Shown: positions 1-64,000 of the stretch, in pieces | Layout: each line of letters starts with the position of its first letter | Numbering within the stretch: the stretch's first letter is position 1 | NCBI RefSeq assembly: GCF_033568475.1 | Contig: NC_133123.1 | Span: 62,565,522-62,629,521 of the forward strand | DNA: 64,000 nt | Direction: 5' to 3' | DNA from: Henckelia pumila | Lineage: Eukaryota > Streptophyta > Magnoliopsida > Lamiales > Gesneriaceae | The notes under the pieces: model-generated | Databases searched by the model: none | The model's input: the letters and a program-made list of their open reading frames with translations, nothing else | Told to the model about the DNA's origin: nothing | Program-made: the position numbers and the translations under genes

Positions 1-32
1 CCTTTACTCTCGGTGTCATCTTCATACTTTCC

Positions 33-1154
33 ATGGGACCTAAACGCACCCGCGTTCAAGGCGAGTCCTCTTCTCGAGCCGCCGCTTGATCTTATACCGA
101 CTTCACCGGGCTCTTTGTCAATGATGCCGCTCGTGATCGTTACATCACCGCCAAGGTAAATCGTTCCCCCATTCCTGAACGCGGCTTTGAGTTAGAATTA
201 GGTTATCCTGATATTGTTGGGACTATTCACGAGCGGGGTTAGACAAAATTCTGCGAGCCACCTCCTCCAGCTGTAGTACCGATTGTTCGTGAATTTTATG
301 CGAATGCAGCAGAAAGGACGGATAGCAAGGCGGTTTTTAGGGGGAAACTGATTTCTTTTTTTCCCCATGAGTTGAATGCTTTGTATGAAATACCGGAAGT
401 GGACGATTCTCTCTATCAAAGCCTGCAAGCCGGCCCGGATTTGGATGAGTTGCTTGAACAACTGGCATACCCTGGAGCTACATGGGTTGACCCAGTTTTC
501 GTCGTGAACTTCAAGGAGCGTTTCCTACGTGTGCTTCCTGCTTCTTGGTATGCTTTTGTGAATCAGCGTCTGATGCCGATATTACATTCAAGCGAGGTAA
601 ATCTTGAGCGCGCTATCCTCCTTTATGCACTTGATATAGGAGCACCAATCAATGTGGGGCGCGTCATCCATAATGAGATCCACCAGTCGATCCATAATGT
701 CACAGTGGGTCTCTAATTTCCCATGATCATCTCTTTTCTATGCATACGTGCCGGAATTGTTATTCGTAATGATGAAGAGTGGTTGCACCCTCAGCGACCA
801 CTCGACTCCGCTTTTATCGAAGCCAAGAGGGCGTATCATGTTAAGCATTTTATGAGGGACGGCCACTTTCAACAACCGCCAGCCCCCCCAAGGCCGTCTC
901 CACCTCCTCGTCGCTCCCAAGCCGATGCCATCCGTGAGCTCACTGCCTACGCCCATCATCAGGATTCATATAATGCGGTGGCGGCTCATAATTCGCAAGC
1001 TGTGGATGCTTTATTGCAAAATCTCACATTGCACTTTGGTCTTGATCCAAATGTCGTTCCGGCTGCTCTGCCATATCCGCCGCATTTTTCGTTCCAGTAT
1101 GCCGCTCCTGTCCTTCCTCCGGAGGCTGAAGAGGAAAACGCCGTCGACCGTTAA
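33..1154 (+). pseudogene. Env-position ORF with 'putative plant transposon protein' domain, three nonsense codons
   Basis: Reading from ATG 33 one frame stays open to 1154 except for TGA at 87, TAG near 240 and TAA near 714. It starts MGPKRTRV, like the Athila-2 ORF at 62457 (MGPKCIRV). Shared blocks include EFYANA, a WYAF..RLMP..H.SEV block and PINVGR; the C-terminus is proline-rich then acidic. This resembles the Pfam family called putative plant transposon protein (Transposase_32), found 3' of pol in plant gypsy elements. I see no signal peptide or convincing membrane segment, so an envelope role is not supported. The biochemical function is unknown. Confidence 0.75.
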
Positions 1155-2328
1155 ACCAGGGGAGTTCCTTTTTCAATTTTTGCATCTCATTCTGTTTAGT
1201 TGTTTGTTCATATTTTTTCTTGTAATGCATTGTGGACAATGCTTAGGTTGAGTGGGGGGGGGGGGGGGGGGTTGCATTGTATGCATTTTGTTTCCTTTGT
1301 TTGTATTGCATTTTTCTTGTGTTGTTATGCATCGTGTTGTTGTTGTTGTTGTTTATGTTGTAAAAATGCATAAGTTGAGGATGAGTTATCTGCCTATGAT
1401 GAGATAGTTGAAAAATTATGATTTTTTGAAAAAAAAATTTACTCTTGATGGGATATGAGAAACCGTAGGTTGATTGTTGAATATTTTTAAGCACACATGT
1501 TTAACCAGTGAAGTATAGTGATATATTAGATTTTGTGGATGGTTGTTGGACCATTGCACGATAATAGGTGTTTGTGGAATTTGATAGTGCTTGAATCTTT
1601 ATTTTTTTGATATGACATATAGTTTCTTGGGCGCACCTTAAAATTTTTTGTTTTATGAAAAAGAGAAACAAATTTTTTGAAAACCAATTAACTCCATCCG
1701 GGTTGCGAGCGAGATGTTTGAAATCCTATTCATCTTGTTTGTGGCTAAGTATGCGGATTACATGGGGTTATTCTTTTGACAAAATAATATAACAATTCCA
1801 TCCGGGCGTGAGATGTGAATGAAATTCTATTCACTATTTCATAGCTAATTTTGCGAACCTAATGGGATCGTAGTTCCATCCGGGCTATAGACGAGGGGAT
1901 TGAAATAAGAATCCTATCTAGTTATAGCTAAGTCTGCGGGTAATTATTGGTACTTTTTAAAAATGTCGGGTAAAAAATCCGACGGTGCGTAATTATTCTC
2001 AAGGCAGTTGTGTTGTGTTGAAAGATTGTTGGGAGGAGAGTTCTTGATGGTGAGGCTTACACTGAATTGTTATAGGTTGGCGAACAGTCTTGAAACTTTG
2101 TCTTTTGAAGTTGCATGTAGCTGGGGTAACATGACACACACACACGTTCGCATTCGACTGAAGGTGTATCATTGATGATTGAGAGTAGCTATGAACTTGT
2201 TTTAAATATAAGATGTTTTCTCTGAGGCTATATTATTGCATAATTCTCCTTACTTATGTGTTTGTTTTCTTTCATTTTGTTTTGCATGACTTACTCGAGG
2301 GCAAGTAAAGGTTAAGTGTGGGGGAGTT
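1155..2328 (+). repeat. Athila-1 3' noncoding region with a three-fold CCATCCGGG repeat
   Basis: No coding potential is visible. A homopolymer G tract lies near 1252-1271. Between about 1690 and 1945 three imperfect repeats of 75-100 bp each begin with a (T)CCATCCGGG word (about 1693, 1798, 1875), continue with a GAAAT..CTAT block and end with an AGCTAA..TGCG-type block. A purine-rich run AAGTGTGGGGGAG near 2314-2326 is the likely polypurine tract priming plus-strand synthesis at the LTR edge. Confidence 0.6.
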
Positions 2329-3705
2329 CGATAGTTATGTTTTTATTACATTTGTTAGTGTCATTTTGTTGTCGTTTTGCATTTGTTTACATGTTTTATT
2401 GTTGCATTTTGTTCGTATTGCATTTTCCGTGTTTGCATGATTGGTTTCTCGTTTTTGTGGTTAGGTCGCATATTTTGGCGGACTAGGACGGAACTTTGGA
2501 GGCATGGAAGTGCTGGAATTTCTGAAGATTTTTTCAGCCGCTCGATCTGCAGTTCTTTACCGATCGAGCGGGCGCCTTTTTGATGAAAACAGTAACTTTG
2601 GGATTTTTCAGCCGCTCGATCCGCAAGATGTTACCGATCGAGCAGCGCATGTGTTTTGAAGGCAGTAGGTTAGGGATTTTTGGCTCGCTCGATCCGCAAG
2701 ATGTTGCCGATCGAGCGGGCATCGCTATCCGGGAAGAATTTTATATTTTTGAAAACTTTGTTATTTTAGTCTCTAGTCTTTATTAAGCTTTTAATTCCAT
2801 TTTAGGGAGATTATTATCAGATTGTGGAGAATTTCTCTTGGAGGCTAGGTTTTGTTCTTCAATTTCTTCTCTAGTTTTCTTTTTTTCTTTGAATTTTTAT
2901 TGATTTGGTGATGAATCGTTGTAGCTAAACCTTTTATACTTGGTTGAGGGAGACGAAACCTTGATATATTTAATTCATGAGATTCGATTCGTAGTTTTTA
3001 ATTCTTGTTAAGTATCAATAATTGATTTGGTTTATTTTATGTTTGTATGCGAGATTTTAGGATTGGCCATCTTAGGATTTTGTTTTGCAAGCTATAGCTA
3101 AATTAGAATTCAAATCCGTAATTATTTGAATAATCTAATTTGTGAAGCAACTGCATTTAATATTTTCTGCTGTTGAATTTGTTAAATCGTAGGATCAATT
3201 ATTGACTAGGCTAAATACAACCGCTGGTGTTTGTGTTGTCTAGGTTCGTCAGTTTTACTAGTTTGAATGCTATCATAAATTTAAATCTAGATCGCTGGAA
3301 TCCGGGTTGATTTATTGGTAAGGGTTAATCTAGAATGATGTTTTCTAATTAACTAAAATTAAGTTGAAACAGGAATTTGATTTCCAATGATGAATATTTT
3401 ATAGGATTAATTATTTTTAGGAAATCGATGATTGAATGAATGAATATCAAGGGTTTAGTCAACCGATACCAAGTCTCGTCTCTTATTGATTTCTCCAGTT
3501 TAATTTTCAATCTTGCATGATAGTGATAATTTGAATATTTAATTGCTTAAATTTCTTAGTAGTTAGTCCAAACTTCAAAACCCCCTTTTTATTTATTTAG
3601 AATGCATTAAATTTACCTTTCTTCGTGGGAACGATCCCTACTCACAATACTACATTTTTTAGTGATTATCTGATTGAGTCGGGTAATTTGGGCGTGACAC
3701 GATCA
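2329..3705 (+). repeat. Athila-1 3' LTR
   Basis: It follows the G-rich polypurine tract and ends at 3705 in ACACGATCA, matching the end of the Athila-2 5' LTR (GCTCGATCA, 27120). The start is approximate because the expected TG is not clean (CGATAG at 2329). The first 400 bp carry three 32-bp dyad modules; the rest is AT-rich without ORFs. The target duplication cannot be checked because the 5' end is outside the window. Confidence 0.7.
2539..2717 (+). repeat. Triple 32-bp dyad array, CGCTCGATC word (Athila-1 LTR)
   Basis: Three modules lie at 2539-2570, 2613-2644 and 2686-2717, a period of 74 then 73 bp. Each has a left arm CGCTCGATC and a right arm GATCGAGCG (GATCGAGCA in the second) within a 32-bp frame. 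The spacers between modules are about 41 nt and share TTTGGGATTTTT or a close relative. The array lies upstream of the probable promoter part of the LTR. Confidence 0.85.
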
Positions 3706-3944
3706 AGCACTACCAGGCCGCTTCCTGACCCTTAAAATAGAAAGTCCAGGCACTACCAGCTTTCTTCTTCTCCTGTCTCCCGGGAGCTTATTTCTGAATG
3801 CCCAGCTCCAGCAATTTACCCAGGCTCCCCTGATCACCCAGGCGTTTAGGTCCTCCCGGGTCCTTTAGACCATTTGGGTCCTCGAGATCATCCGGTCCTT
3901 TCAGGACTACCCGGGTTTTCTTACCGTGATATCAGTCACCTTGT
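3706..3944. other. Unassigned sequence between Athila-1 and the hAT relic
   Basis: No ORF of note. It contains loosely repeated GGTCCT / CCCGGG words (for example 3839-3915). It may be intron or 5' flank of the hAT relic, or an unrecognised insertion. Confidence 0.4.
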
Positions 3945-5787
3945 GTTGCACACTACATTGATCTTATGCTTGAAGATATTGGTAGCATGACAAAAGTAAA
4001 GAGGTTCATTGACAAATCAAAGCAAATAACAAGTTTCATATACAACAGTGACAAATTCTGAACTTAATGAAAATATACACAAATGATCGTGAATTGTTGA
4101 GACCTGAAATCACTCTCTTTGCTACGGAATTTATTTCCTTGGAAAGTCTCGTTAGGTATTATCAATATTTGAAGAAATTTTGAACTTCGGTTGAGTGGAA
4201 TGAGTACATCAATACAAGCTATATAATAAATGATGCCGAAAAAATTGTGGCAATCATTTTGGACACGAGATTTTGGAAGTCGGCTCGTGACGTATGCGCA
4301 GCAGTGGAACCTCTCGTAAAAGTTTTGAAGTTGGTTGACCAAGACAACAAGCCAACTCTGTAAATTATATATGAATCAATGGATAGAACTAAGTTTATAT
4401 AAAAGAAAGTGTAAAGGACTGGAAATTGTATTGAGATATGATTGATGAGCGTTGGTATGGCGGAACCAGGATTTTTAAACTACCCGGGCTAAAATCTTAG
4501 CCTCTAGAATTGTTTAATCTTTTGAATCGAACCACCCGGGCTACTATCAAATTAATCCAAAATTTTCTAAAATAAATATATATAAAATTTTAAAAAAACT
4601 CGGGCCACCCAAGCTAAAGCCCGGGTACCACTATATGTGGTTCCGATCAATTACACCAACACCTACATGTTGGAGGTAAAATGAGATGATATTTACATAA
4701 AATAAATTCATTATTGTAGTTATTTTCATATATTTTTAAAATATTGTGTGTTTCAACAAATTTTCTCAATCCAATGCTCCAATATTCTAGAACTGTGTTT
4801 ATACCGATGAAGTATGACAAGGATTAAAGACAATAATCAAGAGACTAGAACCATATTTAAATGCACAAGCTTCAATGATTAATGAGGTATGATATTTATA
4901 AATTCTACATAACATATTTTATATCTAGTATACTATAATTTTTATGAAACATTTTTTACATATTAAATTGTTATGGGGGCAAATTGGAGAGTTTGGATCC
5001 CCACTTAAAAAAAGTCTCCCAAGTTTGATATTTTTTATGTTTTTCATAAATGTTAAAGTCGTACAATATATATCATATGTTCTTTTATCAGCTGAATGGT
5101 GGAATCAGTATAATGAAGAAGCTCCCACTTGAGAAAAATTGCAATTAAAGTCCTTAGCCAGACATGTTCATCTTCTGGTTGTGAGAGAAATTGGAGTACA
5201 TGGTCTTTAATACATACCAATCTTCGCAACCGTTTGGCGATAGAAAAGTTACATAAATTGGTATATGTACATTACAATATGAGATTAAGAGTACGAAATT
5301 TGATGCATAAAAGTGAAGATGATGATCACTATAGTCATATAGATCTTGATAACATATTCAAAGATGATGATATTTTAATTGAATGGACAAGAGATAATGA
5401 ACCCCCTGTATTGCAAGACGATGACTTGAAATGGTTAGATCAAGGCCATGAAACTTCAAATGACCAAAATCGCAACATGCACTTAGTGGTCAAAGTAATT
5501 CTAAGAAGAAAAACAATGAGGGGAGCTCAAGATTATCAAAAGGCAAAGGAATCATATTAAGTGATAGTGATGAAACTGAAAATGATGACAATAATGATAG
5601 TGGTGATGGGAAAAATTGAGAAAGTGGTAAAAAATCAAGATGATGATCAAGGACGTCAAGATGATAAACATGATACTAGCATGTCATGGGCATGACGGAA
5701 AGAGAATTATTATGCCACACAAGACACTAATCATGGTTATCGCTTTGGGATAGAGGAACAACGTCTCTTTCTAGCAAGTTTGACAGA
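3945..5787 (+). pseudogene. hAT-superfamily transposase relic (DUF659 / dimerisation domain)
   Basis: Translated fragments read like the common plant DUF659/hAT transposase: IDLMLEDIG and KVKRFIDKSKQITSFIYN (3955-4050), RELLRP.IT.FATEFISLESL (about 4088-4165), EPLVKVLKLVDQ near 4310, then the C-terminal dimerisation region at 5100-5560 with AEWWNQYNEEAPTLRKIAI, SSSGCERNWS and NRLAIEKLHKLVYVHYN. An acidic, D/N-rich tail follows. Stops, frameshifts and intron-like gaps break it, and three later insertions cut it (4461-4645, 5793-7137, 7347-16907). The transposase would cut and rejoin DNA ends in the nucleus; this copy cannot be functional. A domesticated hAT-like host gene is an alternative origin, less likely given its decay. 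Confidence 0.8.
4461..4645. mobile_element. 185-bp non-autonomous TIR element inside the hAT relic
   Basis: The ends CGGAACCA (4461-4468) and TGGTTCCG (4638-4645) are perfect inverted repeats, with CCCGGGCTA-type subterminal words. On either side the hAT reading joins from ERWY to QLHQHLHVGG, the usual family sequence, which shows this segment is an insertion. The exact target duplication is not clear. The superfamily is unassigned. Confidence 0.65.
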
Positions 5788-5960
5788 GTTCTTGAAAGTG
5801 CATTGTGTATGCATATTTTTGTGTCATTTTTATGGTTATTTTGCATGAATTTATTTTACATCATGTGTTTTATTTATATTATATTTATTGTGTATGCATT
5901 CTACTCTCCTGGTTGATTTTTGTAGGTTAATGGAGTTTTTAAAAGAAAACAGAGTTAAAT

Positions 5961-6196
5961 TCTCGCGCATGGGCAAGTTCCAATCTCGCGCGTTCGCCAC
6001 AGCAATTTCTAGCAACGAGAGATCCAGGGCGCGCGTGAGCGAGCCACTACCTCGCGCGAGTGCGCAAGAAAATTCCAGCAAAAATGTTTTGAGGTCGCGC
6101 GCGAGCGAGTTTATATCTCGCGTGCGCGCGAAAGGAGGTCAAGGAATCTGTTTTGAAAGCTTGCGCGCGAGACTTCTTCCAGGCGCGAGTGCGAGT
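5961..6196 (+). repeat. Four-unit CGCGCGAG array in the solo LTR
   Basis: Four GC-rich pairs are centred near 5977, 6047, 6113 and 6177, spaced about 64-70 bp. The clearest, at 6095-6131, has 15-nt arms TCGCGCGCGAGCGAG and CTCGCGTGCGCGCGA around a 7-nt AT-rich centre, with three mismatches. The others are less symmetric. Position within the LTR and overall plan match the 32-bp dyad arrays elsewhere, but the geometry is looser. Confidence 0.7.
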
Positions 6197-6256
6197 TTGG
6201 GATGCTGATTGCCCGTGAAATCCTAGGTTGAAAAGGAATTTAATTGGTGCAGACTC

Positions 6257-6264
6257 TATAAATA
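6257..6264 (+). promoter_or_regulatory. TATA box of the solo LTR
   Basis: TATAAATA about 60 bp downstream of the GC-rich array, in CTCTATAAATAGG context, the usual form of a plant TATA box. It marks the likely U3/R boundary shortly downstream. Confidence 0.6.
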
Positions 6265-7142
6265 GGATTATTATTACCTTTTGGGGGACTTTTGGATGCA
6301 AGACTGAAGGCGGCTCTTGAACATTCTTCCAGTTTTTCTTCTATTCTCGTATTTTCTAGTTTATGGTTTTATACTTTGTTTTATTAATTATGTTTATTAG
6401 TGAGTAGTAGTTTTTTCTTCGATTAAGGCCACGTGATTGGGCTAGACAATTTATGTTGAAAACTTGATTATTTATTCGAGAATTTTCAGACTTGATTTTA
6501 TTTTATTGATTATCGAATTTATATTTGTCTTGTGAATTATCTGGTCAGTTATTTGCTTGCATGTTAATTGATTCCAATTCGACATAGGACGTTTCGATTT
6601 TGATCACTTTGATAATCAACATATTGTAAAACCGACTAGAAATAGAATTCGGTTTCATTATGTTGTTTGGGTGTAAACTGAATTTTCACAGTTCGTTATG
6701 CATTCAAATTTGATTAGAATTACGAAAGATTAATTCGTCAATATTTGAATAGGTTTGATTGTGCTAGAAATAGTCCTTTGAATAATATAGGAGAATTCCC
6801 ATGAATTAAGATTAAGTCTGAGTCTTAAATCGACTTCTTGTTACATGAATTTTCTGGTACCTACGTGTGTCCTTGATCGAATTATTCCCAAATTGAAGTT
6901 TATCCAAAAATTTGTGCTGCATTTTTTTTAAGTTGAAATTTATTTAAAATTTAATTTCTTATTTAAAATCTAAAATCACTCTTTTGATTACTCTAGATTA
7001 AGTAGAAGTAAATATATTCTGGTAGTCATAATTTTACAGTCCCTGTGGGTTCGACATCTGGACCTTTGTCCACTTTATTATAATTTGACCTGGTGCGCTT
7101 GCCAGTAGATTCTTAATCACACCGATTTAGCCGGTCAGTTCT

Positions 7143-7346
7143 CAAGTGCTTAAGATGATGAAAATTTGAGTGGATCTTCACATTCATATATGGGGTAGAA
7201 AAACAAATAAAAAATTTTGGCTTGGGGGGTCACCATCAATATCAATTTGGAGATGATTCAAGAAAATACTATCGGAGCTCTCAACATTTTGGTCGTAGTA
7301 CCAATGGATATAATGAACCAAGATTTGGGTATTCTGATGGTTATAG
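7143..7346 (+). pseudogene. 3' tail fragment of the hAT relic, left of Copia-1
   Basis: After the solo LTR, a frame at about 7225-7346 encodes GGHHQYQFGDDSRKYYRSSQ and continues to GYSDGYS. It joins across Copia-1 to STRHDHLSSRESGIRNYGF at 16913, so both pieces were one low-complexity Gly/Ser/Tyr-rich C-terminal tail before insertion. Such tails are common in plant DUF659/hAT-like proteins. Confidence 0.6.
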
Positions 7347-9209
7347 TGTAAGAGTGGGTGCCCAGTGAGCCAACTGTGTGGCTATGGGCTTTGATGACTC
7401 TTTGTATAAACAATCTTTTGTTTAATATTATTTACACTTTTATGGCAATGACTTTATATTACTTCATATTGTTATATTGTGATATACTATTGTTGTTTTG
7501 ATAAAGACCTTGAATATACTATAGTGTATGTAAGATGTGGTAGAACATGGAGATGTCTATCATGAAATACATCTTATAGTCACTGTATATTCTAAAAACC
7601 GTTCCTAGTCGATTGAGCCGTCCGATAATAAGGATAAGGATCGCTCGAGTTTGAGACTAGCATTTGCGATGCGGAGTACCACGTTTCATTGGTAGGGAAC
7701 ATGGAGATGTTCGAAGCATGCAAATGGATATTCATAGGATGAATAATCGAACTACCCTATCCGGAGTTTCCAAGTGGTTATCACTTATCGAGTGGATAAA
7801 GTCCGCGGTTTTGGTTGTACACCATTAGTCCTTACGACTTGAAACATCATGGAGACTCTATATGCTAGTGCTGTGCTTTGACTCGTTTACCGACTCTATG
7901 GGGGTCATCAGGTGTCGAGATTGGGTACAGTTACGACACATATAGGAGTCAATGCATTGTTGTCAAGGATTCACCACATACTTGCGAGTGTGGATATCCT
8001 ATGCGATCTGAGGAGATATTAGTGTGACAAATCTCTGGCCAGAGTACTTGATGTGATTTAAGAAATGGTTTCTTAGTAGCACATGCGATGTCACTAATTT
8101 GATCTTCAAGATGTATTGCATAGTTATCGAATCTTGAGCGACTCTCGATATACCAATGGTTGTTGATTCGATCGGGATATATGGATGAAGGGACCGTACT
8201 GTACGCTAACCAAAATCTACTGGTTCTTGTAGGCACTATCAGTGATACCTAGGGAATCATGGGGCGATGTTGCTAGGCGCTTTACCATGATTCGTTGGGC
8301 AAGTCGGAAAGTGTTGTTCCGAGTCATAAGGAGTTGTGAGCCCACGGCTAGCTGTATCCCTGAACCATTGAGGGTCACACAGTGTAATGGAGTTTTAATC
8401 CCCGTTGAGATAGTTAAATTTAAAGAGTTAAATTTAATGAATAAAGAAGTTGGACTTCTTAAATAAGAGTTAGGGAGTAGGATTTCCTAAAATGACATAG
8501 GGATGGACATTTTTGGAAACCACTGAATTCGGATTCAGGAAAATTTATTTTGACTTTAAAATGTGCAGAAATGGTTTCTGTGCACATTGGTGAAATTGGT
8601 TCATCGATCGGAGTCACGATGAATTTTATATTAATTTCTGAACGTGCGGGCTTTGCTTGTCGGGCCCTAGCTTATGACTAATGGGCCCTAAGGTGTTAGT
8701 GGCCTGCATTATAAATAAGTTATTGCAGTACAGAAATTACACACAACAGCTCATTATTTTTTAGAAGCAAAAATCGAAAACCCTAGCCTCTCAAAGTAAT
8801 AATCGGCCGACCCCTCCCATACTCTGCCCGAGAAATTCCGGTCTGTGATTTTGAATTGCAGTCAGGAATAACGAATCAGATTCGTTTAATCTCTTCGCAG
8901 AAAAACTTCTGATAAATTTTCTAGTGCAATCTGTCAGAGGGATTTAAACCTCATTCGTGGACCTGATTGAAGGAGTTCATCAGTTCCTGGGAGATACAAG
9001 AAGCGCAGAGAAATCTGTGTGGTGTCCAATAATCTCGCTTCGAGATTGAAGGTAAAATTTAATTAATTGTTATTTGAATTTTACACACACAATAATTTAA
9101 TCGTTGAATGGTTGATACCCACACCATGGAATTGTTCCATGATAAAATTTTTAAACTTCCGCTGCACCGGGTATCAATCGTGATTGATCTGACCGCCAGT
9201 TATCCAACA
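7347..9209 (+). repeat. Copia-1 5' LTR
   Basis: 1863 bp, TG...CA ends. The TATA box at 8710-8717 divides a U3 of about 1.4 kb from R/U5. The 5'-UTR part contains AAAACCCTAGCC near 8778 and a strong splice-donor-like AAG/GTAAAA at 9051/9052. It is identical in length to the 3' LTR. Short ORFs inside it are conserved in all four copia LTRs of this window only because those LTRs are recent copies. Confidence 0.95.
8710..8717 (+). promoter_or_regulatory. TATA box of the copia LTR
   Basis: TATAAATA in GCATTATAAATAAG context. The same box is at 16408-16415, 36978-36985 and 44667-44674 in the other three LTRs of this family. Transcription of the genomic RNA should start a few tens of bases downstream. 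Confidence 0.65.
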
Positions 9210-9210
9210 G

Positions 9211-9222
9211 TGGTATCAGAGC
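9211..9222 (+). other. Primer-binding site, initiator tRNA-Met (Copia-1)
   Basis: TGGTATCAGAGC, the complement of the 3' end of plant initiator tRNA-Met, one base after the LTR end. It primes minus-strand DNA synthesis. Confidence 0.95.
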
Positions 9223-9338
9223 CAGGTTGCTCAGATCAAACGATTAAATTAATCGATTGTACAAAATTTTTGAATCTCGGTTTTTGGAAAACAAAATAAA
9301 TATTTTTAAATAAAATTTTTTTTTTTCCGGGGCAAAAC

Positions 9339-9589
9339 CCGGGCAGCGATTGGATCGCTGCCCGGTGGGGCAGCAATTGTTGCTGCCCCGGGCGGCGCAC
9401 GGCGCCGCCCAAAAGGGGCGCATGGCGCTGCCCAGGGGCGGCGCTCGGCGCCGCCCAGGGCGACGCACGGCGTCGCCCAGCGGCGGCACCAGGCGCCGCC
9501 AGGGCAGCGATAGTCGCTGCCCTAAGGGGGCAGCCGGGCTGCCCCCGGCCCGCGCCCCGGGTGCGGGCCGGCCCGGGAGTGTCCCGGGC
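9339..9589 (+). repeat. GC-rich hairpin array in the Copia-1 leader (about 11 units)
   Basis: Consecutive short inverted repeats, most with a 3-nt loop. Clear units: 9339-9365 (12-bp stem), 9367-9389 (GGGGCAGCAA / TTGCTGCCCC), 9390-9410 (GGGCGGCGC / GCGCCGCCC), 9436-9456 (same stem), 9458-9478 (GGGCGACGC / GCGTCGCCC), 9502-9522 (GGGCAGCGA / TCGCTGCCC), 9526-9546 (GGGGGCAGC / GCTGCCCCC), 9571-9589. Units at 9414-9433, 9482-9500 and 9547-9569 are imperfect. Changes in one arm are matched in the other. The array lies about 120 bp after the primer site in the untranslated leader, in otherwise AT-rich sequence. Confidence 0.95.
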
Positions 9590-11115
9590 GGCCCGCGGGA
9601 AAAATTATATTTTTATTAAAAATTAATTTTAATATGTTAAAATTTTATTTTTGGTCCGGTCAAAAATTGTTTTTGATTGGTTCACGAGATTTCGGATCGA
9701 ATTGTTCGAGTCTGTAAATTTTAAAAATGATTTTGGATAAATTTGAATTTTTGGAAAATTTTAATGTTTTATCCGTAAATTGAATTTTGAAATCAATTAT
9801 TTTGGTACAATTGATGATAAGATATGATCTTATGATATATTGAGTAAAATATGATTTTATTTGTAAAATTGGATTTTATAGATAAAATATGATTTTATTT
9901 GATATAGAGATAAAATATGATTTTATATGTGAAATGAGATTTTATATATAAAATATGATTTTATCTTGTTTAAATTTGAATTGCCACTGCATGTTATCCA
10001 ATAAATTAATTTTGAATTAAATGTTATTGGATAAGGATGATCTATTGCCATGACCAATTTTGTAGGTGTATGTTAGGAATTTACATTTTGTTTTTATTGT
10101 TGTTGGTTTTATTAATGGGCCTGGTTTATGGCCCGATATGAATATCATATGTAATAAAAGTGGGCTTGGTTTATAGCCCGTTCCCACCCCTAAAAATGTA
10201 TCCCTACTTGTCATTGTTATTTATTGTAAATACATTAGATTTAGTGGGAGATCAAGATTTGAAGACGGTGGGCCCAGCAGACAATAAAGACTGAAGAAAT
10301 GTAAATTGGAAGCACATGTAATAGGATTGCATTGCATACTGCATATTACCTAGGATTGGACTAAGACCCGTGATTGGCAACCACGGGTCAATTAGAAATG
10401 GAATCGATCATCCTATATAATATTTGATATTATGATTGTATGCATGTTTAGACATAAATTGCGTGAATCCGGCAAGCATGCAATAAAATGAATATGATGA
10501 GACAAATATTTTTATAATTAAAAATCCCTCATTTTAAATATGATTTAAAATTTATATCAAGATAAATAAAGGAAATTTAAATTTGTTTAAATGTTCCCAC
10601 CTTCCATCAACGGTCAATGTATGTGACGCTACCCGCGGATACGGTCCGGCTCATATTATTGGGGGGCCCGTCCGTCGGAAAGCTGTACATTGGATCGACA
10701 AATGTTGTAAGTTGGGTGGAACTCCCATGGGATCGGCTCATATTATTGGGGGATCCACATGGCGACCGTCCATCACAACTTAATATTGATGGGTCATCTT
10801 GACATGTCACTTTAAACGGCGTCATATTATTGGGCCCTTATTGGACATGAGGTAAACACATGGGGTTGCTTTGGAAGCAATTGGGCTCTACCTTTTGAGA
10901 ATTATGGTTGGCTGATATTATTCGGGACCATAAGTTTGTCAATTGGACTCCATGTTCTCACTAAGGAAAAAGTTTCCCGTTTTCACTAGAGGGTGGTGAA
11001 ATCGTTAAAATAGTGGGAGTGAGATTCATAAAATTAAATTCGCCTATTTTATGTCTTAGTAAATTGTTAAACAATCATTGATATATGTCTGTTTTTCTTT
11101 TCAGTATTTCATACA
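9590..11115 (+). repeat. Copia-1 leader with three further repeat sets
   Basis: A long untranslated leader without credible ORFs. It holds (a) four near-palindromic AT words TAAAATATGATTTTAT or close variants at 9844-9964; (b) two matched hairpins at 10117-10134 (GGGCC / GGCCC) and 10162-10179 (GGGCT / AGCCC) with the same TGGTTTA loop; (c) four copies of TCATATTATTGGG or close variants at 10651, 10738, 10822 and 10912, a period of about 87 bp. A pyrimidine tract and TTTTCTTTTCAG at about 11093-11104 look like a splice acceptor 11 nt before the gag start codon. Confidence 0.75.
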
Positions 11116-14100
11116 ATGAATTCGCGAAATCCATTATTCTCGATCCTCGAACAAAACAAGTTGACTGGCGCCAACTATACGGAATGGTTCCGGAAGTTGA
11201 AGATTGTCTTAACTTCGGAGAAAATGCTCTACGTGTTAGAGAAAGCACCTCCGAAGGAAGCACCAGCTGACATAAGTCCGGAGGAATTGGCCAAACTTGA
11301 TGCATGGTGTGACCATGACATCAAGACCAAATGCTATATGCAAGCCTCGATGTCTGATGAACTCCAGAGGCGATTTGAGGACACGGTGAATGCTGCTGAC
11401 ATTCACACGCAACTCAAGGAACTTTTTGGGGCTCAGTCGAGGGCTGAAAGGTTCGCTACTGTTAAGGAGTTGATGACGTGCCGCATGCGTGAAGGGACTT
11501 CGGTCCGTGATCATGGGGTACGAGTGATTTGGCTCATACAGAAGTTGGCGACCCTAGATTTGGTGTTGGAGCATGAACTCAATGTGGATTTATTGCTTCT
11601 GTCTCTTCCTTCTTCATTTGATGGATTTGTGATAAATTTTAATATGAACAAGATAGAGGCCACCCTTGAAGAGATGGTCAATATGCTCGTTACATATGAA
11701 TCCACACTTAAGAAGGATAAGCCAGCTTTCTTGGTGGGCTCCTCATCTTCTGCGAAGAAGGGGCCAAGTATGAAGGGCAAGAAACGTTCTACCCCACCCA
11801 AGAAAGTTGAGCCCGAGAAGAAGCAAAAGACAAAGGCTTCAAACAATGGAAAATCCAAGGATGTTTGCCATTACTGCAAGAAGCCGGGTCATTGGAAGCG
11901 CAACTGCAAGGAATATCTTGAGCAGTTGGGAACTGCAAAGGGTATGTTCTATATTGAAATAAACATGTCACTTAATACAACTTCTTGGGTATTGGATACC
12001 GGATGTGGATCTCACATTTGCAATGATTTGCAGGTGATGACAAGAAGTCGCAGGCTTAGAATGGGTGAGACCCAGCTGAGGCTCGGGAATGGTTCCAGAG
12101 TTGAAGCTACGGCCATTGGAGATGTTTGTTTGACTTTGCAGAACGGTTTTAAATTATTGTTAAGAGATGTTTTATTTGTGCCAGATTTAATTAAAAACAT
12201 TATTTCTATTTCTATGCTTGATAGAGATGGTTATTCTTGCAATTTTGTGAATGGGATTTGCAATATTTACAAGAATGAATGTTTAATTGGAAATGGACAA
12301 CTTGAAAACGATCTATACAACTTAAAACTAAAAGACGTTCCAGTGAATTATGTTGATAAACCGGCGACAACAAACAAAAGGAAAATCGATAGTCAAAACC
12401 CGGCAAACCTTTGGCATGCTAGGCTAGGTCATATTTCCTCAAGGAGGATGAACAAGCTAGTGGGAGAGGGCATGTTTGATATGTCTGATATTAATTCTCT
12501 ACCTACTTGTGAATCCTGCCTAAAAGGAAAAATGACTAAATCTCCTTTTAAGGGGAAACCTGAGCGTAGTCAGAATCTGTTGGATTTGATCCATACAGAT
12601 GTTTGTGGTCCATTTAGAGTAGGGACTCAACATGGCCACACCTACTTCATTACCTTTACTGATGATTATTCAAGGTATGGGTATTTATATTTAATGAAAT
12701 ATAAGTCTGAAGCATTTGAAAAGTTCAAAGAATTCAAGGCTGAAGTAGAAAACAAGCTAGGTAAAAGTATTAAAGCACTTCGATCGGATCGAGGTGGAGA
12801 ATACTTGAGTACCGAGTTTTTGGACTATCTGAAAGAGAATGGGATTCTCTCTCAGTGGACTCCTCCTATGACACCACAGCTTAATGGTGTATCGGAGCGT
12901 CGTAATCGAACTTTGTTGGACATGGTTCGATCTATGATGAGCTTCCCTGAGCTTCCACCTTCGTTTTGGGGCTATGCGCTTGAAACGGCGGTATTGTTGT
13001 TGAACAACGTCCACACTAAAGCAGTGGACAAAACACCATACGAGTTATGGAATGGCAAAGCTCCTAAGTATTCGTACTTGAGGATTTGGGGATGTCCTGC
13101 TTACGTGAAGCGGACAGTGGGAGATAAGTTGGATAGTCGATCCAGCTTATGTTATTTTGTAGGGTATCCGAAGAATTCAATCGGATATTATTTCTATTAT
13201 CCTGCTGAAACAAAGGTGTTTGTTTCTAGGAATGCCACCTTCTTGGAGAAGGAATTCTTATTGGATAAGAAAGGCGAGATGATGGAACTCGAAGAAGTTC
13301 GAGAAGAACCCGAAATACAAAATAACGATCCTACACCTCAGGAACCATTGCTGGACACGCCTGCACCTAGAAGATCCGAAAGGACTTCTAGACCTCCAGT
13401 TCGATATGGTCTTCTTCTTGAAGGGGATCAAGATGAACCCGACATTGGATGTGATCCAAGAAACTTCAAGGAAGCAATTTCTGATGCGGATTCGAATTTA
13501 TGGCTTGAAGCTATGCAGTCAGAATTGGATTCGATGCATACAAACCAAGTTTGGTCTTTAGTAGATCCTCCCGATGGAATTGTTCCGATAGGGTGCAAAT
13601 GGATCTACAAAAGAAAGCTTGGGCCTGATGGTAAGGTATTGACCTACAAGGCGCGATTGGTGGCTAAAGGTTATACTCAAAGGCAAGGAGTTGACTATGA
13701 CGAAACCTTTTCACCAGTTGCAATGTTCAAGTCCATAAGAATCCTAATTGCCATAGCTGCATGGTATGACTATGAGATATGGCAAATGGATGTGAAGACT
13801 GCTTTTCTTAATGGAGACATTAAGGAGGAAATCTATATGAAGCAGCCTGAGGGGTACACATCCATGGGAAGCGAGCATAAGGTATGCAAGCTTCAGAGAT
13901 CAATTTATGGTCTAAAACAAGCATCAAGAAGTTGGAACCAGAAATTTGATGAAACAATAAAAGATTTTGGTTTCATCAAGAACCCGGAGGAACCTTGCGT
14001 GTACAAGAAAGTAGTTAAGGATGCGGTGACATTCTTAGTACTTTATGTTGATGACATCCTACTCATTGGGAATGATGTAGGGATGTTGCAGTCAACAAAG

Positions 14101-15030
14101 ATATGGTTATCAGGTAGATTTTCGATGAAGGATTTGGGAGAGGCATCCTACATTCTTGGGATACAGATCTATAGAGATAGGTCTAAGAGAATGATAGGAC
14201 TCACTCAATCAACCTACATCGATACCATATTGAAACGGTTTTCAATGGATGGGTCCAAAAGAGGACATCTACCCATGTGTCATGGAGTTTCTCTATCCAA
14301 GTCTATGTGTCCCAAGACTGATGAAGAGATAGAGAATATGACACATGTACCATATGCGTCAGCTATAGGTAGTATCATGTATGGGATGATATCTACCAGA
14401 CCGGATGTAGCATTTGCTCTGAGTGTCACGAGCAGATATCAGTCTAATCCTGGTCAAATGCATTGGAAAGCCGTGAAGGACATTCTTAAGTACTTGCAAA
14501 GGACTAAGAATATGTTCATGGTTTATGGAGGACGAGAACTCAAATTGGAAGGCTATACCGACTCTAGCTTCCAAAGTGATGTGGATGACTCAAAGTCAAC
14601 CTCTGGATTTGTGTTCATGCTCAATGGCGGTGCTGTCTCTTGGAAGAGTTCCAAGCAGGACACCACAGCGGATTCCACCACTGAGGCTGAATACATTGCA
14701 GCATCAGCTGCTGCTAAAGAGGCCGTTTGGATGAGGAAGTTCGTCCAAGAGTTGGGCGTCATTCCTGAATTTGTTGGTCCAGTCCCGGTGTACTGCGACA
14801 ACACGGGTGCCATTGCTCAAGCAAAGGAACCAAGGTCTCATCAAAGATCCAAACACGTACTGAGGAAATACCACATAATCCGGGAGATTGTGGAAAGAGG
14901 AGACATCATTGTCGAACGAGTGGCCTCTGCAGACAATATCGCTGATCCGCTTACTAAGCCCTTGCCAGGACCATTGTTTGACAAACATCGCGAAGCAATG
15001 GGTCTACGTAGTATGACTAGTTGGCTATAG
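11116..15030 (+). CDS. Gag-Pol polyprotein, Ty1/copia (Copia-1)
   Basis: A single 1304-residue ORF in copia order. Gag (UBN2-type) spans about 1-210; a lysine-rich linker is followed by a zinc knuckle CHYCKKPGHWKRNC at 251-264. Protease has DTGCGSH near 294. GAG-pre-integrase has WHARLGH (434-440) and C465xxC468. Integrase has catalytic Asp near 495, Asp 558 in SDRGGEY and Glu 594. Reverse transcriptase has YVDD at 977-980. RNase H occupies the last ~170 residues with GYTDSSF and TEAEYIA. It would form the particle, mature the proteins, copy the RNA and integrate the DNA. The start is the first ATG after the acceptor-like site. No frameshift or stop. Sub-lineage not assigned with confidence. 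Confidence 0.97.
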   Translation: MNSRNPLFSILEQNKLTGANYTEWFRKLKIVLTSEKMLYVLEKAPPKEAPADISPEELAKLDAWCDHDIKTKCYMQASMSDELQRRFEDTVNAADIHTQLKELFGAQSRAERFATVKELMTCRMREGTSVRDHGVRVIWLIQKLATLDLVLEHELNVDLLLLSLPSSFDGFVINFNMNKIEATLEEMVNMLVTYESTLKKDKPAFLVGSSSSAKKGPSMKGKKRSTPPKKVEPEKKQKTKASNNGKSKDVCHYCKKPGHWKRNCKEYLEQLGTAKGMFYIEINMSLNTTSWVLDTGCGSHICNDLQVMTRSRRLRMGETQLRLGNGSRVEATAIGDVCLTLQNGFKLLLRDVLFVPDLIKNIISISMLDRDGYSCNFVNGICNIYKNECLIGNGQLENDLYNLKLKDVPVNYVDKPATTNKRKIDSQNPANLWHARLGHISSRRMNKLVGEGMFDMSDINSLPTCESCLKGKMTKSPFKGKPERSQNLLDLIHTDVCGPFRVGTQHGHTYFITFTDDYSRYGYLYLMKYKSEAFEKFKEFKAEVENKLGKSIKALRSDRGGEYLSTEFLDYLKENGILSQWTPPMTPQLNGVSERRNRTLLDMVRSMMSFPELPPSFWGYALETAVLLLNNVHTKAVDKTPYELWNGKAPKYSYLRIWGCPAYVKRTVGDKLDSRSSLCYFVGYPKNSIGYYFYYPAETKVFVSRNATFLEKEFLLDKKGEMMELEEVREEPEIQNNDPTPQEPLLDTPAPRRSERTSRPPVRYGLLLEGDQDEPDIGCDPRNFKEAISDADSNLWLEAMQSELDSMHTNQVWSLVDPPDGIVPIGCKWIYKRKLGPDGKVLTYKARLVAKGYTQRQGVDYDETFSPVAMFKSIRILIAIAAWYDYEIWQMDVKTAFLNGDIKEEIYMKQPEGYTSMGSEHKVCKLQRSIYGLKQASRSWNQKFDETIKDFGFIKNPEEPCVYKKVVKDAVTFLVLYVDDILLIGNDVGMLQSTKIWLSGRFSMKDLGEASYILGIQIYRDRSKRMIGLTQSTYIDTILKRFSMDGSKRGHLPMCHGVSLSKSMCPKTDEEIENMTHVPYASAIGSIMYGMISTRPDVAFALSVTSRYQSNPGQMHWKAVKDILKYLQRTKNMFMVYGGRELKLEGYTDSSFQSDVDDSKSTSGFVFMLNGGAVSWKSSKQDTTADSTTEAEYIAASAAAKEAVWMRKFVQELGVIPEFVGPVPVYCDNTGAIAQAKEPRSHQRSKHVLRKYHIIREIVERGDIIVERVASADNIADPLTKPLPGPLFDKHREAMGLRSMTSWL

Positions 15031-15044
15031 GGCAAGTGGGAGAT
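15031..15044 (+). other. Polypurine tract (Copia-1)
   Basis: GGCAAGTGGGAGAT lies directly between the stop codon and the 3' LTR. It primes plus-strand DNA synthesis. The same sequence is at 43291-43304 in Copia-2. Confidence 0.85.
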
Positions 15045-16907
15045 TGTAAGAGTGGGTGCCCAGTGAGCCAACTGTGTGGCTATGGGCTTTGATGACTCTT
15101 TGTATAAACAATCTTTTGTTTAATATTATTTACACTTTTATGGCAATGACTTTATATTACTTCATATTGTTATATTGTGATATACTATTGTTGTTTTGAT
15201 AAAGACCTTGAATATACTATAGTGTATGTAAGATGTGGTAGAACATGGAGATGTCTATCATGAAATACATCTTATAGTCACTGTATATTCTAAAAACCGT
15301 TCCTAGTCGATTGAGCCGTCCGATAATAAGGATAAGGATCGCTCGAGTTTGAGACTAGCATTTGCGATGCGGAGTACCACGTTTCATTGGTAGGGAACAT
15401 GGAGATGTTCGAAGCATGCAAATGGATATTCATAGGATGAATAATCGAACTACCCTATCCGGACTTTCCAAGTGGTTATCACTTATCGAGTGGATAAAGT
15501 CCGCGGTTTTGGTTGTACACCATTAGTCCTTACGACTTGAAACATCATGGAGACTCTATATGCTAGTGCTGTGCTTTGACTCGTTTACCGACTCTATGGG
15601 GGTCATCAGGTGTCGAGATTGGGTACAGTTACGACACATATAGGAGTCAATGCATTGTTGTCAAGGATTCACCACATACTTGCGAGTGTGGATATCCTAT
15701 GCGATCTGAGGAGATATTAGTGTGACAAATCTCTGGCCAGAGTACTTGATGTGATTTAAGAAATGGTTTCTTAGTAGCACATGCGATGTCACTAATTTGA
15801 TCTTCAAGATGTATTGCATAGTTATCGAATCTTGAGCGACTCTCGATATACCAATGGTTGTTGATTCGATCGGGATATATGGATGAAGGGACCGTACTGT
15901 ACGCTAACCAAAATCTACTGGTTCTTGTAGGCACTATCAGTGATACCTAGGGAATCATGGGGCGATGTTGCTAGGCGCTTTACCATGATTCGTTGGGCAA
16001 GTCGGAAAGTGTTGTTCCGAGTCACAAGGAGTTGTGAGCCCACGGCTAGCTGTATCCCTGAACCATTGAGGGTCACACAGTGTAATGGAGTTTTAATCCC
16101 CGTTGAGATAGTTAAATTTAAAGAGTTAAATTTAATGAATAAAGAAGTTGGACTTCTTAAATAAGAGTTAGGGAGTAGGATTTCCTAAAATGACATAGGG
16201 ATGGACATTTTTGGAAACCACTGAATTCGGATTCAGGAAAATTTATTTTGACTTTAAAATGTGCAGAAATGGTTTCTGTGCACATTGGTGAAATTGGTTC
16301 ATCGATCGGAGTCACGATGAATTTTATATTAATTTCTGAACGTGCGGGCTTTGCTTGTCGGGCCCTAGCTTATGACTAATGGGCCCTAAGGTGTTAGTGG
16401 CCTGCATTATAAATAAGTTATTGCAGTACAGAAATTACACACAACAGCTCATTATTTTTTAGAAGCAAAAATCGAAAACCCTAGCCTCTCAAAGTAATAA
16501 TCGGCCGACCCCTCCCATACTCTGCCCGAGAAATTCCGGTCTGTGATTTTGAATTGCAGTCAGGAATAACGAATCAGATTCGTTTAATCTCTTCGCAGAA
16601 AAACTTCTGATAGATTTTCTAGTGCAATCTGTCAGAGGGATTTAAACCTCATTCGTGGACCTGATTGAAGGAGTTCATCAGTTCCTGGGAGATACAAGAA
16701 GCGCAGAGAAATCTGTGTGGTGTCCAATAATCTCGCTTCGAGATTGAAGGTAAAATTTAATTAATTGTTATTTGAATTTTACACACACAATAATTTAATC
16801 GTTGAATGGTTGATACCCACACCATGGAATTGTTCCATGATAAAATTTTTAAACTTCCGCTGCACCGGGTATCAATCGTGATTGATCTGACCGCCAGTTA
16901 TCCAACA
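15045..16907 (+). repeat. Copia-1 3' LTR
   Basis: 1863 bp, near-identical to the 5' LTR with three substitutions seen by eye. Followed by the target duplication TATAG at 16908-16912. Confidence 0.95.
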
Positions 16908-16912
16908 TATAG

Positions 16913-17093
16913 CACAAGACATGATCATTTATCATCTCGAGAAAGTGGAATCAGAAATTATGGATTTGATGGGCCGTCTAAATACACTGGTTCCAAAATG
17001 GTTCTAGGAATAATCAATTTGAAGAGTATTTTAGCAGTGGACAAAATATACATGGGAAATTGCATATATCACCCTTGTGAAATCCCGTGTTAG
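16913..17093 (+). pseudogene. 3' tail fragment of the hAT relic, right of Copia-1
   Basis: It continues the frame broken at 7346 (STRHDHLSSRES, NYGFDGPSKYTGSKM), then loses similarity near 17050, where another repeat edge (TATCACCCTTGTGAAATC) begins. That edge has a rough inverted counterpart near 18746-18772 (ATTTCACAGGGGTA), so 17056-18772 may be a separate TIR element holding the next items; this is weakly supported. Confidence 0.5.
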
Positions 17094-17168
17094 CTAATAA
17101 CCCGTTGTGAAAATTTTTTAAGCTAATAACCCCCTGTGATTCTAAATTTGTAGCATACACACCCCTTC

Positions 17169-17572
17169 TGGGACGTTACAGTTGGTATCAGAGCCGACCT
17201 CTCTTAGTACGGTATGGTTTGGGAACGAACCAGGTGGAAGCTGGTGGGCATGTGACGCCTGGGGCAGAAAAGGGCGGGGAGTGATCGCCGGTACCAAGAG
17301 GTTGCACGGACAATGAGCGGCTCCTGGCAGGCTTCTAGGCGGAGGGAGACATGAATGAACCGATCCCGTGCCGGAATGAGAGGGAAATTTTCTCAAGGTG
17401 CGTGTGAATGAGGACATAAGAACTCCAAAGTTAAGCATGCTTGACTTGGGGTAATTATAGGATGGGTGACCCCCTGAGAAGTTTCTCAAGGTGCGTATGA
17501 GTGAAGACATAAGCACGCTGGAAAGACTAGTCTTGATACATTAATGATAGTCGTCGAATTTGGGACGTTACA
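17169..17572 (+). mobile_element. Cassandra-type TRIM, copy A (5' LTR mostly missing)
   Basis: A remnant of the 5' LTR ends GGGACGTTACA at 17180, followed by tRNA-Met primer site TGGTATCAGAGC (17183-17194), a ~190-bp noncoding internal region, and a 3' LTR ending in the same GGGACGTTACA at 17572. The 3' LTR contains a 5S-rRNA-like stretch at 17417-17484 (AACTCCAAAGTTAAGCATGC ... GGATGGGTGACC), the hallmark of Cassandra elements, which are non-coding and have a Pol III-type 5S promoter. ORFs in it are accidental. Confidence 0.85.
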
Positions 17573-17613
17573 CTTACCCAAATATTTGAATAGTCCATCG
17601 ATATAATCATTAC

Positions 17614-17735
17614 GGCTGCGTTTGGTAGGTGTTATGAGATTATTAATGCATACGGACTTTGATTGATAAAAATAGGATAAATAAAAGTTGTGATAATTTT
17701 ATTATTTGTTTGTTAAAATTTTTGGGAGGATGATA
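17614..17735. mobile_element. 5' fragment of a GGCTGCGTTTGGT TIR element
   Basis: It matches the first ~120 bp of the complete 891-bp element at 21080-21970. The 41 bp between the Cassandra end and the TIR are the same in both places, so the Cassandra plus TIR-element block is duplicated as a unit. Confidence 0.65.
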
Positions 17736-17749
17736 AAAAATAAATTTGT

Positions 17750-18470
17750 TAAATTTATTATTATTAATTAATTTGTTTCTTAAAAAAAATTATTACTTTA
17801 TCTTGATATCATTATTTTATTAAATCACTTCGTGTTTCCAATTTCTCCATCAAACATGCATTCACAAACAAGTATTTAAATACTTGAACGTAACAAAATA
17901 TTGAATCAACATGATAAGTTCATACATATTACTTTTTCAATTTAAGACTATATATGTTTGAACCAAAATCTAAATTTTTCGAGAATATGTATTGCACAAT
18001 TTGTAGTAAATAATAAAAAAATAAAGTGGTTATATAATGATAAAATTTACTATTAAAATATATTTTTTGTATAACTAATACTAAGATAAAATAACTAATA
18101 TATTTCATAGTTATTTAATTAAAAATATTATTTTATTCAATTAAATATATAATTAATAGTAAATTTTATTATTATATAATCATTTTATATTTTTATTATT
18201 TATTGCAAATTGTGCAATGCATCTTTTCAAAAAGTTAGATTTTGGTTCAATACTATATAGTCCTAAATCGAAAAAGTAATATGCTTGAACTTATCATTTT
18301 AATTAATTTAATATTTTCTTAGTTTTATGTATTTAAATCCTTATTTTTGAATGCATATTTAATGAAAAATTTGGAAGCACGAAGTAAGTTTAATAAAATA
18401 ATGATATCAAGATAAAGTAATAATATTTTTTTAGAAACAAATTAATTAATATTAATGAATTTAAAATAAA
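17750..18470. repeat. Fold-back palindrome, arms of about 300 bp
   Basis: The left arm (about 17750-18060) and right arm (about 18150-18470) are reverse complements with scattered mismatches: ATTACTTTATCTTGATATCA reads forward near 17792 and reversed near 18400, and TTTTGGTTCAA-type strings near 18235 pair with TTGAACCAAAA near 17957. An AT-rich centre of about 90 bp separates the arms. No ORF. It could be a long-TIR MITE or fold-back element; a transcript would form a long hairpin. Confidence 0.8.
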
Positions 18471-18823
18471 AATTCATAAAATGTAAATTTTTTATAAATA
18501 TTTTATAATTGGATCTTATGGATTGAAAAGATTTAAAAATTATATACTCAAGGGGTCAAATATGAAATTTTAATATTTCACAGGGGTATTTGATGCAAAA
18601 AAAATCATAATGTTTGTTCAGTCGCATGAAGGGCGCGTGTGCGACAATCACTCATATAAAGGGGCACATGTGCTAATTTTATAAAAGGTTAGGGTTGAAG
18701 ATGCCTATTAAAATTTCACAGAGGAGAAGTGTGCATTTTCAATATTTCACAGGGGTACGTCTTTGATGCAAATAACTCTTTTAGTAAAACAGTTATGTTT
18801 TCTTATTTTTTATTTAAAATAAA

Positions 18824-18888
<65 letters not shown>

Positions 18889-19366
18889 TTTTTGCAATTA
18901 AAATGTTCCGGATACATTAGATTAATAAATACAAGACAATTTTACGAGTAAATTTAATAAATAGATATCCGGAGTGACTTGAATCTTGAAAAAAACATTA
19001 TTTTTATGTTAAAATTATTACTTTCCACTGCAAATATGATACAGGTCGACATGTAAAACTACTCATTAATTAAAAATTTTATCCCTATTCATTTTAGATC
19101 AATTAACAAGATTAGATACATAAATTTAGGAATATGTCTATTGTGAGACTTGTCATATATGTTTGTAATGAAAAACAATATTTTTGTATAAAAATCAATA
19201 TTTTTAGAGTATCGTAGAATCGAAGATTCCTCTCAAATATTTACCCGTGAAATGATCTCACGGAAATTTTTGCGTAAATTTAGTTTGGTATAACCTAGTC
19301 GGACCAAATTTAATTACTAAAAAGTAAAAAGTAAAACACTCCAGTTTTATTAAATTGTATGTATTG

Positions 19367-19400
<34 letters not shown>

Positions 19401-19686
19401 ACATAATATATTATCTTATTAAACTTAAAATATTTTAGTGTCCTAATTTGTCATTTTATTCAATGATAAATTTATCATGATTGTATTTAACATTCATTAT
19501 TAAAAAAAATCGATAATTATTAATTTATCATTACAATATTGTTATAAAAACCTAAATCATATCCTCTCAAAAACAAACCTAAATCATATAAAAATATACA
19601 ATCTATATAATTTTATATTTTAACTACTTCTTAAACTTTTTACATTTTTTTTCATATAATCACATGTTCAAGATCTTAGTGTATAT
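18471..19686. other. AT-rich intergenic sequence
   Basis: No coding potential, RNA gene or clear element boundary apart from the microsatellite at 18826-18888 and a short AT/AC run near 19373-19400. The start may belong to the element suspected at 17056-18772. Confidence 0.5.
18826..18888. repeat. (AAT)n microsatellite
   Basis: About 20 uninterrupted AAT/ATA units. The asparagine-run ORF it creates is an artefact. Confidence 0.95.
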
Positions 19687-20594
19687 TGTTGGTATTTATA
19701 TTCGATGCGCAGCGAAAATTTGTGAAAAAAAAATATTAAACAACTTTTAAAATTTTTTACAGCAAAATAATTTTGTATAGATCGACCAAATGATCTAGTT
19801 TAATTATAACAAAAACTTCACAAGTTCTCTTATAATTAAACATGCAAAATACTATAATAAATTTAATGATTAAGATTCTACTATGGAATAAGAATCGTTA
19901 CCAAAATTATTTGGATGATTCACTACTTGTATGCAATCAGCTCTTCTGGAATTCCTTCAGTTCCATGGTCTTCCTTCCCAATCTTCGAATCAACCAACAG
20001 ACAATAGTGTGGGCTAACTCTTTTAATTTTTCTCACAAAATTATTTACTATAATTTTTCACAAAAAATTCTAATCTGACAAGAGAGTATGAGACATGCAT
20101 ATGTGTGTGTTATATATATATTTAGTTTACAAAATCAAATCCAATCTCAATCGGTTTGAGATTAACGTGTGATTTGAAATTCAAATTGTAATCAATTTTG
20201 AAAACGAAAAAAAATTTCTCGAAAATCTTGAAACCAAAAATAATTCAAATTTTTTGAAGTTTAAATAATGCTCAAATATCTAATATTTGATGTCTATTAT
20301 TTAAAAATTAAAACTTGTTTAAATTTATACAGAATCAGATAATCATATCTCATTCTAATATTGAAATCATTTGACATTCAAATAATTATCAAACATCTCA
20401 TAATTATCTAAAATAATTACTCTATATATATATCCAAAAACAAATTATATTTGTAATCAAATTACAAATATAAAATATAATATTCTCTTTATTAAAAAAT
20501 AAACAATTTTATTATTTAATCAATTTATGTGAATTAATAATTAATCATATTAATTATTTAAGGTATCCATCGTGATTGCGTGAAGATGGTTTGG

Positions 20595-21038
20595 GGAAAA
20601 CTAGTCTTGATACAGTGAGGATAGTCGTCGAATCTGGGACGTTACAGTTGGTATCAGAGCCGACCTCTCTTAGTACGGTATGGTTTGGGAATGAACCAGG
20701 TGGAAGCTGGTGGGCATGTGACGCCTGGGGCAGAAAAGGGCGGGGAGTGATCGCCGGTACCAAGAGGTTGCACGGACAATGAGCGGCTCCTGGCAGGCTT
20801 CTAGGTGGAGGGAGACATGAATGAACCGATCCCGTGCCGGAATGAGAGGGAAAGTTTCTCAAGGTGCGTGTGAATCAGGACATAAGAACTCCAAAGCTAA
20901 GTGTGCTTGACTTGGGGTAATTATAGGATGGGTGACCCCCTGAGAAGTTTCTCAAGGTGCGTATGAGTGATGACATAAGCACGCTGGAAAGACTAGTCTT
21001 GATACATTAATGATAGTCGTCGAATTTGGGACGTTACA
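20595..21038 (+). mobile_element. Cassandra-type TRIM, copy B
   Basis: Same structure as copy A: a truncated 5' LTR (about 20595-20646) ending GGGACGTTACA, primer site TGGTATCAGAGC at 20649-20660, internal region, and a 3' LTR ending at 21038 with 5S-like sequence at 20884-20950. It differs from copy A at about ten positions over some 560 bp by eye. It keeps about 40 bp more of the 5' LTR than copy A. Confidence 0.85.
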
Positions 21039-21079
21039 CTTACCCAAATATTTGAATAGTCCATCGATATAATCATTAC

Positions 21080-21970
21080 GGCTGCGTTTGGTAGGTGTTA
21101 TGAGATTATTAATGCATACGGACTTTGATTGATAAAAGTAGGATAAATAAAAGTTGTGATAATTTTATTATTTGTTTGTTAAAATTTTTGGGAGGATGAT
21201 AAAAAATATGTTTGTTTTTGGAATGACCTTTCTACCCTGCTAATTGACTTCCAACAGAGTCACTTCCCACCAAATAAAATCTCGATGCCCTTTCTGCATT
21301 TTCTTGATAAATCCAACGAAATCGATCGTAATTTTATCATCCAACTTTCGAAAGTCATATTCTACCAAGTGATCAGCAGCAAAAGATTATGTTCGATAAA
21401 TCCAAATCCAATAAAATTCCAACCTTTATGATAACTTCATACCACCGACAGCGAATCGGCCAAAGCTCTCAGCTTGCCAGAAAGATCTTGCAAGCTAGAA
21501 TCCACGTGGTCGTAAGTAGACACAAACCCATGTTTGAATTCGCAGTCGCTGGAATGGAGAGTTTTAGAGACAAATTTTAAAATTCAGAAAGGGTAACTTG
21601 GGGTTTGGGTTTCGTCGGTGCCCGTGATTTGAGAAATTTCCATGGCCATCGGAGTATCCATGCGTTGGAACTTAGAAAGGAAAAGGACCGGTCAGCTACC
21701 ATGGAGTCTAGATCCAGGGTTGCAAAGGAAAAGGGGTGGAGAATAGACAGGTAAGGAGGAAGGGCGAAAAGGTCATCAAGATATTAATACAAGATACTGT
21801 ACCAACACGGATTAGAATACCACCATCTCCACACGGATTGTAATCAATATTTTTGTCCCGAAAATAGGCTTTAATCACGGGCCTGTGGTTAAGTCCCGAT
21901 GCGTAAAAAAACAAGACAAACACGGTATTGTTGACTAATCCTAGCCTTATCCATGCCACCAAACATAGCC
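21080..21970. mobile_element. 891-bp non-autonomous TIR DNA transposon
   Basis: It starts GGCTGCGTTTGGT and ends ACCAAACATAGCC, inverted repeats with two mismatches, flanked by TAC on both sides (21077-21079, 21971-21973). No transposase ORF. The superfamily is uncertain: a 3-bp duplication would fit PIF/Harbinger-like elements, but TAC is not their usual target. Confidence 0.65.
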
Positions 21971-22791
21971 TACATGTTAATCAATCCTCCGTTCATGGTT
22001 CACTATTAGAGCTGGGTGAAATTATCATTTTACCCCTCTATTTGTATCTAAAACCTTAAGTGACATTGATCCACTAGTGAACAGTTAATTCATGATCTAA
22101 TTATGAATTAGAGCGCTCAAACTGTTCAGTGCTAGAACCAATACTCAAGGGAACCATTTTAACATCCTTTCGGAAGTTACGAATTTCGTGTCTGTAATTC
22201 ATATTTCCAGCTGAATATATTTATGAGTCTCCAAAAAGTAAGTATTAAGTCTATTACTAAAATAACTTTTAACGAAAAAATCAAGATACTCATTAATACA
22301 AACAAGGAGTCTAGGATTACTCAGGATTTATATTGATCTACAGACTACATATGAATCATATTAATGATGTTGATTAAAGTCTTTATAATGGTACTTAAAA
22401 AAAAACTCTAAAATCACATCTGGTCCTTGTCCTATATAATCAAATAATATAAAATACCTCTACTTAGTGTCACCACACTGAAATTTCGGATAAAACTTAC
22501 ACATTCAAAATATCAGTAGACCGCATTAATATTTACCAATTAAAGATACATACTTTAATCAATCATGAACATTTTAAATATATTATCTATGATTTTAATC
22601 CTCATGTATATAACAATTTTATATACTAAAATCACATCAACTATAATATATTATGGATTTTACATAGATATTCATTTTTAAGCAAAATAGCATAAAAAAA
22701 TCAAACAATAAAATAAATAATTCTTTTATTTAAAATTAGCGATTAATAACATCTGTTTTATGGGCACATTTCCAACAAACTCTCACTTTCT

Positions 22792-25700
22792 CTAAATCAG
22801 ATGAGATATGTCTCTAAGATCCATTCCCTCTAAGTGACCCATAAACATTTTTTCAGGTAACGTCTTGGTGAATGGATCTACAAGGGTCTCTTTTGACGCT
22901 ATCTTCATAATGTTGACATCTCCTCGATGTACAATCTCCCTAATGAGATGGTATTTCCTTTCAATATGCTTGCCTCTTTTATGGCTCCTTGGTTTTTTTG
23001 AATTTTCCACAGCCCCACTATTGTCACAATACAAGGTTAATGGCTTATCCATATTTGGAACTACTTCCAAATCAGTGTAGAATTTTTTGAGCCAAACTGA
23101 TTCTTTAGCGGATTCACAGGCTGCTATATATTCTGCCTCCATGGTAGAGTCTGCTATGCTGGATTGTTTAATACTTCTCCACTCAACGGCTCCACCATCA
23201 ATGGTGAATATTGATCCAGATGTCGACTTTCGAGAGTCCTTATCTTATTGAAAATCAGAATCAGTATATCCCAAAGGATTCTGGACTCCTCCTGAATAGA
23301 CAAGCATATAGTTTTTGGTTCTTCGAAGATACTTGATAATATGCTTTACTGCAACCCAATGATCCAATCATGGGTTTGACTGGTACCGACTAACAGTTCC
23401 CATTTCATAGCAAATATCAGGCCTAGTGCATAACATAGCATACATTAGGCTCCCTAATACTGATGCATATGGGATACGTCTCATAAGTTCTTTCTCTTGT
23501 GTTGTCTTAGGACACTGTTCCTTGGAAAGAGTGATTCCATGTCGAGTTGGCAAGAGACCCTTCTTGGAATTTTTCATTGAAAAACGTGCAAGCACTTTAT
23601 CGATATAATTTTCTTGAGACAAAACTAGGAGTCTATTCTTCCTATCCCGTATAATTTGGATTCCAAGAACATAACTCGCTTCTCCCAAATCTTTCATTTG
23701 GAATTGCTCGGCCAACCAACTCTTTACATCATGTAACAATTCTACATCATTTCCAATGAGTAAAATGTCATCGACATAAAGGACTTTGAAAACCACACTT
23801 TTAGCATTGATGAGCTTGTAAACACAAGGTTCATCCATATTCTTTTGGAACCCATAAGTTTTGATGATCTCATCAAACCTAAGATTCCAACACCTAGATG
23901 CTTGTTTAAGTCCATAGATGGACCTTTGAAGCTTGCAAACCTTTTACTCTTGGGCTTTAACCATGAATCCTTCTGGTTGCATCATATAGATGTTTTCTTC
24001 AAGATGGCCATTCAAAAATACAGTCTTGACATCCATTTGCCAAATCTCATAGTCGAGACTAGCGGCAATAGGCAAGAGAATGTGGATAGACTTTATCATG
24101 GCAACCGAAGATAAATTTTCTTCATAATCAACTCCTTCCTTTTGGGTATAACCCTTTTCCACTAATCTAGCTTTTTAAGTCTTTAATTTCCCATCCACAC
24201 CTCTATTTTTCTTGAAGATACATTTAGACCCTATGGGCCTCACATCTTCAGTTGGATCTACAAGTTCCCAGACTGAGTTGGAGTACATCGACTCTATCTC
24301 TTGGTTCATGGATTCTTGTCATTTTTTTATCAGGATCATTCATTTCATGTTGATATGTAAATGGATCATCATCATTGGTATCGGCTACAACAAAATTTGT
24401 TTCACCATCCTGTCTATAGCGAGTAGGAGTTCTAATAACTCTCCCACTATGTCTAGGTACCAAGTTTTCCAGATTAGGAACAGTGGTTTCCTCTGCTTCC
24501 CTATTGTCTTCTACAGAAATTAGTTGTGGAATGATCTGATCATTTAGCAACTCCTCGAGTACAAATTTACTACGAGGCTTGAAGTTAGTCATATAGTAGT
24601 TCTCAAGAAAAGTAGCATTTGTTGATACAAATGCTTTCTTTTATTGTGGAATATAAATAAACCTCCTCTGGTGCCTTTTGGATAGCCAACAAACAGACAC
24701 ACATTTGTTCGTGGTTCCAGTTTCCTAGATTTTCCTTTTAGCACATGAGCTGGACATCCCCAGATACGAAAATAATGCAAGCTTGGTTTACGCCCATTCC
24801 ATAATTCTATTGGGGTTTTAGAGATAGACTTTGATGGTATCACATTAAAAATGTAAATCGTTGAATGTAATTCATATCCCCAAAAAATGTAGGCAGTGAG
24901 GCATAGCTCATCATGGATCTCACCATGTCTAACAAAGTACGATTCCTTCTTTCAGCAACACCGTTTTGATGCGGATTCCTAGGAGCCGTGAGATGGGATA
25001 TGATCCCTTTCTCAATTAAGTGATTCTTGAACTCAGTATCAAGATATTCACCACCTCGATCTGATCGAAGTATTTTCATTGACTTTCCTAATTATTTTTC
25101 AGCTTCAGCTAGAAATTCCTTAAAATTTCATATTTCTTTTGCATTAGATAAACATATTCATATCTTGAATAATCATCGATAAAAGTGATGAAATATTCAT
25201 AACCTCCTTGTTCTTGTACATTTAATGGTTCACACACATCGGTATGTACTAGCTCAAGTGATCCTTTGGCCCTTTCATCCTTTGACAAGAAAGATCTCTT
25301 AGTCATTTTACCTTCTAGACAAGATTCACAAACTGGTAGAGTGTCAACAATTAACTCTCTCAAAGGACCATCTTTTGTTAGTCTATTAATCTTATCCAGA
25401 TTGATATGACCTAATCTAAGATGCCATAGATATGTTTCATCACTGTTTGCAAGCTTTTGCCTTTTGTTAGACTTTGGATAAGCTACTTTGAACAATTCAG
25501 TATTTAGAGATAAAAGTTCGCAAGGCTTAAGGACATACAACCCGTTTTCCATACATGCATGAAAAATTTCAAGACCATTTTTCGAAATAGAAATTCCATT
25601 ATTATAAAAAGAAATAGCAAACAATTGTTCATGCAATTTAGAAATAGAAATAAAATTCCTACAAAAACTGGGAATGAAATAAACATTGTTCAGAACCAAA

Positions 25701-25795
25701 TATTTATTTTCAAAATTTAAACGGGCGACTCCCACTGCCTTGACAGAAACTAATGCCCCATTGCCAAATATTAGTGTCAACTCCCCTTCAGCAAG
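22792..25795 (-). pseudogene. Pol of the minus-strand copia, broken
   Basis: In coding order: GAG-pre-integrase and integrase start (25780-25109; LWHLRLGH, C..C pair, HTDVC), integrase core (25079-24840; SDRGGEY, NGVAERRNRT), integrase C-terminal side (24843-24589), linker (24592-24248), RT (24162-23944 with WQMDVKTVFLNG; 23838-23368 with YVDD) and RNase H (23142-22792; EAEYIAACE). The pieces lie in different frames with stops between them, so it is dead. Motif order matches Copia-1. Confidence 0.9.
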
Positions 25796-25995
25796 TGATA
25801 TAACCCGAAAATTGCATTAAAAATTCAAATTGGTCGTTATTAAGCGTGAGATTTTTGAATATTTCGTGTTTTTGTCTAAAATTTAAGTTTTTGAGCGTTA
25901 TGGTATCTACTCATGTATTTAAGATTTTTGGACACGAAAAGACTAAAACCGGAGTTCGAGAACGAACAATTTGAAGTTTTAGGTAGAACAAGTTT

Positions 25996-26098
25996 CGCCT
26001 AGGCGGGTATAAATTACCGCCTAGGCGGGAATAGCTGAATGAAAAGGTATGGGACAGAAATTTATCCGCCTAGGCGGTAAAATTTTACCGCCTAGGCG
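25996..26098 (+). repeat. Two 32-bp dyad modules, CGCCTAGGCGG word (Athila-2 LTR)
   Basis: Modules at 25996-26027 and 26067-26098, 71 bp apart. The second is a perfect 32-bp palindrome: left half CGCCTAGGCGGTAAAA, right half its exact reverse complement. The first differs by few bases. Each arm is itself nearly palindromic around CCTAGG. Confidence 0.95.
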
Positions 26099-26174
26099 CG
26101 ATACGCTGTTCAGAAAAGGAATGTTTTTTCTCAGATTTTAAAAGAAGAAGGACAAAAGGCGAGGACTCTTGGCA

Positions 26175-26182
26175 TATAAAAG
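26175..26182 (+). promoter_or_regulatory. TATA box of the Athila-2 LTR
   Basis: TATAAAAG in GGCATATAAAAGGG context, 77 bp downstream of the second dyad module. Likely core promoter of the genomic RNA. Confidence 0.6.
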
Positions 26183-27126
26183 GGTCGAGATTAGGGTTGG
26201 AAATAGATCTTTTGGACGGCTACAATTGAAGAGAACGAGAGACTCAAGGAGCAACTTGAAGAATCGGCTGACTACATTTATTCTTGTTCCAAAAATTTTT
26301 CTAGATTAAGTCTTAGTATTATTTCTGAACTTAGATGTTTTTCATGGATTTGATGTGTAGCTAAACTCTTTTTGTTGAGATTTAAGGGATCCGACCCCAA
26401 CTTTTGACTCTTGAATATTAATTTTCAACGTTTGACAAGTGTTTAATTATGTTATTGGTTTGATTGGAATTGTTGAAGCGTAGCTAACATCTACAATATT
26501 TTATATCGTGATTTTTTTCAAAATAAAAATTCATGATAGGAATAGATAACATAGTTCATGGATTTACAATTTGCATAGACATATGAAATTGAATACATGT
26601 TGATAGTGATAGTCCAATAGGTTGAAAGCTAAGGGATTCCAAGAATCGTGCATACAATTTGATACATGTTAAATAATTGAAGACATTTAATTATTTTAAG
26701 GTATTGAGTTAGTTTATCATAAATTGAAAGAGTATGTTAATAAATTAGGGAATCTCGTCAAAAATATTAGTTGATTGTTTGAATTGATTTTTAGAGTCAA
26801 ATAGGGGAAGGTGAACTGAAATCTCAACAATTGTCATCAATATTCGAATTTAATTTTTAGAAAAATATTTTAGATCTTTTATTGTTCTTGTCTTTAATTA
26901 ATTATTTGCTAATAGTAATTGGATAGAAAAATTCTAAATTTTTGTTTAAACTTTCTCGAGAATAATAATTGAGTGGAACTTTTAATACAGTATCTGCGGA
27001 GGATACTTTTACTTATCTACTATATTAAAATTTGACTCGTGCACTTGCGACAATCTCGAGCTTAGCGGTTTATTTATTTATTTATTTAGTTGATTTCATT
27101 GTGCAAGAAAAGCTCGATCAAGTTTT

Positions 27127-27144
27127 TGGCGCTGTTGCCGGGGA
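27127..27144 (+). other. Primer-binding site, tRNA-Asp type (Athila-2)
   Basis: TGGCGCTGTTGCCGGGGA begins seven bases after the LTR end. It matches, with a change at one position (T for C), the tRNA-Asp primer site usual in Athila-group elements. Confidence 0.9.
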
Positions 27145-27242
27145 TTGTTAATTTACAATTTACTGCTTAGAGATCTTCTTTAGTTTTGTTTAAAATTTTT
27201 CATTACTAATCTATTTTTTGCTGCAGGCATATCTTCTGGTGC

Positions 27243-30200
27243 ATGCTACGATCATCACACTCAGAACTCAAACCTTTTGATCCTAAAATTGAGAGAACTT
27301 TTCGTAAGAGAAGAAGACAACAAAGAGTTCTGGTGGCTAAAAATGAACCACCGCAGGGAGACGGCGAGGACAACAATGGGCCACCTGCTCCTAGATCTAT
27401 GATGGACTGCGCTCAACTATCCATCAATGGTTCTAAGCCTAGCATCATTCGACCAGAAATTAGTGTTAATCAGTTTGAAATCAAGCCAGCCATTATCCAG
27501 ATGATTCAAAATACAGTACAATTTGGTGGATCCGCCTTAGATGATCCAAATGCTGACATTGAAAATTTTCTAGAAATTTGTGATACCTTTAAGCATCAGG
27601 GAGTTTCTGACGACGCTGTTTGTTTACGTTTATTTCCCTTTTCATTGCGTGATTAAGCAAAGGCATGGCTGAATTGTTTACCTGCAGGTTCCATCACTAC
27701 ATGGGAGGACATGGCCAAAGAGTTTCTTACCAAGTATTTTCCTCCATCAAAGTGTATGAAATTGCGGACAGACATTACAACTTTCTCCCAATCAGATCAG
27801 GAATCACTCTATGAAGCATGGGAGCGCTACAAAGATTTATTGAGAAGATTCCCACATCATGAACTTCCAGACTGGCTTGTGGTACAAACTTTCTATTATG
27901 GTTTATTATCTACTAACCGTAATATGATAGATGCAGCCGCAGGTGGAAATCTTTTGAGGAAATCACCAGAGGAAGGCTATGAACTATTAGAAGAGATGGC
28001 TTCGAGCAGTTATCATCCTCAATCTGAGAGGAACATTTTTAGAAAAACTACAGGACTTCATCAAGTTAATGCAATCACTGCAATGTCTGCTCAGTTGGAA
28101 GCTCTCACAAAGAAGATTGATGGTTTGAGCATGGGAAATTCCGCTATGCATATCCAAGAGGTGTTCTGCGACAAATGTGGAGGTGAGCATTTCACACAGG
28201 ATTGTCAAGATGACAACCCTTTTTATGGGCCAGATGGGATGCCAGTGAAATCGATGGGTAGTCAGAATCTCCCAAGAAACAACCCATATTCAAATTCATA
28301 CAATCCGGGTTGGAGGCAGAATCCAAATGTTTCGTGGGGAGGTAAGAATAATTAGTATAGACCACAAGGAAATCAAAATTATGGAAAGCAACCCCAAGAG
28401 GAGAAATCATCATTGGAGCAAATGATGACCAAGTTTATGTCTTCCACTGAGACTAGGATGCAAAACGAAGATGCATCGATAAATAATTTGGAGAATCAAA
28501 TAGGGAAGTTGGCAAAAGCAATGTCCAGCAGAGAGCCTGGAACATTAACGAGTGATACCGAGAAAAATCCAAAAGAGCAAGTCAAGGCAGTAGAATTTAG
28601 GAGTGGAAAGAAGCTAAATGCCAAGGTGACTGAGCATAATGAGAATCAGGAAGAAGGTGATGAAGAGGCTTCAACAGGTAAGATTTCTAACTCTACACAA
28701 ACACCCACAGCACAGCCTAATATTGTTATCCCACCCCCGTTTTCTACAGCACTTAAGAAAGCTAATATTGATGCACAATTTGCAAAATTTCTTGAGGTAT
28801 TTAAAAAACTGCATATAAATATTCCTTTTGCTGATTCTTTGTTGCAAATGCATAGCTACGCAAAATTTTTGAAGGAAATCTTATCCAACAAGAGGAAAAT
28901 AGAGGCGCATGCAATGGTGAACTTAATTGAGAATTGTTCTGCATTAGTGCAAAACAAAATTCCTCTTAAGTTGAAAGATCCAGGGAGCTTTTCTATACCT
29001 TGCGTGATTGGGAATATCTCTTTTCATAAGGCTCTTTGTGATTTAGGTGTGAGCATTAACTTGATGTCATTTTATGTTTTTAGGAAACTTGGGATGGGAG
29101 AGCCACAGCCTACAAGAATGTCTTTGCAGCTTGCAGACAGATCCATAAAATACCCACGAGGGGTAATCGAAGATGTGCTAGTCAAAGTCGAAAAATTCAT
29201 ATTTCCCGTCAAATTTTGTGGTACTTGATATGGAAGAGGACGTGGAGATGCCATTAATCTTGGGTCGACCCTTATTGGCAATTGGAAAAGCAATAATTGA
29301 TGGCCAAAAAGGGAAGTTTTCATTGAGAGTAGGAGAAGAGGAATCACATTTGAAGGATCCAGTTGAAACCGCACTCACCAGCATTGGAAGCAAGGACGCT
29401 GTGGATGAAGAGATAACAGTTATCATAGCATATCTCAATGAAAGTTCTCCATTAAAGAAGCCGCTGAAGCTCCGACTAGAAGATTTGGGAGATAGGAAGG
29501 ATCTATATCCTCAAAAGCCCAGTCTTGAAACACCACCGACTCTTGAACTAAAACCCTTACCTTTGCATTTGAAATATGTTTATATGGGCACAGATAATAA
29601 TTTACTTTTTATTATCTCATCTTGTTGACAGATGCAATGTAGGAAAAATTGGTGGAAGTCCTTAGGGAACACAAAGGGGCATTTGCTTGGAAGGTGGCGG
29701 ACATCAAGGGAATCAATCCATCAGTTTGTATGCACAAAATTTTGATGGAAGATAAGTATACACCGTTGGTTCAACCTCAAAGGAGACTTAACACAAAGAT
29801 GCAAGAGGTAGTGAAAGCTGAAACCATTAAACTTCGGGATGCAGGTATTATTATCCTATCTCTGACAGTGCATGGGTAAGTCCAATTCAATGTGTTCCTA
29901 AGAAATGTGGTATAATTGTAGTGACAAATGAAAAAAATGAATTGATACCCACAATAACTATGACGGGATGGCGTGTGTGCATTGATTATAGAAAATTGAA
30001 TGACATCACCCGTAAAGACCATTTTCCACTCCCCTTCATAGATCAAATGCTTGAGAGATTAGCGGGTCATGAGTTTTATTGTTTTTTAGATGGATATTCG
30101 GATATAACCAGATCATGATTGCGCCTGAGGACCAAGAGAAAACTACTTTCATTTGTCCTTATGGCAATTTTTCTTATAGACGAATGTCATTTGGATTGTG

Positions 30201-30713
30201 TAACGCACCGGCCACTTTTCAAAGGTGCATGAACGCAAGTTTCATGACATGATTGAGGATTTTCTAGAGATTTTCATGGATGATTTTTCTATATTTGGAT
30301 CTTCTTTTGATATATTTTTGGAGAATTTGCGTAGCTTTTGTTGCGATGTGAGGAAACTAACTTAGTGTTGAATTGGGAAAAGTGTCACTTTATGGTGCAG
30401 GAGGGGATTGTGCTTGGGCACAAGGTTTCTGAACAAGGCTTGGAAGTGGATAAAGCGAAAGTGGAAGTAATTAAGAACTTGCCACCGCCAACATCTGTGA
30501 AGGGAGTTAGAAGTTTCTTAGGCCATGCCGGATTCTACCGGCGATTTATTAAATATTTTTCAAAAATTGCTAAGCCTTTATCTTCCTTGTTAATGAAAGA
30601 TGCACCATTTGATTTTAAATTTGATTGTATGCAGGCATTTGAGGCACTGAAAGAGCGACTGATGACGGCTCCAGTTTTGGTAGCTCCTAATTGGAATATC
30701 CTTTTTGAGATAA
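27243..30713 (+). pseudogene. Athila-2 Gag-protease-RT, broken
   Basis: Gag reads as Athila-type (EIKPAIIQMIQNTVQFGG, AKEFLTKYFPPSKCMKLR). Zinc-knuckle-like CDKCGGEHFTQDC is near 28170. Protease CDLGVSINLM is near 29037. RT includes VCIDYRKLND and LDGYSD, and GFYRRFIKYFSKIAKPL near 30530. In-frame stops: TAA near 27654 and TAG near 28353. Frameshifts lie near 29215, 29630 and 29870, and the RT palm (30119-30337) is badly damaged. It stops at the N1 insertion in the codon before the RNase H motif MCDAS, which resumes at 59512. Confidence 0.88.
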
Positions 30714-32049
30714 TGTAAGGCCCGGGATTATTTAATTTAATCCGAATTTATTTAATTTTAATCCGAAAATATTTAATTTGAGAATTTTTAGAGTTTTGAT
30801 TTAAATTCTAATATTCTTAAATTATTTAGGATTGAAATTGAATTAAAAAGAGGGTCGATGACTGAATTGCAATTTATGAAGTTTCAAGGGCTAAATTGTA
30901 ATTTTATCCGAAGTTATCCGATTTTATTATTGCTTTATTAGCTTGTGCACGTGTAAAATCCATATTTCATTCAGAATTTTGAGAGCAGAAGCCGAGACCT
31001 TCAATTTCATTTGATATTTCGATTTTCAAATCGTCGTAACTTTTGATCCGATCGTCCGATTTTGATTTTGAAAATAGTTTTGGAATCTTTGCGATGAGGG
31101 CTTTGATCTAGTGTAAGTTTTTATTTGTTTCGGCATGGTTTGAAGATTTAAATGTTGCAGAGATCAGATTTTATGCTCTATGTATGTTCTTGAGGTTTAT
31201 ATGCGCGATATATTCAAAACCGAATTGAAGAGTTTATCTTATTTGTACTGAATCATGAATTCCAGCTTATGTTCGATGTTTACAGCTGATGTTAGATGTG
31301 ATATTGAGTTGATCTTGCTGCTACATGTTGATTTTAAGTATATGAGATTGATATTGATTTTGATATTTTGTCGGTTACCGATTTTCAGTCGCTACGCTGT
31401 CGATTCATGTTTTGAGACCATTTTGATAGCCGATGATTGAGCTGAGACGTTCTTAGAGATGTTGTTGATGTTGTAGTATTTTTATTCTTCAATTTTAGAC
31501 TAGTTTGAAGGCTAACGACTCAAGAACTTGAATTCAAACCGAAGAAGAAGAAGAAGAAGTTGAGGTTGAAGTGATTTTGGTTGAAGATCTATTGATGATT
31601 TTGAAATGATAGATTTGAACGAAGTTTGATATGAATGTTTTGATGTTATGTTTCAGATTTGAAGCGTTCAAAAACAAAAAAACCAGAAGGTATAAGACGA
31701 TATCGCGAGTCAGGGAAATGGTTCTGCAGATTTTTCTAGAGAGGGAGCCAGCTCGATTGGGTGAACTCCTCCGATCGAGCGCGGCCCGTGAATTTGAAAA
31801 ACAGAGAAATGGAACTTTGGGCTCGCTCGATCGGGTGAGTTCCTCCGATCGAGCGCGGCCAAAAATATTATAGACCCAAGAGTTTGAACTCCTAGCTCGC
31901 TCGATCGGCTGAATTTGACCGATCGAGAGAGGTGCTGTGTTTTAAAAAAAAATTTAGCTCTTGGTTTGATATTATTTTAAATACTTGATTAATTGTTTTA
32001 TTAATCATTAATTGCCCTAAGATGAGATAAGCAACCCGAGGTCCCCACA
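30714..32049 (+). repeat. N1 5' LTR (internally deleted)
   Basis: 1336 bp against 2086 bp for the 3' LTR. The two align until CGCGAGTCAGGGA (5': up to about 31715; 3': up to 58429), then the 5' copy jumps to AATGGTTCT, which in the 3' copy starts at 59176. About 746 bp are therefore missing from the 5' LTR. It keeps the dyad array (31750-31929). Confidence 0.88.
31750..31929 (+). repeat. Triple 32-bp dyad array, CGCTCGATCGG word (N1 5' LTR)
   Basis: Modules at about 31750-31781 (left arm AGCTCGATTGG, one mismatch), 31824-31855 and 31898-31929, a period of exactly 74 bp. The second is perfect: CGCTCGATCGG, 10-nt spacer, CCGATCGAGCG. Intervening sequence is about 42 nt and includes AACTTTGGG or a relative. 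Confidence 0.95.
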
Positions 32050-32054
32050 ACAGG

Positions 32055-32066
32055 TGGTATCAAAGC
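32055..32066 (+). other. Primer-binding site, tRNA-Met (N1)
   Basis: TGGTATCAAAGC, one mismatch from the usual TGGTATCAGAGC, five bases after the LTR end. Confidence 0.85.
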
Positions 32067-32342
32067 TTAAGTTTCTCGGACTGAGAATAGATGAGCGGGG
32101 TAGATTGAGTCTTCTATTCTGATTTATTTATTCTTGAAGCATGTTTATTATCTTAATTAATTTACAGCTTTAAGACATTGCATGCTATCTGTTATCTGAA
32201 ATGATTGGAAGTATGTGATATTGAGTATGAATCAGAACTCGATCACTTGACGACACATGAAAGTGCCTCAGAGGAGGGCCTGAAACAGAATTGTGTTATG
32301 ATATGATAATGAATTGTACACTAATCTGTTTGATTATCAGAT

Positions 32343-33786
32343 ATGTCTCCCCGACCAGCACCGACTACTAGGCGTACTTTGGCAGTGAATCAGCCAGAAC
32401 AGACTAATGTTGCACAGGTATCAGTAACAGCACCTAAACTAGGACAGGGTAGTACGTCTGTTGATACGATGAGTGGTGATGCAAATCTTATGGAAAAACT
32501 GCTGAAACGATTCCAGTCCTTCAAACCACCGACGTTACAGGGAACTGATAACTCTGTTGATTGCGAGAATTGGCTGGAGGATATCGAGCAGTTATTTGAA
32601 TCCCTCGAATATACAGATGAACGTCGTGTGAGACTGATGATCCATCAATTACATGGCCTTGCAAAGAATTGGTGGGTAGGGACAAAGAGAGCATTTGAAA
32701 ACCAAGGTACAGTTATTACATGGGTTGTATTTAAAATTGCTTTCTATCAATGGTTCTTTCCTATTTCTTATCGAAAGGATAAGGGAGCGGAGTTTGAAAG
32801 TTTGCAACAAGGGCATATGAATATTGAAGAATATGTTGCAAAGTTTACAAGCATACTGAAGTTTGATCCACATATCGCTGGGAGTGATGAAGCTCAAGCC
32901 GATCAATTTATAAATGGCTTGAATCTAGATGTGTTCACTCTTGTAAATGCGAGAAGACCGAATAACTTTGCCGATGCTCTGAATCATGCAAAGGGAGCTG
33001 AAGCAGGGATACTGAGGCAACGAGGAACACAGTTTGTGCCATAGCCGATGAAACAACTACAAGAGCAGCCACAGATTCCACCACCACCTCGATTTGATGC
33101 TGAAGGTAGCGGTAGTGGCAAGAAGAATTTCTTCAAGGGAAAAAGCAAACAGTTTAAGCGATCAGATAGTAGCTCTTCGAGTTCAGGTGGACCTAGACAG
33201 TTCAGAGGTGGACAGAAATCCGGTACTTCTGATGTCTAATGTACTAAATGTGGAAGACTTCACACCAATGAGCAGTGTAGATGAGTGTTTGGCACCTGTC
33301 ACATTTTCCAACAACCGGGTCATTTTGCGAGAGTATGCCCACAGCGAGGGTTGGGAAGTACTCAGGGTGCAAGTGGATCTCGATCAGTGACCCATCCCGA
33401 GAGGCAAGCATCCTCAGTGCATTCATTCCAACCTCAGTCATCAACACAGAGCCGTGCTAGAGGAAGTCAAGCTGGGAGCCAGCAACAGAGGCAACAAGCT
33501 AGAGTGTTTGCATTGACTGAGGAGCAAACACAAGCTGCACCTGATGATGTGATTGCAGGTAACTGTTTCATTTATGGTTATCCTGCCTATGTCTTATTTG
33601 TTACTGGTGCATCACACACCTTTATTTCTGAGCAATTTGTTGCATTACATGAATTTCCTATTGAACCTTTAGCTATTGTAGTGTCTATTTCATCACCTTT
33701 GGGAAGTGGTATTATATCAGTGAAGTTGGTACAAAATTGTACATTGCAGTTTGAGGGTCATGAGATTGAGATTGAGATTGATTGTT
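32343..33786 (+). pseudogene. N1 Gag and protease start, broken
   Basis: Begins MSPRPAPTTRR; the retrotransposon gag domain spans about residues 50-200 (CENWLEDIEQLFE, YRKDKGAEFESLQQG). In-frame stops: TAG 33042, TAA 33237, TGA 33282. One zinc knuckle is CHIFQQPGHFARVC, with the second Cys changed to Phe compared with N2. The protease active site reads LFVTGASHTF where N2 has LFDTGASHTF, so the catalytic aspartate is lost. N2 is inserted at 33787; the frame resumes at 52199. Confidence 0.88.
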
Positions 33787-35615
33787 GTAAGGCCCGGGAT
33801 TAATTAGAGATTAATCCGAATTTATTTAGTTTTAATCCGAGTATATTTAATTTGGGAATATTTAGAGTTTTGATTTAAATTCTAATATTCTTAAATTATT
33901 TAGGATTGAAATTGAATTAAAATAAGGGCCGAGGACCAAATTGCAATTATTGAAGAGTTGAGGGACCAAATTGCAATTCTCTTATAACTTATCAGATTTT
34001 AAGTGTAAGAGTCAGCTTATGCAACGTGTAAGCATGGAATTTTGTTCAGAATTTTGAAGCTAAGAACAGAGAGCTCGATTTCTTTCATTTCTTTTTGAGT
34101 TTTTGATCTTCAAAACCATGTAACTTTTGAACCGGGTATCTGATTTCGATTCCGAAAAGTGTTCTGGAATCCTTACGACAAGGGCTTCGATTTGGTGTAA
34201 GATTTTATATCTTTTAGCATGGTTTGAATTTCGAAAATTGACAGATATCAAATATTGAGTTTTCAATCATGTTTTGCAATTTGTATTGCGTCTAGTTTCG
34301 ACACCGGATCAAAGTTGGATGATTGAAGGGATTGATTATGATTTTTAGCATGTATATCGATGATTATAGCTGTTGTTATGATTTTATGCTATTGAATTTG
34401 ATAAAATATATGCTGATATATGAGTTTGAGTTACAAGTTTCGAAGTCGGGATTACGTCGGTTACCGATTTGGAATCGCTACGTCGTTTAATCGAGTTTTG
34501 GAACTATTTTGATGGCCGAATTCTGAGTTGAAGTTGTTATTGAGATGTTATGAATGTTATAGTATTTTTCTTATTCAGTTTCAGTTGAGTTTGAACGATA
34601 AACGACACAGGACACCGACTTGAACGAACGAAGAAAGAGTTGAGGTTTGAAATGCGATTGATTGATGAATTCTTGATGGTTTTGACTCATTTCTGAAATG
34701 ATAGATTGATATGAAGTTTGATATATGTATTTTGATTATATCTCGCAGATTTGAAGAGTTCAGAACCTCGATAAATGAAGGTATAATGACGACATCGCGA
34801 AGTAGGGACTTTGAAACTCAAGAACGATTATCTTTGAGTTGGCCCGCAAAAATCACATATTTGTTTATGTTTTCATTTGATTGTGGTGTTGTCGATCCAT
34901 CTCAGGTAGTGGATCTTTAAATTTGAGTTGATATGATGTTATATCGAATTGATTCTAAGCCAAGGTCGCGGTTAACCTTATTTGCGAGTCGTTTACGAAT
35001 TCGTTAGATGGATATCCATGTCAAGATCATTTATGAATCTTGATGGCTTCGAAGTTATATGAATCAATTCGTAGTTAAAGCGTTTGAGTACTCTATTTGT
35101 TGAGTTGAGTTTTAAATAGAGTCGATATGATTTATTTAACGCTTTCAATATGTTGGTTATACTGAGAATTGTATCTCACCGGAGTTATCCGGCTGTTGTC
35201 TTGTTTTGTATGCGTGCATGACAACAGAGAGGGCAGGAGCTAATCATCGACGTCATTGACAGCTGGGAGTAGATGATTTTTTGATTGTTAGAAGCAAGGA
35301 ACCTTAGAACTTGTTGGTTTTGGAATACATGTATGAAATTTGAGATAGTTTGGGTCGGTTATCGTTCTTTAGCGACTTGGTTGATGTAATAAAATTCATG
35401 TATACTTGCTTGGGACACTGTTTATATGTATAAGCTTGTGTTCATATCAAAACATCAGGTTTGGAAGCTGTAAATTTTCGGGCAAGAAGCTGTCCAGGGC
35501 AACGCCCGAGCTGCAGAAAACAGCAGCCCGAGCGCGGCCCGGGGCAGAAAGTTGCTCTTCGATTTGAGCATGGCGCGCCCGAGCGGCGCTTTTCAGCCGC
35601 TCGAGCGCAGCCTAT
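33787..35615 (+). repeat. N2 5' LTR, main part (interrupted by Copia-2)
   Basis: 1829 bp here and a further 102 bp at 45169-45270. It lacks about 30 bp present in the 3' LTR near 51717. Copia-2 is inserted three bases after the last dyad module. Confidence 0.9.
35503..35607 (+). repeat. Two 32-bp dyad modules, CGCCCGAGC word (N2 5' LTR)
   Basis: Modules at 35503-35534 (CGCCCGAGCTG / CAGCCCGAGCG, two mismatched pairs) and 35576-35607 (CGCCCGAGCGG / CCGCTCGAGCG, one mismatch), 73 bp apart, each 11-10-11. The same pair is at 51980-52011 and 52053-52084 in the 3' LTR, also 73 bp apart. Confidence 0.85.
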
Positions 35616-37475
35616 TGTAAGAGTGGGTGCCCAGTGAGCCAACTGTGTGGCTATGGGCTTTGATGACTCTTTGTATAAACAATCTTTTGTTTAATATTAT
35701 TTACACTTTTATGGCAATGACTTTATATTACTTCATATTGTTATATTGTGATATACTATTGTTGTTTTGATAAAGACCTTGAATATACTATAGTGTATGT
35801 AAGATGTGGTAGAACATGGAGATGTCTATCATGAAATACATCTTATAGTCACTGTATGTTCTAAAACCGTTCCTAGTCGATTGAGCCGTCCGATAATAAG
35901 GATAAGGATCGCTCGAGTTTGAGACTAGCATTTGCGATGCGGAGTACCACGTTTCATTGGTAGGGAACATGGAGATGTTCGAAGCATGCAAATGGATATT
36001 CATAGGATGAATAATCGAACTACCCTATCCGGACTTTCCAAGTGGTTATCACTTATCGAGTGGATTAAGTCCGCGGTTTTGGTTGTACACCATTAGTCCT
36101 TACGACTTGAAACATCATGGAGACTCTATATGCTAGTGTTGTGCTTTGACTCGTTTACCGACTCTATGGGGGTCATCAGGTGTCGAGATTGGGTACAGTT
36201 ACGACACATATAGGAGTCAATGCATTGTTGTCAAGGATTCACCACATACTTGCGAGTGTGGATATCCTATGCGATCTGAGGAGATATTAGTGTGATAAAT
36301 CTCTGGCCAGAGTAATTGATGTGATTTAAGAAATGGTTTCTTAGTAGCACATGCGATGTCACTAATTTGATCTTCAAGATGTATTGCATAGTTATCGAAT
36401 CTTGAGCGGCTCTCGATATACCAATGGTTGTTGATTCGATCGGGATATATGGATGAAGGGACCGTACTGTACGCTAACCAAAATCTACTGGTTCTTGTAG
36501 GCACTATCAGTGATACCTAGGGAATCATGGGGCGATGTTCCTAGGCGCTTTACCATGATTCGTTGGGCAAGTCGGAAAGTGTTGTTCCGAGTCACAAGGA
36601 GTTGTGAGCCCACGGCTAGCTGTATCCCTGAACCATTGAGGGTCACACAGTGTAATGGAGTTTTAATCCCCGTTGAGATAGTTAAATTTAAAGAGTTAAA
36701 TTTAATGAACTAAGGAGTTGGACTTCTTAAATAAGAGTAAGGGAGTAGGATTTCCTAAAATGACATAGGGATGGACATTTTTGGAAACCACTGAATTCGG
36801 ATTCAGGAAAATTTATTTTGACTTTAAAATGTGCAGAAATGGTTTCTGTGCACATTGGTGAAATCAGTTCATCAATCGGAGTCACGATGAATTTTATATT
36901 AATTTCTGAACGAGCGGGCTTTGCTTGTCGGGCCCCAGCTTATGACTAATGGGCCCTAAGGTGTTAGTGGCCTGCATTATAAATAAGTTATTTCAGTACA
37001 GAAATTACACACAACAGGTCATAATTTTTGAGACAGAGAAAATTTTCGAACCCTAGCTCTCTCTCTCTGTTCGGCCGACCCCTCCCCCTCTGCCCGAGAT
37101 TTTCCGGTCTGTGATTTTGAATTGCAGTCTGGAATAGCGAATCAGATTCGTTTATTCTCTTCGCAGAAAACTTCTGATAGATTTTCTAGTGCAATCTATC
37201 AGAGGGATTAAACCTCTGTTCGTGGACCTGATTGAAGGAGTTCATCGGTTCCAGGGAGAGACAACAAGAGCAGATCAAATCTGTTGGTGTCCATTAATCT
37301 CGTTGCGAGATTGGAGGTAAAATTTAATAACTGTTATTTAAATTTTACACACACAATAATTTAATCGTTGAACGGTTGATACCCACACTATGGAATTGTT
37401 CCATAACAAAATTTTTAAACTTCCGCTGCACCGGGTATCAATCGTGATTGATCTGACCGCCAGTTTTTTCCAACA
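35616..37475 (+). repeat. Copia-2 5' LTR
   Basis: 1860 bp, TGTAAG...CCAACA. It differs from the Copia-1 LTR mainly in the U5 region (for example around 37020-37080 and 37250-37330). TATA box 36978-36985; splice-donor-like GAG/GTAAAA at 37316/37317. Confidence 0.93.
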
Positions 37476-37476
37476 G

Positions 37477-37488
37477 TGGTATCAGAGC
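37477..37488 (+). other. Primer-binding site, tRNA-Met (Copia-2)
   Basis: TGGTATCAGAGC, one base after the 5' LTR, as in Copia-1. Confidence 0.93.
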
Positions 37489-37598
37489 CAGGTTGCTCAG
37501 ATCAAACGATTAAATTAATCAATTGTACAAAATTTTTGAGTCTCGGTTTTTGAAACAAAATAAATATTTTTAAATAAAAAAATTTTTCGGGGCAAAAC

Positions 37599-37849
37599 CC
37601 GGGCAGCGATTGGATCGCTGCCCGGTGGGGCAGCAATTGTTGCTGCCCCGGGCGGCGCACGACGCCGCCCAAAGGGGGCGCACGGCGCCGCCCAAGGCGG
37701 CGACCGTCGCCGCCCAGGGCAGCGCTCGGCGCTGCCCAGGGGCGGCGCTCGGCGCCGCCCAGGGGCGGCGCCAGCGCTGCCCTAAGGGGGCAGCCGGGCT
37801 GCCCCGGCCCGCGCCCCGGGTGCGGGCCGGCCCGGGAGTGTCCCGGGCG
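37599..37849 (+). repeat. GC-rich hairpin array in the Copia-2 leader
   Basis: Same place and near-same length as in Copia-1, but with different middle units. The first two hairpins match (37599-37625, 37627-37649). Then come GGGCGGCG / CGCCGCCC (37650-37670), an imperfect unit (37674-37693), GGCGGCGA / TCGCCGCC (37696-37714), GGGCAGCGC / GCGCTGCCC (37717-37737), GGGCGGCGC / GCGCCGCCC (37740-37760), and GGGCGGCGC / GCGCTGCCC (37763-37782), where G faces T, a G-U pair in RNA. Flanking leader is nearly identical between the copies. Confidence 0.95.
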
Positions 37850-39376
37850 GCCCGCGGGAAAAATTATATTTTTATTTAAAAATTAATTTTAATATTTAAA
37901 ATTTTATTTTTGGTCCGGTCAAAAATTGTTTTTGATTGGTTCACGAGATTTCGGATCGAATTGTTCGAGTCCGTAAATTTTAAAATTGATTTTGGATAAA
38001 TTTGAATTTTTGGAAAATTTTAATATTTTATCCGTAAATTGAATTTTGAAATCAATTATTTTGGTACAATTGATGATAAGATATGATCTTATGATATATT
38101 AAGTAAAATATGATTTTATTTGTAAAATTGGATTTTATAGATAAAATATGATTTTATTTGATATAGAGATAAAATATGATTTTATATGTGAAATGAGATT
38201 TTATATATAAAATATGATTTTATCTTGTTTAAATTTGAATTGCCACTGCATGTTATCCAATAAATTAATTTTGAATTAAATGTTATTGGATAAGGATGAT
38301 CGATTGCCATGACCAATTTTGTAGGTGTATGTTAGGAATTTACATTTTGTTTTTATTGTTGTTAGTTTTATTAATGGGCCTGGTTTATGGCCCGATATGA
38401 ATGTCATATGTAATAAAAGTGGGCTTGGTTTATAGCCCGTTCCCACCCCTAAAAATGTATCCCTACTTGTCATTGTTATTTATTGTAAATACATTAGATT
38501 TAGTGGGAGATCAAGATTTGAAGACGGTGGGCCCAGCAGACAATAAAGACTGAAGAAATGTAAATTGGAAGCACATGTAATAGGATTGCATTGCATACTG
38601 CATATTACCTAGGATTGGACTAAGACCCGTGATTGGCAACCACGGGTCAATTAGAAATGGAATCGATCATCCTATATAATATTTGATATTATGATTGTAT
38701 GCATGTTTAGACATAAATTGCGTGAATCCGGCAAGCATGCAATAAAATGAATATGATGAGACAAATATTTTTATAATTAAAAATCCCTCATTTTAAATAT
38801 GATTTAAAATTTATATCAAGATAAATAAAGGAAATTTAAATTTGTTTAAATGTTCCCACCTTCCATCAACGGTCAATGTATGTGACGCTACCCGCGGATA
38901 CGGTCCGGCTCATATTATTGGGGGGGCCCGTCCGTCGGAAAGCTGTACATTGGATCGACAAATGTTGTAAGTTGGGTGGAACTCCCATGGGATCGGCTCA
39001 TATTATTGGGGGATCCACATGGCGACCGTCCATCACAACTTAATATTGATGGGTCATCTTGACATGTCACTTTAAACGGCGTCATATTATTGGGCCCTTA
39101 TTGGACATGAGGTAAAAACATGGGGGTTGCTTTGGAAGCAATTGGGCTCTACCTTTTGAGAATTATGGTTGGCTGATATTATTCGGGACCATAAGTTTGT
39201 CAATTGGACTCCATGTTCTCACTAAGGAAAAAGTTTCCCGTTTTCACTAGAGGGTGGTGAAATCGTTAAAATAGTGGGAGTGAGATTCATAAAATTAAAT
39301 TCGCCTATTTTATGTCTTAGTAAATTGTTAAACAATCATTGATATATGTCTGTTTTTCTTTTCAGTATTTCATACA
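37850..39376 (+). repeat. Copia-2 leader downstream of the hairpin array
   Basis: Near-identical to the Copia-1 leader: the AT near-palindromes, the paired GGGCC / GGGCT hairpins, the four TCATATTATTGGG-type repeats and the acceptor-like TTTTCTTTTCAG ending at 39365 are all kept. No credible ORF. Confidence 0.8.
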
Positions 39377-42300
39377 ATGAATTCGCGAAATCCATTATTC
39401 TCGATCCTCGAACAAAACAAGTTGACTGGCGCCAACTATACGGAATGGTTCCGGAAGTTGAAGATTGTCTTAACTTCGGAGAAAATGCTCTACGTGTTAG
39501 AGAAAGCACCTCCGAAGGAAGCACCAGCTGACATAAGTCCGGAGGAATTGGCCAAACTTGATGCATGGTGTGACCATGACATCAAGACCAAATGCTATAT
39601 GCAAGCCTCGATGTCTGATGAACTCCAGAGGCGATTTGAGGACACGGTGAATGCTGCTGACATTCACACGCAACTCAAGGAACTTTTTGGGGCTCAGTCG
39701 AGGGCTGAAAGGTTCGCTACTGTTAAGGAGTTGATGACGTGCCGCATGCGTGAAGGGACTTCGGTCCGTGATCATGGGGTACGAGTGATTTGGCTCATAC
39801 AGAAGTTGGCGACCCTAGATTTGGTGTTGGAGCATGAACTCAATGTGGATTTATTGCTTCTGTCTCTTCCTTCTTCATTTGATGGATTTGTGATAAATTT
39901 TAATATGAACAAGATAGAGGCCACCCTTGAAGAGATGGTCAATATGCTCGTTACATATGAATCCACACTTAAGAAGGATAAGCCAGCTTTCTTGGTGGGC
40001 TCCTCATCTTCTGCTAAGAAGGGGCCAAGTATGAAGGGCAAGAAACGTTCTACCCCACCCAAGAAAGTCGAGCCCGAGAAGAAGCAAAAGACAAAGGCTT
40101 CAAACAATGGAAAATCCAAGGATGTTTGCCATTACTGCAAGAAGCCGGGTCATTGGAAGCGCAACTGCAAGGAATATCTTGAGCAGTTGGGAACTGCAAA
40201 GGGTATGTTCTATATTGAAATAAACATGTCACTTAATACAACTTCTTGGGTATTGGATACCGGATGTGGATCTCACATTTGCAATGATTTGCAGGTGATG
40301 ACAAGAAGTCGCAGGCTTAGAATGGGTGAGACCCAGCTGAGGCTCGGGAATGGTTCCAGAGTTGAAGCTACGGCCATTGGAGATGTTTGTTTGACTTTGC
40401 AGAACGGTTTTAAATTATTGTTAAGAGATGTTTTATTTGTGCCAGATTTAATTAAAAACATTATTTCTATTTCTATGCTTGATAGAGATGGTTATTCTTG
40501 CAATTTTGTGAATGGGATTTGCAATATTTACAAGAATGAATGTTTAATTGGAAATGGACAACTTGAAAACGATCTATACAACTTAAAACTAAAAGACGTT
40601 CCAGTGAATTATGTTGATAAACCGGCGACAACAAACAAAAGGAAAATCGATAGTCAAAACCCGGCAAACCTTTGGCACGCTAGGCTAGGTCATATTTCCT
40701 CAAGGAGGATGAACAAGCTAGTGGGAGAGGGCATGTTTGATATGTCTGATATTAACTCTCTACCTACTTGTGAATCCTGCCTAAGAGGAAAAATGACTAA
40801 ATCTCCTTTTAAGGGAAAACCTGAGCGTAGTCAGAATCTGTTGGATTTGATCCATACAGATGTTTGTGGTCCATTTAGAGTAGGGACTCAACATGGCCAC
40901 ACCTACTTCATTACCTTTACTGATGATTATTCAAGGTATGGGTATTTATATTTAATGAAATATAAGTCTGAAGCATTTGAAAAGTTCAAAGAATTCAGGG
41001 CTGAAGTAGAAAACAAGCTAGGTAAAAGTATTAAAGCACTTCGATCGGATCGAGGTGGAGAATACTTGAGTACCGAGTTTTTGGACTATCTGAAAGAGAA
41101 TGGGATTCTCTCTCAGTGGACTCCTCCTATGACACCACAGCTTAATGGTGTATCGGAGCGTCGTAATCGAACTTTGTTGGACATGGTTCGATCTATGATG
41201 AGCTTCACTGAGCTTCCACCTTCGTTTTGGGGCTATGCGCTTGAAACGGCGGTATTGTTGTTAAACAACGTCCACACTAAAGCAGTGGACAAAACACCAT
41301 ACGAGTTATGGAATGGCAAAGCTCCTAAGTATTCGTACTTGAGGATTTGGGGATGTCCTGCTTACGTGAAGCGGACAGTGGGAGATAAGTTGGATAGTCG
41401 ATCCAGCTTATGTTATTTTGTAGGGTATCCGAAGAATTCAATCGGATATTATTTCTATTATCCTGCTGAAACAAAGGTGTTTGTTTCTAGGAATGCCACC
41501 TTCTTGGAGAAGGAGTTCTTATTGGATAAGAAAGGCGAGATGATGGAACTCGAAGAAGTTCGAGAAGAACCCGAAATACAAAATAACGATCCTACACCTC
41601 AGGAACCATTGCTGGACACGCCTGCACCTAGAAGATCCGAAAGGACTTCTAGACCTCCAGTTCGATATGGTCTTCTTCTTGAAGAGGATCAAGATGAACC
41701 CGACATTGGATGTGATCCAAGAAACTTCAAGGAACAATTTCTGATGCGGATTCGAATTTATGGCTTGAAGCTATGCAGTCAGAATTGGATTCGATGCATA
41801 CAAACCAAGTTTGGTCTTTAGTAGATCCTCCCGATGGAATTGTTCCAATAGGGTGTAAATGGATCTACAAGAGAAAGCTTGGGCCTGATGGTAAGGTATT
41901 GACCTACAAGGCGCGATTGGTGGCGAAAGGTTATACTCAAAGGCAAGGAGTTGACTATGATGAAACCTTTTCACCAGTTGCAATGTTCAAGTCCATAAGA
42001 ATCCTGATTGCCATAGCTGCATGGTATGACTATGAGATATGGCAAATGGATGTGAAGACTGCTTTTCTTAATGGAGACATTAAGGAAGAAATCTATATGA
42101 AGCAGCCTGAGGGGTTCACATCCATGGGAAGCGAGCATAAGGTATGCAAGCTTCAGAGATCAATTTATGGTCTAAAACAAGCATCAAGAAGTTGGAACCA
42201 GAAATTTGATGAAACAATAAAAGATTTTGGTTTCATCAAGAACCCGGAGGAACCGTGCGTGTACAAGAAAGTAGTTAAGGATGCTGTGACATTCTTAGTA

Positions 42301-43290
42301 CTTTATGTTGATGACATCCTACTCATTGGGAATGATGTAGGGATGTTGCAGTCAACAAAGATATGGTTATCAGGTAGATTTTCGATGAAGGATTTGGGAG
42401 AGGCATCCTACATTCTTGGGATACAGATCTATAGAGATAGGTCTAAGAGAATGATAGGACTCACTCAATCAACCTACATCGATACCATATTGAAACGGTT
42501 TTCAATGGATGGGTCCAAAAGAGGACATCTACCCATGTGTCATGGAGTTTCTCTATCCAAGTCTATGTGTCCCAAGACTGATGAAGAGATAGAGAATATG
42601 ACACATGTACCATATGCGTCAGCTATAGGTAGTATCATGTATGGGATGATATCTACCAGACCGGATGTAGCATTTGCTCTGAGTGTCACGAGCAGATATC
42701 AGTCTAATCCTGGTCAAATGCATTGGAAAGCCGTGAAGGACATTCTTAAGTACTTGCGAAGGACTAAGAATATGTTCATGGTTTATGGAGGACGAGAACT
42801 CAAATTGGAAGGCTATACCGACTCTAGCTTCCAAAGTGATGTGGATGACTCGAAGTCAACCTCTGGATTTGTGTTCATGCTCAATGGCAGTGCTGTCTCT
42901 TGGAAGAGTTCCAAGCAGGACACCACAGCGGATTCCACCACTGAGGCTGAATACATTGCAGCATCAGCTGCTGCTAAAGAGGCCGTTTGGATGAGGAAGT
43001 TCGTCCAAGAGTTGGGCGTCATTCCTGAATTTGTTGGTCCAGTCCCGGTGTACTGTGACAACACGGGTGCCGTTGCTCAAGCAAAGGAACCAAGGTCTCA
43101 TCAAAGATCCAAACACGTACTGAGGAAATACCACATAATCCGGGAGATTGTGGAAAGAGGAGACATCATTGTCGAACGAGTGGCCTCTGCAGACAATATC
43201 GCTGATCCGCTTACTAAGCCCTTGCCAGGACCATTGTTTGACAAACATCGCGAAGCAATGGGTCTACGTAGTATGACTAGTTGGCTATAG
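39377..43290 (+). pseudogene. Gag-Pol polyprotein of Copia-2, one-base frameshift
   Basis: Aligned with Copia-1 it is nearly identical, but one base is missing near 41733 (GGAAGCAATT in Copia-1, GGAACAATT here). The first frame ends at 41821, after gag, protease and integrase. The second (41773-43290) holds RT with YVDD and RNase H. All catalytic motifs remain, so this single deletion is the only obvious lesion. Without RT in frame it is probably non-autonomous, although its RNA keeps the cis-acting signals and could be mobilised by Copia-1-like proteins. Confidence 0.93.
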
Positions 43291-43304
43291 GGCAAGTGGG
43301 AGAT

Positions 43305-45163
43305 TGTAAGAGTGGGTGCCCAGTGAGCCAACTGTGTGGCTATGGGCTTTGATGACTCTTTGTATAAACAATCTTTTGTTTAATATTATTTACACTTTTA
43401 TGGCAATGACTTTATATTACTTCATATTGTTATATTGTGATATACTATTGTTGTTTTGATAAAGACCTTGAATATACTATAGTGTATGTAAGATGTGGTA
43501 GAACATGGAGATGTCTATCATGAAATACATCTTATAGTCACTGTATGTTCTAAAACCGTTCCTAGTCGATTGAGCCGTCCGATAATAAGGATAAGGATCG
43601 CTCGAGTTTGAGACTAGCATTTGCGATGCGGAGTACCACGTTTCATTGGTAGGGAACATGGAGATGTTCGAAGCATGCAAATGGATATTCATAGGATGAA
43701 TAATCGAACTACCCTATCCGGACTTTCCAAGTGGTTATCACTTATCGAGTGGATTAAGTCCGCGGTTTTGGTTGTACACCATTAGTCCTTACGACTTGAA
43801 ACATCATGGAGACTCTATATGCTAGTGCTGTGCTTTGACTCGTTTACCGACTCTATGGGGGTCATCAGGTGTCGAGATTGGGTACAGTTACGACACATAT
43901 AGGAGTCAATGCATTGTTGTCAAGGATTCACCACATACTTGCGAGTGTGGATATCCTATGCGATCTGAGGAGATATTAGTGTGATAAATCTCTGGCCAGA
44001 GTAATTGATGTGATTTAAGAAATGGTTTCTTAGTAGCACATGCGATGTCACTAATTTGATCTTCAAGATGTATTGCATAGTTATCGAATCTTGAGCGACT
44101 CTCGATATACCAATGGTTGTTGATTCGATCGGGATATATGGATGAAGGGACCGTACTGTACGCTAACCAAAATCTACTGGTTCTTGTAGGCACTATCAGT
44201 GATACCTAGGGAATCATGGGGCGATGTTCCTAGGCGCTTTACCATGATTCGTTGGGCAAGTCGGAAAGTGTTGTTCCGAGTCACAAGGAGTTGTGAGCCC
44301 ACGGCTAGCTGTATCCCTGAACCATTGAGGGTCACACAGTGTAATGGAGTTTTAATCCCCGTTGAGATAGTTAAATTTAAAGAGTTAAATTTAATGAACT
44401 AAGGAGTTGGACTTCTTAAATAAGAGTAAGGGAGTAGGATTTCCTAAAATGACATAGGGATGGACATTTTTGGAAACCACTGAATTCGGATTCAGGAAAA
44501 TTTATTTTGACTTTAAAATGTGCAGAAATGGTTTCTGTGCACATTGGTGAAATCAGTTCATCAATCGGAGTCACGATGAATTTTATATTAATTTCTGAAC
44601 GAGCGGGCTTTGCTTGTCGGGCCCCAGCTTATGACTAATGGGCCCTAAGGTGTTAGTGGCCTGCATTATAAATAAGTTATTTCAGTACAGAAATTACACA
44701 CAACAGGTCATAATTTTTGAGACAGAGAAAATTTTCGAACCCTAGCTCTCTCTCTCTGTTCGGCCGACCCCTCCCCCTCTGCCCGAGATTTTCCGGTCTG
44801 TGATTTTGAATTGCAGTCTGGAATAGCGAATCAGATTCGTTTATTCTCTTCGCAGAAAACTTCTGATAGATTTTCTAGTGCAATCTATCAGAGGGATTAA
44901 ACCTCTGTTCGTGGACCTGATTGAAGGAGTTCATCGGTTCCAGGGAGAGACAACAAGAGCAGATCAAATCTGTTGGTGTCCATTAATCTCGTTGCGAGAT
45001 TGGAGGTAAAATTTAATAACTGTTATTTAAATTTTACACACACAATAATTTAATCGTTGAACGGTTGATACCCACACTATGGAATTGTTCCATAACAAAA
45101 TTTTTAAACTTCCGCTGCACCGGGTATCAATCGTGATTGATCAGAGAGCCGCGTTTTACAACA
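43305..45163 (+). repeat. Copia-2 3' LTR
   Basis: 1859 bp. Matches the 5' LTR closely except for its last ~22 bp (after GATTGATC), where several changes cluster, although the CAACA end is kept. Followed by target duplication CCTAT. Confidence 0.92.
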
Positions 45164-45275
45164 CCTATTTTAAAAAAAAAAAAAATTGTTTGTTACAGCT
45201 TCGGATGCTTGGTGATTGCTTATTCATTAATTGCCCTTAAGATTTGAGATTAGCAACCCGAGGCCCCACAACAGG

Positions 45276-45287
45276 TGGTATCAGAGC
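45276..45287 (+). other. Primer-binding site, tRNA-Met (N2)
   Basis: TGGTATCAGAGC, five bases after the N2 5' LTR end (45270), as in N1. Confidence 0.9.
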
Positions 45288-45545
45288 GTTAAGTTTCTCG
45301 GACTATGACTAGATGAGTGGGGTAGATCGAGTCTTTTACTCTGATTTAAGTATTCTTGAAGCATGTTTATTATCTGACTTGATTTACAGCTTTAAGAATT
45401 GCATGCTATCCATTATCTGATATTATTGGAAGCATGTAATAATACAACTGAATCAGATTCGATCTTTTGAGAAGGCATTGAGGAACTAAAACAGAAATGT
45501 GTTATGATATGATGAACTGTACACTAATGTGTTTGATTATCAGAT

Positions 45546-48500
45546 ATGCCTCCCCGACCAGCACCGAGAGTTAGGCAGACATTGGCTACGAATCAGCCTG
45601 AACAAACAAATGCTGCACAGGTCCCAGTGACAGTGTCTGAACATGGACAGGGTAGTACGTCTACTGATGAGTTCAGCGATGCTAATCCGATGGAGAAACT
45701 TCTGAAACGATTCCAGTCATTTAAACCACCAAAGTTGTAAGGAACAGAGAATGCTATAGAATGTGAGAACTGGCTGGAAAATATTGAGCAGTTATTTGAG
45801 TCCATTGACTATACAGATGATTGTCGTGTGAGACTGATAATTCATCAACTGCATGGCCTTGCCAAGAGTTGGTGGATAGCAATGAAGAGAGCACTGGAAA
45901 ACCAAGGTACTATTATTACCTGGTCTGTATTTCGAACTGCTTTCTATCAGCGTTTCTTTTCTATGTCTTATCGCAAGGACAAAGGAGCAGAGTTTGCAAG
46001 TTTGCAACAGGGACAATTGAATATTGAAGAATATGTTGCCAAATTCACTAGTCTGTTGAAGTTTTCACCACATATCGCTGTTAGTGACGAAGCTCAAGCC
46101 GATCAATTCATCAATGGCTTGAATCCTGAGGTGTTTACACTGGTGAATTCGGGAAGACCGAATGCCTTTGCTGATGCTCTGAATCGAGCAAAGGGGGCTG
46201 AAGCAGGGATACTAAAACAACGAGGAGCACAGTTTGTGCCACAGCCAGTGAGACAACCACAAGAACAGCCACAGATTCCACAGCCACCTCGATTTGAAGC
46301 TGGAGGTAGCAGCAGTGGAAAGAAAAATTTCTTCAAGGGTAAGAGCAAACAGTTCAAGAGATCAGGTGGTGGTAGCTCTTCTAGTTCTAGTGGATCTCGA
46401 CAGTCTAGAGCTGGACAGAAGTTTGATGTATATTGCACCAAATGTGGAGGTCGCCATACTGATGAACAATGCCGAGGTGTATTTGGTAGCTGCCACATTT
46501 GCAACAAGATGGGACACTTTGCAAGAGTGTGTCCACAACTAGGATCTGAAGGTGCACAGGGTGCAGGAGCATCGAGACCGGTGGGTCAATCTACATCTTC
46601 AGTTCACTCTTTTCAACCACAGCCTGCCGCACCGAGTAGAGGAGGAGGTCAGACGGTGAATCAACCTCCAAGGCAACAAGCAAGGGTGTTTGCATTGACT
46701 GAGGAGCAAGCACAAGCAGCACCAGATGATGTGATTGCAGGTAACTGTTCTCTTTATGGTTATCCTGCTTATGTCTTATTTGATACTGGTGCTTCGCATA
46801 CTTTTATATCTGAGCAGTTTGTTGCATTGCATTCATTACCTGTTGAGCCCTTAGCTACTGTTGTATCTATTTCATCACCTCTGGGTCGAGGTATTGTATC
46901 AGTGAAGTCTGTACGAAATTGTATATTACAGTGTGAGGGGCATGAGATTGAGCTTGATTGTATTATACTCGGTTTGTCTGATTTTGATTGCATAATCGGT
47001 ATTGATATGCTAACCAAGTACAGAGCTACAGTAGACTGTTTTCAGAAGATTGTGAAGTTCAGACCTGATATGGCTGATGAATGGAAATTTTATGGTAAGG
47101 GATCAAGATCTAAAATTCCATTGATATCTGTTCTTGCTATGACTGAGTTGTTACAGAAAGGAGCAGAGGGATTTCTGATCTATGCTGTTGATGTATTGAA
47201 GACTAGTCCGACACTGACTGATATACCGGTGGTGAGTGAGTTTGCAGATGTATTCCCTGACGAGATTCCAGGACTGCCACCGTATCGAGAGGTAGATTTC
47301 AGTATTTAATTGATGCCAGGTACACAGCCGATATCAAAAGCACCTTACCGTATGGCACCGATTGAATTGAAAGAACTGAAAGACCAACTTGAAGATTTGT
47401 TGGCCAAGGGTTATATCAGACCGAGCGTCTCTCCTTGGGGTGCTCCAGTATTGTTTGCTAGAAAGAAGGACGGATCGATGAGACTATGTATTGACTACTG
47501 GCAATTGAACAAAGCAACGGTAAAGAATCGCTATCCTTTACCTCGTATCGATGATTTATTTGATCAATTGCAGGGATCGTCAGTATATTCGAAGATTGAT
47601 TTGCGATCCGGATATCATCAACTGAGGGTTAGAGACGAAGATATTCCTAAGACTGCATTTAGAACCAGGTATGGCCATTATGAATTCATAGTCATGCCTT
47701 TTGGTCTAACGAATGCACCAGCAGTTTTTATGGGATTGATGAATAGGGTATTTCAAAGATATCTAGATGATTTCGTGATCATATTTATCGATGATATCTT
47801 GATTTATTCTAAGAATATGTGTGAACATGCTGATCATCTCCGAATTGTATTGAGAACGTTATGAGAAGAAAAATTATATGCCAAGTTATCCAAATGTCAA
47901 ATGTGAGTTTTGGTTGCAGCGAGTCGTGTTTCTTGGCCATATAATTTCAGGAGATGGTATATCAGTGGATCCAAGCAAAGTAGAAGCTGTGATCAGTTGG
48001 CAAATACCGACGTCTGTACCAGAAATTCGAAGTTTTATGGGCTTAGCTGGTTATTATCGTCGATTCATTCAAGATTTTTCATCTATAGCGAAGCCTATTA
48101 CACAGCTTACACAGAAGAATGCACCATTTGTTTGGTCTGAGGCATGTGAAAGGAGTTTTGTTGAACTGAAAAAGAGATTGACTACTGCTCCAGTGTTGAC
48201 AATCCCTAAAGGTACTGGTGATTTTGTTGTTTATTGTGATGCTTCTCACCAGGGTTTGGGATGTATTTTAATGCAGAAAGGACATGTTGTTGCTTATGCT
48301 TCTCGACAACTGAACCACATGAGATTAGGTATCCGATTCATGATCTTGAATTGGCTGCTATCGTTTTTGCATTGAAGATTTGGAGACATTATTTATACGG
48401 CGAGAAGTTTGAAATCTTTTCTGATCATAAAAGTTTGAAGTATCTATTCTCACAATCTGAATTGAACATGAGACAATGACGATGGCTTGATTTATTGAAG

Positions 48501-50123
48501 GATTTGGATTGTGAAATCAAATACTATCCGGGAAAATCTAACGCAGCAGCAGATGCCCTAAGTAGAAAAGTATGTGCTCTATCTTTATCTACTATAGGTG
48601 TATCTAGTTTGATTGAGAATTGTTGTGTTTCTGGGTATGTATTTGAGAAAGATAGAAGGCCGATGAGAGTGTATGCAATTAGTGCTGAGCCAGAGTTATT
48701 GATTCGTATCAAAGAAGCACAGAAAGCTGATCAGAGTATACAGAAATCGAATGAAATGATCAAATCAGGACATCAGTCTGAGTACAAGGTTAGTGATGGC
48801 GATATCTTGTATGTGAATAACCGAATAGTTGTTCCTAATATTACAGATTTGAGACAGAATATTTTGAAAGAAGCCCATTGTAGTCGCTTTAGTGTTCACC
48901 CTGGAGGCAGGAAGATGTACAATGACTTGAAGAGTCTGTACTGGTGGAAACAAATGAAGTCTGATGTGACTGAATTTGTGTCCAAATGTTTGAATTGCCA
49001 ACAGGTGAAAGATAAAAGAAAGAAACCGGGTAGCTTATTACAGAGTTTATCAATTCCTGAATGGAAATGGGATCACATTTCCATGGACTTTGTAACGAAG
49101 TTACCGCGATCATCTCGAGGATGCGATGCTGTTTGGGTGATCATCGACAGGTTGACGAAATCTGTGTGCTTTATTCCTTATCGAATGACTTATCGTCATG
49201 ATCAAATGGCGGATCTCTATATTCGAGAAGTGGTAAGACTACACGGTGTGCCAAAGTCGATTGTATCTGACCGAGATCCGAGGTTTACTTCGCACTTTTG
49301 GCATAGCCTACAGGAAGCTCTAGGTACGCGTTTACATTTGAGTACTGCTTACCATCCTCAAACCGACGGTCAATCTGAACGAACAATTCAGACGCTTGAG
49401 GATATGCTTAGAGCTGTAGTACTTGATTTTGGTGTTACATGGCAAAATTCTATACCACTCGTGGAATTTTCTTATAACAACAGTTATCAGACGAGTATAG
49501 AGATGGAACCATTCGAAGCGTTATATGGGAAGAAGTGTCGATCGCCTTTGTATTGGGATGATGTTTCTGAGGTACCTGAGTTAGGGCCAGATATGATCAG
49601 ACAGATGACTGAAAAGGTAAAACTGATACAGCAGAGAATAAGAACAGCATAGCACAGACAGACCAGATATGCGAATGTACGATGAAGGCCGTTATCATTT
49701 GATCAGGGAGATAGAGTGTTTCTGAAGATTTCACCGTTCAGAGGCACCGTTCGATTTGGAAAACGAGGGAAGTTATCTCCGAGGTATATTGGGCCGTATG
49801 AGATTCTCGAGAATATAGGCAATCTAGCTTATCGACTCGCTCTTCCTATATCTTTATCTGGAATACATGATGTCTTTCATGTATCGATGTTGAGGAAGTA
49901 CATATCTGATGCATCTCATGTGATTCACTCCGATGAAGCTGAATTGGATGACACTCTTAGTTATTTCGAGCAACCAATTCAGGTTCTTGATAGAAAGACG
50001 AAGCAACTCCGAACGAAGACCATTCCATTGGTGAAGATTCAATGGAGTAGACACGAAGTTGAAGAAGCAACCTGGGAAGTCGAAGAAGATATGAAGCAAC
50101 GATTTCCTTACTTATTTCATTGA
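45546..50123 (+). pseudogene. N2 Gag-Pol polyprotein with chromodomain, broken
   Basis: Order: gag (45546 to about 46430), two zinc knuckles (CTKCGGRHTDEQC, CHICNKMGHFARVC), protease (LFDTGASHTF), RT ([22 protein letters not shown]), RNase H ([19 protein letters not shown]), integrase (HPGG...CLNCQQ zinc site, MDFVTKLP, VSDRDPRFTS) and a C-terminal chromodomain-like segment (VKIQWSRHEVEEATWEVEED). Stops at 45738 (TAA), 47307 (TAA), 47862 (TGA), 48477 (TGA) and 49650 (TAG). A 7-bp tandem duplication near 47895 and a one-base loss near 48315 shift the frame and back. Otherwise well preserved. Confidence 0.92.
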
Positions 50124-50221
50124 TGTGAGTTCTTATTCAGTTTTCAGTTATTCTTTATTCTTATGAGCATGCGGACTGCATATCTATACTGTTTATGAAT
50201 TCGAGGACGAACTCATGTCTT

Positions 50222-50234
50222 AGTGGGGGAGAAA
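50222..50234 (+). other. Polypurine tract (N2)
   Basis: AGTGGGGGAGAAA immediately before the 3' LTR. The same tract occurs before the N1 3' LTR at 57409-57421. Confidence 0.85.
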
Positions 50235-52193
50235 TGTAAGGCCCGGGATTAATTAGAGATTAATCCGAATTTATTTAGTTTTAATCCGAGTATATTTAAT
50301 TTGGGAATATTTAGAGTTTTGATTTAAATTCTAATATTCTTAAATTATTTAGGATTGAAATGGAATTAAAATAAGGGCCGAGGACCAAATTGCAATTATT
50401 GAAGAGTTGAGGGACCAAATTGCAATTCTCTTATAACTTATCAGATTTTAAGTGTAAGAGTCAGCTTATGCAACGTGTAAGCATGGAATTTTGTTTAGAA
50501 TTTTGAAGCTAAGAACAGAGAGCTCGATTTCTTTCATTTCTTTTTGAGTTTTTGATCTTCAAAACCATGTAACTTTTGAACCGGGTATCTGATTTCGATT
50601 CCGAAAAGTGTTCTGGAATCCTTACGACAAGGGCTTCGATTTGGTGTAAGATTTTATATCTTTTAGCATGGTTTGAATTTCTAAAATTGACAGATATCAG
50701 ATATTGAGTTTTCAATCATGTTTTGCAATTTGTATTGCGTCTAGTTTCGACACCGGATCAAAGTTGGATGATTGAAGGGATTGATTATGATTTGTAGCAT
50801 GTATATCGATGATTATAGTTGTTGTTATGATTTTATGCTATTGAATTTGATAAAATATATGCTGATATATGAGTTTGAGTTACAAGTTTCGAAGTCGGGA
50901 TTACGTCGGTTACCGATTTGGAATCGCTACGTCGTTTAATCGAGTTTTGGAACTGTTTTGATAGCCGAATTATGAGTTGAAGTTGTTATTGAAATGTTAT
51001 GAATGTTATAGTATTTTTCTTATTCAGTTTCAGTTGAGTTTGAACGATAAACGACACAGGACGCCGACTTGAACGAACGAAGAAAGAGTTGAGGTTTGAA
51101 ATGCGATTGATTGATGAATTCTTGATGGTTTTGACTCGTTTCTGAAATGATAGATTGATATGAAGTTTGATATATGTATTTTGATTATATCTCGCAGATT
51201 TGAAGAGTTCAAAACCTCGATAAACGAAGGTATAATGACGACATCGCGAAGTAGGGACTTTGAAACTCAAGAACGATTATCTTTGAGTTGGCCCGCAAAA
51301 ATCACATATTTGTTTATGTTTTGATTTGATTGTGGTGTTGTTGATCCATCTCAGGTAGTGGATCTTTAAATTTGAGTTGATATGATGTTATATCGAATTG
51401 ATTCTAAGCCAAGGTCGCGGTTAACCTTATTTGCGAGTCGTTTACGAATTCGTTAGATGGATATCCATGTCAAGATCATTTATGAATCTTGATGGCTTCG
51501 AAGTTATATGAATCAATTCGTAGTTAAAGCGTTTGAGTACTCTATTTGTTGAGTTGAGTTTTAAATAGAGTCGATATGATTTATTTAACGCTTTCAATAT
51601 GTTGGTTATACTGAGAATTGTATCTCACCGGAGTTATCCGGCTGTTGTCTTATTTTGTATGTGTGCATGACAACAGAGAGGGCAGGAGCTGATCATCGAC
51701 GTCATTGAAAGCTGGGAGAGAGTCTAGCACGTGAGGACTCGGGTTGTAGATGATGTTTTGAATGTTAGAAGCAAGGAACCTTAGAACTTGTTGGTTTTGG
51801 AATACATGTATGAAATTTGAGATAGTTTGGGTCGGTTATCGTTCTTTAGCGACTTGGTTGATGTAATAAAATGCATGTATACTTGCTTGGGAAACTATTT
51901 ATATGTATAAGCTTGTGTTCATATCAAAACATCAGGTTTGGAAGCTGTAAATTTTCGGGCAAGAAGCTGTCCAGGGCAGCGCCCGAGCTGCAGAAAACAG
52001 CAGCCCGAGCGCGGCCCGGGGCAGAAAGTTGCTCTTCGATTTGAGCATGGCGCGCCCGAGTGGCGCTTTTCAGCCGCTCGAGCGCAGCTTATTTGAAAAA
52101 AAAAAAAATTGTTTGTTACAGCTTCGGATGCTTGGTGATTGCTTATTCATTAATTTCCCTTAAGATTTGAGAATAGCAACCCGAGGCCCCACA
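50235..52193 (+). repeat. N2 3' LTR
   Basis: 1959 bp, TGTAAGGCCC...GGCCCCACA. Carries the two CGCCCGAGC dyad modules at 51980-52011 and 52053-52084, an A-rich tract near 52097, and ends in the CAACCCGAGG.CCCACA motif shared by the N1 LTR and, more loosely, N3. Confidence 0.92.
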
Positions 52194-52198
52194 ATTGT

Positions 52199-55100
52199 AT
52201 TGTGCTTGGGTTATCTAATTTTGACTGTATTATCGGTATCAATATGTTAACCAAGTACAGATCTACAGTTGACTGTTTTATGGTAAGGGATCACGAGCCA
52301 GAATTCCTTTAGTATCCATTCTTTCTATGACTGATTTATTGCAAAAAGGGGCAGAAGGATTTCTTATTTATGTTGTTGACGTATTGAAAGCTAGCCCGAA
52401 ATTGGCTGATTTGCCAGTGGTTAGTGAGTTCGCTGATGTCTTTCCTGACGAGATTCCAGGATTGCCTCCGTTCCGAGAGGTAGACTTCAGTATCGAATGG
52501 ATGTCAGGTACGCAGCCGATATCGAAAGCACCTTACCATATGGCACCAATTGAATTCAAAGAACTGAAATAGCAGCTTGAAGATCTGTTAGCCAAAGGTT
52601 ATATCATACCGAGTGTTTCTCCTTGGGGCGCTCCGGCATTATTTGTTAGAAAGAAAGATGGATCGATGAGATTATGTATTGACTACATGCAATTGAATAA
52701 AGCAACGGTAAAGAATCGATATCCTTTTACCTCATATAGATGATTTATTTGATCAATTGCAGGATTCGTCGGTATTTTCAAAGATTGATTTACGATCTGG
52801 CTATCATCAACTGAGGGTAAGAGATGAAGATATTCCTAAGACTGCATTTAGAACAAGGTATGGCCATTACGAATTTATAGTCATGTCTTTTGGTCTAACG
52901 AATGCACCAGCAGTATTTATGAGACTTATGAATAGAGTATTTCAATAGTATCTAGATGTCTTCGTGATTATATTTATCGATGATATTTTGATATACTCTA
53001 AGAACCTGTGTGATCATGCCAACCATCTCAGAACTATATTGAGAACTTTACGAGAAGAGAAACAGTATGCCAAGTTATCAAAATGTGAATTTTGGTTGCA
53101 GAAATTTGTTTTTCTTGGTCATATAATTTCAGGAGATGGTATTTCCGTCGATCCAAGTAAAGTTGAAGTTGTGATTAGTTGGCAGAGACCGACATCTGTG
53201 CCAGAAATTCGAAGTTTTATGGGCTTAGCAGGTTATTACCATCGATTTATCCGAGACTTCTCATCTATTTCAAAGCCTATTACACAGCTTACACAGAAAA
53301 CTGCACCATTTGTGTGGTCTAAAGCGTGTGAATCTAGTTTTCTTGAGTTGAAGAAAAGATTGACTACAGCACCGGTCTTGACAATCCCTTCAGGTACTGG
53401 TGATTTTGTTGTGTATTGTGATGCCTCTCACCAAGGTTTGGGAAGTTTTTTAATGCAGAAAGGACATGTTGTCGCTTATGCTTCTCGACAACTGAAACCA
53501 CGTGAAGTCAGATATCCAATTCATGATCTTGAATTGGCAGCTATCGTCTTTGCATTGAAAATCTGGCGGCATTATTTGTATGGTGAAAAATTTGAAATAT
53601 TTTTTGATCACAAGAGTTTGAAGTATCTATTTTCACAATCTGAACTGAACATGAGACAACGAAGATGGCTCGATTTATTGAAAGATTTCGATTGTGAAAT
53701 CAAATTTTATCCAGGGAAGTCGAATGCAGCAGCAGATGCCCTAAGTAGAAAGGTATGTGCTTTGTCCTTGTCTACTATAGGTATATATAACTTAATTGAA
53801 GATTGTTGTATTTTTGGATTAATATTTGAGACAGATAAAAGACCAATGAGAGTTTGTGCTAGCCAGAACTGTTGATTCAAATTAAAGAAGCACAGAAATC
53901 TGATTTGAATGTTCAGAAGTCGATTGAAATGATCAGATCAGGACATCAGTCTGAGTATAAGGTTAGTGATGATGATATTCTATATGTGAATAACCGAATT
54001 GTTGTTCCCGATCTTTCAGATTTAAGACAGGATATTTTGAAAGAAGCCCACTATAGTCGATTCAGTATTCACCTTGGAGGCAGAAAAATGTACAACGATT
54101 TGAAAAATCAATACTGTTGGAAACAAATGAAGTCTGATGTGACTGAATTTATATCCAAATGTCTGAATTGCCAACAGTTGAAGGCTGAAAGAAAGAAACC
54201 AGGTGGCTTATTACACAGTTTGTCTATTCCTGAATGGATATGGGATCACATTTCCATGGACTTTGTGATGAAATTGCCACGATCATCCCGAGAATGCGAT
54301 GCTATTTGGGTGATCATTGACAGGTTGACAAAATCTGTGTGCTTTATCCCATATCGAATGAATTATCTTCATGATCAGATGGCAGATCTTTATGTTCGTG
54401 AAGTGGTACGATTACATAGTATGCCAAAGTCGATTGTATCTGATCGTGATCCTAGATTTACGTCACACTTTTGGCATAGCCTACAGCAAGCTCTAGGTGC
54501 GCGCTTACATTTACCGCTTATCATCCTCAAACTGACGGACAATCTAAACGAACCATTCAGACTCTTGAGGATATGCTTAGAGCTGTGGTATTTGATTTTG
54601 TTACTACATGGAAAAATTCTATACCACTTGTGGAATTCTCTTATAACAACAGTTATCAGACGAGTATAGAGATGGCTCCATTCAAAGTGTTATATGGGAA
54701 GAAATGTCGATCGCCATTATATTGGGATGATGTGTCAGAGGTACCTGAATTGGGACCGGATATGATCAGACAGATGACTGAGAAGGTAAAGTTGATACAG
54801 CAGAGAATGAGAACAGCGCAGCATTGACAAACCAGATATGCGAATGTTCGACGAAGGCCGTTATCTTTTGAACAAGGAGATAGAGTATTCTTGAAAATTT
54901 CACCTTTCAGGGGTACTGTACGATTTGGATAACGAGGAAAGTTATCTCCATGCTTTATTGAGCCGTATGAGATACTCGAGAAGATAGGCAATCTTGCTTA
55001 TTTCATGTCTCGATGCTTCGAAAGTATCAACCTCTCATATCTTGCAACCTGATGAAGCTGAATTAGATGAAACTCTTAGCTATTTTGGATATCCGATTCA

Positions 55101-55242
55101 GATACTTGATAGGAAAGAAAAACAACTCCGAACGAAAATCATTCCATTGGTGAAAATTCAATGGAGTCGGCACGGAGTTGAAGAAGCGACATGGGATGTT
55201 GAAGATGACATGAGGCATAGATTTCCCTATCTATTCCACTGA
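52199..55242 (+). pseudogene. N1 Pol (protease end to chromodomain), broken
   Basis: Resumes the protease frame right after the N2 target duplication (IVLGLSNFDCIIGINMLTKY). About 49 bp are missing near 52279 relative to N2. RT parts are at 52327-52948 and 52964 onward (FIDDILIYS). RNase H reads VYCDASHQG and DHKSLKYLF. Integrase is at 53872-54827 (CLNCQQ, MDFVMKLP, VSDRDPRFTS) and the chromodomain-like end at 54994-55242. Several stops and frameshifts (for example 52570, 52946, 53873, 54515, 54830). More decayed than N2, consistent with N1 being older. Confidence 0.9.
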
Positions 55243-55306
55243 TGTGAGTTCTTATTCAGTTTTCTGTTATTCGTTATTCTTATGTGTATACAGTCTGCAT
55301 ATCTTG

Positions 55307-57369
55307 TGTAACGCCCCAAATTTATCTTAATTGACTTTTTTGAGATAATCGGAGATTACAGAGTTCAAGAGCCGACTTGATTTTGATCAGGGTCCTTTTT
55401 GCAATTTTTGGAAATTTTAGGGACTAAAATGCAAAATTGGAGATTGTTAGATATTTAAGCAATATTTCACCCATTCCTTCACTCCACACTCCTCCTCATT
55501 CACGTATCCCTCCATTGAAGGCGCTCCAAGTGATTTTCAAGCTTCCATATTTCATCCCGAGCTCGATCCGTCCGTTAGAATTTATTTCTGAAGGCAAATT
55601 AGTGATCACGGCTGCGAGAGCTTTGTTCTATTGTAGGTTTTTCTACGATCAGATACATTCTATTTTTCGGATGTTGTTAGAATCGATTGAGTTTCGTGTA
55701 TGTTGTTCTTGGCGGAGTTCTGATCGTTTATTCTCTGTCGGTTTTGAAATAGAGCATCGTTCGGAATTCTTATGATTTTCGGAAGCCTATTTTCGAAAAT
55801 GAGGTTTTGAGATGTGTTGGAATTGCTTTGTTGTTGTTGTCTTAGCATTGTTATGAGATGTTATCGTTATTGTACTGCTGTCTGCGTTTTCTGTTTGATC
55901 AGAATCTAACCGTTATGCCGTCGGTTTGAGTTTTGGGCTATAGTTTGGTTTGAATTGATTTGAGCCGTTTTCAGTTGTGTTTGAATGTCGATAGTGATCT
56001 CGGGCCTTTATTACTTCTTTTGCAGATTTGTTTGAAGGCCGTTGAGTTGCGAGGTTGCAGGAGTTGTATCATTTTAGAGATTGTAGCCGGTATAGTATCG
56101 ATTCTCTTATTATCGACTAGGAAGTTGATTGAATCTTGAATGAGTATTTTATTGTTGTTGTTTCCAGGTTGGAGCATCGAAGTTTGAAAGAGGTATAAGA
56201 TGACTTAGACTGGAATGGAACGAGTGACTCGAATCTGACTTGATTCGAGTGTTCCGAAGAAATCACATACTTGCATGTTAATTGAATTACTTGAATTTAT
56301 TGAATGAATTATGATTTGCATTGCATTCATCTTGAGCCAAAATCCTTGATTTCAGCGGGCAGGACGGCCCTTTTATGTTAGATGTTTTGGGGGCTTTTAA
56401 GCGAGTGGCCTAGGCGTAGAGGTTCGCCTAGTGCTAGCATACTCTTTATAGTCGCACCAAAGTCTAGAGGATGGAGATACGTAGCACTACCTCGATCGGG
56501 AGAGTCGGTGAGTTGTTTACGTGATCTCGTCCTCGGGATCCCAAAAGCAAAAGCAGCAACTCTTTTGATTATCCAGACTTGATAATCCCGGATTTTAAGA
56601 CATGCATTTCATTTTGATTTCTCTTGGAATTGCATGGTTGATATTTGAATTTCTGGAAGTTGATGTATTTTGTTTTGAGATGCTTATTTGATATTGCATG
56701 TTAGTCTCTTTTACTGGGAATATTATTCTCATCGGATTATTCGGTTGTTGTCTTGTATTTGTATGTGTGCTTGGCAACAGGTGGAGCAGGACCGAGTCAG
56801 AGATCGCATGGATAGTTGGGATGTGAAGATAGAGTGAGGACTTGGTGTTTTAGAAGTCGAATATGTAATCGAACTTAGATTGTATTCGAACTCGTATTGT
56901 ATTGTATTGCATTGAATAAGCTAGACTGAAGCATGTTCTAATAGTTTGAGATTGTATAACCCTAGAACAATCTTGTTTTGGACTATGCATGATGTTTGGA
57001 TGATTTATGCATGTCGAATGGATTTAGTTTTGGAGATTTGGAGTTGAAAATAGTCGAGCATATCTGTTTTATTTTTTGCAGATCTATGCCCGCTCGATCG
57101 GTTGAATCTTACCGATCGAGCGAGCACCCCTGAGCTGAGGCAAAAGTTTGGGATTTTTGTGTTCGCTCGATCGGTAAGTTTTGACCGATCAAGCGGAGGG
57201 CTTTTGTTAAGTCTCGGCAGAGACTTGGAATTTATGGCCCGCTCGATCGGTAATGTTTTACTAATCGAGCGAGCACTATTAAAAAAAATTTATTGCTTTT
57301 AGTCTTTGTTCTTGTATGCTTAATTGTTGTTTTATCCTAAATTTAGATGATTAGAATCGAGGTCTCACA
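55307..57369 (+). repeat. N3: solo LTR of a related chromovirus, inside N1
   Basis: Starts TGTAACGCCCC, ends GAGGTCTCACA, 2063 bp. Candidate target duplication TCTTG (55302-55306) versus TCATG (57370-57374), one mismatch. It splits the N1 sequence between the pol stop and the polypurine tract, which resumes as GAATTCGAGGACGAACTC as in N2. Carries a triple dyad array near its 3' end. Confidence 0.82.
57091..57271 (+). repeat. Triple 32-bp dyad array, CGCTCGATCGG word (N3)
   Basis: Modules at 57091-57122 (perfect), 57164-57195 (CCGATCAAGCG, one mismatch) and 57240-57271 (CTAATCGAGCG, two mismatches), periods 73 and 76 bp. All keep the 11-10-11 plan; spacer text differs between units. The inter-module sequence includes GTTTGGGATTTTTGTG, like the Athila-1 spacers. 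Confidence 0.95.
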
Positions 57370-57421
57370 TCATGATTGCTTATGAATTCGAGGACGAACT
57401 CATGTCTTAGTGGGGGAGAAA

Positions 57422-59507
57422 TGTAAGGCCCGAGATTATTTAATTTAATTCGAATTTATTTAATTTTAATCCGAGAATATTTAATTTGAGAATTTTTAGA
57501 GTTTTGATTTAAATTCTAATATTCTTAAATTATTTAGGATTGAAATTGAATTAAAAAGAGGGTCGAGGACTGAATTGCAATTTATAAAGTTTTAGGGGCT
57601 AAATTGCAATTTTATCCAAAGTTATCCAATTTTATTATTGCTTTATCAGCTTGTGCACGTGTATAATCCATATTTCATTCAGAATTTTGAGAGCAGAAGC
57701 CGAGACCTTCAATTTCATTTGATATTTCTATTTGCAAATCGCCGTAACTTTTTATCCGATCGTCCGATTTCAATTTCGAAAATAGTTTTGGAATATTTGC
57801 AACAAGGGCTTCAATCTAGTGTAAGTTTTTATTTATTTCTGCATGGTTTGAATATTGAAATGTTGCAGAGATCAGATTTTATGCTCTATGTATGTTCTTG
57901 AGGTTTATATGCGCGATATATTCGAAACCGGATTGAAGAGTTTATCTTATTTGTACTGAATCATGAATTCTAGCTTATGTTCGATGTTTATAGCTGATGT
58001 TAGATGTGATATTGAGTTGATCTTGCTGCTACATGTTGATTTTAAGTATATGAGATTGATATTGATTTCGATATTTTGTCGGTTACCTATTTTCAGTCGC
58101 TACGCTATCGATTCATGTTTTGAGACCGTTTTGATAGCCGATGATTGAGCTGAGTCGTTCTTAGAGATGTTGTTGACGTTTTAGTATTTTTATTCTTCAA
58201 TTTCAGACTAGTTTGAAGGCTAACGACTCAAGAACTTGAATTCAAACCGAAGAAGAAGAAGTTGAGGTTGAAGTGATTTTGATTGAAGATCTATTGATGA
58301 TTTTGAATTGATTTTGAAATAATAGATTTGAACGAAGTTTGATATGAATGTTTTGATGTTATGTTTCAGATTTGAAGCGTTCAAAACCGAGAAAACCAGA
58401 AGGTATAAGACGACATCGCGAGTCAGGGATTTGAAACTCGAGAATGAAGCTTCTTGAGTTGTCCCGCCAAAATCACATACTTGTTTATAGATTTGATTTG
58501 ATTTTGATGTTGTCGATCCATCTCAGGTAGTGGATCTTTGAGTCGAAATGATTACGATGATGATATGATATGATATTGAATTGATTATATGTCGAGGTCG
58601 GAGGCGACCTTATTTTATAGTCCATAATGACTACGATAGATGGATATCCATGTCAAGATCGTTTACGAATCTTGATGGCAAAGACGTTATATGAATCAAT
58701 TCGTGATCGATACATGCGTTATTTACTCTACTGTCGAGTCGATTATGATTAGAGTTTATATGATTTATTTAACGCTTTATATATGTCTATTATACTGGGA
58801 ATGATTTCTCACCGGAGTTTATCCGGTTGTTGCTTTGTTTTGTATGTGTGCATGACAACAGAGGGGGCAGGAGCTAGTCAGAGACGTCATTGACAGCTCG
58901 GGAAAGCGTTTAGCACGTGAGGACTCAGGTTTTAGCTGAAGTTAGAAGTTTTAGAAGCATCAAACATGTTAGAATATTGTGGTTTGAAGTACACTTTTGA
59001 GAATCGTTATAGTTTTGTCGTTTATCGCTTTTTGAACGACTAGTTTGATGTAATAATCACATGGCTTGATGCTAGGAACTTACTACACGTATGTATGCAT
59101 GTTTCCAGATTTTATAACATTTTTATGATCCATGTTTTATGATGAATCATGCCTTGTTCCATGTTTTGACAGCAAAATGGTTCTACAGATTTTTTTGGAC
59201 ATGGAGCCCGCTCGATCGGGTGAACTCCTCCGATCGAGCGAGGCCCGTGAATTTGCAAAATAGAGAAATGGAACTTTGGGCTCGCTCGATCGGGTGAGTT
59301 CCACCGATTGAGCGCGGCCAAAAATATTTCAGACCCGAGAGTTTGAACTCCTAGCTCGCTCGATCGGCTGAATTTGCCCGTTCGAGCGAGGTGCTGTGTT
59401 TTAAAAAAAAATTAGCTCTTGGTTTGATATTATTTTAAATACTTGGTTAATTTTTTTATTAATCATTAATTGCCCTAAGATGAGATTATCAACCCGAGGT
59501 CTCCACA
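57422..59507 (+). repeat. N1 3' LTR (full length)
   Basis: 2086 bp, TGTAAGGCCCGAG...GGTCTCCACA, followed by target duplication GATAA. It retains the ~746 bp lost from the 5' LTR (58430-59175), and carries three dyad modules at 59209-59388. Confidence 0.92.
59209..59388 (+). repeat. Triple 32-bp dyad array, CGCTCGATCGG word (N1 3' LTR)
   Basis: Modules at 59209-59240 (perfect), 59283-59314 (CCGATTGAGCG) and 59357-59388 (CCGTTCGAGCG), period exactly 74 bp twice. The same array is at 31750-31929 in the 5' LTR with different scattered mismatches. Confidence 0.95.
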
Positions 59508-59512
59508 GATAA

Positions 59513-60747
59513 TGTGCGACGCAAGTGACACAGCGGTAGGTGTTGTTTTGGGTCAAAGGAAAAACAAGATATTTCACACTATCTACTATGCAAGTAAAAC
59601 TCTAGATGAGGCTCAACTGAATTATGCAACCACAGAAAAAGAATTGTTTGCTATAGTATTTGCGTTTGATAAGTTTCACTCTTACCTTGTTTTGTCTAAA
59701 GTTATTGTGTACACCGATCACTCAGCATTGAAATATCTCTTGGCTAAAAAAGATGCAAAACCACGCTTAATTAGGTGGATTCTTTTACTTCAAGAATTTG
59801 ACTTAGAAATAAGAGATAAAAAAAAAGGTGTAGATAATTTCGTAGCTGATCACTTGTCGAGACTTGAAAATTTGGGTGAGGAAAAGAAAAATGAAGAAGG
59901 TAAGATAGGTGATTGGTTTCCTGATGAACAACTATTCACACTCAAAAATTGCCCATGGTATGCAAATTTCGCTAATTATCTTGTCACAGGCACACTTCCA
60001 CCAAATTTATCTTTTCACCAACACAAGACATTTTTTTCGGATGTGAAATATTATTTTTGGGAAGAACCATTTTTGTTTAAGATTTGTGCAGATTCCAAGA
60101 TAAGGTGATGCATACTAGAAGAAGAGATGCAGTCGATCATGAGTCATTGTCATGATCGTGAGGTAGGTGGTCACTTCGGACCAATGAAAACAGCGGCAAA
60201 GGTACTATCATGTGGTTTTTATTGGCCTGCCATTTTTAGGGATACCCGTGCATATGTTGTTTCGTGTGATCGATGTCAGCGCACAGGTAATATCTCTAAC
60301 CAGAATGAAATGCCCTTAAATAATATCACAAAGTGTGAAGTGTTTGATGTATGGGAGATTGATTTCATGGGACCATTTCCCACTTCTTTCATGAAAAAAT
60401 ATATTTTGGTTGCGGTTGAGTATGTGTCAAAATGGGTTGATGCAGAGGCTTGTGCAACTAATGATGCTCATGTTGTATTGAAATTTCTGAAGAAAAATAT
60501 TTTTAACCGATTTGGCACACAACGAGCAATCATTAGTGATAGAGGTTCTCATTTTTGCAACGAATTATTTGAAAAACTTTTAGCAAAATATGGTGTCACG
60601 CACAAGATCTCCACCCCATATCATCCCCAAAATAGCGGGCAAGTGGAAGTTTCAAATCGTTAGATAAAACAAATTTTGGAAAAGACAGTGAATACAAGTA
60701 GGAAAGATTGGTCGATAAGGTTATATGATGCTTTGTGGGAATATCGC
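59513..60747 (+). pseudogene. Athila-2 RNase H and integrase, first part
   Basis: Continues pol after N1: RNase H with [29 protein letters not shown] and [11 protein letters not shown] (to about 59860). The integrase zinc site has H..H then CDRCQ near 60266; the core has EIDFMGPFP, ISDRGSHFCN and HPQNSGQVE. TGA near 60109 and TAG at 60661 interrupt an otherwise open frame. The MITE at 60748 cuts it after WEYR. Confidence 0.9.
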
Positions 60748-61373
60748 TAGGGATGGCAATGGGTCGTGTCTAAATCCGACCCGGCATTGAACCCGGCCCG
60801 GCGGGGCGGGTTTAGACCCGGACAAGCGGGTCCAGATGCATGTCTGGGGCGGGTCTCGGGTTTGGCCGAACCCGCCCCGCAAAAAAATATATATATTATA
60901 TATAAATATAAATATAAATTATGTATGTATATATATTAACAATATATAATTATATTATTTATATTACATAATCAATACTTTGTCCCTAATTTGAATTTAT
61001 AATATTTTTGGATTTAAATAATTTTAATATATTATGATATTTTTAATATGAAAATATATTATTATGATTTTTCCTTAGTTATTAATTATTATTTAAATTA
61101 AAATAATATATTTAACTTGTAAAAACATTTTTTATCTTAAATATTATTAATATAAATTTGAAAAATAAATTTAATAATGATTTTTTAATTTTTTAACTTA
61201 TTTAAAATTTTATTTAATATAATTTAAATTATATTTAATTTGGCGGGTCCAACGAATCTAACCCGGATTGGACCCGCCGGGTCCATGGGGCGGGGCAAGT
61301 CGGGTCCACGGGTAGGCGGGCGGGTATCGGGTTTTCCCAAACCTGCCCCGAACCCGCCCCGTTGCCATCCCTA
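60748..61373. mobile_element. hAT-type MITE inside Athila-2 integrase
   Basis: Ends TAGGGATGGCAA and TTGCCATCCCTA are perfect inverted repeats. Flanking 8-bp repeats AATATCGC (60740-60747) and CATATCGC (61374-61381) differ by one base; 8-bp duplications are typical of hAT. The subterminal ~130 bp on each side are rich in GGGCGGGT / ACCCGCCC, the centre is very AT-rich. No ORF. Confidence 0.9.
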
Positions 61374-61381
61374 CATATCGC

Positions 61382-61877
61382 ACTGCCATTAAGACACCTA
61401 TAGGAACTACACCTTATAGGTTACTTTTTTGGTAAATCATGTCATCTTTCTGTCGAGTTAGAGTATAAAGCTTATTGGGCAATCAAAACTCTAAACTTTG
61501 ATTCTTTCGTTGCAGGTGGAAAAAGGTTGCTACAGTTGGATCAACTGGAAGAATTTCGGGAGCAAGCATATGATCTGGCGTTATCATACAAGGAGCGAAC
61601 AAAGAGGAGCCATAACAAGCGGATCAAGCAGGGGGAGTTCAGAGAGGGTGATGCAGTGCTGCTTTTCAATTCGAGGATGAAATTATTTCCGGGCAAACTC
61701 AAATCGAGATGGTCAGGGTCGTTTTTCATTGAGAAAGTATACCCATCTGGCGCTGTGGTAGTGAAGGATTCTCAAGCTACACAATTCACAGTCAATGCAC
61801 AGTGCCTCAAGCACTACATGGGTAAAAAGTTTGACGCGAAAATTGGAATTGTTGTGTTCCAATCAGAAAAAGCTTAA
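61382..61877 (+). pseudogene. Athila-2 integrase C-terminal part
   Basis: Resumes with TAIKTPIGTTPYRLLF, contains a stop/frameshift near 61434-61526, then an open frame 61527-61877 with QLEEFREQAYD, FREGDAVLLFNSR and LKSRWSGSFFIEKVYPSGAV, the usual integrase tail of Athila pol. No chromodomain, in contrast to N1 and N2. Confidence 0.85.
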
Positions 61878-62050
61878 ATCAAAGGCTATCGAAGTCGAGC
61901 TCTAGACAATAAATTGAGAACTACTTCTCTATATCTTGCTTTAGTTAATTACCTTTATTTTTTAATTAGTACTTTGGTTATTTCAGTTAATGTTGTTTTA
62001 TTTTATTTTTTCAAACGTGAAAAAAATACTGATTTTTATGCGCCAGGTTC

Positions 62051-62228
62051 CGCCTAGGCGGTGAGAAATTACCGCCTAGGCGAGAAATTCCCTGGTTTAA
62101 CAAACTTTTTTAGTGTAAGTTTCCGCCTAGGCGATAATTTTTTACCGCCTAGGAGAGAAATTCTCTGCTTTCACTTATTTTTGTGCGCATACATCCCGCC
62201 TAGGCGGAAAGTTTCTACCGCCTAAGCG
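62051..62228 (+). repeat. Triple 32-bp dyad array, CGCCTAGGCGG word, upstream of the env-position ORF
   Basis: Modules at 62051-62082 (perfect 12-bp stem, 8-nt centre), 62124-62155 and 62197-62228, period exactly 73 bp twice. Same word and geometry as the modules in the Athila-2 LTR (25996-26098), but in the internal region between integrase and the next ORF. Confidence 0.95.
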
Positions 62229-62456
62229 CGACGGATCGGGGTTTAAATCCAAGATTCCTTTTTCTTTCTTATTTCACGCATCTCTCTCATTCTCTCGCCC
62301 CTTTCTCAAACCCTAACCTCATATACACCATAAATCCACTCCTCACCCTCGAATTCCTTCAATTTGCAGGTCTATCACATAAAGGGATCAATAAGCTTCG
62401 AATTTTAAGGGACAATTTCGCACTCCAGGAGGAAAATCAGTCCATCAAGTCTGAAA
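62229..62456 (+). promoter_or_regulatory. Putative internal promoter and 5' UTR of the env-position ORF
   Basis: After the dyad array come GGGTTTAAATCC (weak TATA-like), a CT-rich stretch (62258-62304), a telo-box-like AAACCCTAACC (62309-62319) and an acceptor-like CAATTTGCAG/G near 62370, then the ATG at 62457. CT-rich patches and telo boxes are common in plant core promoters. Together these suggest a subgenomic transcript start or a spliced leader; there is no transcript evidence. Confidence 0.45.
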
Positions 62457-63562
62457 ATGGGTCCAAAGTGCATCAGGGTGACTGGGTCATCTTCATCAAG
62501 TTCTTTTATTTTATCAGGTAAATTCGTCTCTAAAGAATAAAAGCAGCAATTTGAACATTCAAAATTAAACCGCACTTGTTGGCCCGAGCGTGGATTTCAT
62601 ATTAATAAAAGGCAAATTTTTATTGTTGTGAGGATGATTGAGGAACGGGGTTGGAAAAAATTTTGTGCCCAACCGAAGGCAAGTATTGTTCCTTTAGTAA
62701 GAGAGTTTTATGCGAATGCTAGAAAGGGTAATTAGAGGAAAGTAATTGTTCGAGGAAAATGGGTGCTTTATGGTGAAAATGTGATAAACGAGTTGTTAGT
62801 TTTAGCCGAGGTGGATACTATGGCATATGATGCATTGTCTGCGGATCCGGATTGCCATATTATTTATGAATGAATTGTGTCATGTTGGGGAGGTATGGAG
62901 CCATCCTGTGAAATTTTTGCTATTTCAGACGAAATATCTCAAAGTCGTACCCGCTTTGTGGTATGCATTCTTGATTTGTCGATTGATGCCGGTCTCCCAT
63001 GTTAGCGAGGTTAAAAAGGCTAGGGTCGTTCTTCTATTTGCGATCATGATGGGTATTCCGATCAATGTTGGACGTATCATTTCATCTCATATATTGCAGT
63101 GTTCCCATAGCCCGCATACTAAGCTATTTTTCCCGACCATTATTACTGAATTGTGTGTGTTGGTTGGGGTGTCAACAGGGGTGAACGATGAATGGATCCA
63201 ACCTCAACAGGCCATTGATGAAAAGATTTTAGCAGGAAATAAAGATACCCGAGCCCAGCTTCCCGCTGGAGGGAGTTCGAGTGCAGCTCCACCGCTTCAA
63301 CCGAAACGTCGATCTATGACTGCTAAGGTCGATGAATTATATTCTTGGGCCGAACAAAAAAACCAGAATGGTGAATGCCCAATACATGAAATCGGTGGAT
63401 TCTTTGATGAGAGGCATTGCTGATCACTTGGGCATGGATTCTTTTTTATATCCGAGGCCACCACCGTACCCGTCGGCATTTCAGTTCACATACTTGATGG
63501 GACCACCACAAGCTGATGATGAAGGAGTTGTACCACCGGAGCATGAAGAGGAGGAGGATTGA
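62457..63562 (+). pseudogene. Athila-2 env-position ORF, broken
   Basis: Starts MGPKCIRVTGSSSSSSS, the counterpart of 33-1154. A stop after GKFVSKE near 62541 and further frameshifts follow. The longest clean piece is 62827-63423 (WYAFLICRLMP, GIPINVGRIISSH, NDEWIQPQ). A frameshift near 63360 leads to the last piece ending at 63562 in an acidic EHEEEED tail. Belongs to the putative plant transposon protein (Transposase_32-like) family; function unknown, no membrane anchor evident. Confidence 0.75.
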
Positions 63563-64000
63563 TGGCACCAGGGGAGTTTCTTTTTACTTTTCAGTCATTT
63601 CTATTTGAGTTTTGGGTTTTCTTTGTTGCTTTATTGTGTTTAGTTTAGTTGTTTTTACTTATGTCGTAGTGGGGACACTGCAATGTTTTAGTATGGGGTG
63701 GTACTTCGTCAGTTTAGTTAATTGTTTTAGGTTTGTTTTAGGTTTATTTTCTGCCTTTTTGCTTAGTGCTTTCTAAATGTGAAAAAAAAAATTAAAAAGT
63801 GAAAAAAGAGGAGCCAGTGATGATGTTGAGTTGATGCGAACATGTTTTAGACTGTTAGTACTTTTTATGAGAAACTGTAAGTTGAGTAGTGAATAATTTT
63901 AAGCACACATGTTAAACCAGTAAAATTTAGCGATGTATTGGATGATGTTTGTGCTGTTGGGTCATTGCACGACAATAGGTATTGTGGTGTTTGATAGCGT
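63563..64000 (+). other. Athila-2 3' noncoding region
   Basis: No ORF. From about 63868 it matches Athila-1 around 1451 onward, ending at the window edge before the polypurine tract and 3' LTR. Confidence 0.6.

Follow-up and report, generated by a model that had tools for sequence, protein, structure and literature searches.

Arrays of paired palindromic modules with a fixed geometry in Ty3/gypsy LTRs of Henckelia pumila

Nested retrotransposons and their module arrays

The window analyzed here, a stretch of 64,000 nucleotides from the 884.7 Mb genome of Henckelia pumila (Gesneriaceae), consists of nested LTR retrotransposons, with Ty3/gypsy gag, protease, RT/RNaseH and integrase genes and two copia copies of about 9.5 kb. 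The elements considered below are N1, N2, N3, Athila-1 and Athila-2, where the label Athila follows the naming of an earlier note on this DNA; a site near 27114 is presumably an Athila-like primer site. The LTRs and TSDs of N1 and N2 were read off the sequence and from self-comparison.

57422 to 59507, plus strand: N1 3' LTR, with TSD GATAA at 30709-30713 and 59508-59512
50235 to 52193, plus strand: N2 3' LTR, with TSD ATTGT at 33781-33785 and 52194-52198
49686 to 50120, plus strand: N2 integrase C-terminus, matching SH3_Tf2-1 and, just under the curated cut-off, Chromo
55307 to 57369 (approximate), plus strand: N3, probably a solo LTR from a chromovirus-like family, situated in N1 before the N1 3' LTR
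62806 to 63420, plus strand: ORF with PF20167 (Transposase_32), 3' of the Athila-2 internal array

The two integrase matches, including the one below the cut-off, identify N2 as a chromovirus. N3 is probably a solo LTR inside N1, as judged from its sequence, which corrects the earlier account; its termini are TGTAACG...GAGGTCTCACA (...CACA), and an imperfect TSD (TCTTG/TCATG) was read from the sequence. An intron missing from the shorter 5' LTR of N1 was considered and rejected, as the deletion ends are not GT-AG.

Other repeats in the window deserve mention in their own right. The copia copy at 35613-45142 (9.5 kb) is 97.7% identical to the one at 7344-16887, and sits in the N2 5' LTR about 6 bp past an N2 module, the N2 A-tract resuming near 45172. 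Both copias carry GC-rich palindromes and 22-23-bp repeats just past the 5' LTR (9338-9585 and 37598-37844), a further case of clustered palindromes, here in another class of element. A direct repeat pair of 584 bp (17167-17750 and 20633-21216, 98.1% identical) probably represents the LTRs of a short element.

The Ty3/gypsy elements carry the following modules and arrays.

57091 to 57122, plus strand: N3 module 1, CGCTCGATCGG, 10-bp spacer and inverted arm, 0 arm mismatches
57164 to 57195, plus strand: N3 module 2, 1 mismatch
57240 to 57271, plus strand: N3 module 3, 2 mismatches
59209 to 59388, plus strand: N1 3' LTR array, modules at 59209, 59283 and 59357
31750 to 31929, plus strand: N1 5' LTR array, modules at 31750, 31824 and 31898
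35503 to 35607, plus strand: N2 5' LTR array, modules at 35503 and 35576, arms CGCCCGAGCKG
51980 to 52084, plus strand: N2 3' LTR array, modules at 51980 and 52053
2539 to 2717, plus strand: Athila-1 LTR array, modules at 2539, 2613 and 2686, polypurine tract about 210 bp before
25996 to 26098, plus strand: Athila-2 LTR array, modules at 25996 and 26067, arms CGCCTAGGCGG, both perfect
62051 to 62228, plus strand: Athila-2 internal array, modules at 62051, 62124 and 62197, between a stop codon near 61879 and the next ORF

The plan described in the earlier note, an 11-bp arm, a 10-bp spacer and an inverted 11-bp arm, was confirmed for all 21 listed modules, whose arms have no mismatch in 6 cases, one in 8 and two in 7. 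The two Athila-2 arrays, LTR and internal, have the same arms. A period of about 73.5 bp, as given in that note, is a fair description of the window, yet spacings of 71 and 76 bp also occur: start to start, the modules are 73 and 76 bp apart in N3, 74 and 74 in each N1 LTR, 73 in each N2 LTR, 74 and 73 in Athila-1, 73 and 73 in the Athila-2 internal array and 71 in the Athila-2 LTR.

Chance was assessed with a filter for the 11-10-11 plan (at most 2 mismatches, GC-rich arms) and 100 dinucleotide shuffles of the window. At spacer 10 the window yields 25 sites, against a mean of 1.0 and a maximum of 4 in the shuffles, and 14 pairs 71-76 bp apart (in one of which the same module is read in a shifted register), against none. 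Even spacers near 10 score as well (24 sites at 8, 22 at 12), because every module contains shifted versions of itself. The module at 26067 is a perfect 32-bp palindrome, with the spacer TAAAATTTTA. Pairing of the spacer halves was rejected, since it was not above shuffling in 37 distinct spacers.

The arrays of the chromoviruses are found close to the LTR 3' end (those of N1, N2 and N3 stop 98-119 bp short of it) and those of Athila closer to the LTR start. The following sequences were found 3' of arrays.

57281 to 57288, plus strand: A-tract of N3, 9 bp 3' of the array
59403 to 59411, plus strand: A-tract of N1, 14 bp 3' of the array
52096 to 52108, plus strand: A-tract of N2, 11 bp 3' of the array
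26175 to 26182, plus strand: TATA box TATAAAAG, 76 bp 3' of the Athila-2 LTR array

The A-tracts of N1, N2 and N3 measure 8-13, and reverse-oriented arrays elsewhere in the genome (L001, L002, L004 and L008) have a T-run of 8-15 at 12-16 bp from the first arm; the Athila stretches examined contain no A-tract of 8 or more. By the pattern used, no TATA box lies downstream of the N1, N2, N3, Athila-1 and Athila-2 internal arrays, and in N1 TATATATG is found 431 bp upstream of the array. The arrays of N1, N2, N3 and Athila-1 may therefore lie in a transcribed leader. Between the Athila-2 internal array and the PF20167 ORF there is a pyrimidine-rich stretch that resembles a plant promoter or leader.

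When the N1 and N2 LTRs were aligned, the array blocks had identities of 0.38, 0.02, 0.42 and 0.50 (the 0.02 block is mostly gap, N2 having one module fewer), and 27 of the 32 upstream blocks exceeded 0.50; N1 and N2 retain the module geometry despite this low array-block identity. CpG o/e in the arrays is 1.06-1.45 at a GC content of 0.47-0.66, and o/e in the rest of the LTR is the same in N1 and higher in N2. By eye, many listed linkers (for example 52012-52052 and 57196-57239) share a recurring box, GGGCAGAGAG, GGGCAGAAAGTT or CCCGAGAG, possibly a second site.

Spacing and orientation across the genome

The pattern CGCTCGATCGG-N10-CCGATCGAGCG occurs at 11,321 places genome-wide and the reversed-pattern control at none. 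If any spacer of 0-30 bp is allowed between these arms, 11,428 places are found, with a spacer of exactly 10 in 11,321 (99.1%) and other lengths in only 107, and the whole genome holds just 25 pairs of these arms in direct orientation at a distance of up to 30 bp. The spacer sequences varied (37 distinct among 51 listed places). Successive modules (ACCGATCGAGCG, 25-55 bp, CGCTCGATCGGT) were found at 3,956 places, and among 50 listed pairs the period was 69-76 bp, 73 or 74 in 40 of them, with a mean of 73.2 and an SD of 1.1. Linkers and spacers diverge widely among the listed places, and the arms are near-identical; these places are the first ones on contig 1 and, because they include copies of the same families, they are not independent. 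The arrays are real, strongly non-random and genome-wide. That they are something other than random repeats, as the earlier note held, is borne out by a spacing kept at thousands of places and an orientation that is almost only inverted.

A match to the motif in a viral collection was rejected: the single one (L022) is an isolated perfect module in a 68% GC stretch and was judged unrelated.

Several arm sequences share the geometry. Arms that start with CGC but not CGCT have it at 824 places, versus 94 for the reversed control, and are chiefly CGCCCGnGCGG (43 of 60 arms, from 30 distinct modules among 50 listed). With 0-30 bp allowed, CGCCCGnGCGG arms are found at 365 places (control 1), and the spacer is 10 in all 50 listed. 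CGCCTAGGCGG arms, found at 66 places, hold the spacer less strictly, as it is 10 in 27 of 50 listed, 7-9 in 16 and 17-30 in 7. 

In a survey of 12 evenly placed 10-kb stretches, CGCTCGATCGG modules occurred in one (L008) and the palindrome CGGAACTTCCG in three (L005, L011 and L015). Across the genome, one strand holds 13,335 pairs of CGGAnCTTCCG copies within 30 bp of each other and the opposite strand 13,456, against 0 and 1 for the controls; among 100 listed pairs the centres are 19 bp apart in 35, 20 in 26, 21 in 31, 22 in 1 and 38-41 in 7. The arrays of this palindrome consist of many neighbouring copies about 20 bp apart, and copies within 300 bp at no more than 2 mismatches were counted.

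L005, 3187 to 3409: CGGAnCTTCCG palindrome array, 8 copies
L011, 3745 to 4008: CGGAnCTTCCG palindrome array, 10 copies
L015, 1727 to 1997: CGGAnCTTCCG palindrome array, 9 copies

Ty3 genes, gag or RVT_1, lie on the same three stretches. The CGGAnCTTCCG pairs, and likewise the other types of arm, could represent separate solutions. Further matches to the 11-10-11 filter in the sampled stretches were left unclassed (e.g., L016:5664 and 5811, L010:7344, L014:5565 and L011:7150); at L016:5664-5842, a GC-rich repeat of another make contains two inverted 11-10-11 pairs of GGTGGGTTGGG, 147 bp from each other.

Part of the regularity may be a matter of descent. Linkers are similar within the arrays of Athila-1 (z 5.8), Athila-2 internal (z 5.6), N1 (z 4.2) and, weakly, N3 (z 1.9), and between arrays those of Athila-1 resemble N3 (best z 4.6) and N1 (z 3.8), where each between-array z is the best of several pairs, uncorrected. 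The lineages are therefore not fully independent witnesses, and the common 73-bp period probably derives in part from shared descent or array exchange and not from convergence. Athila and chromoviruses are old, separate lineages, and given the likeness of their linkers the array may have passed between them by exchange or by capture. These similarities are also what a neutral minisatellite would leave, that is, a 73-bp unit that multiplied in an ancestral LTR and was then inherited or exchanged, its length preserved because indels are rare. We regard such an origin as distinctly improbable, because the arms have remained near-identical although the listed spacers and linkers diverge widely, because neither the inverted symmetry nor the almost invariably exact spacer fits it, and because other arm sequences share the geometry and another palindrome is paired at 19-21 bp. 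The linkers of N2 and the Athila-2 LTR, moreover, show little likeness to most others.

The earlier note had further proposed that all sites lie on one face of the helix. The distances are consistent with this (21 bp corresponds to 2.0 turns and the period of 73.2 bp, over 50 listed pairs, to 7.0 turns), but with a single length mode seen, selection for helical phase is indistinguishable from plain retention of length. The equation of 73.5 with 147/2 is simply a numerical match to half a nucleosome. A device in which a half-nucleosome period and an A-tract fix a nucleosome on the LTR promoter or beside it would suit the mean period, the A-tracts 9-14 bp 3' of the N1, N2 and N3 arrays and the T-runs of the reverse-oriented ones. 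It would leave the exact 10-bp spacer unexplained, however, each array has just 2-3 modules, and the Athila stretches have no A-tract of comparable length; we consider this reading very improbable.

DNA sites, RNA stems and a proposed role

Inverted arms could act as paired DNA sites or as RNA stems. Taken singly, the arms come close to a palindrome over 10 bp, with 0-2 mismatched pairs in 13 arm variants (one for CGCTCGATCGG, none for CGCCTAGGCGG). In the CGCCCGnGCGG-type set, arm-to-arm pairing was perfect in 8 of 30 distinct modules, versus 5.9 with arms shuffled (P = 0.20), in a test for which only five inner positions were free in the search pattern. There is thus no arm-to-arm covariation above shuffling in this one family, which on small samples speaks for DNA sites rather than an RNA stem. 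On balance, every arm seems to be read independently of its partner, as a protein site would be.

If transcribed, the arrays would fold strongly. Six stretches of LTR or leader were folded in windows of 110 nt, and 97 of the 310 windows that overlap an array fell under -40 kcal/mol, against none of the 1,407 outside; the minima of the array folds ranged from -49 to -70 kcal/mol, and Athila-1 contributed just 1 of its 58 windows. Such folds, and the small RNAs that Sirevirus palindrome clusters are described as attracting in excerpts of PMC10760457, would accord with arms that pair in element RNA, for packaging or translation control, or as dsRNA that feeds small-RNA silencing, a case already argued for the Sirevirus palindromes of maize. 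The types of arm mismatch do not decide the matter, because the two sets lean opposite ways: the 30 modules, of arbitrary orientation, have 10 G.T + T.G against 5 A.C + C.A, and the window, a small and partly duplicated sample, has 11 A.C against 4 G.T, the reverse of what an RNA stem predicts. A hairpin, moreover, does not require a loop of unconstrained sequence that is exactly 10 bases long, the TATA box of the Athila-2 LTR comes after the array, and arm matching in the 30 modules stayed at the shuffled level. We therefore hold an RNA role to be unlikely, if somewhat less so than the two alternatives above.

Paired palindromic DNA sites are the reading that we prefer, with modest confidence: the modules would form a cis-regulatory array in Ty3/gypsy LTRs that serves transcription control of the LTR. 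Each 32-bp module would comprise two CG-rich, nearly palindromic protein sites of 10-11 bp in mirror orientation, 21 bp or two helical turns apart, and the cis-regulatory unit would consist of two or three such modules at a distance of about 73 bp. A dimeric DNA-binding protein, more likely of the host than encoded by the element, would occupy each arm, and two dimers would bind cooperatively on the same face of the helix. The earlier suggestion of an array for a DNA-binding dimer agrees with the different arm sequences on one inverted geometry, which such a dimer would predict. Bound in this way, the array would govern transcription of the LTR, in Athila-2 from a place shortly before the TATA box, and the Athila-2 internal array would exert the same control upstream of the extra ORF after pol. 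As a candidate promoter or enhancer unit, the arrays offer a handle for finding a host protein on which LTR promoters may depend.

More tentatively, it is possible that separate Ty3 lineages of this one plant share a spacing code, in which CG-rich palindromes stand two helical turns apart and the geometry is retained as the recognition sequence turns over by family. If true, such a code would be the mark left on LTR promoters in general by a family of host DNA-binding proteins, or by an arms race with that family, and the Sirevirus motifs discussed below would be another instance. Because thousands of natural variants differ in sequence but have the geometry in common, it becomes possible to tell apart what spacing, sequence and silencing each contribute.

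Comparison with known systems

Among the titles listed by motif-letter and topic searches of one open-access library, none dealt with arrays of paired palindromes in the LTRs of Ty3 elements. Tnt1 and similar plant retrotransposons (Ty1/copia) have short repeated cis elements in U3, near the LTR promoter, and we know of no paired-palindrome geometry in such boxes. For box I of Tnt1, symmetry is mentioned in excerpts of PMC2829016. Palindromes at insertion sites (Jedlicka et al., 2019; PMC6911290, in excerpt) are a separate matter. As regards folding, excerpts of PMC10760457 mention a palindrome cluster in a maize copia LTR (2016, Genome Res) that likewise has strong predicted secondary structure, and report hairpin peaks in maize copia LTRs, Ty3/RLG elements generally being without an obvious peak (Martin et al., 2023); the Ty3 stretches folded here, in contrast, peak at the array.

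The closest known system is the repeated motif (RM) of Sireviruses, and by analogy the Henckelia arrays may work like it. According to excerpts of Bousios et al. (2010; PMC2829016), the RM consists of short, mostly CG-rich palindromes with dyad symmetry in Ty1/copia elements and is called Sirevirus-specific; 8-32 palindromes with a CGG-CCG core occur per element, in clusters that form CpG islands. One cluster precedes the TATA box within the LTR and further copies precede the env gene, and the sequence varies by element while the plan is retained. Section 9 of that paper describes no fixed pair spacing.

The Henckelia modules are likewise palindromes with dyad symmetry, their inverted orientation being confirmed. 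The core is present in the CGGAnCTTCCG arrays, and the main modules have CGG-N10-CCG across the spacer, with arms that lack the core by themselves. As to position, the Athila-2 LTR array is 76 bp upstream of TATAAAAG, other window arrays having no downstream TATA box by the pattern used, and the Athila-2 internal array precedes an ORF known by its Transposase_32 match. Unlike the RM, however, the Henckelia arrays are carried by Ty3/gypsy and not Ty1/copia elements, as judged by Gag, RT/RNaseH, SH3_Tf2-1 and Chromo matches, each array of the window comprises 2-3 modules (4-6 arms) instead of 8 or more copies, and their arms are paired with a 10-bp spacer and a 73-bp period. Because of the wrong superfamily, the fewer copies (in the main form) and the rigid paired geometry, they are not members of the Sirevirus RM. 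That the CGGAACTTCCG arrays are Sireviruses was not borne out either, the genes on those stretches being Ty3, if array and genes are assumed to belong to one element.

Sirevirus palindromes have been reported for one copia genus and linked to both promoter control and host silencing. The chromovirus and Athila-type arrays offer a stricter, countable version of such palindromes, on which the question can be put to the test.
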